DNA of 45,933 nucleotides, taken from contig NZ_QXFM01000030.1 of assembly GCF_003584015.1 (NCBI RefSeq), positions 1 to 45,933 of the forward strand, written 5' to 3'. Below are positions 1 to 45,933 of the stretch, piece after piece. The position numbers and the translations under genes are program-made. A model generated the notes under the pieces. It searched no databases. It was given only the letters and a program-made list of their open reading frames with translations, and was not told where the DNA came from. The DNA is from Aurantiacibacter xanthus. GTDB taxonomy: Bacteria > Pseudomonadota > Alphaproteobacteria > Sphingomonadales > Sphingomonadaceae. Position 1 is the stretch's first letter. Every line of letters starts with the position of its first letter.

Positions 1-288
1 CTGCGCGCAGGCGAAGTGCTCAGCCGCCGCCGCCGATGCCTCGCGCCACGAGGCAAGCGTCTGCCGGGTAAGGTCCGCCAAGCTCTCGTTGCAGCCGGGC
101 AGGTCGGGCAGGACGCTGGCGACGCCGCGCTCGGCCAGCAGACGCATCAGCTCGACGGTGAAGTGGCGGGTCTTGTTGCTCTCGTCGAACCACGCGGGCA
201 GCACCAGCAGGCGCGGGCCGCTGGCGTGATCGCCGCAACGGATAGCCAGTTCCTCGCTGCCGCCGGGCGCTTGCCAGGTGGTCAGCAC
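1..288 (-). CDS. Alpha/beta hydrolase, exosortase A system-associated (hydrolase 2-like), 5' part only
   Basis: An open frame runs from a GTG at 288 to the left edge (96 codons), so the C-terminal part is missing. The visible N-terminus has a hydrophobic strand (LLVLPAWFDESNK) followed by LPDLPGCNES, the pattern of the XrtA-locus hydrolase 2 family, in which an N-K-x-R segment and a D-x-x-G-C-x-x-S segment precede the nucleophile elbow. The catalytic serine lies beyond the edge. The GTG starts 6 nt past the carrier-protein stop, so the two are probably co-translated. The family is thought to hydrolyse an ester or thioester, but its substrate in XrtA loci is unknown; next to an acyl carrier protein a thioesterase-like role is a reasonable inference. 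The assignment rests on gene context and one partial motif. Confidence 0.72.
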   Translation of the reverse strand, partial: MLTTWQAPGGSEELAIRCGDHASGPRLLVLPAWFDESNKTRHFTVELMRLLAERGVASVLPDLPGCNESLADLTRQTLASWREASAAAAEHFACAQ

Positions 289-294
289 GGGGGG

Positions 295-588
295 TCAGCC
301 CTCGGCGCGCTTGGCGCTGACGTAGGCGAGCAGGGCGCCGTAGGTCTCGAGCATGTCGCCATCGACCTCGTCGTCCTCGATCAGGATGTCGCAGCGATCC
401 TCGACCTCGGTGAGGAGACCCGCCACGGCCATGGAGTCGAACTCGGGCAGGTGGCCGAACAGGCCGGAGTTAGCATCAAGCCCCGCCACGCGTTCGTCGG
501 ACAGGCCCAGCACATCGCGCAGGATCGCGCGCAGGATGGCGTCGGTATCGTCGGGTTGCGCCACCGGAGCGGTAAGATCGGTCGTCAT
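295..588 (-). CDS. Acyl carrier protein of the exosortase A locus
   Basis: This 97-residue acidic helical protein carries a carrier-protein core, with the phosphopantetheine attachment serine at Ser52 in PEFDSMAV, where ordinary ACPs have a DSL motif. About 15 residues (MTTDLTAPVAQPDDT) precede the first helix. It starts with ATG at 588, 11 nt after the upstream transferase stop, and the hydrolase follows 6 nt downstream, giving a three-gene leftward operon. ACPs of this kind recur in XrtA loci beside an AMP-dependent ligase, which here lies just across the divergent gap. The inferred role is to carry an acyl or amino-acyl group activated by that ligase and used by the FemAB-like protein. It is unlikely to be the fatty-acid ACP because no fab gene is near. 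Confidence 0.85.
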   Translation of the reverse strand: MTTDLTAPVAQPDDTDAILRAILRDVLGLSDERVAGLDANSGLFGHLPEFDSMAVAGLLTEVEDRCDILIEDDEVDGDMLETYGALLAYVSAKRAEG

Positions 589-599
589 GGCAGCGGCAC

Positions 600-1586
600 T
601 TAGCGATGCAGGGCCAGCGAAACAAGTTTGCGCACGGCAGCCTTGGCCAGTTCGGGCCAGTTGGCGGGCACTCCGGGCCGCAGGCAGGTGAGGCGGCGGC
701 GTTCGCGCACCTCGTCCATCCAGTCGCGCTTGTAGGGATCGTCGCCGGTGCCGAAGTCCACCAGCGTAACCTTGTCGCCATCGATCACCTGCGCGAACAG
801 CGCCGCCGACAGTGTGGTGCCGGGCGACAGGGGCCTGGCGCTCTCGCGGTGGGCGAGCTTATGGATATAGGCAATGCCGTTCTCGACGGTCCAGAACTGC
901 GCGGCGACCGGATGGCCTTCGGCGCGCGCAAGGCCGAAGCGCATCCTGCCCGCTGCCGCTTCCTCGATCGCGAACCGCCTGAGCAGCGCCGGGTCGCCCT
1001 CTTCGGGCTTCCAGCTGTCGGCATAGATGTCTTCGTAGGCGGCCCAATCCTGCTCGTCGAAGGCCTGCGACAGCGTGACCTCGACCTTGCGCCCCTTGCG
1101 CTTGAGCGTGGTACGCAGCTGGCCGGGGCGCTCGGCGAGATACCGGGCGTAGCTGCGCCCGTTCACGGCGAGCACATGGTTCACGTCGCAGTGCTCGTCG
1201 AGCACGATCCAGCCCGTGCGGCGGAAGGCCTCGGCGAGCCGTTCGGCGCTGCCGTCTTCCACGCTCAGCTTGTCGAGCACCACCCGGCGGGACCGGCGGG
1301 CGAGATCGCGGGCAAGCTCGTGCAGAAGGGCCGGATCGGGTGCGGCGCCCGTGAACAGCGGCGACCATGTAAAGGCATACCAGTTGGTGAGCGAGGCAAG
1401 GCCCGCGCCCTGTTGCTCCAGCGGCAGGCACACCTGCTTCGCGCCGTCGCTGGCGCAGGCGAGCAGGGGCTGCTTGCCCGCCTCTTCGAGCAGCGCAAAC
1501 CAGCGCGGGCGGGCAAAAGGGCCTGCCTCGGCCCAGCGCTGGGCTTGCACATCGTTAAGACTGGCGTGATAGCTGATCGCCGTCAC
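600..1586 (-). CDS. FemAB/GNAT-like acyltransferase of the exosortase A locus
   Basis: A 328-residue protein starting with GTG at 1586. It has the two-lobed layout of the FemAB/GNAT superfamily: an N-terminal lobe with ARPRWFALLEEAG, and a C-terminal lobe with LRTTLKRKGRKVEV, VAAQFWTVENGIAYIHKLAH and DFGTGDDPYKRDWM. The phrase putting D-F-G-x-G-D-D-x-Y-K near the end is typical of FemAB-like proteins in polysaccharide loci. Such enzymes move an acyl or aminoacyl group onto an amine. It heads the leftward operon with the carrier protein and hydrolase, which suggests a carrier-bound donor. A second, different FemAB protein lies at 11.6-12.6 kb. No upstream ATG keeps the frame without running into the divergent ligase gene. 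Confidence 0.8.
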   Translation of the reverse strand: MTAISYHASLNDVQAQRWAEAGPFARPRWFALLEEAGKQPLLACASDGAKQVCLPLEQQGAGLASLTNWYAFTWSPLFTGAAPDPALLHELARDLARRSRRVVLDKLSVEDGSAERLAEAFRRTGWIVLDEHCDVNHVLAVNGRSYARYLAERPGQLRTTLKRKGRKVEVTLSQAFDEQDWAAYEDIYADSWKPEEGDPALLRRFAIEEAAAGRMRFGLARAEGHPVAAQFWTVENGIAYIHKLAHRESARPLSPGTTLSAALFAQVIDGDKVTLVDFGTGDDPYKRDWMDEVRERRRLTCLRPGVPANWPELAKAAVRKLVSLALHR

Positions 1587-1606
1587 AGCGAAGAAGTCCC
1601 CATCCT
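1587..1606. promoter_or_regulatory. 20-bp divergent start region
   Basis: Only 20 bp separate the GTG start of the leftward transferase from the TTG start of the rightward ligase. AAGAAG at about 1591-1596 can serve as a weak ribosome site for the ligase. There is no room for two separate promoters here, so each promoter must lie inside the opposite gene's 5' coding region, or the starts are wrong. Confidence 0.5.
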
Positions 1607-3121
1607 TTGAAGCAGCCTGCTAACCTGTTCGAACCCGATCCCGCGCCGTGGCCGCTCGACCATCTCGCTCTGCGTGGGAGCGACGATAGCGCGGCGCTGA
1701 TCCTGAAGCACGAAGTCCTTAGCTGGAAGGCCTTAAGAAGCCGTGTCGGAGCGCTGGCGGGATGGCTCAAGGAACGAGTGCCACAGCCGGGTGCGCGGGT
1801 CGCAAGCTGGGCGGGCAAGGGCGAGCTGACCTGCCTGATGCCGCTTGCCGCCGCACGGGCGGGGCTGGTGCATGTGCCGGTCAACCCGCTGCTCAAACGC
1901 CAGCAGGTCGCGCATATTCTGGCCGACTGCGGCGCGAGCCTGCTGCTCGGCAACAAGGCGCGGCTGTCACTGCTCGAAGCGGGCGACCTGCCCAAGGGCT
2001 GCCCGGCGCTGGAGGATCTGGCCGTGCTCGCCGAGGCGCAGGAGGCCGAGGCCCTGCCGCCCAGCACCGCCGATCCCGACGCGCTTGCCGCGATCCTCTA
2101 CACCTCCGGCTCGACCGGGCGGCCCAAGGGGGTGATGCTCAGCCATACCAACATGTGGCTCGGCGCGGTGAGCGTCGCGCACTATCTCGGCATGGCAGCG
2201 GACGACGTGACGCTCGCCGTGTTGCCGCTAAGCTTCGACTATGGCCAGAACCAGCTGCTCTCCACCTGGTATGCCGGTGGCAGCGTGGTCCCGCTCGACT
2301 ACCTCACCCCGCGCGACGTGGTGAAAGCCTGCGCGCGCCATGGCGTCACCACGCTGGCGGCGGTCCCGCCCTTGTGGGTGCAGCTGATCGAGCAGGACTG
2401 GCCCGCCGAATCCGTCGCCCCCATGCGCAGGCTCACAAATTCGGGCGGGGCGCTGACCGAGGACATGGTCCGCACCCTGCGCCGCATGTTCCCGCAGGCG
2501 CGGCTGTTCCCGATGTATGGCCTGACCGAGGCCTTCCGCTCGACCTATCTCGACCCGGCGATGGTCGACGACCACCCCACCTCGATGGGCCGCGCCATCC
2601 CCTTCGCCGAGATCCTCGTGGTCGACGACAAGGGCGAGGTGGCGAGCGAGGGCGAGCTGGTCCACTGCGGGCCGCTGGTCGCGCAGGGCTACTGGAACGA
2701 TCCCGAGCGCACTGCCGAACGCTTCAAGCCTGCGCCCAAGGCCTCGCTCTATGGCGGCATGGCGGTGTTCTCGGGCGACACCGTGCGGCGCGACGAGCTG
2801 GGCCTGCTCCACTTCGTCGGCCGCACCGACACCATGATCAAGAGCGCGGGCAACCGCATCAGCCCGCAGGAGATCGAGGAGGCCGCCATCGCCACCGGCC
2901 TTGTGAGCGAGGCAGTCGCCTTCGGGGTGCCCGACGCGCGGCTCGGACAGGCAATCCATCTGGTGGTGCGCGGCAGCGGCGACGAGGAGGCCTTGCGCGC
3001 CGCCCTGCGCGCCGACCTGCCCAATTTCATGCAGCCTGCGGTTGTCCGCTGGGTCGAGGCCATTCCCTTGAATCCCAACGGCAAGATCGACCGCGCTGCG
3101 CTTGCGAAGGACCATTCATGA
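1607..3121 (+). CDS. Acyl-CoA ligase (AMP-forming), exosortase A system-associated
   Basis: A 504-residue member of the ANL adenylating superfamily. The AMP/phosphate-binding P-loop YTSGSTGRPKG lies at residues 165-175, the A5-type motif YGLTEAF in the middle, GRTDTMIKSAGNRISP at the hinge, and the catalytic lysine is K493 in NPNGKIDR. It therefore activates a carboxylic acid with ATP and passes it to a thiol, either CoA or the pantetheine arm of the carrier protein next door. Matching members are regular parts of XrtA loci; the substrate is unknown. The start is TTG at 1607, the first in-frame start after the divergent gene. Its TGA overlaps the ATG of the decarboxylase (ATGA), so the two are translationally coupled. 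Confidence 0.9.
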   Translation: MKQPANLFEPDPAPWPLDHLALRGSDDSAALILKHEVLSWKALRSRVGALAGWLKERVPQPGARVASWAGKGELTCLMPLAAARAGLVHVPVNPLLKRQQVAHILADCGASLLLGNKARLSLLEAGDLPKGCPALEDLAVLAEAQEAEALPPSTADPDALAAILYTSGSTGRPKGVMLSHTNMWLGAVSVAHYLGMAADDVTLAVLPLSFDYGQNQLLSTWYAGGSVVPLDYLTPRDVVKACARHGVTTLAAVPPLWVQLIEQDWPAESVAPMRRLTNSGGALTEDMVRTLRRMFPQARLFPMYGLTEAFRSTYLDPAMVDDHPTSMGRAIPFAEILVVDDKGEVASEGELVHCGPLVAQGYWNDPERTAERFKPAPKASLYGGMAVFSGDTVRRDELGLLHFVGRTDTMIKSAGNRISPQEIEEAAIATGLVSEAVAFGVPDARLGQAIHLVVRGSGDEEALRAALRADLPNFMQPAVVRWVEAIPLNPNGKIDRAALAKDHS

Positions 3122-4344
3122 AGCCGCTCGGCCCCATTCCGGCAGACTACACCGCCATCGACGGCGAACTCGCGATTGGCGGGCGCAAGGCGTCGGCGCT
3201 GGTGAAGGAGGCGCGGCGCACGCCGCTGTTCGTCTATTCGCGCGACATCATCGCAGCGCGGGCCGAAGCCCTGCGCGCGGCGATGCCGGAGCGGCTCGCC
3301 ATTCACTATGCGATGAAGGCCAACCCCTATCCGCCGTTGCTCGAACATGTTGCCGATCTGGTCGACGGGCTGGATGTCGCCTCGGGCGGGGAACTGGAGA
3401 TCGCACGCAAGGCGGGTTACCTCGCGCGCGAGATCAGCTTTGCCGGACCGGGCAAGCGCGACCCCGAACTGAAGGCCGCGATCACCACCGGCGTGACGCT
3501 GAACTGCGAAAGCGAGGGCGAAATTTCGCGCGCGCTGGCCATGGGCAAGGCGTTGTCGGTGAAGCCGCGTCTGGCGATCCGGGTCAATCCGGCGTTTGAG
3601 ATACGCGGTTCGGGCATGAAAATGGGCGGCGGGGCAAAGCCCTTCGGGATCGACGAGGAACAGGTGCCGGCGCTTGCCCGGAGGATCGTCGATGAAGGTG
3701 CGGACTGGCGTGGTTTCCACATCTATGCAGGCAGTCAGGCGCTCGACGCTGCCGCCATAATCGAGACGCAGGCCAATGTCATCGCTCTGGCCGCGCGGCT
3801 GGGCGAGGAGGCGGGCGTCGCGGTGCCGGACCTCAACATGGGAGGAGGTTTCGGCATCCCCTATTTCGACAAGGACACGCCGCTCGATATTGCCGCCATC
3901 GGCTCCGCGCTCGCGGGCCAGTTCGGGAAGCTGCCCGAGCGCCTGCAACAGACGCAGTTCGCGATCGAACTGGGGCGCTATCTGGTCGGCGAGGCGGGCG
4001 TCTACCTGACCCGGATCGTCGACCGCAAGGTGAGCCATGGCACTACCTACCTCGTCACTGATGGAGGGCTGCATCACCAGCTCGCCGCCTCGGGCAACTT
4101 CGGCGCGGTGGTGCGGCGCAACTACCCGCTTGCCATCGCCAGCAGGTTCGATGCTGCGGCTGAGGAAGAGGCAAGCGTCGTCGGTTGTCTGTGTACCCCG
4201 CTCGATCGACTGGCCGACAATGCGCTGCTTCCCCGCGCCGAGGTGGGCGATCTGGTGGCGGTGTTCTGCGCCGGGGCCTACGGTGCCAGCGCCAGTCCGG
4301 CGAACTTCCTCGGGCAGGGGCCAGCTGCCGAAATGCTCGTCTGA
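3118..4344 (+). CDS. PLP-dependent decarboxylase, exosortase A system-associated
   Basis: A 408-residue fold-III (alanine-racemase-like) decarboxylase related to diaminopimelate and ornithine decarboxylases. The PLP Schiff-base lysine is K67 in HYAMKANP. Further landmarks are DVASGGELE, the GGGFG glycine loop (LNMGGGFGIPY) that holds the phosphate, and a C-terminal CxxCTPLD-like segment (VGCLCTPLDRL) followed by FCAGAYG, which places the second-subunit active-site cysteine. The enzyme removes CO2 from an amino acid to give an amine; which one is not readable from sequence. The ATG overlaps the ligase stop. With the ligase, carrier protein and FemAB proteins it could supply the amine acceptor or donor of a locus-specific acylation; this is inference. 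Confidence 0.9.
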   Translation: MKPLGPIPADYTAIDGELAIGGRKASALVKEARRTPLFVYSRDIIAARAEALRAAMPERLAIHYAMKANPYPPLLEHVADLVDGLDVASGGELEIARKAGYLAREISFAGPGKRDPELKAAITTGVTLNCESEGEISRALAMGKALSVKPRLAIRVNPAFEIRGSGMKMGGGAKPFGIDEEQVPALARRIVDEGADWRGFHIYAGSQALDAAAIIETQANVIALAARLGEEAGVAVPDLNMGGGFGIPYFDKDTPLDIAAIGSALAGQFGKLPERLQQTQFAIELGRYLVGEAGVYLTRIVDRKVSHGTTYLVTDGGLHHQLAASGNFGAVVRRNYPLAIASRFDAAAEEEASVVGCLCTPLDRLADNALLPRAEVGDLVAVFCAGAYGASASPANFLGQGPAAEMLV

Positions 4345-4545
4345 CCGGGGTAAGGCTACCCACCGGCAAGTCGTCCCCTTTTGGGACATGCCCGTTTAAA
4401 CCCCGCTATTCCGGCGGGTTCCGGCGCAAAACTAACGCAATGTTCACCCTTTCTGACGAGAAGCACAGGTGGATCCACGAGCCTTGCGGCCGCACCGGGT
4501 TTGTCCCCCGCTGCGCCACGGGTTCGACCACGTGAAGGACTTTCG
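4345..4545 (+). promoter_or_regulatory. Leader region ahead of the export/exosortase operon
   Basis: About 200 non-coding bases separate the decarboxylase from the export lipoprotein. A short perfect hairpin, CCCGC/GCGGG with a 7-nt loop, lies at 4402-4418 without a T-run, so it is a weak terminator at best. The frame of the next gene stays open back to a TTG at 4381, but the lipoprotein signal starts at 4546, so that extension is probably untranslated. I could not assign a convincing -35/-10 pair. Confidence 0.4.
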
Positions 4546-5187
4546 ATGCGAACGACCCAAATCGCCCGTCTCTCTCTTGCCGGTGCGGCGCTTGCGCTGA
4601 CGCTGGGAGGCTGCGCCACGAACAGTGCGCCGCAGCTCGAACCGGCTCGGTTCGTTGCCATGCAGGAAGGTCCGGGCGAGGAATATGTCATTGGTCCGCT
4701 TGATGAATTGACCATCCACGTGTGGCGCAACGACGAACTCGGTGCCTCGGTGCAGGTGCGGCCCGACGGGCGCATCACCACCCCGCTGGTGGCCGACATG
4801 CCTGCCGTTGGCAAGACGCCGACCATGCTCGCCGAAGACATCCGGCTGCAGCTCTCGCAGTATATCGAGGAGCCGCTAGTGACCGTCATCGTCAACAAGT
4901 TTGCCGGCACCTTCAGCCAGCAGGTCCGCATCGTCGGCGCGACCGAGCAACCCGCATCGCTGCCCTACCGTGCGAACATGACCCTGCTCGACGCGATGAT
5001 CGCGGTGGGGGGCCTCAGCGAATTTGCGGCGGGCAACCGCGCCAAGCTGATCCGGTTCGACCGTGAAAGCGGCAAGCAGACCGAATATGCGCTGCGCCTG
5101 TCCGACCTGCTGCGCAAGGGCGACAGCGATGCCAACGTCATGCTGATGCCGGGTGATGTTATCATCATCCCGGAAAGCATGTTCTAG
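4546..5187 (+). CDS. Polysaccharide export lipoprotein (Wza/EpsE-like, PEP-CTERM type)
   Basis: A 213-residue outer-membrane export protein. The N-terminus is a lipoprotein signal with lipobox LGGC and acylated Cys23. It is followed by the polysaccharide export domain (EEYVIGPLDELTIHVWRN, then VRPDGRITTPLVADM) and a SLBB-like second domain (VRIVGATEQPASLPYR, ending MLMPGDVIIIPESMF). It would form the periplasmic and outer-membrane part of the exopolysaccharide channel. It is shorter than Wza, as is usual for the XrtA-locus subfamily. ATG 4546 is chosen because it gives a complete signal peptide and follows GAAGGA. It is first in a compact operon reaching 17338. Confidence 0.92.
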   Translation: MRTTQIARLSLAGAALALTLGGCATNSAPQLEPARFVAMQEGPGEEYVIGPLDELTIHVWRNDELGASVQVRPDGRITTPLVADMPAVGKTPTMLAEDIRLQLSQYIEEPLVTVIVNKFAGTFSQQVRIVGATEQPASLPYRANMTLLDAMIAVGGLSEFAAGNRAKLIRFDRESGKQTEYALRLSDLLRKGDSDANVMLMPGDVIIIPESMF

Positions 5188-5203
5188 GCCGGAGGCGGGG
5201 GGC

Positions 5204-6724
5204 TTGAATCACCTTCTGGAAGAAGTGCGGGCAGCGGTATGGGCGGTGTGGAACCGCCGCTGGCTGGCGCTGGGCATCGCCTGGGGCGTGTGCCTGCTGG
5301 GCTGGCTCGCCGTGGCGCTGATCCCCAACTCGTACCAGAGCGAAACGCGCATCTTCATCCAGCTCGACGACGTGCTGGCCGACCAGATCGGCATCGGCTC
5401 GGCGAGCCGTGCGCGCGATATCGACCGCATTCGCCAGACGCTGGTCAGCTCGGTCAATCTGGAAAAGGTCGTGCGCGCCACCCGGCTTGGCGATGCCGTC
5501 ACCACCCCGGCGGAGATGGAAGCGGCGACAGTCAAACTGGCCAAGGAAATCTCGGTCGAGAGCCAGGGGCAGAACATCTTCGAGATCACCGCGACCATCG
5601 GTCGCGGCGACTTTTCCGACCGTGAGAACGCCGAACTGGCGCAGACCGTCACCCAGCGCATGATCGACATCTTCCGCGAGGAGAACCTCGGCGGTGCGCG
5701 CGGCGAACTCGAGCAGTCGATTACCTTCCTCAACCAGCAGCTCGCCGCGCGCGAGGCTGAACTGGCGCAGGCTGAGCAGCAACGTCTGGCCTTCGAGGCG
5801 GCCAACCCCGATCTGGTCGGCGGTTCGGCAGCGATTGCCTCGCAGATGAGCGCCGCCCGCAACGAGTTGCGCAGCGTCGAGGCCGATCTCGCCGCCGCGC
5901 AGAGTGCGCTTGCCGCCCTGCGCGGTCAGCTCGCCAGCACTCCGCGCACGATCATCAGTGCCAATTCGGGCGGACCGCAGGCAGCATTGGCGCAGGCCGA
6001 GGCGAACCTCGCCGCCTTGCAGGCGCGCGGACTGACCCCCGAACACCCCGACCTCATTGCCGCGCAGCGCACGGTGCAGAACCTGCGTGCGACCGTCCAG
6101 CGCGATGGGCCGGGAAGCAGCGGTTCGCTCAATCCGGCCTTTACCTCGCTGCAGTCGATGCTGGTCGAGCGCGAGGCCAATGTGCAGGCGCTGATGTCGC
6201 GCGCGGCGGCGCTGCGCGCGGAGATCGCCTCGATCAACAGCAGCCTCGCGCGCGAGCCGGGCGCAACCGCCGAGGCTCAGCGGATCAGCCGCGATTACGA
6301 CGTGCTGCGCAAGCGCTACGATGACCTGCTCAACGACCGCGAACAGCTGCGCCTGCGCGGCGAGGTCGAAAGCGAAAACAGCGCGATCAAGTTCGAGGTG
6401 ATCGACCCGCCGAGCACGCCGCGCAAGCCTGCCGCACCCAACCGTCCGCTGCTGCTGGCAGGGGTGCTGATCGTGGGGCTGGGTGCCGGAGCGGCGACCG
6501 CCTTTGCGCTGTCCAAGCTCGGCTCGACCTTCGCCACCGCCAGCCAGCTCGAACGCGAAATCGGGCTGCCGGTGATCGGTACGGTGTCGCATGTGTTCAC
6601 ACCTGCGGGGCGCGCATTGCGGGCCAGGCGTCTCAAGTATTTCGCTGCCGGCGTTGGCGGGCTAGGGCTGCTGTTTGTGATCCTGATGGGTCTCGAATTC
6701 GTCCAGCGCGGGCTGGTGGCATGA
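5204..6724 (+). CDS. Chain-length determinant protein (Wzz/GumC-like, PEP-CTERM locus type)
   Basis: About 506 residues. A first membrane segment at about 15-37 (WLALGIAWGVCLLGWLAVAL) precedes a periplasmic Wzz domain and a long coiled-coil rich in Ala, Glu and Gln. A proline-rich IDPPSTPRKPAAPNRP precedes the second membrane segment (LLLAGVLIVGLGAGAATAF), and a third hydrophobic segment lies near the C-terminus. The family sets polysaccharide chain length and couples to a tyrosine autokinase, which is the next gene. The start is taken as TTG 5204 because GGAGGCGGGG sits about 6-15 nt upstream, whereas the in-frame ATG at 5153 overlaps the upstream gene. Confidence 0.9.
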   Translation: MNHLLEEVRAAVWAVWNRRWLALGIAWGVCLLGWLAVALIPNSYQSETRIFIQLDDVLADQIGIGSASRARDIDRIRQTLVSSVNLEKVVRATRLGDAVTTPAEMEAATVKLAKEISVESQGQNIFEITATIGRGDFSDRENAELAQTVTQRMIDIFREENLGGARGELEQSITFLNQQLAAREAELAQAEQQRLAFEAANPDLVGGSAAIASQMSAARNELRSVEADLAAAQSALAALRGQLASTPRTIISANSGGPQAALAQAEANLAALQARGLTPEHPDLIAAQRTVQNLRATVQRDGPGSSGSLNPAFTSLQSMLVEREANVQALMSRAAALRAEIASINSSLAREPGATAEAQRISRDYDVLRKRYDDLLNDREQLRLRGEVESENSAIKFEVIDPPSTPRKPAAPNRPLLLAGVLIVGLGAGAATAFALSKLGSTFATASQLEREIGLPVIGTVSHVFTPAGRALRARRLKYFAAGVGGLGLLFVILMGLEFVQRGLVA

Positions 6725-6734
6725 GGATGGTGGC

Positions 6735-7730
6735 ATGACCGACCAGAGCAAGATCACCGGCCCCGGCGCTGGCCATTCATTGTTCGACCGCGACGAGGAT
6801 GTCTGGGGCGCCGACCATCTGCGTGCGGCACCCGTTCCCGCCGAGCTTGCGCGACCGGTCAACCGTCCGGCCCCGAAACGCCCCGCGCCGCAGGTGGCGT
6901 CCCCCGCCGTGCAAGTGTCCCCTCGCGCAGTCGCTGCCGCAGTCGCTGACGTCGTCACGCCCGAAGTAGCAGACCTTACCCCGGTGCATCTGTCCGGCCA
7001 TATCGAGCCGATCGCGCGCGAACAGTTGCAGCGCGCGGGGCTGATCCAGCCTGAGGGTCAGGTGACGGGACTGCTCGAAGAGTTCCGCATCGTGAAGCGG
7101 CAGGTGCTCAATGCCGTGCGCAAGGCGCGTGAGGCGGGCAAGGGAGCGCGGGCGCAGCGGGTGCTGGTCAGTTCGCCGCTGCCTTCGGAAGGCAAAACCT
7201 TCTGCGCGGCCAATCTCGCGCTCGCCATGGCGGCGGAGAAAGACAGCGAAGTGCTGCTGGTCGATGCCGACTTCGCCAAGCCCTCGATCCTCTCGACCTT
7301 CGGCCTGCCGAGCGGCCCCGGCCTGATGGACGTGCTCGCCAATCCCGATATCCGGCTCGAGGACTGCATCATCGAGACCGACATCCCCGGCTTGCTGGTG
7401 CTTCCCGCCGGCAACCAGACCAATTCCGACAGCGAGTTTCTCGCCAGCGCACGCACGGTGCAGGTGCTCGACCGGCTGACGGCGGATGCGCCGAACCGGA
7501 TCGTAATCTTCGATTCGCCGCCCGCGCTGGCGGCCTCTCCTGCGGCGGAACTGGCGCGGCACGTTGGCCAGGTGATCGTCGTTACCCGTGCCGACCGCAC
7601 TGGCCAGAGTGCGCTGGAGGATGCGCTGACGCTGCTGTCGGCCTGCCCCGATATCAAGCTGCTGCTCAACGCGGCGCACTTCAGCCCCAGCGGCCGCCGC
7701 TTCGGCACCTACTACGGTCAGGAGGACTGA
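6735..7730 (+). CDS. Exopolysaccharide tyrosine autokinase (BY-kinase, PEP-CTERM locus type)
   Basis: A 331-residue cytoplasmic kinase. The first ~110 residues are a low-complexity Pro/Ala/Val extension; the P-loop follows at 146-155 (SSPLPSEGKT), then the Walker A' motif VLLVDADF at about 173-180 and a DSPPAL switch segment. The C-terminus ends GTYYGQED, with only a two-tyrosine autophosphorylation site where many BY-kinases have a longer cluster. It acts with the separate chain-length protein encoded 10 nt upstream to control polymerisation and export by cycles of phosphorylation. It lies inside the operon with a 5-nt gap to the next gene. Confidence 0.9.
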   Translation: MTDQSKITGPGAGHSLFDRDEDVWGADHLRAAPVPAELARPVNRPAPKRPAPQVASPAVQVSPRAVAAAVADVVTPEVADLTPVHLSGHIEPIAREQLQRAGLIQPEGQVTGLLEEFRIVKRQVLNAVRKAREAGKGARAQRVLVSSPLPSEGKTFCAANLALAMAAEKDSEVLLVDADFAKPSILSTFGLPSGPGLMDVLANPDIRLEDCIIETDIPGLLVLPAGNQTNSDSEFLASARTVQVLDRLTADAPNRIVIFDSPPALAASPAAELARHVGQVIVVTRADRTGQSALEDALTLLSACPDIKLLLNAAHFSPSGRRFGTYYGQED

Positions 7731-7735
7731 CCGCG

Positions 7736-9373
7736 ATGCGCAGATGCCTGTCGTCCGCCGCTCTGGCCTTGGCCCTGACCAGCGCTTTTGCCGCCCCGGT
7801 GCTGGCGCGCGATGGCGAAACCGGCGGCGAGCACCGCAGCCGAACCCGGATCACGCCTTACATCCAGGCGTCGCAGGTCGTCACCGCCGAGCTTCAGCCC
7901 GGTTCCGACGTGTTCACCTACACCCGCCTCGGCGCGGGGGTCGACGCGGCGATTTCGGGACGCAACTCCACCGCATCGGTCTCACTGCGGTACGAGCGTT
8001 CGATCGGGTGGGATGACAATGTCGCCGATGTCGACACGCTGACCGGCATTGCGCGCGGCTCGCTGGCGCTGGTGCCGCGTACGCTCACGCTCGAAGCGGG
8101 CGGCATGGCGGCGCGGACCCGGATCGACCGCAATGGCGCGACCTCGATTGGCGGCTATGGCACCAATTCGGATTCAACCACGCAGATATACTCTGTCTAC
8201 GCCGGGCCGAGCCTGCAAACCAACGTCGGCGATGTCGCCGTCAGCGGGGCCTATCTGATCGGCTACTCGCGGGTCGATTCGCCCGATGTGGTGCCGGTCT
8301 CCTCGACCGGCGAACTGGTCGACGTGTTCGACGACAGCATCAGCCAGTCCGCCCGGCTGCACGCAGGAATTGCCCCCAATACGGTTCTTCCTGTCGGGCT
8401 GGGTGTGGGGGCGGGCTGGAACCGTCAGGACGTGTCCAATCTCGACCAGCGGGTGGATGACCGTCATGTGCGGGCCGATATCACGGTGCCGGTCACGCGC
8501 GAGGTCGCGCTGATCGGGGGCGTGGGCTACGAAGACGTCGAAGTGTCGACCCGCGATGCCTTGCGCGATAGCGAGGGCAGGCCGGTGATCGGCGCCGATG
8601 GCCGCTTCGTCACCGACGATACGAAGCCGCGCCAGATTGCCTACGACACCGACGGCCTGATCTGGGACGTGGGCGTGATGTGGCGACCGAGCCGCCGCAC
8701 CAGCCTCACCGCCTCGGTCGGCCGCCGTTACGATTCGTCGACTTACTACGGCTCGCTGTCCTATGCGCCCAACGCCAATACCTCGCTCAATGTCTCGGTT
8801 TTCGACGAGATCACCGGCTTCGGTGGGCAGATGGCCAATTCGCTCAACGGCCTCAGCACCAGCTTCCAGGCGATCCGCAATCCGGTGACCGGCGACCTTG
8901 GCGGCTGCGTGGGCAGCCTCGAAGGCGGCAACTGCACGCTGGCGGGGCTCGGCTCACTGCGTTCGGCGATCTATCGCCGCCGCGGTGTCAGCGCCAGCTT
9001 CGCGCGCACCATGGGCCGCACCCAGCTCGGGCTCGGGCTCGGCTACGAGCGGCGCAAATATATCGCCGCGCCGGGCACGGTGCTGGCCGCTATCGATGGC
9101 CTTACCGACGAGAACTACTGGATCTCGGCCTTTGCCACGCGCCGGCTTGATCGTCGCTCCAGTCTCAACTTCGGCGCTTCGGCCTCATGGTTCGAAACTG
9201 GACTCGATAATGCTGGCAGTTCCGTCGGTTACAGCGCAACGCTTTCGTACTATAGAAGCCTGATCGCGGGCCTGAGCGGCACGGCAGCCGTCGGCCTCGA
9301 TGGAATTTCGCGCGAAAGCCTGCCCGATTACACCTCCGCATCGGCCCTAGTCGGCCTGCGCTATTCCTTCTGA
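7736..9373 (+). CDS. Outer-membrane beta-barrel protein, PEP-CTERM system-associated
   Basis: 545 residues with a Sec signal peptide (positively charged MRRC, then ALALALTSAFAAPVLA, cleavage near residue 25). Alternating hydrophobic strands then run to a terminal aromatic, LVGLRYSF, the usual C-terminal signature of an outer-membrane barrel read by the BAM complex. Tyr and Gly are frequent in strand turns. The length, position between kinase and ATPase, and barrel character match the family regularly found in XrtA loci and named only as PEP-CTERM-associated. The inferred role is the outer-membrane pore or secretin-like partner for the exopolysaccharide; no catalytic motif is visible. Confidence 0.82.
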   Translation: MRRCLSSAALALALTSAFAAPVLARDGETGGEHRSRTRITPYIQASQVVTAELQPGSDVFTYTRLGAGVDAAISGRNSTASVSLRYERSIGWDDNVADVDTLTGIARGSLALVPRTLTLEAGGMAARTRIDRNGATSIGGYGTNSDSTTQIYSVYAGPSLQTNVGDVAVSGAYLIGYSRVDSPDVVPVSSTGELVDVFDDSISQSARLHAGIAPNTVLPVGLGVGAGWNRQDVSNLDQRVDDRHVRADITVPVTREVALIGGVGYEDVEVSTRDALRDSEGRPVIGADGRFVTDDTKPRQIAYDTDGLIWDVGVMWRPSRRTSLTASVGRRYDSSTYYGSLSYAPNANTSLNVSVFDEITGFGGQMANSLNGLSTSFQAIRNPVTGDLGGCVGSLEGGNCTLAGLGSLRSAIYRRRGVSASFARTMGRTQLGLGLGYERRKYIAAPGTVLAAIDGLTDENYWISAFATRRLDRRSSLNFGASASWFETGLDNAGSSVGYSATLSYYRSLIAGLSGTAAVGLDGISRESLPDYTSASALVGLRYSF

Positions 9374-9393
9374 CGGACTACGGGAGTTCACAG

Positions 9394-10653
9394 ATGCACG
9401 ACCAATTCTACGGCTTTACCGCAAGGCCTTTCCAGCTGACCCCCGATCCGGAGTTCTATTTCCGCAGCGCGACGCACCGCAAGGCGCTGTCCTATCTCGG
9501 CTATGGCCTCGCGCAGGGGGAGGGCTTCATCGTCATCACCGGCGAGATCGGCGCGGGCAAGTCGACGCTGGCCGCCCACACGATCCGCAGCCTTGACGAG
9601 AACCAGGTCACGGTCGCGCAGGTCGTCACCAGCCATCTCGATGGCGAGGAGATCGTCCATGTCGTCGCGCGCGCGTTCGGTCTGCAGGTGGCGGGGCACG
9701 ACAAGGCCTCGGCGCTGAGCGAGATCGAAGCCTTCCTGCACGAAGAAGCGCGCGCGGGCCGTCGCTGCCTGCTGGTGGTGGACGAGGCGCAGAACCTGTC
9801 GGTTTCGGCGCTGGAAGAGCTGCGGATGCTGTCGAACTTCCAGCTTGGCAGCCACCCGCTGTTGCAGGTGCTGCTGCTCGGCCAGCCCGAGTTTCGCAAC
9901 ACCTTGCAGAACGAGCCTGCGCTCGAACAGCTGCGCCAGCGTGTCATCGCTGCCCATCATCTCGAATCGATGCAGGCCGACGAGGTCGAACCCTATGTGA
10001 TGCACCGGCTCACGACCGCAGGCTGGCAGGGCAACCCGCAGTTTGGCGAGGGTGTGTTCGCGAAGCTGTATGAGGCCAGCGGCGGCATTCCGCGCAAGGT
10101 CAACCAGATCGTCAACCGGGTGCTGATGCTCGGCTCGCTTGACCGGATCGCGGTGATCGACGGCGAGCTGCTGGACCATGTGCTGGACGAGATGGCGTCC
10201 GAAACGGCCCATCTCGCGCCCGTAAAGACCCTGCGCTCTTTTGCGCGGCCCGAGGCACCGGCTGATGCAGGCGCCGCCGCCGAACAGCCTGCTGTCCCTG
10301 CAATCGATCCGCAGCTGATCGACGACCTGCTGGCCGAACGCGACGTGCGCATTGCCGAACTTGGTGAAGCGCTCGACGAACTGGCGGCGAGGGCGGAAAA
10401 AGCGCCACCCGCCGATCCCGATCAGGACTCCATGCGCGAGCAGATCGCCGAGCTGCAACATGCGGTGCTCGATCTGTCGGGCCAGGCGGAAGAGAGCGTC
10501 AAACGCTTGCTGAAGCCGGAGATCGAAGCCTTGCGGGCGGACATGGCCAAGCTGGAGGCTCGCACCTTCGAGCAGGAACGCACCATCCGCCAGACGCTGT
10601 CGATGCTGATCGAGTGGATCGAGGCGGAAATGGAATCGAGCAAGGCCGCCTGA
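9394..10653 (+). CDS. ExeA-like AAA ATPase, XrtA-associated
   Basis: 419 residues. The N-terminal MHDQFYGFTARPFQLTPDP is the ExeA/GspA-like opening. Walker A is GEIGAGKST at 50-58, Walker B is CLLVVDEAQN at about 125-134, and a GIPRKVNQ sensor-2 segment follows near residue 230. The last ~100 residues are a charged coiled coil (MREQIAELQHAVLDL and onward) in place of the peptidoglycan-binding domain of classic ExeA. It is the 'secretion ATPase' found in nearly all XrtA loci; the inferred role is assembling or energising envelope machinery from the cytoplasmic side. It lies 20 nt after the barrel gene. Confidence 0.9.
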   Translation: MHDQFYGFTARPFQLTPDPEFYFRSATHRKALSYLGYGLAQGEGFIVITGEIGAGKSTLAAHTIRSLDENQVTVAQVVTSHLDGEEIVHVVARAFGLQVAGHDKASALSEIEAFLHEEARAGRRCLLVVDEAQNLSVSALEELRMLSNFQLGSHPLLQVLLLGQPEFRNTLQNEPALEQLRQRVIAAHHLESMQADEVEPYVMHRLTTAGWQGNPQFGEGVFAKLYEASGGIPRKVNQIVNRVLMLGSLDRIAVIDGELLDHVLDEMASETAHLAPVKTLRSFARPEAPADAGAAAEQPAVPAIDPQLIDDLLAERDVRIAELGEALDELAARAEKAPPADPDQDSMREQIAELQHAVLDLSGQAEESVKRLLKPEIEALRADMAKLEARTFEQERTIRQTLSMLIEWIEAEMESSKAA

Positions 10654-10677
10654 GCGGCGGTCGGGGGGCTGCGCCAC

Positions 10678-11589
10678 ATGAACGCGATTACGCCAGATCG
10701 CCCTGTGCAGCAGGGCACGGCCACCCACGCGAGGGTGGTCAACGCCCTGTCGGTCGACGTCGAGGACTGGTTTCAGGTCGGCGCGTTCGAGAAGGTGATC
10801 GGGCGTGACGCATGGCCCTCGCTGGAGGACCGGGTGGAGCGCAATGTCGAGGCGATCCTCGCCATGTTCGACGCGGCGCAGGTCAAGGCCACGTTCTTCA
10901 CGCTGGGCTGGGTGGCCGAGCGGCATAAGCGGCTGATCCGCCGGATCGCCGAGGCAGGCCACGAGATCGCCAGCCACGGGTGGGATCATGCGCGCGTATT
11001 CACGCTCACCCGCGAGGAGTTCGCCGAAGACATCGCGCGGGCGCGCGGTGTGCTCGAGGATGCGGGCGGAACCGAGGTGAAGGGCTATCGCGCACCGAGC
11101 TTTTCGATCGACAAGCGCAACCCCTGGGCCTTCGAAGTGCTGGCCGAGCAGGGCTATACCTATTCGTCGAGCGTGGCCCCGGTGGCGCACGATCACTATG
11201 GCTGGCCCGAAGCCCCGCGCTTTGCCTTCCGGCCGCTGGCCGATGCCGAGCTGATCGAGCTGCCGGTTACCACCGCGATGCTCGGCAGCAGGCGTATCGC
11301 CGCAGGCGGCGGAGGGTTCTTCCGCGTGCTGCCCTATGGCTTCAGCCGCTGGGCGATCCGGCAGGTGAATGGCCGCGAGGGACGGCCCGCGATCTTCTAT
11401 TTCCACCCGTGGGAGGTGGACCCGCAGCAGCCGCGCGTGGCCGATGCCCCGCTGCGCTCGCGCTTTCGGCACTACACCAATCTCGACAAGATGGCGGGCA
11501 AGCTCGCGCGCGTCGTGAACGAGTTTGCGTGGGACCGGGTCGACACGGTGGTCGCGCGCGAGGCGGCCTTGCTGGACGCCGCGCAATGA
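10678..11589 (+). CDS. Polysaccharide deacetylase, PEP-CTERM locus type
   Basis: 303 residues with a NodB-fold domain. Motif 1 is LSVDVEDWF at about 24-32, with the metal and base aspartates; motif 2 is ASHGWDHARV with the two metal histidines; later come KGYRAPSFSID and the histidine motif YFHPWEVDP. It should hydrolyse N-acetyl groups from hexosamines, exposing amines in the glycan. No signal peptide is seen, so it probably acts in the cytoplasm or on lipid-linked intermediates. Its TGA overlaps the ATG of the FemAB gene (ATGA), tying deacetylation to a likely acyl transfer. Confidence 0.92.
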   Translation: MNAITPDRPVQQGTATHARVVNALSVDVEDWFQVGAFEKVIGRDAWPSLEDRVERNVEAILAMFDAAQVKATFFTLGWVAERHKRLIRRIAEAGHEIASHGWDHARVFTLTREEFAEDIARARGVLEDAGGTEVKGYRAPSFSIDKRNPWAFEVLAEQGYTYSSSVAPVAHDHYGWPEAPRFAFRPLADAELIELPVTTAMLGSRRIAAGGGGFFRVLPYGFSRWAIRQVNGREGRPAIFYFHPWEVDPQQPRVADAPLRSRFRHYTNLDKMAGKLARVVNEFAWDRVDTVVAREAALLDAAQ

Positions 11590-12644
11590 ACGCGCCCTTC
11601 GCCATGACCACCGAAACCGTGCGCCTTGCCGAGCTGTCGCAGCCCGACGAGTGCGCGCGCATCGAGGGGTTCGTGGCGTTGCATGGCGGCAGCGTGTTTC
11701 ACAGGCCGCAATGGCTCCATGCGGTGGAGCGCGGCACCGGGCAGCGCGCGCTGGGCCTGATCGCAGAGAAGGGCGGGGCGCTCACCGGGTGGATGCCGCT
11801 CACCGAACTGCATTCGCCGATCTTCGGGCGCACGCTGGCTTCCTCGGGCTTTGCGGTCAACGGCGGCGCGCTTGCGCTGGATGAGCGCGTGGCAGAGCGG
11901 CTGATCGAGGCGGTCGAGGAACTTGCGCAGCGTCTGTCGTGCTCCAGCGTGGAGCTGCGCGGCGGACCGGCTCGCGCCGGGTGGGACATGCTCACCGAGC
12001 GTTATTGCGGCTTCGTGATGCCGCTGGCCGAGGATGACGAGGCCCAGCTCGCCGCCATCCCGCGCAAGCAGCGCGCCGAAGTGCGCAAGAGCCTCAGCCC
12101 CGAGCTGGAAGTCACCATTGGCCGCGAGGAGGGCGAGCGCGCGGCGCACTATGCCGTCTATGCCGAAAGCGTGCGCAACCTTGGCACGCCGGTGTTTCCG
12201 CGCAGCCTGTTCGATGCCGCGCTCGATGCGCTCGATGCCGATATTCTCACCGTGCGCCATCAGGGCGTGCCGGTATCGTCGGTGCTGTCGTTCTATCACG
12301 GCGGCGCGGTGATGCCCTACTGGGGCGGCGGCACCTATGCCGCGCGCCGTCTGCGCAGCAACGACCGCATGTATTACGAGCTGATGTGCCATGCCCGCCG
12401 CAAGGGTTGCATCGCGTTCGATTTCGGGCGCAGCAAGACGGGCACCGGCCCCTATGCCTACAAGAAGACCTGGGGCTTTGAGCCACAGCCGCTGACCTAT
12501 GCCGAATGGACCGTGCCCGGATGCGAGGCGCGCGATGCCGATCCGCTCAGCCCGCAGCACCAGTCGCGCATTGCTGCGTGGAAGCGGTTGCCGCTGGCCG
12601 TCGCCAACCGGCTCGGCCCGCTGATCGCGCGAGGACTCGGCTGA
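11586..12644 (+). CDS. FemAB-related protein, PEP-CTERM system-associated
   Basis: 352 residues of the FemAB superfamily: an N-terminal lobe with GGSVFHRPQWLHAVE, a central IPRKQRAEVRKSLSPELEV, and a C-terminal lobe with CIAFDFGRSKTGTGPYAYKKTWGFEPQPL. The D-F-G-R-S-K-x-G-T-G-x-Y-x-Y-K-K block is diagnostic of the PEP-CTERM subfamily. FemAB enzymes transfer aminoacyl groups onto amines; here the acceptor could be the amine exposed by the deacetylase encoded just before. ATG 11586 overlaps the deacetylase stop, and the TGA shares its last base with the glycosyltransferase ATG (TGATG). The substrate is unknown. Confidence 0.9.
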   Translation: MNAPFAMTTETVRLAELSQPDECARIEGFVALHGGSVFHRPQWLHAVERGTGQRALGLIAEKGGALTGWMPLTELHSPIFGRTLASSGFAVNGGALALDERVAERLIEAVEELAQRLSCSSVELRGGPARAGWDMLTERYCGFVMPLAEDDEAQLAAIPRKQRAEVRKSLSPELEVTIGREEGERAAHYAVYAESVRNLGTPVFPRSLFDAALDALDADILTVRHQGVPVSSVLSFYHGGAVMPYWGGGTYAARRLRSNDRMYYELMCHARRKGCIAFDFGRSKTGTGPYAYKKTWGFEPQPLTYAEWTVPGCEARDADPLSPQHQSRIAAWKRLPLAVANRLGPLIARGLG

Positions 12645-13882
12645 TGGCGGGCGAGATCCTGTTCCTCGCGCACCGGACGCCCTTTCCGCCCGACCGGGGG
12701 GACAAGATCCGCTCGCACAATGTGCTGAAGGCGCTGGCGGCGCTGGCTCCCGTGCATGTCGGCTGTCTGGGCGAGACCGATGCCGATATGGCCGAGGAGA
12801 AGGCGCTGGCCGCACTGGCGGCGAGTTACTGCATGCCGCGGCGAACGAAGCCGCTGCCCCTTGCCGGGATCGAGGCACTGGCAACGGGCGCTGCGATCAG
12901 CATCTCGGCCTTCGAAAACAAGGCGTTGTATCGCTGGGTACGCGACACGCTCACGAACCGCCCCATCGCAGCAATCTACATCTTCTCGGGCCAGATGGGG
13001 CAATATGTTCCACACGACTGGTCCGGGCGGCTGGTGGTCGATTTCGTCGATGTCGATTCCGCCAAGTTCGAGGCCTACGCGGCAAAGAGCGGCTTGCCGA
13101 TGCGCTGGGTCCATGCCCGCGAGGGGCGGCTGCTGCGCCACTACGAAGCGCAGCTTGCCGCCCGTGCCGATTGCTCGCTGCTGGTGAGCGACGAAGAGGC
13201 AGCCCTGATGCGCGCGCGTTGCCCCGGCGTGCCGAACATCGGCGCGCTGCGTAACGGCATCGATTGTGCGCTCTACGATCCGGCCAAGGTCCGCCCGCAT
13301 CGCGATCTGGCAAACGCCGCCGGCCCGCATTTCGTGTTCTCGGGGCAGATGGACTATGCCCCCAACATCGACGCAGTGGAGCGGTTCACCCGCCGGATCA
13401 TGCCCGCGATCCTCACGCTTCACCCTGCGGCACAGTTCCACATCGTCGGCCGGGTACCCACCCCGGCGGTGCGCAAGCTGGCGAGCGAGCAGGGCGTGAC
13501 GGTGTGGGGCGAAGTGCCCGACGTGCGACCGTTTCTTGCAGCGGCCAGCATGGTTGTCGCACCGCTAACCATTGCGCGCGGGGTGCAGAACAAGGTGCTG
13601 GAGGCCATGGCCATGGCAAAGACCGTGCTCGCCTCGCCCGAAGCGCTGACCGGGATCGACGGCGAGGATGGCGAGCACTTCCTGCGCTGCGACAGCGACG
13701 CTGAATTTGTGGCGCAAGCCTGCGCGCTGGCGGATGACAGGTTCCGCGCCGAGAAGGTCGGCAAGGCTGCGCGCCAGCTCGTGCTCGACCGGATGAGCTG
13801 GCCCGCCATGATGGCTCCGCTGGCGGACATCGTCGGCCTAACGCCCGGTCCCGAACGAACGGCTCGTCGCAATGCGGCTTGA
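12644..13882 (+). CDS. Glycosyltransferase, PEP-CTERM/EpsH1 system-associated
   Basis: 412 residues of the GT-B, GT4-like type: N-terminal LFLAHRTPFPPDRGDKIRS, central FSGQMDYAPNIDAVERF, and a nucleotide-sugar site with VVAPLTIARGVQNKVLEAMAM, whose Q-N-K-x-L-E-A-M-A block is the E-x7-E-type donor site. The opening H-R-x-P-(F/Y)-P-P-x-x-G-D-K-I-R marks the XrtA-associated subfamily. It adds one sugar to the lipid-linked repeat at the cytoplasmic membrane face. It is the only GT-B glycosyltransferase in the window, so others must lie elsewhere. The start overlaps the FemAB stop by one base; the 3' end overlaps xrtA by 11 bases. Confidence 0.9.
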   Translation: MAGEILFLAHRTPFPPDRGDKIRSHNVLKALAALAPVHVGCLGETDADMAEEKALAALAASYCMPRRTKPLPLAGIEALATGAAISISAFENKALYRWVRDTLTNRPIAAIYIFSGQMGQYVPHDWSGRLVVDFVDVDSAKFEAYAAKSGLPMRWVHAREGRLLRHYEAQLAARADCSLLVSDEEAALMRARCPGVPNIGALRNGIDCALYDPAKVRPHRDLANAAGPHFVFSGQMDYAPNIDAVERFTRRIMPAILTLHPAAQFHIVGRVPTPAVRKLASEQGVTVWGEVPDVRPFLAAASMVVAPLTIARGVQNKVLEAMAMAKTVLASPEALTGIDGEDGEHFLRCDSDAEFVAQACALADDRFRAEKVGKAARQLVLDRMSWPAMMAPLADIVGLTPGPERTARRNAA

Positions 13883-15428
13883 AGCGATCTCCTCCCCCAC
13901 GCGCGCTCCGCTGACCGAGAGCATCGCCCCGCAGTGGCGCGCCCCGCTGTTGCACCTCGCGCTCGCATGGGCGGCGCTGCTGGCGCTGTTTGCCGGTGAA
14001 TGGGTCACTATGGCCGGGCATTGGTGGAGCAATTCGACCTATAACCATATCCTGTTCGTGCCGCCGATCCTTGCCTGGCTCGTGTGGCAGCGTCTGCCCG
14101 AACTGGCCCGCCTGACCCCGCGCGCGTGGTGGCCGGGCTTGCTCGCACTTGCCGGGGCCATGCTCGTCTGGTTGCTCGGCAACATTTCGGGGCTGGCCAC
14201 GGCAAGCCAGCTTGGCGCGGTGGCAATGCTGCCGGCAACTGCCTTGGCGCTGCTCGGCCCACGGGTTGCCTATGCGCTGCTGTTCCCGCTGTTTTACAGC
14301 CTGTTCCTCGTACCTTTTGGCGACGAGTTGGTGCCTGTCCTGCAAATGATCACGGCGGACATCACCATTGCGCTTACCCATGCCTCGGGCATTCCGGCCG
14401 AGATCGAGGGCGTGTTCATCGACACCCCGGTCGGCTTGTTCGAAGTGGCCGAAGCCTGCTCGGGGGTGAAGTTTCTCGTCGCCATGGTGGCGCTGGGCAC
14501 GCTGATCGCGAACCAGTGCTATCGCTCGGTCTGGCGGCGGATGGCCTTTCTGGCAGCCTCGGTCATCGTTCCCATTATCGCCAACGGCGTGCGCGCCTGG
14601 GGCACGATCTACATTGCGCAGTTTCAGGGCATCGAATTCGCCGCCGGGTTCGACCATATCTTCTACGGCTGGATCTTCTTCGCGGTGGTGATGGCGGTCC
14701 TGATCGGCGCAGGCTGGCGCTTCTTCGACCGCAGGGTGGACGAGCCCGCCATCGACCTCGCCGGGATCGAGGGCGCGCGCTGGATCGCGCGGCTCGAACG
14801 GTTTGCGGCGCCGGGCTGGGCAGTGCTCGCCGGGGTCTTTGCGCTGGCCCTTGGCGCAACCGCATGGGCAGGCGCGGCACGCGCGGTTGAGGCTCCGCTG
14901 CCGCAGGCTATCGTACTGCCGCAAGTCGCAGGCTGGGAGCAGGTGCCGACCGTGCAGGCGTGGAGCTGGCGGCCCGATTCTCCCGGCGCTGACCGCCGCC
15001 TGTTCGGCACCTATCGCAGCGCCACCGGCCAGCGGGTCGACGTGTTCCTCGCCTATTATGCGGCGCAGGAAGAAGGCCGCGAGGCCGGGGCCTATGGCGA
15101 GGGCGCGCAGCCGCTGGACACCGAATGGCGCTGGCTTGGCGAAGCTCCCGCTATTGACGGCGGCAAGGGTGACCGCCTTCAGGCCGTGGGTCTCCACCCG
15201 CGCCTCGCCATGACCTGGTATCGCCATGGCGACTGGACGGGCAGCAGCCGCCTTGAACTCAAGGCCCTGACAATGCGCGACCGTTTGCTGTTCACCGCCC
15301 GGCCGACCGCGACGATGATAGTCTCGGCAGAGGGTGGGGGCGAGGAAGCGCAGGCTGCCATTGCCGACTTTCTCGACGCTATCGGCCCGTCCGGCAAATG
15401 GATGGACCGCATCGTCGGCTTGGATTAG
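13872..15428 (+). CDS. xrtA: Exosortase A fused to an EpsI domain
   Basis: 518 residues. The first ~285 are a multi-pass membrane exosortase with the catalytic triad visible: Cys196 in EVAEACSGV, Arg241 in IANGVRAW and His262 in GFDHIFYGW. A membrane segment around 305-325 leads into a ~190-residue periplasmic EpsI (DUF3485-like) domain with AGWEQVPTVQAW, VFLAYYAAQEEGREA and a late TWYRHGDW. Exosortases cut C-terminal PEP-CTERM tails from exported proteins and are thought to attach the product to a membrane or glycan partner. EpsI is often a separate gene; here it is one chain. ATG 13872 lies within the end of the glycosyltransferase gene. Confidence 0.96.
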   Translation: MRLEAISSPTRAPLTESIAPQWRAPLLHLALAWAALLALFAGEWVTMAGHWWSNSTYNHILFVPPILAWLVWQRLPELARLTPRAWWPGLLALAGAMLVWLLGNISGLATASQLGAVAMLPATALALLGPRVAYALLFPLFYSLFLVPFGDELVPVLQMITADITIALTHASGIPAEIEGVFIDTPVGLFEVAEACSGVKFLVAMVALGTLIANQCYRSVWRRMAFLAASVIVPIIANGVRAWGTIYIAQFQGIEFAAGFDHIFYGWIFFAVVMAVLIGAGWRFFDRRVDEPAIDLAGIEGARWIARLERFAAPGWAVLAGVFALALGATAWAGAARAVEAPLPQAIVLPQVAGWEQVPTVQAWSWRPDSPGADRRLFGTYRSATGQRVDVFLAYYAAQEEGREAGAYGEGAQPLDTEWRWLGEAPAIDGGKGDRLQAVGLHPRLAMTWYRHGDWTGSSRLELKALTMRDRLLFTARPTATMIVSAEGGGEEAQAAIADFLDAIGPSGKWMDRIVGLD

Positions 15429-15439
15429 GCCCAACGCCG

Positions 15440-17338
15440 ATGTGCGGTATCGCTGGCATTTTTCACTGTGGCACGGTCAAGCCGGTCGATCCGGGCCGGG
15501 TCGCGCGCATGTGCGACGTGCTTGCCCATCGCGGGCCGGATGGCGCGGGCGTCTGGAGCGCGCCGGGTGTGGCGCTTGGCCATCGTCGCCTGTCGATTAT
15601 CGACATCGAAGGCTCGCCGCAGCCGATGCTCTCGCCCGACGAGCGCGCGGCCATCGTGTTCAACGGCGAGATTTACAACTACCGCGAGCTGCGCCGTGAT
15701 CTGGTCGCGCTCGGCGAGCAGTTCCGCACCGATGGCGATACCGAGGTAATCCTTGCGGCCTGGCGGCGCTGGGGCCCGGACTGCGTGCGGCGGCTCGACG
15801 GGATGTTCGCCTTCGCGATCTACGATCAGGGCGAGCGTGCGCTGTTCCTCGCCCGCGACCGGTTCGGGGTGAAACCGTTGTTCATGGCGCATCTGGCCGA
15901 CGGCTCGCTGGCCTTTGCCTCCGAGCTGAAGGGCCTGCTCGCGCATCCGCTGCTGCGCCGCGAGGTCGATCCGCTGGCGATCGAGGATTACATGACCTGG
16001 GGCTATGTTCCCGATCATCGCTCGATCCTCAAGGGCGTGGAGAAGCTGCCCGCTGCGCACACGCTGATGCTGCGGCACGACAGCGCAGTGCCGCAGCCGC
16101 GCCGCTATTGGGACATCTCCTTTGCCGACCGCCACAAGGGCAGCGAGCGCGATCTGGAGGCGGAGCTGCTGCACAGGCTGAAGCTGGGCGTCTCCTCGCG
16201 CATGGTGGCCGACGTGCCGCTCGGGGCCTTCCTCTCGGGCGGGGTCGACAGCTCGACCGTGGTGGCGATGATGGCGGAAGAGGCGCGCGAACCTGTGCGC
16301 ACTTGCTCGATCGGCTTCGATATCGCCAGCGCCGACGAGACCAGCTACGCCGAGCGCGTGGCCGAACTGTTCGGCACCAACCACGCCGCCCGCACGGTCA
16401 GCGCCGACCAATTCGACGCCATCGACGCCATCGCCGGCATGTTCGACGAACCCTTCGCCGATGCCTCCGCGCTGCCGACATGGCGCGTGTGCCAGCTCGC
16501 GCGCGAAAGCGTGACTGTGGCGCTCTCGGGTGACGGGGCAGACGAGGCGCTGGCGGGCTATCGCCGGCAGGTGTTCCACGCGCATGAGGAGCGGGTACGG
16601 GCGATGATCCCGCAAGCGCTGCGCGAGAAGGCGCTCGCTCCGCTGGGTGCGGCATGGCCCAAGGCCGACTGGCTCCCGCGCCCCTTGCGCTTCAAGTCGA
16701 CCTTGCAATCGCTCGCGGGGACAGGGCCGCAGGGCTATGCGCGCGGGCTGTCGGTGACGCCGCCGGAAGTAAGGCTCGGTCTCTATTCCGAAGCGCTCTC
16801 CCGGCAGATCGGAAACTATCGCGGCGAGGCTTTGCTGATCGAGCGGATGGCAGGAGCACCGGCGCGCTCGGGCCTCGATGCCGCGCAATATGCTGACCTG
16901 ACGTTCTGGCTGCCGGGTGATATCCTCACCAAGGTCGACCGCACCTCGATGGCGGTCAGCCTCGAAGCGCGCGAGCCGCTGCTCGATCATCATCTGGTGG
17001 AGTTCTGCGCGCGTCTGCCTGAGGGGCTGCGGGTGAAGGGCGGGCAGGGCAAGTGGCTGCTCAAGAAGGCGATGGAGCGCTATCTGCCGAAGGACATTCT
17101 CTATCGCCCCAAACAAGGGTTCGTGACCCCGATTGCCGAGTGGTTCCGCGGGCCGCTGGCCGACAAGGCGCGCGGGATCGCCGGGCCCTCGGCCTTGGCG
17201 CGGACAGGGTGGTTCGACAATGCGCGGCTTGCGGCGGTGGCGGAAGAGCATATCGCGGGGCGGAGCGATCACGGGCGGCTGTTGTGGCAGCTGGTGATGC
17301 TGGATCGTTCGCTGGCCCGCCTGGGGATTACGGGTTAA
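15440..17338 (+). CDS. Exosortase A system-associated amidotransferase 1 (asparagine synthase-like)
   Basis: 632 residues. MCGIAGIF gives the N-terminal nucleophile Cys2 of a class-II glutamine amidotransferase domain (to about residue 190, with RGPDG and FNGEIYNY). The C-terminal ATP-pyrophosphatase domain has the PP-loop LSGGVDSST around 265-273 and SGDGADEALAGY. The enzyme hydrolyses glutamine and uses ATP to amidate a carboxylate. In polysaccharide loci the target is probably a uronic acid or an amino-acid substituent rather than free aspartate. The start is fixed because Cys must follow Met; the gap to xrtA is 11 nt. It is the last gene of the run and is followed by a large inverted repeat. 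Confidence 0.93.
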   Translation: MCGIAGIFHCGTVKPVDPGRVARMCDVLAHRGPDGAGVWSAPGVALGHRRLSIIDIEGSPQPMLSPDERAAIVFNGEIYNYRELRRDLVALGEQFRTDGDTEVILAAWRRWGPDCVRRLDGMFAFAIYDQGERALFLARDRFGVKPLFMAHLADGSLAFASELKGLLAHPLLRREVDPLAIEDYMTWGYVPDHRSILKGVEKLPAAHTLMLRHDSAVPQPRRYWDISFADRHKGSERDLEAELLHRLKLGVSSRMVADVPLGAFLSGGVDSSTVVAMMAEEAREPVRTCSIGFDIASADETSYAERVAELFGTNHAARTVSADQFDAIDAIAGMFDEPFADASALPTWRVCQLARESVTVALSGDGADEALAGYRRQVFHAHEERVRAMIPQALREKALAPLGAAWPKADWLPRPLRFKSTLQSLAGTGPQGYARGLSVTPPEVRLGLYSEALSRQIGNYRGEALLIERMAGAPARSGLDAAQYADLTFWLPGDILTKVDRTSMAVSLEAREPLLDHHLVEFCARLPEGLRVKGGQGKWLLKKAMERYLPKDILYRPKQGFVTPIAEWFRGPLADKARGIAGPSALARTGWFDNARLAAVAEEHIAGRSDHGRLLWQLVMLDRSLARLGITG

Positions 17339-17356
17339 ACGGCGTAGGTCTCTTCG

Positions 17357-17479
17357 GTCCTTCGAGACGGGCGCTCAGCCTTCGGCTTCGTGCCCTCCTC
17401 AGGACGAACGGATATGTCACAGCACCCCAACCCCGTTCGTCCTGAGGAGCGAAGACGCAGTCTGAACGTCTCGAAGGAC
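17357..17479. repeat. Paired inverted intergenic repeat, copy A
   Basis: Two arms face each other around a 21-nt spacer (17412-17432). Each begins with CCTTCGAGACG outside and ends with CTCCTCAGGACGAACGG inside; the middle parts differ, so the left (17357-17411) and right (17433-17479) arms are two variants of one unit. The right arm is nearly identical, one mismatch in 36, to the left arm of copy B at 32.4 kb in inverse orientation. The element lies between convergent genes, where the hairpin may also stop transcription from both sides. The layout is REP/BIME-like. Confidence 0.85.
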
Positions 17480-17518
17480 AGCCGCAGGCCAGCGATGCTT
17501 GGAGCACAGATGGGGCAG

Positions 17519-18631
17519 TCAGTCACCCTCACCATGGCCGAGCGCCATATATTCCTGGCTCTGCATCTCGTTGAGGCGGCTCACCGTGCGTTCGAATTCG
17601 AAGGCCCCGTCGCCCGCAGGATAGAGGTCATCGGGCGCGCAGGCTGCCGCCGCGAACAGCTTCACCCGGTGTTCGTACAGCGCGTCGATCAGCGTCACAA
17701 AGCGGGCGGCCTCGTTGCGCATCTGCGGCCCCATCTGCGGAATGCCGACGAGGATCACCGTGTGATAGGCTCGTGCAATGGCGAGATAGTCAGGCGCACC
17801 GCGCGCCTCGCCGCACAGGCGCTTGAAGCTGAACACCGCCACACCCTTGAGGCTCTTGGGCACATGCAGCATTCGCCCACCGCCGACATCGAGTTCGGCG
17901 CTGGGCACATTGGCGGCATCCTCGGGCGCAAAGTCGGTCAGGCGGAAGAAGGCTTCGCGCACCCTGGCCGTCGCCTCATCACCCAACGGGCAGTGCCAGG
18001 TGTCGAGCCCGCCGATGCGCTGCATCCGGTAGTCGGTCGGCCCGTCGAGCGGAAGCACGTCCAGCTCCTCCTCGATCAGCGCGATGAAGGGCAGGAACAG
18101 GTCGCGGTTGATCCCGTCCTTGTAGAGATCGCGCGGAGGGCGGTTGCTGGTGGTGACAACGGCAATCGAATGCTCGCGGATCAGGGCGGTGAACAGCCGG
18201 CTCATGATCATCGCATCGGCCGAATTGGTCACCACCATCTCGTCGAAGGCGAGCACGCGCAGACCCTTGGCAATGTCGCGCGCGATCACCGGGATCGGAT
18301 CGCCGCTCTCGCTCTTGCGGGCATCGCGCAGGCGGGCGTGAACTTCCTGCATGAAGGCATGGAAATGGACCCGTCGCTTTTCGGGAATCGCAAGGTTGTC
18401 GTGGAACAGGTCCATCAACATCGACTTGCCGCGTCCGACACCGCCCCACATGTAAACGCCCTGCGGTCGCACCTTCTTGCGACCGAACAGCTGGCCAAGC
18501 AGTCCGCCGGTTTCCTCGGCTTCCAGCTCGCGCTGGAGCCGGTCGAGCCTCTCGGCAGCGTGGCGCTGGTCGGGATCGGGGCGGAGCTGGCCGTCGGTGA
18601 CGAGCCGTTCGTAGCGCGCCAATACGCTCAT
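17519..18631 (-). CDS. zapE: Cell division protein ZapE (AFG1/LACE1-like ATPase)
   Basis: 370 residues. The P-loop GGVGRGKS is at 63-70, preceded by the family's VYMWGGVGRGKSMLMD segment; HFHAFMQEVHARL, LAFDEMVVTNSADAMIM (Walker B) and TTSNRPPRDLYKDGINR follow, all typical of ZapE/AFG1. It is a cytoplasmic ATPase that in E. coli associates with FtsZ at late division. ATG 18631 is chosen because MSVLARYERLV matches the usual start; the frame extends 16 codons further but that part overlaps the thioesterase-gene end. It is last in a leftward run with the thioesterase and sdhB and ends next to repeat copy A. Confidence 0.93.
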   Translation of the reverse strand: MSVLARYERLVTDGQLRPDPDQRHAAERLDRLQRELEAEETGGLLGQLFGRKKVRPQGVYMWGGVGRGKSMLMDLFHDNLAIPEKRRVHFHAFMQEVHARLRDARKSESGDPIPVIARDIAKGLRVLAFDEMVVTNSADAMIMSRLFTALIREHSIAVVTTSNRPPRDLYKDGINRDLFLPFIALIEEELDVLPLDGPTDYRMQRIGGLDTWHCPLGDEATARVREAFFRLTDFAPEDAANVPSAELDVGGGRMLHVPKSLKGVAVFSFKRLCGEARGAPDYLAIARAYHTVILVGIPQMGPQMRNEAARFVTLIDALYEHRVKLFAAAACAPDDLYPAGDGAFEFERTVSRLNEMQSQEYMALGHGEGD

Positions 18632-18642
18632 CGTGACGCCTC

Positions 18643-19101
18643 TTACCGCGGCGAAATCTTGCGCAGGATCGAGGACCACGAGCCAAGGATCACGCCATCC
18701 TGCTCGACCGTGCCACGCACGAACACCATCTTCCCCGTCTCGCGGATGACCTCAACCGTCGCATCCAGCGGCTGATCGGGGTCAGCCGCCCCCACGAAGT
18801 GATTGGTCAACTCGATAGTGACCCCGCCGGGAAAGGTGCCGTCAGTCAATTCGGTAGCGCCAGCGAAACCGGCAATGTCGATCAGGCCGAGGATCATGCC
18901 GCCGTGGACGACACCGTACTGGTTCTTGTGCCGCTCCTCGGGGATCATCCGCAGGCGCGCCACCTGCGGGCTGTCGCGCCGGATCAGGAGCGTGCCCATC
19001 ACCGCCCGGTTGTAATGCTCCGGCTCACCGAAGGCGGCATCGATCCAGCCGGGATAGTCAGGATGTTCGCGGCGCTGGGCCGGCTCGTTCGCGTCAGCCA
19101 A
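18643..19101 (-). CDS. PaaI-family hotdog thioesterase
   Basis: 152 residues with a single hotdog domain. NQYGVVHGGMILGLIDIAGFAGA contains the H-G-G-x-x-x-x-L-x-D motif used by PaaI/YdiI-type acyl-CoA thioesterases (Asp is the usual catalytic residue). VTIELTNHFVGAA provides the following strand. The expected reaction is acyl-CoA hydrolysis in the cytoplasm; the chain is not readable. It lies 3 nt after sdhB and 11 nt before zapE, so the three are probably one transcript. Confidence 0.85.
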   Translation of the reverse strand: MADANEPAQRREHPDYPGWIDAAFGEPEHYNRAVMGTLLIRRDSPQVARLRMIPEERHKNQYGVVHGGMILGLIDIAGFAGATELTDGTFPGGVTIELTNHFVGAADPDQPLDATVEVIRETGKMVFVRGTVEQDGVILGSWSSILRKISPR

Positions 19102-19104
19102 GGT

Positions 19105-19887
19105 TTAGATATGCCTTTCGGCCATCATCTTCTTGGTCTCGGCAATCGCCTTGGCCGGTGAGAGGCCCTTCGGGCAGACGTTCGCGCAGTTCATGATCGT
19201 GTGGCAGCGATAGAGCCGGAACGGGTCTTCCAGCGCATCGAGGCGCTCACCGGTCATCTCGTCGCGGCTGTCGGCCAGCCAACGATAGGCTTGCAGCAGG
19301 ATCGCCGGGCCGAGGAACTTGTCGGAATTCCACCAGTAGCTCGGGCACGAGGTCGAGCAGCAGGCGCACAGGATGCACTCATAGAGGCCGTCGAGCTTCT
19401 CGCGCTGTTCGGGTGACTGGAGCCGCTCCTTGCCCGAGGGCGTGGTGCTGACCGTCTGCAACCACGGACGGATGCTGGCATACTGGGCGTAGAAGTGGGT
19501 AAAATCGGGGACCAGATCCTTGATCACGTCCATGGCGGGCAGCGGCGTGATGCGCACTTCGCCGGACAGATCCTCGATCGCAGTGGTGCAGGCGAGGCCG
19601 TTCTTGCCGTTCATGTTCATCGAGCACGACCCGCAGATACCTTCGCGGCACGAGCGGCGGAAGGTCAGCGTGGGGTCGATCTCGTTCTTGATCTTGAACA
19701 GCGCATCAAGGACCATCGGGCCGCAATCGTCGAGATCGATCTCGAAGGTGTCGTAGTGCGGGTTCTGGCCGCTGTCAGGATCGTAGCGGTAGATCTTGAA
19801 GGACTTCACGCGGGTGGCACCTTCGGCCTTATGGACATTGCCCTTGCCGGAAATCCTGGAGTTCTTGGGGAGGGTGAAGGTCGCCAT
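19105..19887 (-). CDS. sdhB: Succinate dehydrogenase iron-sulfur subunit
   Basis: 260 residues. The plant-type [2Fe-2S] ligands are C80, C85, C88 and C100 (CREGICGSC and GLAC). The C-terminal ferredoxin-like domain has [12 protein letters not shown] (171-182) and [14 protein letters not shown] (228-241) for the [4Fe-4S] and [3Fe-4S] clusters. It passes electrons from SdhA flavin to the quinone site of SdhCD at the inner membrane (complex II). ATG 19887 gives the usual length. Unlike the common sdhCDAB order, no sdhA, sdhC or sdhD lies upstream; the neighbour on that side is a divergent methyltransferase. The sequence looks intact. Confidence 0.97.
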
Positions 19888-20033
19888 GAAGATCGGTCCT
19901 GTATGAATTTGCCCCCTATCTAACCGCCTGACGCGCCGACGCAAGGTGTGCAGATGCAGCAGAGCGGGGAATTTCGTCCGCAAAAGCGGCAATCGGCAGG
20001 AATAAGGACAAAAGCTGACGCTTCGCCAATGAC

Positions 20034-20062
20034 TTGGAGCCAATGCGGCGAAGTGGTAGACT
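20034..20062 (+). promoter_or_regulatory. Candidate sigma-70 promoter for the methyltransferase gene
   Basis: TTGGAG (20034-20039), a 17-nt spacer and TAGACT (20057-20062) stand 28 nt before the ATG. Each hexamer matches four of six consensus bases; this is a reading of sequence only. Confidence 0.4.
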
Positions 20063-20090
20063 ACCCGTCTGGCGGCGCGAAGGAGCGGCG

Positions 20091-20726
20091 ATGGGAGTAC
20101 AGTCCTGGTACGACGCGCATGTGCTTCCGCGCGTTATCGCAATGGGGTGCGGCAGCGACGAGGTGGCGCAACTGCGCCGCCAGGTGGTTCCGCTGGCGCG
20201 CGGTGCGGTATTTGAACTGGGCTGTGGCGGCGGCTTCAACCAGCAACTTTACGATCCTTCGCAAATCACCAGCTTTGCCGGGGTCGATCCCAATGCCGGT
20301 CTGCTCGATGCGGCGCGGGCGAGGGCACAGGCAAGCGGACTGCCCGCCGATCTGCGCGCGGGTGTCGGCGAAAACCTTCCCTTTGCCGATGGCGCTTTCG
20401 ATGCCGTGGTCTGCACTTACACGCTGTGCTCGGTAAGCGATCAGGCGCGGGTGCTGGCGGAACTGCGCCGGGTGTTGAAACCAGGCGGACGGCTGCTTTA
20501 TCTCGAACATGGCCGTGCGCCCGACAAGGGTGTCGCGCGCTGGCAGCGCCGGATCGAGCCCCTATGGAAGCGGCTTGCGGGCAATTGCCATCTCACCCGC
20601 GAGATCGGGGCGGCGATCCGGGCCGCCGGGTTCGAAGTCGAACCGCTGGGGCAGGAATACTTCGCCAAGGCCCCGCGCTGGGCGGGCTGGATGGAGTGGG
20701 GCATGGCGCGCCGCGCGGGAGCCTGA
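20091..20726 (+). CDS. Class I SAM-dependent methyltransferase (UbiE/COQ5-like fold)
   Basis: 211 residues. SAM motif I is [11 protein letters not shown], followed by [15 protein letters not shown] (acidic loop), [13 protein letters not shown] (motif II region) and [13 protein letters not shown] (motif III), typical of the Methyltransf_11 family. Late residues [15 protein letters not shown] resemble phospholipid or quinone methyltransferases, but the substrate cannot be named. The start follows AGGAG at about 20080-20084. It is transcribed alone, divergent from sdhB and convergent with rne. Confidence 0.85.
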
Positions 20727-20748
20727 CAGCCGTTCTCCAATGCGAAAC

Positions 20749-20776
20749 GGGCCGCCTGTCCTGAGACAAGCGGCCC
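20749..20776. terminator. Hairpin terminator between convergent genes
   Basis: GGGCCGCCTGTC, a CTGA loop and GACAAGCGGCCC form a 12-bp stem with one C/A mismatch. It lies between the ends of the methyltransferase and rne. The T-tract is short (GTTTC on the minus side), so its strength is uncertain. Confidence 0.55.
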
Positions 20777-20800
20777 GCTCAATCAGCTATGCTGCGGCGA

Positions 20801-23647
20801 TCAGGCGCCGAAGGTGCGCTGCCACCACCCGCCGCGACGGGGCTGCTCTTCGGTCGTCTCGTCGCTCGCTTCGCCCTCTGCGGTGGCCGCGGGTGCATCT
20901 GCGGCAGGCTCTTCAGCTGCCGCGGGTGCGGGCGCCGGTTCGGCCGGGGCGGGAGCTGCCTCTGCCTCGGGCTTGGCCTCGCTGGCCTCTTCCGCAGCAG
21001 GCGCGGCCTCTTCGGGTGCCGGTTCGACAACCTTCTTGGCCCGTGAGCGACGCTTGGGCTTCGGAGCCTCTTCAGCCTCGGCTTCCGGCGCTACTTCAGC
21101 CTCGACCTTCTTGGCCCGCGAGCGACGCTTGGGCTTCGGCGCCTCCTCGGCAGGAGCCTCAGCTTCTGCTTCGGCTTCGACTTCGGGCTTGGGCTCGGCC
21201 TTCTTGGCACGCGAACGGCGCTTGGGCTTGGGGGCTTCTTCCTCTGCCGGGGCAACCGGTTCGGCTGCTTCGGCGGCGGGCTCCGCTGCTTCGGCTACCT
21301 CGGGTGCGGGTGCCTCCTCGGCAGGTGCGTCAGCTTCCACGGTTTCGGGCTGGGCATCCTCAGAGGACGTTTCGCCGCCCTCGGAGTCAGCTTCGTCCTC
21401 ACCCTCGGCGCGATCCTCATCACGGCGACGGTTGCGGCCACGACCACCCCGGCGACGGCGGCGGCGCGGCTTTTCTTCACCGTCGTTTTCACCGTCGCTT
21501 TCACCTTCGCCAGCTTCAGCGGCATCCTCGTCAGAGCCTGCTTCGCCGTCGCTGTCAGACACTTCTCCTTCACCGTCCTCGGCGCGGCCCTTGTTGCGAC
21601 CACGGCCACCCCGGCGGCGACGGCGACGCTTCGAACGGCGCTGATCGTCATCATCGTTGTCGTCGTTGTCGGCACGATCTTCGGCGTCGTCCTCGTTGCC
21701 GTCGTCTTCGTCCTCAAGGAGGTCGTCATCCTCGTCGACGATCTGTTCGAACCTGGGCGTTTCGGTGGGACGCGGGCCGGACGAGGTGACGCGCATCTTC
21801 GCGCCTTCGTCCTCGCCCTCGGGCTGGACCTCCACAGTCACACCATAGAGTTGCTCGATCTCGGCGAGATCGGCGCGCTTGGCGTTGAGCAGGTAGATCG
21901 AGGCCTCGGTCGAGGCATAGAGCGTGATCAGCGTGCCCTTGCCCTTGGCCGCCTCGTCCTCGATCAGACGCAGCGCCGACAGGCCCGCCGAGCTGGCGGT
22001 GCGGACAAGGCCGGTGCCGTCGCAGTGCGGGCACTGGCGCGTGGTCGCCTCAAGCACGCCGGTGCGCAGGCGCTGGCGGCTCATCTCCATCAGGCCGAAG
22101 CCCGAAATACGGCCGACCTGAATGCGCGCCCGGTCGTTCTTGAGCGCGTCCTTCATCGCCTTCTCGACCTTGCGCACGTTCGAGCCGTGTTCCATGTCGA
22201 TGAAGTCGATCACCACCAGGCCCGCCATGTCGCGCAGGCGCAGCTGGCGCGCGATCTCGCGCGCGGCTTCGAGGTTGGTGTGGAGCGCTGTCTGCTCGAT
22301 GCCGTGCTCCTTGGTGGAGCGGCCCGAGTTGATGTCGATCGAGACCAGCGCCTCGGTCGGGTTGATGATCAGATAGCCGCCCGACTTGAGCTGCACCATC
22401 GGATCGTACATCGCCGAAAGCTGGTCTTCCGCGCCATAGCGCTGGAACAGCGGCACCGGATCGGAATAGTGCTTCACCCGCCGCGCATGGCTCGGCATCA
22501 GCAGCTTCATGAAGGCGCGCGCGGCCTTGTAGCCTGCCTCGCCCTCGACCACGACCTCTTCGATCTCGCGGTTGTAGATGTCGCGGATGGCGCGCTTGAT
22601 CAGGTCGCTGTCGGAATGGATCATCGACGGCGCGGACGACTTCAGCGTGTTCTCGCGGATCTCGTCCCACAGACGGGCGAGGTAGTCGAAGTCGCGCTTG
22701 ATCTCGGTCTTGGTGCGCGACAGCCCGGCGGTCCGCACGATCAGGCCCATAGAACGCGGCAGCGACAGGTCGCTGACGATGCTCTTCAGGCGCTTGCGGT
22801 CCGAGCCTGAGGAAATCTTGCGGCTGATCCCGCCGCCATGGCTCGAGTTCGGCATCAGCACGCAGTAGCGGCCCGCCAGCGAGAGATAGGTGGTGAGCGC
22901 CGCACCCTTGTTGCCGCGCTCTTCCTTGACGACCTGCACCAGCAGCACCTGGCGGCGCTGGATGACGTCCTGGATCTTGTAGCGGCGACGCAGCGCCTGA
23001 CGCTTGGCGCGGGCTTCGTCGATTTCCTTCGCCCGACTGCCACCGCCGCCACCGCGACGGCCATTGCCCTGACGGCGCGCACGGCCACGGCCGCGGCCAC
23101 GACGCGAGCGCTGCTCGCCGTTGTCGTCCTCGCTGGTATCGTCGCCTTCTTCGTCACCGTCGGCGCCTTCGCCATCGGTTTCGCTGTCGTCGTCCTCGCC
23201 GTTTTCGACGTGGCCGTCCTCGATCGTCGCGACGTCGTCCTTCTCCGAGGTGTCGATCTCTTCGACGCCGGCCTCGCCATCGTCGTCGCCATCATCATCA
23301 CCGTCGAGGTCACCGTCTTCGCCGTCTTCCTCGTCGCGCAGGGCAGCTTCTTCCTCGGCGGCGGCCTGTTCTTCGGCCAGCAGCGCGTCACGATCGGCCT
23401 GCGGGATCTGGTAATAGTCGGGATGGATTTCGCTGAAGGCGAGGAACCCGTGCCGGTTGCCGCCGAAATCGACGAACGCCGCCTGAAGACTGGGTTCTAC
23501 CCGTGTGACCTTGGCGAGATAGATGTTGCCCTTGATCTGCTTGTGTTCGGCAGATTCAAAGTCGAATTCCTCAATCCGGTTTCCCTGGAGCACCGCCACC
23601 CGTGTTTCTTCCGGGTGGCGCGCATCGATAAGCATGCGCGTAGCCAT
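20801..23647 (-). CDS. rne: Ribonuclease E
   Basis: 948 residues. The N-terminal S1 domain (from residue ~35, GNIYLAKVTRVEP) is split by a ~115-residue insert (about 90-205), first strongly acidic, then an Arg/Gly box. The catalytic DNase I-like domain has the Mg-binding Asp438 (VSIDINSG) and Asp481 (VVIDFIDM), and the Zn-link CPHCDGTG is at 539-546. After ~600 the protein is a disordered scaffold with acidic runs, two Arg-rich RGGRGRN patches and three copies of EAPKPKRRSRAKK, ending RGGWWQRTFGA. It makes the initiating cuts in mRNA decay and in rRNA/tRNA processing, membrane-near, scaffolding a degradosome. ATG 23647 follows GGAG. A long leader lies upstream. Confidence 0.97.
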   Translation of the reverse strand: MATRMLIDARHPEETRVAVLQGNRIEEFDFESAEHKQIKGNIYLAKVTRVEPSLQAAFVDFGGNRHGFLAFSEIHPDYYQIPQADRDALLAEEQAAAEEEAALRDEEDGEDGDLDGDDDGDDDGEAGVEEIDTSEKDDVATIEDGHVENGEDDDSETDGEGADGDEEGDDTSEDDNGEQRSRRGRGRGRARRQGNGRRGGGGGSRAKEIDEARAKRQALRRRYKIQDVIQRRQVLLVQVVKEERGNKGAALTTYLSLAGRYCVLMPNSSHGGGISRKISSGSDRKRLKSIVSDLSLPRSMGLIVRTAGLSRTKTEIKRDFDYLARLWDEIRENTLKSSAPSMIHSDSDLIKRAIRDIYNREIEEVVVEGEAGYKAARAFMKLLMPSHARRVKHYSDPVPLFQRYGAEDQLSAMYDPMVQLKSGGYLIINPTEALVSIDINSGRSTKEHGIEQTALHTNLEAAREIARQLRLRDMAGLVVIDFIDMEHGSNVRKVEKAMKDALKNDRARIQVGRISGFGLMEMSRQRLRTGVLEATTRQCPHCDGTGLVRTASSAGLSALRLIEDEAAKGKGTLITLYASTEASIYLLNAKRADLAEIEQLYGVTVEVQPEGEDEGAKMRVTSSGPRPTETPRFEQIVDEDDDLLEDEDDGNEDDAEDRADNDDNDDDDQRRSKRRRRRRGGRGRNKGRAEDGEGEVSDSDGEAGSDEDAAEAGEGESDGENDGEEKPRRRRRRGGRGRNRRRDEDRAEGEDEADSEGGETSSEDAQPETVEADAPAEEAPAPEVAEAAEPAAEAAEPVAPAEEEAPKPKRRSRAKKAEPKPEVEAEAEAEAPAEEAPKPKRRSRAKKVEAEVAPEAEAEEAPKPKRRSRAKKVVEPAPEEAAPAAEEASEAKPEAEAAPAPAEPAPAPAAAEEPAADAPAATAEGEASDETTEEQPRRGGWWQRTFGA
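21032..21238 (-). repeat. Triple basic repeat in the RNase E tail
   Basis: Three in-frame 39-bp copies encode EAPKPKRRSRAKK (21032-21070, 21107-21145, 21200-21238), separated by Ala/Glu-rich linkers. Codon choices vary between copies, so the repeat is kept at protein level. Confidence 0.85.
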
Positions 23648-24113
23648 TGATAAGTCTCCGGACAGCGGGGCGCGAGGAGGCTGTGCCTGCCCGGCTGCGC
23701 TGTCCCAATGTGTGAATCCCCGCCGTCAAGAGCGTATTTCCAGTGACCTGCGGGGAGGAAGGACAGATTCCACGAGCATTGCGCCCGAAAGAACCGTGAT
23801 TCGTGTCTGCAGCAATGCCGAGGCGCAGCTTCGTGTTCTGCGCAAAGCCCGGTTCGCCTGCGCGGCAGCGCGGAGGCTGCGGCTTGGCGAGAGGGCTTTT
23901 GCTTGGCATTACGACATCAACCTGTAACTGCGGCGGAAAGGAGGGGGAGCCCTAGCTTTCCAGACCTTTGCCGACCAATTTGGCCGGATTGCATTTCGCT
24001 AGCATCCGGGGAAAGGCTCGGCAACCATGTTGCGCATTCTGGTCAATTTCTCTTTGCATCACGCTAGGTAAATGCTCGAATGAACAGCAACGCCGGGGGA
24101 ATATTGCAGTACG
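23648..24113. other. 466-bp intergenic region: rne leader and divergent amidase promoter
   Basis: No coding frame here is convincing. The part next to rne ends with a good ribosome site (CCGGAGACTTATCA before ATG). If the rne promoter lies near the far side, the leader would be some 200-400 nt, long enough for RNase E self-regulation as known in E. coli. The right side carries a -24/-12-like element at 24019-24033. The 112-codon minus frame at 23571-23909 resembles nothing known. Confidence 0.5.
24019..24033 (+). promoter_or_regulatory. Sigma-54-like (-24/-12) element
   Basis: CGGCAA, five bases (CCATG), then TTGC, against the consensus TGGCAC-N5-TTGC: eight of ten positions match, with the exact GG-N10-GC spacing. 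It lies about 80 nt before the amidase start. A single hit of this quality can occur by chance. Confidence 0.35.
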
Positions 24114-24986
24114 GTGCCTGATCGCTTCAAGATAATGCTGATCTTCTGCGCGCCGGTTGTGGTGCTGGGCCTGATCTATCTGCTGGGAGCCAGCATCCCG
24201 GTGCCCGTGCTTGGGCGCAGCTATGTGGTGCGGATCGATCTGCCCGAAGCCGGTCAGCAGCTCGATCTGCCCGAGGTGCAGGGACCGCAGGACAAGACCC
24301 GGCCGCTGGTCGTGATCGACGCCGGACACGGCGGAGCGGACCCCGGTGCGGTGGGGCCGGGATATCAGGAAAAGCGGATCGTACTCGGCCTTGCCAAGGC
24401 GCTGCGCGACCGGCTGCTGGAGGAGGGCGGGGTGCGGGTCGCCATGACGCGCGACGACGACAGCTTCGTGGTGCTGGCAGAGCGGGTGGCCATCGCGCGC
24501 GAGCTGGGGGCGGATCTGTTTGTCTCGATCCACGCCGATAGCGCGGGCGAACAGGCCGACGTGCGCGGCGCCAGCATTTACACCCTCAGCGAAGAAGCCA
24601 ATTCACAGGCCGCCGCCCGCTTCGCCCAGCGCGAGAACGGCGCCGACATCATCAACGGCCTCGACCTTTCCGGACAGGATGAGGCGGTGGAGGCAATTCT
24701 TGTCGAGCTGTCGCAGCGCCAGACCGCCAACCAGTCCGACAGCTTCGCCTCGTTGATCGTGCGCGAGGGGCAGGGGCGGCTGACCTTCCACCCGCAGCCT
24801 CGCAGAAAAGCCTCGCTGGCGGTGCTGCGCGCGCCTGACGTTCCCGCGATCCTCTATGAGGCAGGCTTTATCAGTAACCCCGAGGAAGCGCAGCGCCTGG
24901 CCTCGGCCGAAGGGCGCGAGAACTTCGCTGCTACCATGGCCAGCGCAATCCGCATTTTCCTTGCCCGCAACGCGGCGAGGCCATGA
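24114..24986 (+). CDS. N-acetylmuramoyl-L-alanine amidase (Amidase_3)
   Basis: 290 residues. An N-terminal membrane anchor (about 7-27, IMLIFCAPVVVLGLIYLLG) leads into an Amidase_3 domain. Zn ligands are His72 (IDAGHGG), Glu86 (QEKRIVLGLAKALRDRL) and His140 (SIHADS); the catalytic Glu is E249 in YEAGFISN. It cuts the amide between MurNAc and the stem peptide in the periplasm, as needed for cell separation. There is no AMIN domain, unlike E. coli AmiB/C. The start is GTG 24114; the first hydrophobic stretch begins soon after. PBP1a follows 68 nt downstream, a wall cutter paired with a wall builder. Confidence 0.93.
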   Translation: MPDRFKIMLIFCAPVVVLGLIYLLGASIPVPVLGRSYVVRIDLPEAGQQLDLPEVQGPQDKTRPLVVIDAGHGGADPGAVGPGYQEKRIVLGLAKALRDRLLEEGGVRVAMTRDDDSFVVLAERVAIARELGADLFVSIHADSAGEQADVRGASIYTLSEEANSQAAARFAQRENGADIINGLDLSGQDEAVEAILVELSQRQTANQSDSFASLIVREGQGRLTFHPQPRRKASLAVLRAPDVPAILYEAGFISNPEEAQRLASAEGRENFAATMASAIRIFLARNAARP

Positions 24987-25054
24987 GCCTTCGCTTTCAA
25001 GCTATCGCATCCATCTGGCGCAGCACGGCAAGGCCATGCTAGAGGGCGCCGCAA

Positions 25055-27592
25055 ATGAGTGACGAGCATACCATGGACGAGGGTTCCACCAGCTATCGCA
25101 TCCGCCGCAACGCCGGGGCTGCCTTCGGACGGCTTGGCGAAGTGTGGCGCGACAACCGGCTCGTGCGGCTGGCGGGCTATGCGCTGCTGCTGGCCGTTGT
25201 GCTGGCCGCCGCCTTGTGGGCGGTGTTGGTGCGCGATCTGCCCGATGCGGAAAGCCTGCTCGACTATCGCCCGAATCTGCCCACCGTTGTGCGCGGGATG
25301 GATGGCGAGATCGTCAGCCGCTACGAGCGCGAGCGGCGCGTGGAACTGCAATACAAGGATCTGCCGCCGCAGCTCGTCAACGCCTACACTTCCGCCGAGG
25401 ACAAGACATTCTGGAGCCACGGCGGCATCGACGCCGGTGGCTTCTTCAATGCTGTCATCGACTATGTCTCGAAGCTCGGCTCGGGCCAGCGCGCGGTTGG
25501 CGGCTCGACCATTACCCAGCAGGTTGCCAAGAACATCCTCGTCGGCAACGAATACTCCGTCACTCGCAAGCTGAAGGAAATGATCCTCGCCACGCGCGTG
25601 GAAAGCGTGCTGTCCAAGCGCGAGATCATTACCCTCTATCTCAATGAAATTCCGCTCGGGCGGCGCTCGTTCGGGGTGCAGGCCGCCGCGCGCGCCTATT
25701 TCAACAAGGACGTCGACGATCTCGAACTGCACGAGATGGCCTATCTCGCGATTCTGCCGCGCGCGCCGGAAGTCTATAGCCGGGCAAAGAACTTTGAGAC
25801 GGCACTGGGGCGGCGCAACTGGGTGCTCCAGCAAATGCAGAAGAACGGCCACATCAGCGTGGCCGAGATGGAGGCCGCGCAGGCCAAGCCGCTCGGGATC
25901 GTCAGGAACGCAGCCAGCACCGAGACCGCCGATGCCGGCTATTTCCTCGAAGAAGTCCGCCGCGAACTGATCGAACGCTATGGCGAAGAGGCCGAAGATG
26001 GCCCCAACAGCGTCTATGGCGGCGGACTGTGGGTGCGCACCTCGCTCGACACCGAGATGCAGGACGCGGCGCGCGATGCGCTGCGCAATGCCATCCTGCG
26101 CTATGATAACAATCGCCCCTGGAAGAAGCCGATCGCCACGGTCGATCCGGGCGACGGCGACATGAAACGCCAGCTCGCCAGCTCCTACATCGGCATCAAC
26201 TATCGTGATTGGCGTATTGCCGTGGTGCTGAACCGTTCCGGCGGCTCGGGCACGGTCGGCTTTGCCAATGGCGACGAAGGGCCGCTGGCGGGCGCGCTGC
26301 CCGATGCCCTGAAGGCGGGCGATATCATCGCCGTTTCGCCCGAGGGCAATGGCTGGCGCCTGCGTGCAATTCCCGAGGTTTCGGGCGGTTTCGTGGCCAT
26401 GAGCCCGACCACCGGCCGGGTGATGGCAATGCAGGGCGGGTTCGATTCGCGGCTCGGCGCATTCAACCGCGCGACGCAGGCGCTGCGTCAGCCCGGCTCG
26501 ACCATCAAGCCGTTCGTCTACGCCACCGGGCTCGATAACGGGATGACGCCAGCCACGCTCGTTCCCGACCGGCAGTATTGCTACTATCAGGGCGCGAACC
26601 TTGGCGAAAAATGCTTCACCAACTTTGGCGGCTCGCGCGGCGGCGGGGAATACCCGATGCGCTACGGGCTGGAGCAGTCGAAGAACCTGATGACCGTCCA
26701 CATCGCAATGGATTCGGGGATGGAAAACGTCATCAAGACGTTCGAGAACGCTGGCATCGCCGACAAGGGCCAGTACGATCCCTATCCGGCCTTCGCGCTG
26801 GGCGCGGGCGACACCACCGTGCTGAAGATGGTCGCCGCCTATTCGATGATGGTGAACCACGGCAAGCTGATCCAGCCATCGCTGATCGACTATGTGCAGG
26901 ATCGCAATGGCAAGGTGATCTGGCGCTCCGACGAGCGCGCCTGCAACGGTTGCAATATGGACGAGTGGGACGGCAAGCCGATGCCCCGGTTCGAGCGCAT
27001 GGGCGCACAACGGATGGACCCGCGCACCGCGTTCCAGATCGTGCACATGCTCGAAGGCGTGGTCCAGCGCGGCACGGCGACCCGATTGAAGGTGCTCGAC
27101 ATGCCGCTGTTCGGCAAGACCGGCACCAGCTCCGGCCCGACCAATGCCTGGTTCGTCGGCGGCTCGCCTGACATTGTGGCGGGCACCTATCTCGGGTTCG
27201 ACCAGCAGTCGCGCAAGCTGGGCGGCTATGTTCAGGGTGGTAACACGGCTGCGCCGATCTTCCTCGACTTCGTGAAGGCCACGCGCGACTGCTGGTCGGA
27301 ACGGCCGTTCATCGCGCCCGAAGGGGTGCGGATGGTGCGGATCGACCGCCGCAGCGGGCGCAGGGTGCTCGATGGCTGGCCCGCGCAAGGCGCCGATGCG
27401 GTGATCTGGGAAGCCTTCAAGCCTGATACCGAACCACGGCGCACCGGGCGCGACGGCGATACCATTGCCGCGATGCGCGACCTGATCCTGACCCAGTTGC
27501 GCAGGCGCGAGCAGGGCATCAGTGCCAATCAGGGCCGAGCATCCCAGGATGCGCCAGGCAACTTTGCCGAGGATCAGGGCGGCATCTACTAA
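25055..27592 (+). CDS. mrcA: Penicillin-binding protein 1A (bifunctional glycosyltransferase/transpeptidase)
   Basis: 845 residues. A cytoplasmic tail and one membrane segment (about 39-60) precede the GT51 glycosyltransferase domain: catalytic Glu115 in SAEDKTFWSHGG, then GGSTITQQVAKN and RKLKEMILA. An OB-like insert lies around 355-440. The transpeptidase domain has S482-TIK485 (SxxK), S542-K-N544 (SxN) and K688-T-G690. It polymerises lipid II and cross-links peptidoglycan. A CNGC pair at about 630-633 between SxN and KTG, with further cysteines near 509 and 520, may form disulfides. It is probably co-transcribed with the amidase. Confidence 0.97.
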   Translation: MSDEHTMDEGSTSYRIRRNAGAAFGRLGEVWRDNRLVRLAGYALLLAVVLAAALWAVLVRDLPDAESLLDYRPNLPTVVRGMDGEIVSRYERERRVELQYKDLPPQLVNAYTSAEDKTFWSHGGIDAGGFFNAVIDYVSKLGSGQRAVGGSTITQQVAKNILVGNEYSVTRKLKEMILATRVESVLSKREIITLYLNEIPLGRRSFGVQAAARAYFNKDVDDLELHEMAYLAILPRAPEVYSRAKNFETALGRRNWVLQQMQKNGHISVAEMEAAQAKPLGIVRNAASTETADAGYFLEEVRRELIERYGEEAEDGPNSVYGGGLWVRTSLDTEMQDAARDALRNAILRYDNNRPWKKPIATVDPGDGDMKRQLASSYIGINYRDWRIAVVLNRSGGSGTVGFANGDEGPLAGALPDALKAGDIIAVSPEGNGWRLRAIPEVSGGFVAMSPTTGRVMAMQGGFDSRLGAFNRATQALRQPGSTIKPFVYATGLDNGMTPATLVPDRQYCYYQGANLGEKCFTNFGGSRGGGEYPMRYGLEQSKNLMTVHIAMDSGMENVIKTFENAGIADKGQYDPYPAFALGAGDTTVLKMVAAYSMMVNHGKLIQPSLIDYVQDRNGKVIWRSDERACNGCNMDEWDGKPMPRFERMGAQRMDPRTAFQIVHMLEGVVQRGTATRLKVLDMPLFGKTGTSSGPTNAWFVGGSPDIVAGTYLGFDQQSRKLGGYVQGGNTAAPIFLDFVKATRDCWSERPFIAPEGVRMVRIDRRSGRRVLDGWPAQGADAVIWEAFKPDTEPRRTGRDGDTIAAMRDLILTQLRRREQGISANQGRASQDAPGNFAEDQGGIY

Positions 27593-27684
27593 GACGCCGT
27601 CCGCATCCCCATATTCTTGCACCCCTTTCCTCGGGCGCGCGGCTGCGCTAGTCGCCGCGCTTCATTTTAGCGGAGACCAATGCC

Positions 27685-28812
27685 ATGCGTGCCGAAGGGC
27701 AGGCCCATATCGACCGGATCGAAGCCGCACTGGCGCTGGTCAAGAAGTCGCTCGACTGGGACGCGGCGCTGCGTCGGCTCGACGAGCTGGAAGCGCGCGT
27801 GCAGGACCCGAACCTGTGGAACGATCCCAAGCTCGCGCAGGCTGTCAGCCGCGAGCACAAGAACCTCAAGGACGCGGTCGAGACCGTGAACGAGATCGCG
27901 GGCGAGATGTCCGACGCGGTCGAGTTCATCGAGATGGGCGAGGCCGAGGGCGACGACGAGGTGGTGGCCGACGGCATGGCCACGCTCGCCTCGCTGGCCG
28001 AGCGGGCCGACCGCGACAAGGTCAAGGCGCTGCTCTCGGGCGAGGCCGACGGCAACGATACCTATATCGAAATCCACTCGGGCGCGGGCGGGACCGAAAG
28101 CTGCGACTGGGCCGAGATGCTGTTCCGCATGTATTATCGCTGGGCCGAGAAGCGCGGCTTCAAGGTCGAGGTGGTGGAATATCAGGCGGGCGATCAGGCG
28201 GGCATCAAGTCGGCCACGCTGCTGATCAAGGGCGAGAACGCCTATGGCTATGCCAAGACCGAAAGCGGCGTGCACCGGCTCGTCCGCATCAGCCCCTACG
28301 ACAGTTCGGCGCGCCGCCACACCAGCTTTTCCAGCGCCTGGGTCTATCCGGTGATCGACGACAATATCGAGATTACCGTCAACGATTCCGACCTCAAGGT
28401 CGACACCTACCGCGCCTCGGGCTCGGGCGGCCAGCACGTCAACACGACCGACTCTGCGGTCCGTATCACGCATATTCCGTCCGGCATTGTGGTCGCCTGT
28501 CAGGCAGACCGTAATCAGCTCAAGAACCGTGTCACCGCGATGAACATGCTGAAGGCTCGGCTCTATGAGCGCGAGATGGCTGAACGCGAAGCCGCCGCCG
28601 CCAGCGAGTACGAGGAAAAGACCGAGATCGGCTGGGGCCGCCAGATCCGCTCCTATGTCCTCCAGCCATACCAGATGGTGAAGGACCTGCGCACCGGCGT
28701 CACCAGCCCCACGCCTGACGATGTGCTCGACGGCGACATCGACGATTTCATCGCCGCTGCCCTCGCGCTCAAAGTGACGGGCGAGGCGGTCGAAGTGGAT
28801 GACGTCGACTAG
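27685..28812 (+). CDS. prfB: Peptide chain release factor 2
   Basis: 375 residues. The peptidyl-tRNA hydrolysis motif GGQ is at 248-250 (SGSGGQHVNTTDSAV). The stop-codon recognition tripeptide reads SPY (203-205, RISPYDSSARRHTSF) instead of the SPF of E. coli. RF2 releases chains at UGA and UAA. The autoregulatory +1 frameshift of most prfB genes is absent: the frame is continuous and the equivalent region reads KKSLDWDA with no in-frame TGA. GGAG stands about 9 nt before the ATG at 27685. Confidence 0.97.
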   Translation: MRAEGQAHIDRIEAALALVKKSLDWDAALRRLDELEARVQDPNLWNDPKLAQAVSREHKNLKDAVETVNEIAGEMSDAVEFIEMGEAEGDDEVVADGMATLASLAERADRDKVKALLSGEADGNDTYIEIHSGAGGTESCDWAEMLFRMYYRWAEKRGFKVEVVEYQAGDQAGIKSATLLIKGENAYGYAKTESGVHRLVRISPYDSSARRHTSFSSAWVYPVIDDNIEITVNDSDLKVDTYRASGSGGQHVNTTDSAVRITHIPSGIVVACQADRNQLKNRVTAMNMLKARLYEREMAEREAAAASEYEEKTEIGWGRQIRSYVLQPYQMVKDLRTGVTSPTPDDVLDGDIDDFIAAALALKVTGEAVEVDDVD

Positions 28813-28886
28813 GTTCGCGCGCGATGGTGGCTCCTCCGGCTTGCGGCCTTTGCGTTCCGCGCTCACGCGGGGTAGAGGCGCGTGCC

Positions 28887-29627
28887 ATGTCGGCGCTGCG
28901 TTCCATGCTTGCTTTTGCCGTTTTTGCGCTGCTCGCGGCGTGCCAGCAGCCGCAAGAGGATGAAGCGCGCGGAGCGCAGGCTTTCCCCAAGGCTGACCGG
29001 CCCGTTTCCGGCGGCGGGGCCACCTCGTTTTCGAACGAAGAGGCACGCGACCGACGCCAGGAAGCCGATACGGTGATGGACCTTGCGGGAATCGAACCGG
29101 GCATGACCGTGGCCGATGTCGGCGCGGGCGAGGGCTATTACACCGTGCGCCTTGCTGCCCGCGTCGGCGAGAATGGGCGCGTCCTTGCCAGCGACATCAA
29201 CGAGGATGCGCTGCGCCGCCTCGGCAGCCGGGTCGAACGCGACCGGCTAGACAATGTTTCGATCAAGCCCGGCTTGCCCGACGATCCACGTCTGCCGGTC
29301 AACAGCTTCGACCGGATCCTGCTCGTACACATGTATCACGAGGTGGAGGAGCCTTATGCCTTTCTCTGGCATCTGCGCCCGGCGCTGCGTGAGAATGGAC
29401 ATGTCGTGGTGGTCGATGTCGACCGCCCCGCCGACGAGCACGGGATAAGTCCGCAATTGCTGTTTTGCGAATTTGCCCGCGTGGGCTATCGGCTGACCGA
29501 ATTTGTCCGCAAGCCGGAAATCGCCGGCTATTACGCAGAGTTCGAAGCGGCAGGCGAGCGGCCCGAGCCGGGTGAGATCAAGCCTTGTGTTCAGGCAGAT
29601 GAGAAAGATGGTTCCATCGCCAACTGA
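28887..29627 (+). CDS. Methyltransferase-fold lipoprotein
   Basis: 246 residues. The N-terminus is a lipoprotein signal (MSALRSMLAFAVFALLAACQ, lipobox LAAC, Cys19). A 40-residue linker leads to a class I SAM methyltransferase fold: VADVGAGEGYYTVRLA (motif I), VLASDINEDALRRL (acidic loop), FDRILLVHMYHEVEEP and HVVVVDVDRP. It resembles the 'predicted methyltransferase' family with signal peptides (COG4798-like). The oddity is location: the periplasm is not known to hold SAM, so it either acts elsewhere or has lost the activity. ATG 28887 is favoured because it alone gives the signal; an upstream in-frame GTG would hide it. It sits between prfB and a flavin oxidoreductase, 22 nt apart from the latter. 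Confidence 0.78.
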   Translation: MSALRSMLAFAVFALLAACQQPQEDEARGAQAFPKADRPVSGGGATSFSNEEARDRRQEADTVMDLAGIEPGMTVADVGAGEGYYTVRLAARVGENGRVLASDINEDALRRLGSRVERDRLDNVSIKPGLPDDPRLPVNSFDRILLVHMYHEVEEPYAFLWHLRPALRENGHVVVVDVDRPADEHGISPQLLFCEFARVGYRLTEFVRKPEIAGYYAEFEAAGERPEPGEIKPCVQADEKDGSIAN

Positions 29628-29649
29628 TCGGCGGTGGTAGGGGAAGTAA

Positions 29650-31056
29650 ATGACGTTCAAGGGTTTGAAGCCGATTATCTATGGTGGCCGCGAGGTGTGG
29701 CCGCTGGTGGAAGGTGGCAAGGGCGTTTCCGCCACCAACCACGCCAGCTCCGGTGCATGGGCCGCCGCGGGCGGTATCGGCACGGTCAGTGCAGTTAATG
29801 CCGACAGCTACGATGCCGAGGGCAAGATCGTGCCCCAGGTTTACGAGCAGCTCACCCGCAAGGAGCGGCACGAGCAGCTGATCCGCTACGCCATCGACGG
29901 CGCGGTGGAGCAGGTGAAGCGCGCCCACGATATTGCCGGCGGCAAAGGTGCGATCAACATCAACGTGCTGTGGGAAATGGGCGGGGCGCAGCCCGTGCTC
30001 GAAGGCGTGCTCGAACGCACCAAGGGCCTCGTCACCGGCGTGACCTGCGGCGCGGGCATGCCCTATCGCCTGTCCGAGATCGCACAGCGTTATAACGTCC
30101 ACTATCTGCCCATCGTCAGCTCGGGCCGGGCGTTCCGGGCGCTGTGGAAGCGTGCCTATCACAAGGTTTCGCACCTCTTGGCTGCGGTGGTCTATGAAGA
30201 TCCGTGGCTGGCGGGCGGTCACAACGGCCTCTCCAACGCCGAGGACCCGAAGAAGCCGCAAGATCCCTATCCGCGCGTGGCCGAGCTGCGGGCGATGATG
30301 CGCAAGGAAGGCGTGCCCGAAAGCGTGCCGATCGTGATGGCCGGCGGCGTCTGGTATCTGCGCGAGTGGAACGACTGGATCGACAACGACGAGCTGGGCC
30401 CGATCGCGTTCCAGTTCGGCACCCGCCCGCTGCTGACCGAGGAAAGCCCGATCCCGCAGGGTTGGAAAGACGCTTTGCGCACGATCCAGCCCGGCGATGT
30501 GGAGTTGCACCGCTTCAGCCCCACCGGCTTCTATTCGAGCGCGGTGCGCAATCCGTTCCTGCTTGACCTGATGGCCCGGTCGGAGCGGCAGATTCCCTAC
30601 AGCCGTGTTTCGGCGGGCGAACACACCGTCCAGCTCGATGTTGGCGTGAAGGGCAAGAACTTCTGGGTCACCCCCAAGGATCTGGAGCGCGCACGCGGCT
30701 GGGCCGCCGCCGGTTACACCACCGCACTGAAGACGCCCGACGACACCGTCGTCTTCGTCACCCCGGAAAGCCGCGAGACGATCCGCAAGGACCAGGCCGA
30801 CTGCATGGGCTGCCTGTCGCATTGCGGGTTCTCGAGCTGGAAGGACCACGACGACTACACCACCGGTCGCCTTGCCGATCCGCGCAGCTTCTGCATCCAG
30901 AAGACCTTGCAGGAAATCGCCCACGGTGCTCCGGTTGAGGAGAACCTGATGTTCGCCGGCCACGCGGCCTACCGCTTTGCGCAAGACCCGTTCTATTCGA
31001 ACAACTTCACCCCCACGGTGAAGCAGCTGGTCGACCGCATCCTGACCGGGGACTGA
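29650..31056 (+). CDS. NAD(P)H-dependent flavin oxidoreductase (nitronate monooxygenase family)
   Basis: 468 residues with a TIM-barrel flavoprotein fold: GGIGTVSAVN near the N-terminus, ININVLWEMGG, VTCGAGMPYR, then VYEDPWLAGGHNG and VMAGGVWYLREW, the FMN-phosphate region. This resembles 2-nitropropane dioxygenase/enoyl-ACP reductase II. It is longer than typical members (about 320-360), with a C-terminal part carrying C385-x2-C388-x3-C392 (ADCMGCLSHCGF) and C415, a layout that could hold a metal or Fe-S cluster. The start follows AGGGGAAG. The natural substrate is unknown. Confidence 0.82.
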   Translation: MTFKGLKPIIYGGREVWPLVEGGKGVSATNHASSGAWAAAGGIGTVSAVNADSYDAEGKIVPQVYEQLTRKERHEQLIRYAIDGAVEQVKRAHDIAGGKGAININVLWEMGGAQPVLEGVLERTKGLVTGVTCGAGMPYRLSEIAQRYNVHYLPIVSSGRAFRALWKRAYHKVSHLLAAVVYEDPWLAGGHNGLSNAEDPKKPQDPYPRVAELRAMMRKEGVPESVPIVMAGGVWYLREWNDWIDNDELGPIAFQFGTRPLLTEESPIPQGWKDALRTIQPGDVELHRFSPTGFYSSAVRNPFLLDLMARSERQIPYSRVSAGEHTVQLDVGVKGKNFWVTPKDLERARGWAAAGYTTALKTPDDTVVFVTPESRETIRKDQADCMGCLSHCGFSSWKDHDDYTTGRLADPRSFCIQKTLQEIAHGAPVEENLMFAGHAAYRFAQDPFYSNNFTPTVKQLVDRILTGD

Positions 31057-31084
31057 TCTGGGCGAGAAGGCCCACCCGCCACCC

Positions 31085-31756
31085 TTGCGCAATACGTTGC
31101 GCGAGGGTCTCGCAGTGCCGGCTTTGCTCGCCAACCCGTTTCGACCGCCGCGCAAGGGCAAGCGGATCGGGGAGGGGCGGGCGGTGCTGGTCATTCCTGG
31201 CCTTGCCACGGGCGACATCTCCACGCTGCTGATGCGCCGCACCCTGCGCGCCCGCGGCTTCTCGCCGAGCGGATGGCGGCTCGGGATCAACCACGGCGCT
31301 GATCTCGCCAAGCTCGCCCGGCTCGAAGCGCGCATTGCCGCACTGCACAGCCAGACGCGCCGCAAGGTGGTGGTGATCGGGTGGAGCCTTGGCGGGCTCT
31401 ATGCCCGCATTCTCGGCCAGCGAGTGCCCGAGCATATCGCCTCGGTCATCACGGTGGGCAGCCCGTTTTCGGGTGGAAGGCGCGACAATGCCGGGTGGCG
31501 TTATTACGAACTGATCAACGATCACAAGGTCGACAACCCGCCGTTCGCCGAGGATTTCAGCCGGAAGCCCCCGGTGCCGACCGTGGCCATATGGTCCGCC
31601 ATCGACGGGATCGTCGCCGCACATTCGGCATGCGGGCGCGACGACGAGAGCGATCTGCGCCTTGAGGTCAAGGCCCAGCATTTCGCGCTCGGCACCTCGC
31701 GGCGGGCAATCGAACAGGTCATTGATGCGATTGCCATGGCCGACACGCTCGGCTGA
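31085..31756 (+). CDS. Alpha/beta hydrolase (lipase/acetyltransferase-like)
   Basis: About 223 residues. [11 protein letters not shown] forms the oxyanion strand, [14 protein letters not shown] the nucleophile elbow with Ser101, and a late Asp-Gly (AIDGIV) and a His (VKAQHFALG) complete the plausible triad. The frame is open from the preceding stop; there is no ATG or GTG near the start, so TTG 31085 is used, but CTG 31058, right after the upstream gene, is also possible. It is likely an esterase in the cytoplasm; the substrate is unknown. It is close behind the flavin oxidoreductase and probably shares its transcript. Confidence 0.75.
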
Positions 31757-31821
31757 GCTTGCCGCTCGGCGCTGTTGCGGCTAGGGCGCGTGCCAATCTC
31801 TTTGAAATCGGAAGCAGACCC

Positions 31822-32385
31822 ATGAAGATCAGCGGCGTGGACATCCGTCCCGGCAACATCATCGAATACGAAAAGGGCATCTGGAAGGTCGCCAAGATCC
31901 AGCATACCCAGCCCGGCAAGGGCGGTGCCTATATGCAGGTCGAGATGAAGAACCTCATCGATGGCCGCAAGACCAACGTCCGCTTCCGCAGCGCCGACAC
32001 GGTCGAAAAGGTGCGTCTCGACACCAAGGACTACCAGTTCCTCTACGAAGACGGCGACATGCTGGTGTTCATGGACACCGACACCTTCGAGCAGATCAAC
32101 CTGCCTTCGGACCTGCTGGGCGATGCCCGCCCGTTCCTTCAGGACGGCATGCAGGTTTCGCTCGAACTGTGGGAAGAGCGCCCGATCTCGGTCGAACTTC
32201 CGAGCCAGATCGAAGCCACCATCGTCGAGGCCGACGCCGTGGTGAAGGGCCAGACCGCTTCGTCGAGCTACAAGCCCGCCGTGCTCGACAACGGCGTGCG
32301 CATCCTCGTGCCGCCGCACATCGAAAGCGGCACCCGGATTGTGGTTGATGTTTACGAACAGAGCTACGTCGGCAAGGCTGGCTGA
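31822..32385 (+). CDS. efp: Elongation factor P
   Basis: 187 residues, the standard length. Three beta-barrel domains; the tip of domain I reads HTQPGKGGA with Lys33 at the position modified in other bacteria. Lysine here points to lysylation (EpmA-type) or no modification, not to the arginine rhamnosylation (EarP) route. EF-P relieves ribosome stalling at polyproline. ATG 31822 gives the normal [12 protein letters not shown] start, after GGAAGCAG. The gene is followed immediately by repeat copy B. Confidence 0.97.
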
Positions 32386-32504
32386 CCCTTCGAGACGCTC
32401 AGACTGCGTCTTCGCTCCTCAGGACGAACGGGGGTGGAGACGAAACGTTTTCTCCGTTCGTCCTGAGGAGGGTGAAGCCGCAGGCAGAACCCGTCTCGAA
32501 GGAC
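32386..32504. repeat. Paired inverted intergenic repeat, copy B
   Basis: Arms at 32387-32431 and 32454-32504 face each other around a 22-nt spacer. The inner edges are CTCCTCAGGACGAACGG and its complement; the outer edges are CCTTCGAGACG and its complement. The left arm is the variant found as the right arm of copy A, so the two elements are inverted relative to one another. It starts right at the efp stop codon and ends 16 nt before the next gene. Confidence 0.85.
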
Positions 32505-32520
32505 AGGCACACCAGGTAAC

Positions 32521-33342
32521 ATGGCAGCAATTTCAGGCCTCATACGCGTGATGGAGAAGGCCGCCCGCAAGGCGGGTGCCCGTCTGCGTCGCGACTTTGG
32601 CGAAATCGAGAACCTGCAGGTCAGCCGCAAGGGCCCGGCCGACTTCGTTTCCAAGGCAGACGAAGCCTCCGAGCGCATCCTGTGGGACGAGCTGAAGGCC
32701 GCGCGCCCCGGTTGGGGCTTCCTGCTCGAAGAGGGCGGCGAGATCGAGGCGGAGCCGGGCCAACCGCGCTTCATCATCGACCCGCTCGACGGCACCAGCA
32801 ACTTCCTCCACGGCCTGCCGCATTTCGCGATCTCGATCGCGGTGCAGGAGCGTAAGCTCGGCTCGGACGAGTGGGGCGAGGTAACCGCCGGTGTCATCTA
32901 TCAGCCGATCACCGACGAGACCTTCTGGGCCGAGAAGACGCGCGGTGCCTGGCTGCACGATGCGCGGCTGCGCGTCTCGGGACGCAGACACCTCAGCGAG
33001 GCGCTGATCGCCACCGGCACGCCTTATCAGGGCCATGGCAACTTCTCGGAATGGACGCGCATCTTCGGCCATGTCGGCCCGAATGTGGCGGGCATCCGTC
33101 GCTATGGCGCGGCTTCGCTCGATCTCGCATGGGTGGCAGCGGGCCGGTTCGACGGGTTCTGGGAAAGCGACCTTTCGGCATGGGATACCGCCGCAGGCTG
33201 TCTGCTGATCCGCGAAGCGGGCGGTTTCGTCTCCGATTATCGCGGCCGCAGCCTCACCATATGCGACAAGCAGGTGATCGCCGGCAACGACCAGATGCAC
33301 TCGCGTCTCCACAAGCTGGTGACCGAAGCGCTCAAGGCATAG
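32521..33342 (+). CDS. suhB: Inositol monophosphatase family protein
   Basis: 273 residues. Metal-site motifs: acidic LLEEGGEI near 68-75, DPLDGTSNF at 87-95 (three Mg ligands with the nucleophilic water), and WDTAAGCLLIREAGG from 221. The family removes phosphate from inositol-1-phosphate and related sugar phosphates, and SuhB also has an rRNA-transcription role in E. coli. Which applies here is not visible. It begins just behind repeat copy B; a tRNA promoter starts right after its stop. Confidence 0.88.
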   Translation: MAAISGLIRVMEKAARKAGARLRRDFGEIENLQVSRKGPADFVSKADEASERILWDELKAARPGWGFLLEEGGEIEAEPGQPRFIIDPLDGTSNFLHGLPHFAISIAVQERKLGSDEWGEVTAGVIYQPITDETFWAEKTRGAWLHDARLRVSGRRHLSEALIATGTPYQGHGNFSEWTRIFGHVGPNVAGIRRYGAASLDLAWVAAGRFDGFWESDLSAWDTAAGCLLIREAGGFVSDYRGRSLTICDKQVIAGNDQMHSRLHKLVTEALKA

Positions 33343-33343
33343 C

Positions 33344-33372
33344 TTGTCAGTTCGCGCAGCGGGCTGTATCGG
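33344..33372 (+). promoter_or_regulatory. Likely promoter of tRNA-Leu
   Basis: TTGTCA (33344-33349), 17 nt, then TATCGG (33367-33372), 16 nt before the mature tRNA 5' end. The -35 matches five of six, the -10 three of six, and the spacing is optimal. Confidence 0.5.
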
Positions 33373-33388
33373 CCCTTGCGCTGGCGAT

Positions 33389-33473
33389 GCCTCCGTGGCG
33401 GAATTGGTAGACGCGCTCGACTCAAAATCGAGTTTCTTCGGAAGTGCCGGTTCGAGTCCGGCCGGAGGTACCA
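33389..33473 (+). tRNA. tRNA-Leu (anticodon CAA)
   Basis: An 85-nt class II tRNA. Acceptor arm GCCTCCG pairs with CGGAGGT (G-T at the first pair), then discriminator A and an encoded CCA. The anticodon stem CTCGA/TCGAG encloses CTCAAAA, giving CAA, which reads UUG. A long variable arm follows (TTTCTTCGGAAGT region). The T arm is GCCGG-TTCGAGT-CCGGC. Confidence 0.97.
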
Positions 33474-33483
33474 GGCATCAGAA

Positions 33484-33510
33484 GGGGCGCTTACGGCGCC
33501 CCTTTTTCTT
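33484..33510 (+). terminator. Rho-independent terminator of tRNA-Leu
   Basis: A perfect 7-bp stem GGGGCGC/GCGCCCC with a TTACG loop is followed by TTTTTCTT, starting 11 nt after the tRNA CCA. Confidence 0.92.
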
Positions 33511-33578
33511 TGTCTGCGCATAAACCGTTATGCGGTGTTTTGCTTCACCTGCCAGCAAGGCTGCGATAGAGGCAGGCA

Positions 33579-35375
33579 ATGCTTGAAATGCCATCCTACC
33601 ATGCGCTCGCGGCCATGGTGCTGACCGTCGTCGTGTTCTACCTGTTCGCGCGGGGGAAGATGTCGACCGAGATCGTCTCGCTCGGCACCATCGCGGTGAT
33701 TGCGGTCGGGCTCTATTTCTATCCCTTGCCCAACGCTCAGCCCACCGACGGGCTGGCGCTCGCCTTCGCGGGGTTCGGGCACTATGCCCTGATAACGATC
33801 TGCGCGCTGATGATCCTGGGACGGGGGCTGGTGGTGACCGGCGCGCTCGATCCGGTATCACGCGTGCTGGAGAGGGTGTGGAAGGTCAACACCCAGCTCG
33901 GTCTGTTCGTGTCGCTGGCGATCGCCGCCGGGCTTTCCATGATTATCAACGATACCCCGGTGGTGGTGCTGTTGCTGCCGATCTTTGTCGCGCTTGCCCA
34001 GCGCGGGGCAATGCCTGCTTCCAAGACGCTGATCCCGATCAACGCGGCCGTGCTGATCGGCGGCATGGCAACCACCATCGGCACCTCGACCAACCTGCTG
34101 GTGGTCAGCATCGCGGTCGATCTCGGCATGCCGCAGATGAGCGTGTTCCATTACACCCCCATCGTGCTGGCGGCGGCGCTCGTCGCGTTTCCCTATCTGT
34201 GGCTGGTGATGCCGCGCCTGCTGCCCGACAACTCGCCCGACAAGAACCATAACGAGCGCCGCTTCTTCGCCAAGCTGCGCGTGACCGAACTGAGCGGACT
34301 GGTGGGCAAGCACTTCGACGAGATCGTCGATACGCTGCCCGAAGATTTTCGCTTTGAAGAGCGGCCCACTGGCCCCTTTCAGGCCGGGCAGCGGATGACG
34401 ATCTCCGGCACGCACTCGGGGCTGGAACATGCGATGCGGCTGCTGCGCGGTCCGGTCGCCCCGGCCTGGGTGGTCGACCGCATCCGTAGCGAAGGAAAGG
34501 CGCGCGACGAGGATATCGAAGTCGTCGAGATGATCGTCACCGGCGATAGCCGACTGGTCGGCCGCACGCTGGCGAGCAGCAATATCGCCGATCATTATGG
34601 CGTCGCTGTGCTCGGCATTCACCGTCCGGCCAGACCGCTGGCTGAGGAACCAAGCCCCGTCGATGCCGACCTGCGTCTGGCCGAAGGCGACGTGCTGCTG
34701 GTGATGGGCCTTGGCGACGGACTGGAAGCCTTCACCGTTGGCGACGGGCTGCTGCGCCTTGAAGGCGCGCGGGAAATGCCGCGTCGGTCGAAAGCCGTGA
34801 TTGCGGGCGTGATCATGTTCGGCTCGGTGGTCTTTGCTTCGGTGGGGCTGGTGCCGATTGCCATTTCGGCGCTGGCCGGGGCGATCCTGATGTTCGTGAC
34901 CGGATGCGTGAAATTCGATCGCGTGGGCCGGGCGCTCTCGGGCAAGGTGATCGTGCTGGTCGCCGCCAGCATCGCCATCGGGCGCATCGTGCTCGATAGC
35001 GGCGCGGCGATGTGGCTGGGCGAGGCGCTTGCACTCGGCCTGCAACACCTGCCACCGGCAGGCGTGGTCGCAGCCATCATGCTGTTCGTGACCGTGCTCA
35101 CCAACTTCGCCTCGAACGCCACGGCGGCCACCGTGGGCACGCCGATTGCGTTCAATCTGGCGACCCAGCTCGGCATGCCGCAGGAGCCGCTGGTGCTGGC
35201 CGTGCTGTTCGGCTGCAACCTGTGTTATGCCACCCCCATCGCCTATCAGACCAACATGCTGATCATGGCTGAGGGCCGCTATTCCTTCGCCGACTATCTG
35301 CGCACGGGTGTGCCGCTGGTGCTGATCATGGTGACCACACTGAGCATTCTGCTGGCGATAACCTACGGGATGTAA
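33579..35375 (+). CDS. SLC13-type permease with TrkA-C (RCK_C) regulatory domains
   Basis: 598 residues. An N-terminal half of ion-transporter membrane helices (LAAMVLTVVVFYLFARGK; LGLFVSLAIAAGLSMIINDTPVVVLLLPIFV; MATTIGTSTNLLVVSIA) carries the paired re-entrant N-D-T-P and T-S-T-N-L motifs of the DASS/SLC13 fold. Two soluble RCK_C-like stretches (about 215-400) interrupt it, and a second membrane half ends in ATAATVGTPIAFNLA and LCYATPIAYQTNML. Substrates of this group include sulfate, dicarboxylates or cations; none can be named. It stands alone after the tRNA terminator. Confidence 0.88.
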   Translation: MLEMPSYHALAAMVLTVVVFYLFARGKMSTEIVSLGTIAVIAVGLYFYPLPNAQPTDGLALAFAGFGHYALITICALMILGRGLVVTGALDPVSRVLERVWKVNTQLGLFVSLAIAAGLSMIINDTPVVVLLLPIFVALAQRGAMPASKTLIPINAAVLIGGMATTIGTSTNLLVVSIAVDLGMPQMSVFHYTPIVLAAALVAFPYLWLVMPRLLPDNSPDKNHNERRFFAKLRVTELSGLVGKHFDEIVDTLPEDFRFEERPTGPFQAGQRMTISGTHSGLEHAMRLLRGPVAPAWVVDRIRSEGKARDEDIEVVEMIVTGDSRLVGRTLASSNIADHYGVAVLGIHRPARPLAEEPSPVDADLRLAEGDVLLVMGLGDGLEAFTVGDGLLRLEGAREMPRRSKAVIAGVIMFGSVVFASVGLVPIAISALAGAILMFVTGCVKFDRVGRALSGKVIVLVAASIAIGRIVLDSGAAMWLGEALALGLQHLPPAGVVAAIMLFVTVLTNFASNATAATVGTPIAFNLATQLGMPQEPLVLAVLFGCNLCYATPIAYQTNMLIMAEGRYSFADYLRTGVPLVLIMVTTLSILLAITYGM

Positions 35376-35692
35376 GTCTGCCCGCACTCAAGCGCGGACC
35401 AGCCTTGGCACTGTGCGACCTGCATGCTTCGCGGCGTTGGTTCGCGTCCGTCACCGTGGCGAAATGTCTGGGTGCTTTTTGCTGGAGCAGGCAGCCTGCT
35501 GGCCTTTGCCGCCGCAGATGCATCCTGCGGACGGCTCCTGAATTACTATACGCTGTCTATAGAGGCACATACCTAAGACATATGTTGGTCGGAAGGCTTG
35601 CGGACCGGTAGGTGTAAAGTTTACCGACAATTTATCCTTCCCGGCTAACGCCCGACGACCGGGCGCAATTCCGGCAGCAAGCGGCAGGAACC
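35376..35692 (+). promoter_or_regulatory. 317-bp region upstream of the sugar transferase-prsK-prsR operon
   Basis: No gene is evident. An A/T-richer patch (about 35540-35590) stands out from the GC-rich background. A perfect palindrome GTAAAGTTTAC is at 35614-35624, about 70 nt before the sugar transferase start, a good place for a regulator. I found no -24/-12 sigma-54 site with correct spacing in this region. Confidence 0.4.
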
Positions 35693-37081
35693 ATGATCCG
35701 ACTCTTCAAACACTACATTCCGCATGCTGTGTTGCTGCTGGGTCTGCTTGACTTTGTGTTGCTGTTGCTGGCCGCCAATTTCGCCTGGACCTTCCGTGCT
35801 ACGCAGATCGCCATCGAACCCGGCCCCCTTGGCGAACGCATCCTTCCGCTGACCGCCTTCGCGCTGACCACGCTCGCCGCGATGATCGCGGTGGGGGTCT
35901 ATGGCGCAGATGCGCTGCGCTCGATGCGGTTCGCCTGCGCGCGGCTGCTGGTTGCGGTGAGCCTCGCCATTCTGGCGCTGGCGCTGATCGACTTCGTGCT
36001 GCCGGGGCACACCTTCTGGCGCTCGACGCTGCTCTATTCGATGGGCATTTCCATCGCCCTGCTGGTGATCAACCGTCTTCTGGTGGGCGGGTTGCTGGGC
36101 ACGGCGGCCTTCCGGCGGCGGGTGCTGGTGCTTGGCGCAGGCCCGCGCGCGCAGCGGCTGCTTCAACTCAGCGAGCGGCCCGGCAGCGGGTTCGCCATTG
36201 TCGGCTATATCGCCATGAGTGAGCAGCAAACCATTCAGATCCCCGAGGCCATCGCCCGCTCGGCCATTCACGATCTGGCCAAGTTCGTCAGCAATCTGGG
36301 CGTCACCGAAGTGGTGCTTGCGCTGGAAGAGCGGCGCAATGCCCTGCCGCTGAAGGATCTGCTGCGGATCAAGACCGCGGGTGTCCACGTCAACGACTTC
36401 TCCAGCTTTCTCGAACGCGAGACGGGGCGGGTCGATCTCGATACGCTCAACCCGAGCTGGCTGATCTTCTCCGACGGCTTTTCCTCGAGCCGCATGTTCT
36501 CCAGCATCGCCAAGCGTGCGTTCGACATTGTCGCCAGCCTCCTGCTGCTGGTGCTGGCGCTGCCGCTGATCCTGTTTTTCGCGCTGCTGGTGAAGCTCGA
36601 TTCGAAAGGTCCGGCCTTCTTCCGGCAGGAACGGGTGGGGCTTTACGGCCAGAAGTTCGTGCTGGTGAAGCTGCGCTCGATGCGCACCGATGCCGAGAAG
36701 GACGGCGCCAAGTGGGCCGACAAGGACGATCCGCGCATCACCCGCGTCGGCAATCTGATCCGCAAGATCCGGGTCGATGAACTGCCGCAGGTGTGGACAG
36801 TCCTCAAAGGAGAGATGAGCTTCGTCGGCCCGCGCCCCGAGGTGCCCAAGTTCGTCGAGGAACTGGACGCGGCTCTCCCCTATTATGCCGAGCGGCACAT
36901 GGTGAAGCCGGGCATCACGGGCTGGGCGCAGATCAACTATCCCTATGGCGCATCGGTCGAGGATGCACGCGCCAAGCTCGAATACGACCTCTATTATGCG
37001 AAGAACTACACGCCCTTCCTCGACCTGCTGATCCTGTTGCAGACGCTGCGGGTGGTGCTCTGGCATGAGGGCGCGCGTTGA
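35693..37081 (+). CDS. Sugar transferase, PEP-CTERM system-associated (polyprenyl-phosphate glycosylphosphotransferase)
   Basis: 462 residues. Four N-terminal membrane segments, a nucleotide-fold middle ([15 protein letters not shown]) and a further membrane helix ([18 protein letters not shown]) precede the bacterial sugar-transferase domain: [44 protein letters not shown] core (DELPQ), VGPRPEVP, and [12 protein letters not shown]. It moves a sugar-1-phosphate from a nucleotide to undecaprenyl phosphate, beginning the exopolysaccharide repeat. It is 18 kb from the main locus. Its TGA overlaps the prsK ATG. Confidence 0.95.
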
Positions 37082-39188
37082 TGGGGCCGGTGTGGTTCCT
37101 GTTTGTCTACTTTGTGTTCGTGGCCGCCGCCTCGAGCGCGGCAGTCCTGGCCTTGTGGCTGATCTCCAGCGAGCGCGCGAAGAGCCCGGCCAGGACGGCC
37201 ACCGCAGCAGCGCTCGGCGTTTCGAGCGCCTGGGGCTTTTGCGCGATCGGCTTCGGCTATCTCGCCACGCCGACGGTCTTTCTCCTCTCGGCCACCTATT
37301 TTGCCTGGCTCTGGCTGCTCTACCGGCTGTTCGGCCACGATGAGCGCGACAAGAGCCTTGCCCCGATCCGGCCCGTCGTGGCCGCGCTGGCGCTGGTGGA
37401 ACTGCTGCATCTGTCGACGCTGCTGGCGCTGTCCAATCACATGGGCGATTCTGCGCCCGCTCAGTTGATCGCGCACTTTGCCGTCATCTTCCGCCTGCTG
37501 TTTTGTGTGGGTGCCCTGGTGCTGGTGCACAACCTCTATGCCGGGGCCGAGCAACTGTCGCGCCAGTCGCTGCGCTGGCCCGCTGCCGCGATGGGCGCGA
37601 TCTGGCTTTACGATCTCAACTTCTACACCATCGCCTATCTGCTGAACGGGCTGCCCGAGATGCTCGCCCAATTGCGCGGTGCGGCGCTGCTGGTGGCGGT
37701 GATCGTTCTTGCGGTCGGCTCGTTCCGCAGCGAGTCGGAGCTGAAATTCCGCCCTTCGCGCAGCTTTGCCTTCCAGTCGTTCTCACTGCTGGTGATCGGC
37801 ACCTATCTGGTGGTGATGGTGGTGGTGGCCCAGGCCATTTCCTATGCGGGGAACGCCTATGCGCCGGCGATGCAGGCCGGCTTCATGCTGGCCGCCAGTG
37901 CCGTGGCGCTGGCGGTGCTGCCGTCGCCCAAGCTGCGCCGCTGGCTGAGGGTGATGATCTCCAAGCATCTGTTCCAGCACCGCTACGACTATCGCACCGA
38001 ATGGCTGCGCTTTACCGATACCATCGGCCGCGCCGGACCGCAGGCACCCCCGCTGCCGCAGCGCATCGTGCAGGCCGTGGCCGACGTGACCGACAGCCCC
38101 GCAGGGCTTCTGCTGACCCCGCTCGATGAGGGCGGGCTGGCGCTGGCGGCGCGCTGGCAATGGAGCGCTATCGAGGTGCCGGGCGTGGCCGTTTGCTGCG
38201 AGGGCGCGCGCTTCTTCGAGGAAAGCCAGTTCATCCTCGACCTTGACGACCTGCGTGCCGGGCGCGAACAGGAAATCCCGCCTGCCGCCTATCCCGCATG
38301 GTTGCTGGAAGACGAACGCGCCTGGGCGGTGGTCCCGCTGGTCCATTACGAGCGGCTTGTCGGGCTTGTCGTGCTGGCCCGCCCGCCGCTGGCGCGTCAG
38401 CTTGACTGGGAGGACTTCGATCTGCTGCGCGTGGTGGGCCGCCAGCTCGCCAGCTACCTTGCCGAACATGCCACGCAGGATGCGCTGGGCGAGGCGCAGC
38501 GGTTCGACGAGTTCAACCGCCGGATCGCCTTCGTGATGCACGACATCAAGAACCTCGCCAGCCAACTTTCGCTGCTGGCGCGCAATGCCGAACTGCACGC
38601 CGACAAGCCCGCCTTTCGCGCGGACATGCTGCTGACGCTGCGAAACTCGACCGACAAGTTGCAAGGGCTGCTTGACCGCCTTGGCCGCTATGGCTCCCAT
38701 TCCGGCAACGCTCGCGAGCAGGTCGATCTGGCCGCGATGGTCCGCTCGGTCGCCGCGCAATACAGCACCAGGCACGAGGTGCGCGCGAAGGAACATGCCG
38801 CCTGCTATGTCGCGGCCAATGCCGAAGCGCTCGAACAGGCGCTGGTCCATCTGGTGCAGAACGCGATCGAGGCAAGCGCGCCGACATCGCCGGTATTGCT
38901 CGATCTGCGCATCGAGGGTGACACCGCGATCATGGAAGTTGCTGATACGGGTGTTGGCATGAGTGCCGAATTTATCCGCACGCATCTGTTCAAGCCGTTC
39001 CATTCCTCCAAGCCCGGCGGGTTCGGGATCGGTGCCTTCGAGGCGCGCGAGATGATCCGCGCCATGGGCGGACGGCTCGATGTCGAATCGCGTGAGGGGC
39101 AGGGGACACGGTTTCTGGTGCGCCTGCCGAACAGTGGAAGTGCCGCCGTGCGGCGCGATATCAACGATCAAAACGCCGAGGTGGCATA

Positions 39189-39189
<1 letters not shown>
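37081..39189 (+). CDS. prsK: PEP-CTERM system sensor histidine kinase PrsK
   Basis: 702 residues. About eight N-terminal membrane helices (residues ~5-282) are followed by a GAF-like domain (about 325-465), then a short dimerisation helix with phospho-acceptor His487 in FVMHDIKNLASQLS, and an HATPase domain with VQNAIEAS (N box), VADTGVGM (G1), and GGFGIGAFEAREM (G2). The HDxKN form is typical of PrsK. It senses an unknown envelope signal and would phosphorylate PrsR. ATG 37081 is in TGATG with the sugar transferase stop; the stop TAA shares its last base with the prsR ATG. Confidence 0.96.
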
Positions 39190-40553
<1,364 letters not shown>

Positions 40554-40560
40554 CGCAGGG

Positions 40561-41607
40561 CTAGGCGGCCTCCGTTACGCCCCGCTTCTTCTGCCGGATC
40601 GACCACCACAGCGAGAGCCCGATCAGCGTCGCACCGATCAGGCCGGTGATCGTCTCGGGGATATGAAACCGGGCCGAGGCGAGCATGATTCCGCCCAACG
40701 CGATAATCGCCCAGAAGGCCCCGTGTTCGAGGAACTCATACTCGGCCAGCGTGCCCTTCTTCACGAGGTGGATCGTCATTGCACGCACGAAGAATGCACC
40801 AATCGACAGGCCAAGCGCGATGATCACCATGTTGTTCGACAGCGCGAAGGCCCCGATCACCCCGTCGAAGCTGAAGCTGGCGTCAAGAATGTTCAGATAG
40901 ATGAACCCGCCGAGGCCAGAGCGCACCATGGCCCCCGCCGCGCGGCGCAGTTCGTCCTTGTATTCGAGCCACTTCGAAATGCCCTCAACGGCAATGAAGG
41001 TGACGATCCCGAGCATCCCGGCCACCAGGAAACTCAGCGCATCGGCGTCATTCAGCAGCAGCGAGATGAAGAACATCGTCAGCAGCAGCAGGCCGACCTC
41101 GATGGCAGGCACCCGCGCAAAGCTCGACAGCCAGCGCTCCAGCGTGCGGATCCAGTGGACCTCCTTCTCGGCATCGAAAAAGAACTTCGAGCCAACCAGC
41201 GCGAGGAACGCTCCGCCAAATCCGGCAATGGCGACATGGGCGGAACTGACGATCCGCTCATATTCCTGCGGGTTGCTCAGCGACAGGTTAAGCGCCTGCA
41301 CCGGCCCGATCCCCGCCGCGATGGCGACGATCGCGAGCGGAAACACCATGCGCATTCCGAACACGGCAAAGGCGATACCCCAGGTGAGGAACCGCCGCTG
41401 CCAGACGTCGTCCATCTCCTTCAGCACCGAGGCGTTGACCACCGCGTTATCGAAGCTGAGCGAAATCTCCAGCACCGACAGCACCACGATGATCCACAGC
41501 ACACCGGCGACACCGGCGATGGTGCCCGTGCTGTCCCAGCCATACCATGCCCCCAGCACGAGGCAGATGATGGCGAAGATCAGCGATCCGCGATAAAACT
41601 GGAACAA
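40561..41607 (-). CDS. DUF475/TerC-like integral membrane protein
   Basis: 348 residues, mostly membrane helices. SLEISLSFDNAVVNASVL near residues 46-62 and LDASFSFDGVIGAFALS near 242 carry paired Asp-Asn/Asp-Gly motifs like those of TerC, often tied to metal-ion or tellurite handling. The substrate is unknown. The start is TTG 41607, with AAAGG 8 nt upstream, 11 nt from the panB stop, so it is the second gene of a leftward pair. Confidence 0.82.
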   Translation of the reverse strand: MFQFYRGSLIFAIICLVLGAWYGWDSTGTIAGVAGVLWIIVVLSVLEISLSFDNAVVNASVLKEMDDVWQRRFLTWGIAFAVFGMRMVFPLAIVAIAAGIGPVQALNLSLSNPQEYERIVSSAHVAIAGFGGAFLALVGSKFFFDAEKEVHWIRTLERWLSSFARVPAIEVGLLLLTMFFISLLLNDADALSFLVAGMLGIVTFIAVEGISKWLEYKDELRRAAGAMVRSGLGGFIYLNILDASFSFDGVIGAFALSNNMVIIALGLSIGAFFVRAMTIHLVKKGTLAEYEFLEHGAFWAIIALGGIMLASARFHIPETITGLIGATLIGLSLWWSIRQKKRGVTEAA

Positions 41608-41618
41608 GCTGGGGGCCT

Positions 41619-42488
41619 TTATTTGGGCTGGTAGGTTTGTTCGGGGCCGGGGAAGCTGCGCTCGCGCACTTCGGCGGCGTAGGTCTCGGCGGTGCGGCTG
41701 ATCAGGCCGGCCATGTCTTCATAGCGTTTCACAAAGCGGGGCACGCGCTCGAACATGCCGAGCATGTCTTCCGTGACCAGCACCTGCCCGTCGCACCTGG
41801 CAGAGGCGCCGATGCCGATGGTGATGCAGCTCACCGCCTCGGTCACGGCAATGGCAATCGGCTCGACCACGCCTTCGACCACGATGGCAAAGGCCCCCGC
41901 ATCGCACAGAGCCTTGGCATCGCTGACAATCTTGTCAGCTTCGGCGTCCGAGCGCCCGCGCGCGCCATAGCCGCCGAGCACGTTCACCGCCTGCGGGGTG
42001 AGCCCGACGTGGCCCACCACCGGAATGCCGCGCTTGACGAGGAAGGCCACGGTCTCGGCCATGGCCTCCCCGCCTTCGAGCTTCACGGCAGCGGCGTTGC
42101 TCGCCTTGAGCAGCATGGCGGCGGCATCGAATGCCGCTTCTGGCGAGGCTTCATAGGAGCCGAAAGGCATATCGACCACCACCACCGAATGGTACGATCC
42201 GCGCACGACAGCGGCGGCATGGTTGGCCATCATGTCAAGCGTGACGGGGATGGTGGAAGGCAAGCCGTAGATCACCTGCCCCAGCGAGTCCCCCACCAGC
42301 AGCATATCGCAATGCGGATCGAGCAGCTGCGCCTGTCGCGCGGTGTAGGCGGTGAGCATGACGACGGGTTCGGCAGTGACACCATCGACCTTGCGCGCGC
42401 GGATCGCAGGTACCGTCAGCCGTTTCATCGGCGCGGGCGTGGGATTGGCACGGCTGGTGGAGGTGTCGAGCGTGAAGCTGGTAGACAT
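41619..42488 (-). CDS. panB: 3-methyl-2-oxobutanoate hydroxymethyltransferase
   Basis: 289 residues. Motifs: VMLTAYTARQAQ, DMLLVGDSLGQVIYG (Mg-binding Asp), VVVVDMPFGSYEAS, VKLEGGEAMAE and PVVGHVGLTPQAVN, all characteristic of PanB. It transfers a hydroxymethyl group from methylene-tetrahydrofolate to alpha-ketoisovalerate in pantothenate synthesis. About 20 N-terminal residues before MKRLTVPAIRARK form an extension; a start at that Met is also possible. panC is not in the window. Confidence 0.96.
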   Translation of the reverse strand: MSTSFTLDTSTSRANPTPAPMKRLTVPAIRARKVDGVTAEPVVMLTAYTARQAQLLDPHCDMLLVGDSLGQVIYGLPSTIPVTLDMMANHAAAVVRGSYHSVVVVDMPFGSYEASPEAAFDAAAMLLKASNAAAVKLEGGEAMAETVAFLVKRGIPVVGHVGLTPQAVNVLGGYGARGRSDAEADKIVSDAKALCDAGAFAIVVEGVVEPIAIAVTEAVSCITIGIGASARCDGQVLVTEDMLGMFERVPRFVKRYEDMAGLISRTAETYAAEVRERSFPGPEQTYQPK

Positions 42489-42669
42489 GGTGTGCTTCTA
42501 GCCTTGAGATTCCGTCACAACAAGTCGTCCGCGCCTCCGATTTTGCCGGATTGTGGGGAACTGCGGCAAATCCCGAATTCCGGCTTGCCATGGGCGAGAC
42601 TTATATTAGCTTCAAATGCTTACAAAGGCCCGGACGGGGCGGGCCTCCTAATTCGGGATAGCGTCTGCC

Positions 42670-44259
42670 ATGCTTCTGGATCGCATCAAGCCTCTCGACG
42701 CAATCCTGGCGACAGCCAACAAGAAATCACTGAATCGCACACTTGGCGCCTTCCAGCTGACCTTGTTCGGGATCGGTGCGGTAATCGGCACCGGTATCTT
42801 CGTGCTAACTTCGGCGGGCGCGCAGAAGGCTGGGCCCGGCCTGATGCTGGCCTTCGCCATCGCCGGGGCGGTCTGTATCGTGGCCGCGCTCTGCTATGCC
42901 GAAATTGCCGCGATGATCCCGGTCGCGGGAAGCGCCTATACCTATTCCTACGCGTCGATGGGTGAGTTTCTGGCCTGGACGGTGGGCTGGGCGCTGATCA
43001 TGGAATATGCCATCGCCGCCTCGGCGGTGTCGGTGGGCTGGTCAGGGTATTTTTCCGGCACCTTCCTCAATGAGATTCTCGGAGTCAGCCTGCCACCGGC
43101 GCTATCCGCCGGGCCGCTGGCGCTGGGCGGCGCGCCGGGCGGGGTGATCAACCTGCCTGCCCTTATCATCGCCCTGCTGATTACCGGCCTGCTCGTGATC
43201 GGCACCAGTGAGAGCGCCAAGCTCAATGCCATTCTGGTTTCCATCAAGGTGATCGCGCTGACTGCTTTCGTGGCGCTCACATTCACCAGCCCCGAGTTCT
43301 CGACCGATAAGTTCAACCCCTTCCTGCCCGCGGGCATCTTCGGGGGCTGGGGCACGGGTGTCGGTGCAGTGGGGGCGGCTGCCACGATCTTCTTTGCCTA
43401 TGTCGGCTTCGATGCCGTCTCCACCGCTGCCGAGGAAACCAAGAACCCGCAGCGGAACGTGCCGATCGGCCTCGTTGGCTCGCTGTTGTTCTGTACCGTG
43501 TTCTATATCGTGGTGGCTGCGGGTGCGGTCGGCACGATTGGCGGGCAACCGATCATGGGGCCGGGCGGTGTGCCGTTCCCGGCCGGTTCCGAAGAGCTGG
43601 CGCGCCAGTGCGCGATGCCCGAACATGCCGGTGCGCTGGTCTGCTCGAACGAGGCGCTGGCGCATGTGCTGCGCGAAATCGGCTTTTCCGGCATCGGCAA
43701 TACGCTGGGTATTGCAGCCTTCCTCGCCTTGCCGTCGGTGATCCTGGTGCTGATCTTCGGTCAGACCCGCATTTTCTTCGTGATGGCCCGCGATGGCCTG
43801 CTGCCCGAGAAGCTGAGTTCAGTCCATCCCAAGTACAAGACCCCGCACGTGGTGACTTTGCTCACCGGCGGCGTGGTCGCGATTGCGGCAGCTTTCTTTC
43901 CGGTCGGCAAGCTGGCCGACATTTCCAATGCCGGCACGCTCTATGCGTTCATGATGGTCGCGATTGCGGTGATGGTGCTGCGCAGACGCGATCCGCAGCG
44001 GCAGCGTTCGTTCAGGGTGCCAGCGGTTTGGATCATCGCTCCGCTAACCGTACTGGGCACTATATTCCTGTTTCTCAATCTGCCGACCGAGGCGATGCTG
44101 TTCCTGCCCGGATGGGGCTTTCTCGGCATCGTGATTTATCTGAGCTATGGCCGTCGCCACAGCCATCTCGGTCGCGGAGTGGTGGAAGTGGTCGACGATA
44201 TTGGCGGCCTGGAGCATGATTTCCCGATCGATACCCCGGCAAGCAAGCCAGATCGCTGA
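42670..44259 (+). CDS. APC-family amino-acid permease (cationic amino-acid transporter type)
   Basis: 529 residues, about 12-14 membrane helices. Helix 1 has the APC signature FGIGAVIGTGIFVLTSAGA, and helix 6 has FFAYVGFDAVSTAAEETKNP with the F-x-G-F-D/E motif of the CAT subgroup. Helix 8 region RIFFVMARDGLLPE is also typical. Likely amino-acid uptake by proton or sodium symport; the substrate is not readable. Transcribed alone after a 181-bp gap that contains no promoter I can defend. Confidence 0.9.
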   Translation: MLLDRIKPLDAILATANKKSLNRTLGAFQLTLFGIGAVIGTGIFVLTSAGAQKAGPGLMLAFAIAGAVCIVAALCYAEIAAMIPVAGSAYTYSYASMGEFLAWTVGWALIMEYAIAASAVSVGWSGYFSGTFLNEILGVSLPPALSAGPLALGGAPGGVINLPALIIALLITGLLVIGTSESAKLNAILVSIKVIALTAFVALTFTSPEFSTDKFNPFLPAGIFGGWGTGVGAVGAAATIFFAYVGFDAVSTAAEETKNPQRNVPIGLVGSLLFCTVFYIVVAAGAVGTIGGQPIMGPGGVPFPAGSEELARQCAMPEHAGALVCSNEALAHVLREIGFSGIGNTLGIAAFLALPSVILVLIFGQTRIFFVMARDGLLPEKLSSVHPKYKTPHVVTLLTGGVVAIAAAFFPVGKLADISNAGTLYAFMMVAIAVMVLRRRDPQRQRSFRVPAVWIIAPLTVLGTIFLFLNLPTEAMLFLPGWGFLGIVIYLSYGRRHSHLGRGVVEVVDDIGGLEHDFPIDTPASKPDR

Positions 44260-44268
44260 ACAAGGTAC

Positions 44269-44298
44269 GGGCCGCCGCAAGAGGGGCAAGGGCGGCCC
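44269..44298. terminator. Hairpin between convergent genes
   Basis: A perfect 8-bp stem GGGCCGCC/GGCGGCCC encloses a 14-nt loop, between the ends of the permease and the PNPOx-like gene. It lacks a clear T-tract in either direction. Confidence 0.45.
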
Positions 44299-44310
44299 GG
44301 CCCAACGCGA

Positions 44311-44781
44311 TTACAACATGGTTTCGGTGTGTTCCTGCTTCGCTTCGTCGAGCATGTCGAAGCCGAACAACATGCGCGCCGTGTCGAGGAAGCCGAGGTC
44401 GGAATTCCAGATTTCGGCCTGGCCCAGATCCATCCGCAGCAGGATCAGCTCGGGATCCTGCTTGCCCTGCGGATACCAGGCTTCGACCGGCTTGCCCCAG
44501 AACTGATCTAGCCGTTCGCGGCTAGGCTCTTCGCTGAGAACGCCGCTGAAACGGGCGAACATCTCATGTCCCTTGCCCGCGAAAGTCGCGGTAACAGCAC
44601 CGCCCCTGGCAAGGGCAGACGACCGGCGACCGAAGAACCAGATCGCGTGGTTGGCGTCCTTATCGAGCTGCGCGGTCATAGGCACGGCGGTGCCGGGTTC
44701 GCTATCCTGCTGGAGGAAAACGAAGGGGCTGTCATCGAGGGCCTTCCAGAACTTGTGCTTGAGCGCTTCGGTGTCGGTCAT
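44311..44781 (-). CDS. Pyridoxamine 5'-phosphate oxidase-fold general stress protein
   Basis: 156 residues with the split-barrel flavin-binding fold of the general stress protein 26 group: VFLQQDSEPGTAVPMTAQL, AIWFFGRRSS, FAGKGHEMFARFSGVLS and WYPQGKQDPELILLRMDL, all usual in this family. Members bind flavin or nothing known. ATG 44781 is chosen because AAGGAG stands 8 nt upstream; an in-frame ATG two codons earlier is too near that site. An EcfG-type promoter lies upstream, matching the general-stress name. Confidence 0.88.
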   Translation of the reverse strand: MTDTEALKHKFWKALDDSPFVFLQQDSEPGTAVPMTAQLDKDANHAIWFFGRRSSALARGGAVTATFAGKGHEMFARFSGVLSEEPSRERLDQFWGKPVEAWYPQGKQDPELILLRMDLGQAEIWNSDLGFLDTARMLFGFDMLDEAKQEHTETML

Positions 44782-44802
44782 GAACATTCTCCTTTGTTTA
44801 CC

Positions 44803-44827
44803 AACGGCGTGTCGGCCTTGCGGTTCC
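44803..44827 (-). promoter_or_regulatory. EcfG-type general stress promoter
   Basis: Read on the minus strand: GGAAC(C), 16 nt, CGTT. This matches GGAAC-N16/17-CGTT of the alphaproteobacterial general stress sigma factor exactly, and the -10 lies about 22 nt before the ATG of the stress protein gene. Confidence 0.8.
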
Positions 44828-44831
44828 GCTC

Positions 44832-44860
44832 TTGTCATGGACTGGCGATGAGAACATAAT
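44832..44860 (+). promoter_or_regulatory. Sigma-70 promoter of imuA
   Basis: TTGTCA (44832-44837), a 17-nt spacer and CATAAT (44855-44860). Both hexamers match five of six consensus bases at optimal spacing; the -10 lies inside the LexA box. Confidence 0.75.
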
Positions 44861-44866
44861 AAGAAC
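44852..44866 (+). promoter_or_regulatory. LexA (SOS) box
   Basis: GAAC-ATAATAA-GAAC is a perfect alphaproteobacterial GAAC-N7-GAAC LexA site. It covers the imuA -10 and lies 14 nt before the imuA ATG, with AAAGGAG between. Confidence 0.88.
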
Positions 44867-44880
44867 AAAGGAGTCGAATC

Positions 44881-45609
44881 ATGGAGCTGGCCTCGCTGCC
44901 ACGGGCGATGGAACTGGTGCATGCGGGCGCGCGCAACCCGCGCTGGCATCCCGGTGCCGCCCCGGCGCTGCATAGCGAAATCTTTGTCGCGTCGAGCGAT
45001 GGTGGCGGTATGGGCGCGCTGCTGGCGCTGACAGGCGCGGCCCTGCGTCAGCGCGAGCGGAGCCGGGTGGAGCAGCGCCCGCTGCTGTGGGTGCAGGACA
45101 AGGCGGCGATCCGGCTGAGCGGGCGGCCCTATCCTCCCGGCCTGCCGCAAGGCTTGCGCCACCGGGTGATCCACGTTGCGGCAGAGAGTGCCAAAGATGC
45201 GCTGTTCGCCCTGGAGGAAGGTGTGCGCTGCCGCGATCTGGCCTGCGTAATCGGCGAGATCACGGGCAACCCCAAAGAGATGGACTTCACCGCCTCGCGC
45301 CGACTGACCCTGGCGGCGGAGCGGCATGGCGTGCCGCTGTTCGTGCTCCGGCATGATGCGCGGCCCGATCTTGGGTCGGCGCGGATGCGCTGGCGGGTGC
45401 GCTCGGCTCCGTCGATGCCGCCACTGTGGGATCGCGGCGCCCCCGGCCATCCGAGCTGGCATGCCGAACTGTTCCGTGCCCGCGGGCACGCTCCGGGAGA
45501 ATGGACCTTGCGCGATGATGGACACGCCCTTGGCGCCGAAGGCGTCTCCACGCCGGATCATGGCGATCTGGTGCCCGACGCTGGCGCTCGATCGCTGGCG
45601 ACAGGCTGA
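44881..45609 (+). CDS. imuA: ImuA (SOS mutagenesis cassette, RecA/SulA-like)
   Basis: 242 residues. The region VQDKAAIRLSGRPYPPGLP and ECVIGEI-like strand (ACVIGEITGNPKEMDFTASRR-type) resemble ImuA, with WHAELFRARGHAPGEW near the C-terminus as in its relatives. ImuA is part of the imuA-imuB-dnaE2 damage-inducible translesion machinery and interacts with ImuB and RecA in other bacteria. The start follows AAAGGAG, downstream of a LexA-controlled promoter. The next gene, imuB, starts inside its end. Confidence 0.87.
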   Translation: MELASLPRAMELVHAGARNPRWHPGAAPALHSEIFVASSDGGGMGALLALTGAALRQRERSRVEQRPLLWVQDKAAIRLSGRPYPPGLPQGLRHRVIHVAAESAKDALFALEEGVRCRDLACVIGEITGNPKEMDFTASRRLTLAAERHGVPLFVLRHDARPDLGSARMRWRVRSAPSMPPLWDRGAPGHPSWHAELFRARGHAPGEWTLRDDGHALGAEGVSTPDHGDLVPDAGARSLATG

Positions 45610-45933
45610 ACACTGCTCTCCCGGAGAAGGGGCCGACGCCGCGCCCCTGGTGCTGACCGCGGATACAGCCCATGGCCCTCGTATCACGGCGGCGAACGCA
45701 GCGGCGCTGGCCGAGGGCGCCGCACCGGGCATGATGCTGGCCGATGCGCGCACCCTGTGCCCGAGGCTCGCCCTGCGTGCGGCCGACCCGGCTGGCGATC
45801 TCGCCTTTCTCGAACGCTTCGCCTTGTGGGCGCAGCGCTGGGGACCGTGGAGCGCACTCGATGCGCCCGATGGCGTGCTGGTCGATGTGTCGGCGGTGGC
45901 GCACCTGTTCGGCGGCGAGGGGGCCTTGCTGGC
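45515..45933 (+). CDS. imuB: ImuB (Y-family polymerase-like), 5' part only
   Basis: An open frame from ATG 45515 (also ATG 45518, or ATG 45560 nearer the conserved start) runs out of the window. The peptide RRIMAIWCPTLALDRWR, GMMLADARTLCP and APDGVLVDVSAVAHLFGGEGALL match the N-terminal palm region of ImuB, in which the catalytic acidic residues of true Y-polymerases are often lost. The ImuA overlap of 95 nt (or 50 from the later ATG) suggests coupling. dnaE2 is expected beyond the edge. Confidence 0.85.
   Translation, partial: MMDTPLAPKASPRRIMAIWCPTLALDRWRQAEHCSPGEGADAAPLVLTADTAHGPRITAANAAALAEGAAPGMMLADARTLCPRLALRAADPAGDLAFLERFALWAQRWGPWSALDAPDGVLVDVSAVAHLFGGEGALL

Follow-up and report, generated by a model that had tools for sequence, protein, structure and literature searches.

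What is made by the small set of genes that lies beside the exosortase A (XrtA) locus of Aurantiacibacter xanthus? The stretch of DNA that we analyzed (hereafter the window; 45,933 nucleotides, contig NZ_QXFM01000030.1) begins with five genes, for which we computed gene content and co-occurrence, homology and signature residues, and folds and fusions. A preliminary description had recognized this set at 1 to 4344 next to the XrtA locus, and the profile scores bear it out (Table 1). The ligase scored 637.2 bits against TIGR03098 (ligase_PEP_1; cut-off 592.35) and the decarboxylase 586.8 bits against TIGR03099 (dCO2ase_PEP1; cut-off 478.45), with the decarboxylase ATG and the ligase stop overlapping by 4 bases. 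The acyl carrier protein (ACP) reached 23.8 bits against PF00550 (cut-off 20.8) and the transferase 61.6 bits against PF13480 (cut-off 22). Among ten neighboring ORFs scanned, eight were above the cut-off of XrtA/PEP-CTERM families, one (TIGR03016) was below it and one had no match.

Table 1. Features of the window in and around the five-gene set.
Feature	Position	Strand	Basis
Hydrolase 2-like protein, N-terminal piece	1..288	-	weak TIGR03101; homologue in 39/49 host-family loci
Stand-alone ACP, predicted PPant site Ser52	295..588	-	PF00550
Fem/GNAT-type aminoacyltransferase-like protein	600..1586	-	PF13480, AF2 fold
VinN-like amino-acid adenylating ligase, AMP-forming	1607..3121	+	TIGR03098, VinN-matching residues
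BtrK-like PLP decarboxylase	3118..4344	+	TIGR03099, BtrK similarity
Adjacent XrtA locus (export, chain length, CapB-like, OMP, ATPase, deacetylase, FemAB TIGR03019, glycosyltransferase, XrtA)	4381..15428	+	TIGR03027, 03007, 03016 (below cut-off), 03015, 03006, 03019, 03087, 03109
CapB-like ORF	6735..7730	+	named by eye only
XrtA-system amidotransferase	15398..17338	+	TIGR03108, 922 bits

To place the set in a wider context, we used two collections of genomes, a host-family set (49 loci; 50 genomes with the decarboxylase) and a phylum set. Ligase and decarboxylase were adjacent in 49/49 host-family loci, the ACP stood beside the pair in 48/49, and XrtA was present in 24 of the 26 phylum genomes with the decarboxylase (29 have XrtA; P-value 2e-28), so the cluster exceeds chance. 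We refer to ligase, ACP and decarboxylase as the core. The preliminary description had proposed a modification specific to this locus, and this point found no support: nine host-family loci, in genomes without XrtA above the cut-off, keep the core (eight with the ACP) without exopolysaccharide (EPS) genes, hydrolases or transferase, and the core is anti-correlated with the aspartate decarboxylase PanD (see below). We also rejected an exosortase-only role as the whole story, as XrtA above cut-off is missing from 11/50 host-family decarboxylase genomes and five XrtA genomes of the phylum set have no decarboxylase. In addition, polysaccharide clusters with no exosortase gene within the stretch examined carry the same core; a 295-residue neighbor in these clusters was weakly GNAT-like in one of three (12.6 bits, cut-off 25).

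Because the contig starts at base 1, the hydrolase is an N-terminal piece, and it reached 30.9 bits against TIGR03101, under the cut-off of 202.75. A full-length homologue at locus L067 (41.7 bits) also stays under it, the hydrolase of locus L056 passes with 318 bits, and the gene was counted in host-family loci by phmmer at a score of at least 25 bits. The transferase matched none of the NCBIfam models up to E 0.01, hence it lies outside the TIGR03019 FemAB family, whose member at the XrtA locus is a separate gene (11583-12644). Its AF2 model (pLDDT 90) has a predicted Fem fold spanning most of the chain, with Sba18/Sbb17, FemX/FemA and MprF as the nearest folds. In two genomes (loci L067 and L151) the transferase is fused to an ACP, which suggests a donor other than aminoacyl-tRNA.

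VinN, an enzyme that loads (methyl)aspartate onto a carrier, was the only PDB match of the active-site segment of the ligase at E below 1e-8, and ligase D211 and R311 align with VinN D230 and R331. D211 occupies the GrsA 235 position and is invariant in 16 aligned ligases. The beta13-beta14 loop is ungapped against VinN, keeps the Arg of VinN 331 and is, in this alignment, two residues shorter than in LgrA. The Lys of VinN 330 is replaced by Phe in the window ligase and all 16 aligned ligases, and at the GrsA 236 position the window ligase has Tyr, with Ala in 73/74 ligase frames from named loci. Against the ligase-family profile the single domain of VinN scored 285.4 bits versus 235.5 for the better LgrA domain; LgrA had ranked first as nearest relative through the summing of two adenylation domains and was discarded. 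Structural comparison did not favor VinN over other enzymes: it was absent among the best 50 Foldseek matches to the ligase structure and tied with other ligases in the VIA alignment (see below). As for the carrier, Ser52 lies within an E-x-D-S motif whose Glu, Asp (D51) and Ser are invariant across 17 aligned ACPs; the best solved match of the ACP profile was 2LKI (106 bits), and 5CZD, which we take to be the VinL structure, scored 30 bits.

Among solved structures, the decarboxylase is closest to BtrK (35.9% identity over 379 residues), with 232.6 bits compared to 143.2 for the best diaminopimelate (DAP) decarboxylase. In the tree LysA and DapDC joined at 100, and BtrK fell on the side of the TIGR03099 family with a support of just 65-77. 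Together with the VinN match, the ACP in 48/49 loci, the FemX-like fold and the ACP fusions, this kinship points to decarboxylation on a carrier, yielding an omega-aminoacyl-ACP, probably beta-alanyl-ACP. The explanation that we favor as a whole, with moderate confidence, is that ligase, ACP and PLP decarboxylase form such a carrier-bound line; its substrate, product and target are those that we infer. The ligase would take a dicarboxylic amino acid, with aspartate the likeliest candidate, activate it through its beta-carboxylate (as a beta-amino acid) and load it onto the ACP. There the decarboxylase would strip off the alpha-carboxylate that is still free, and the thioester that remains would carry an omega-aminoacyl group, most probably as beta-alanyl-S-ACP. 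The earlier idea of a carrier-based line with ligase-dependent loading gains support from the VinN-type active site and the conserved ACP, and that of a transferase passing on an aminoacyl group from the fusions and the predicted fold. As for the decarboxylase as an amine maker, its substrate, to judge from the BtrK kinship, is most likely an amino acid bound to the carrier and not a free one. In one outlet, quite possible if somewhat short of probable, the Fem/GNAT-type transferase would pass the aminoacyl group to an amine; a plausible acceptor is an amino sugar released by the polysaccharide deacetylase of the locus. A glycan as the putative target is consistent with the exosortase-free polysaccharide clusters that carry the core.

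We found that PanD occurs in 0/26 phylum genomes with the core decarboxylase versus 139/273 without it, an exclusion behind which few independent events lie. In the host-family set PanD was missing and panC present in 50/50 decarboxylase genomes. This anti-correlation points to a second, housekeeping outlet: judging from these gene distributions, the core may also supply beta-alanine, standing in for PanD. We suggest tentatively that beta-alanine would be released for pantothenate, letting genomes do without PanD. Four genomes that carry PanP as well and five XrtA genomes without the core speak against our reading. According to the tables of PMC7142369, 17/17 non-Zymomonas Sphingomonadales lack PanD and have pantothenate synthetase, the beta-alanine synthase of uracil breakdown is missing in 15/17, and a transaminase that is a possible source occurs in 13/17. 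Excerpts of PMC9666465, PMC5764234, PMC11535334 and PMC7250832 gave no answer on sphingomonad vitamin needs, no paper in the collection searched covers both exosortase and pantothenate, and among the matches listed, as far as their excerpts go, there was no report of this function for the core.

The same carrier-bound chemistry might instead use glutamate, or some other amino acid, and yield GABA-ACP or a similar product for glycan or lipid decoration only, with the lack of PanD a coincidence of lineage. To judge from its PDB name BtrK works on glutamyl-ACP, the core is found in polysaccharide clusters, and literature excerpts indicate that PanD is missing from many alphaproteobacteria for different reasons; we nevertheless find this rather doubtful, as the pocket of the ligase agrees with that of VinN, an aspartate-type enzyme, orphan cores persist without EPS genes and PanD exclusion extends outside the host's own family (0/10 core genomes versus 139/273). 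It seems improbable that the core serves beta-alanine for coenzyme A only, its place at the XrtA locus being historical and without a role in glycan or sorting. PanD exclusion with panC retention and the nine orphan cores fit such a role, but the core is kept beside another aspartate decarboxylase, PanP, in four genomes, and the decarboxylase/XrtA co-occurrence in 24 genomes, the transferase-ACP fusions and the polysaccharide clusters bearing the core all argue against it. Very improbable is a reading along the earlier lines, in which an ordinary acid is turned into acyl-CoA or acyl-ACP by the ligase, lysine, ornithine or diaminopimelate into a free polyamine by the decarboxylase, and the two products are then coupled by the transferase: the family names (acyl-CoA ligase; DAP/Orn decarboxylase superfamily), the VIA structural alignment, in which VinN tied with other ligases including the fatty-acid ligase FACL13, and a TIGR03694 N-acyltransferase adjoining the pair in one genome (L063) agree with it, whereas the VinN-type Arg is absent from 13/13 other AMP-binding proteins of the host genome, the active-site segment matches VinN alone at the threshold above, and BtrK scores far exceed those of DAP and Orn decarboxylases.

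If carrier-bound decarboxylation is correct, the ligase and decarboxylase of XrtA loci gain a concrete, testable reaction, the published beta-alanine gap of PanD-less Sphingomonadales may be filled, antibiotic-cluster chemistry would be found at work in the cell envelope or in providing a vitamin, and there would be a first handle on a possible protein attachment target of exosortase A. At its furthest, the proposal would add carrier-bound aspartate decarboxylation, as one not reported so far, to the bacterial routes to beta-alanine and coenzyme A, and would make beta-alanyl-ACP the donor for a Fem-type transferase adding a primary amine to the PEP-CTERM acceptor glycan or lipid of XrtA, by analogy with FemABX peptides for sortase A; in this full form we think it unlikely to hold.

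The locus is of the same type as the exosortase A-associated set of NCBIfam (TIGR03098, TIGR03099, TIGR03100 and TIGR03101), with ligase and decarboxylase above cut-offs. TIGR03098 and TIGR03099 already carry the exosortase A-associated name, and no substrate can be read from the model names; to this set we add the ACP, the VinN/BtrK logic, the orphan cores and the PanD exclusion. The N-acyl amino acid synthases with a PEP-CTERM link (TIGR03694) likewise place acyl transfer beside exosortase genes, to judge from a reference title; they are a different GNAT family, matched by none of the five proteins of the set. PanD and PanP would share the proposed product, beta-alanine, but decarboxylate free aspartate in one step and belong to other families. 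In the butirosin BtrI-BtrK system, BtrK decarboxylates an ACP-bound amino acid; the ligase step differs, being carried out here by an adenylation enzyme and there by BtrJ, of another fold. A further analogy is the vicenistatin starter pathway VinN-VinL-VinO, likewise an Asp-type adenylating ligase, a stand-alone ACP and a PLP decarboxylase whose substrate is the loaded ACP. Here, however, the neighbors scanned include a Fem-type transferase and hydrolases instead of a polyketide synthase gene, VinN Lys330 is not kept, and its bulky Phe231 is not kept in most relatives from named loci. Finally, FemX/FemA, MprF and streptothricin Sba18/Sbb17 share the predicted fold of the window transferase, but their donor is aminoacyl-tRNA, whereas for the latter we propose an ACP donor.

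The first bases of the window (1-4344) comprise two divergent gene groups, one leftward and one rightward, and the ligase and decarboxylase genes of the latter overlap by four bases. The hydrolase of the leftward group is incomplete because the contig starts at base 1. We refer to the ligase, the acyl carrier protein (ACP) and the PLP decarboxylase as the core. In the exosortase A (XrtA) locus that follows, 8 of the 10 ORFs scanned were above an XrtA/PEP-CTERM family cut-off. The leftward transferase is distinct from the TIGR03019 FemAB protein, which is encoded by another gene (11583-12644). Elsewhere in the same genome (G000), a second exosortase-like match (C31:3542-4300, 80 bits) lies under the XrtA cut-off, and contigs C75 and C89 carry very long reading frames, of 4535 and 2838 residues, that encode several adenylation domains.

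Features of the core locus and of related clusters
Feature	Position	Group	Remark
Hydrolase start	window 1-288	leftward	piece only
ACP	window 295-588	leftward	
Fem/GNAT-type transferase	window 600-1586	leftward	
Ligase	window 1607-3121	rightward	TIGR03098, over cut-off
Decarboxylase	window 3118-4344	rightward	TIGR03099, over cut-off
XrtA locus	3' of decarboxylase		export, chain-length, ATPase, deacetylase, FemAB, glycosyltransferase, XrtA and amidotransferase genes
tRNA-Leu (caa)	window 33389-33473		
~290-residue conserved protein	L060:7469-8356; L297:7499-8386; L299:5521-6390		5' of ligase, XrtA-free clusters

Judged by its sequence, the window decarboxylase is BtrK-like. Its top PDB match was BtrK, the butirosin L-glutamyl-[BtrI ACP] decarboxylase (232.6 bits, versus 143.2 for the best DAP decarboxylase), and the family profile scored BtrK at 358.8 bits and the next enzyme at 240.8. 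Identity was 35.9% to BtrK, 32.0% to the DAP decarboxylase 2P3E and 28.1% to the genome's own LysA. In a tree, LysA and DapDC joined at 100 and BtrK fell on the family's side, with deeper nodes at only 65-77 support. The closest plasmid match, both to the decarboxylase (60%) and to xrtA, was in Sphingomonas parapaucimobilis, and we therefore take the window's family to be Sphingomonadaceae. The solved carrier protein nearest to the ACP family profile was PDB 2LKI chain A (106 bits), deposited under 'putative uncharacterized protein', which we take to be a structural-genomics holo-ACP from Nitrosomonas europaea. Near 9600-11470 in three loci (L093, L094, L095) are ligases even nearer at the loop (TEC-KR) to VinN, the vicenistatin ligase; they adjoin an asparagine-synthetase-like gene, and no decarboxylase was detected in the stretches examined.

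The core was found in three settings. In the first, XrtA loci, it is accompanied by hydrolases and frequently by the transferase. The second is polysaccharide clusters of Sinorhizobium meliloti (L297) and Aureimonas sp. AU20 (L299), which have glycosyltransferases and a polysaccharide deacetylase and share a ~290-residue neighbour; no exosortase gene was found within the 17-21 kb examined, for which the plasmid gene tables are incomplete. The same neighbour, weakly GNAT-like in one of the three loci, occurs at L060 in a genome (G164) with no XrtA match. The third is the orphan core, seen at nine family loci that lack EPS genes, hydrolases and transferase; eight of these loci have the ACP. None of these nine genomes had XrtA above cut-off (five had a weaker exosortase match, four none), and one orphan core (L072) retains two XrtA-locus genes. 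The preliminary description had inferred a locus-specific N-acyl or amine modification; since the core also occurs outside XrtA loci, it is not tied to exosortase A. One orphan-core genome (G053) carries a second, sub-cut-off ligase-decarboxylase pair (L092:7257-10872). At L063, the ligase-decarboxylase pair is followed by a TIGR03694 acyltransferase of the PEP-CTERM/exosortase-associated type (11864-12634; 269 bits against a cut-off of 112).

We examined co-occurrence in a phylum set of 299 genomes and a family set of 59, with seven genomes of the window's family common to both. In the phylum set, 26 genomes had the decarboxylase over cut-off, 29 had XrtA, 24 both and 268 neither; the ligase cleared its own cut-off in 25 of these 26; in the remaining one, next to the decarboxylase, it scored 548.7 bits. 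The aspartate decarboxylase PanD, which yields beta-alanine, occurred in 0/26 decarboxylase genomes versus 139/273 others (Fisher 5e-8), in 0/10 outside the window's family (p 0.0017), and p was 0.006 with one PanD-rich family also left out, all three values ignoring descent. The alternative enzyme PanP was over cut-off in 4 of the 26, leaving 22 with neither; of the five genomes that have XrtA but not the decarboxylase, four carry PanP and one PanD. The exclusion is not seen with weaker decarboxylase homologues: PanD accompanies those of 310-455 bits in 5/15 genomes, and in phylum-set family f32 homologues of ~235-304 bits occur together with PanD in 36/36 genomes listed. In the family set, 50 genomes had the decarboxylase, including all 39 with XrtA; PanD was found in 4/59 but in 0/50 with the decarboxylase, 11 of which lack XrtA, and panC (pantothenate synthetase) in 57/59, including all 50. 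A published table (PMC7142369) gives, for 17 non-Zymomonas Sphingomonadales, PanD and GAD absent with pantothenate synthetase present in 17/17, beta-alanine synthase absent in 15/17, and a transaminase, a possible source, in 13/17.

Several observations, however, speak against exclusion. Both PanD and PanP are also missing from 108/273 decarboxylase-free phylum genomes, and XrtA excludes PanD nearly as well (1/29). Three family genomes (G010, G017, G020) carry panC and neither PanD nor the core, and in a PanC tree of 57 genomes the PanD genomes fall at two places only. G020 has ~44% GC over 15 kb.

We propose that the ligase would load aspartate, its putative substrate, via the beta-carboxylate onto the ACP, by analogy with VinN, and that the decarboxylase, like BtrK and VinO, would convert it to beta-alanyl-ACP. 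The Fem-type transferase, from its fold and a fusion, may then hand the group to an amine; the deacetylase of the first two settings would release an amino sugar to serve as the acceptor. In genomes that have lost XrtA, retention of the core may be explained by putative thioester hydrolysis, which would give beta-alanine for pantothenate. Such supply cannot be its sole use, since PanP and the core occur in the same genomes.

NCBIfam already lists these gene families and their association with exosortase A. The PEP-CTERM system (PMC1569441) and a Dechloromonas exosortase locus (PMC2907700) have been described, the consulted portions of both giving no role for these genes, and none of the papers searched has both 'exosortase' and 'pantothenate'. 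In vicenistatin biosynthesis, 3-methylaspartate is loaded on the carrier VinL by VinN and then decarboxylated on it by VinO, and loading has to precede decarboxylation (PMC11284099). Genes for these three roles also seem to be present in the window, and what would be new is carrier-bound decarboxylation of this antibiotic type in an envelope or vitamin setting.
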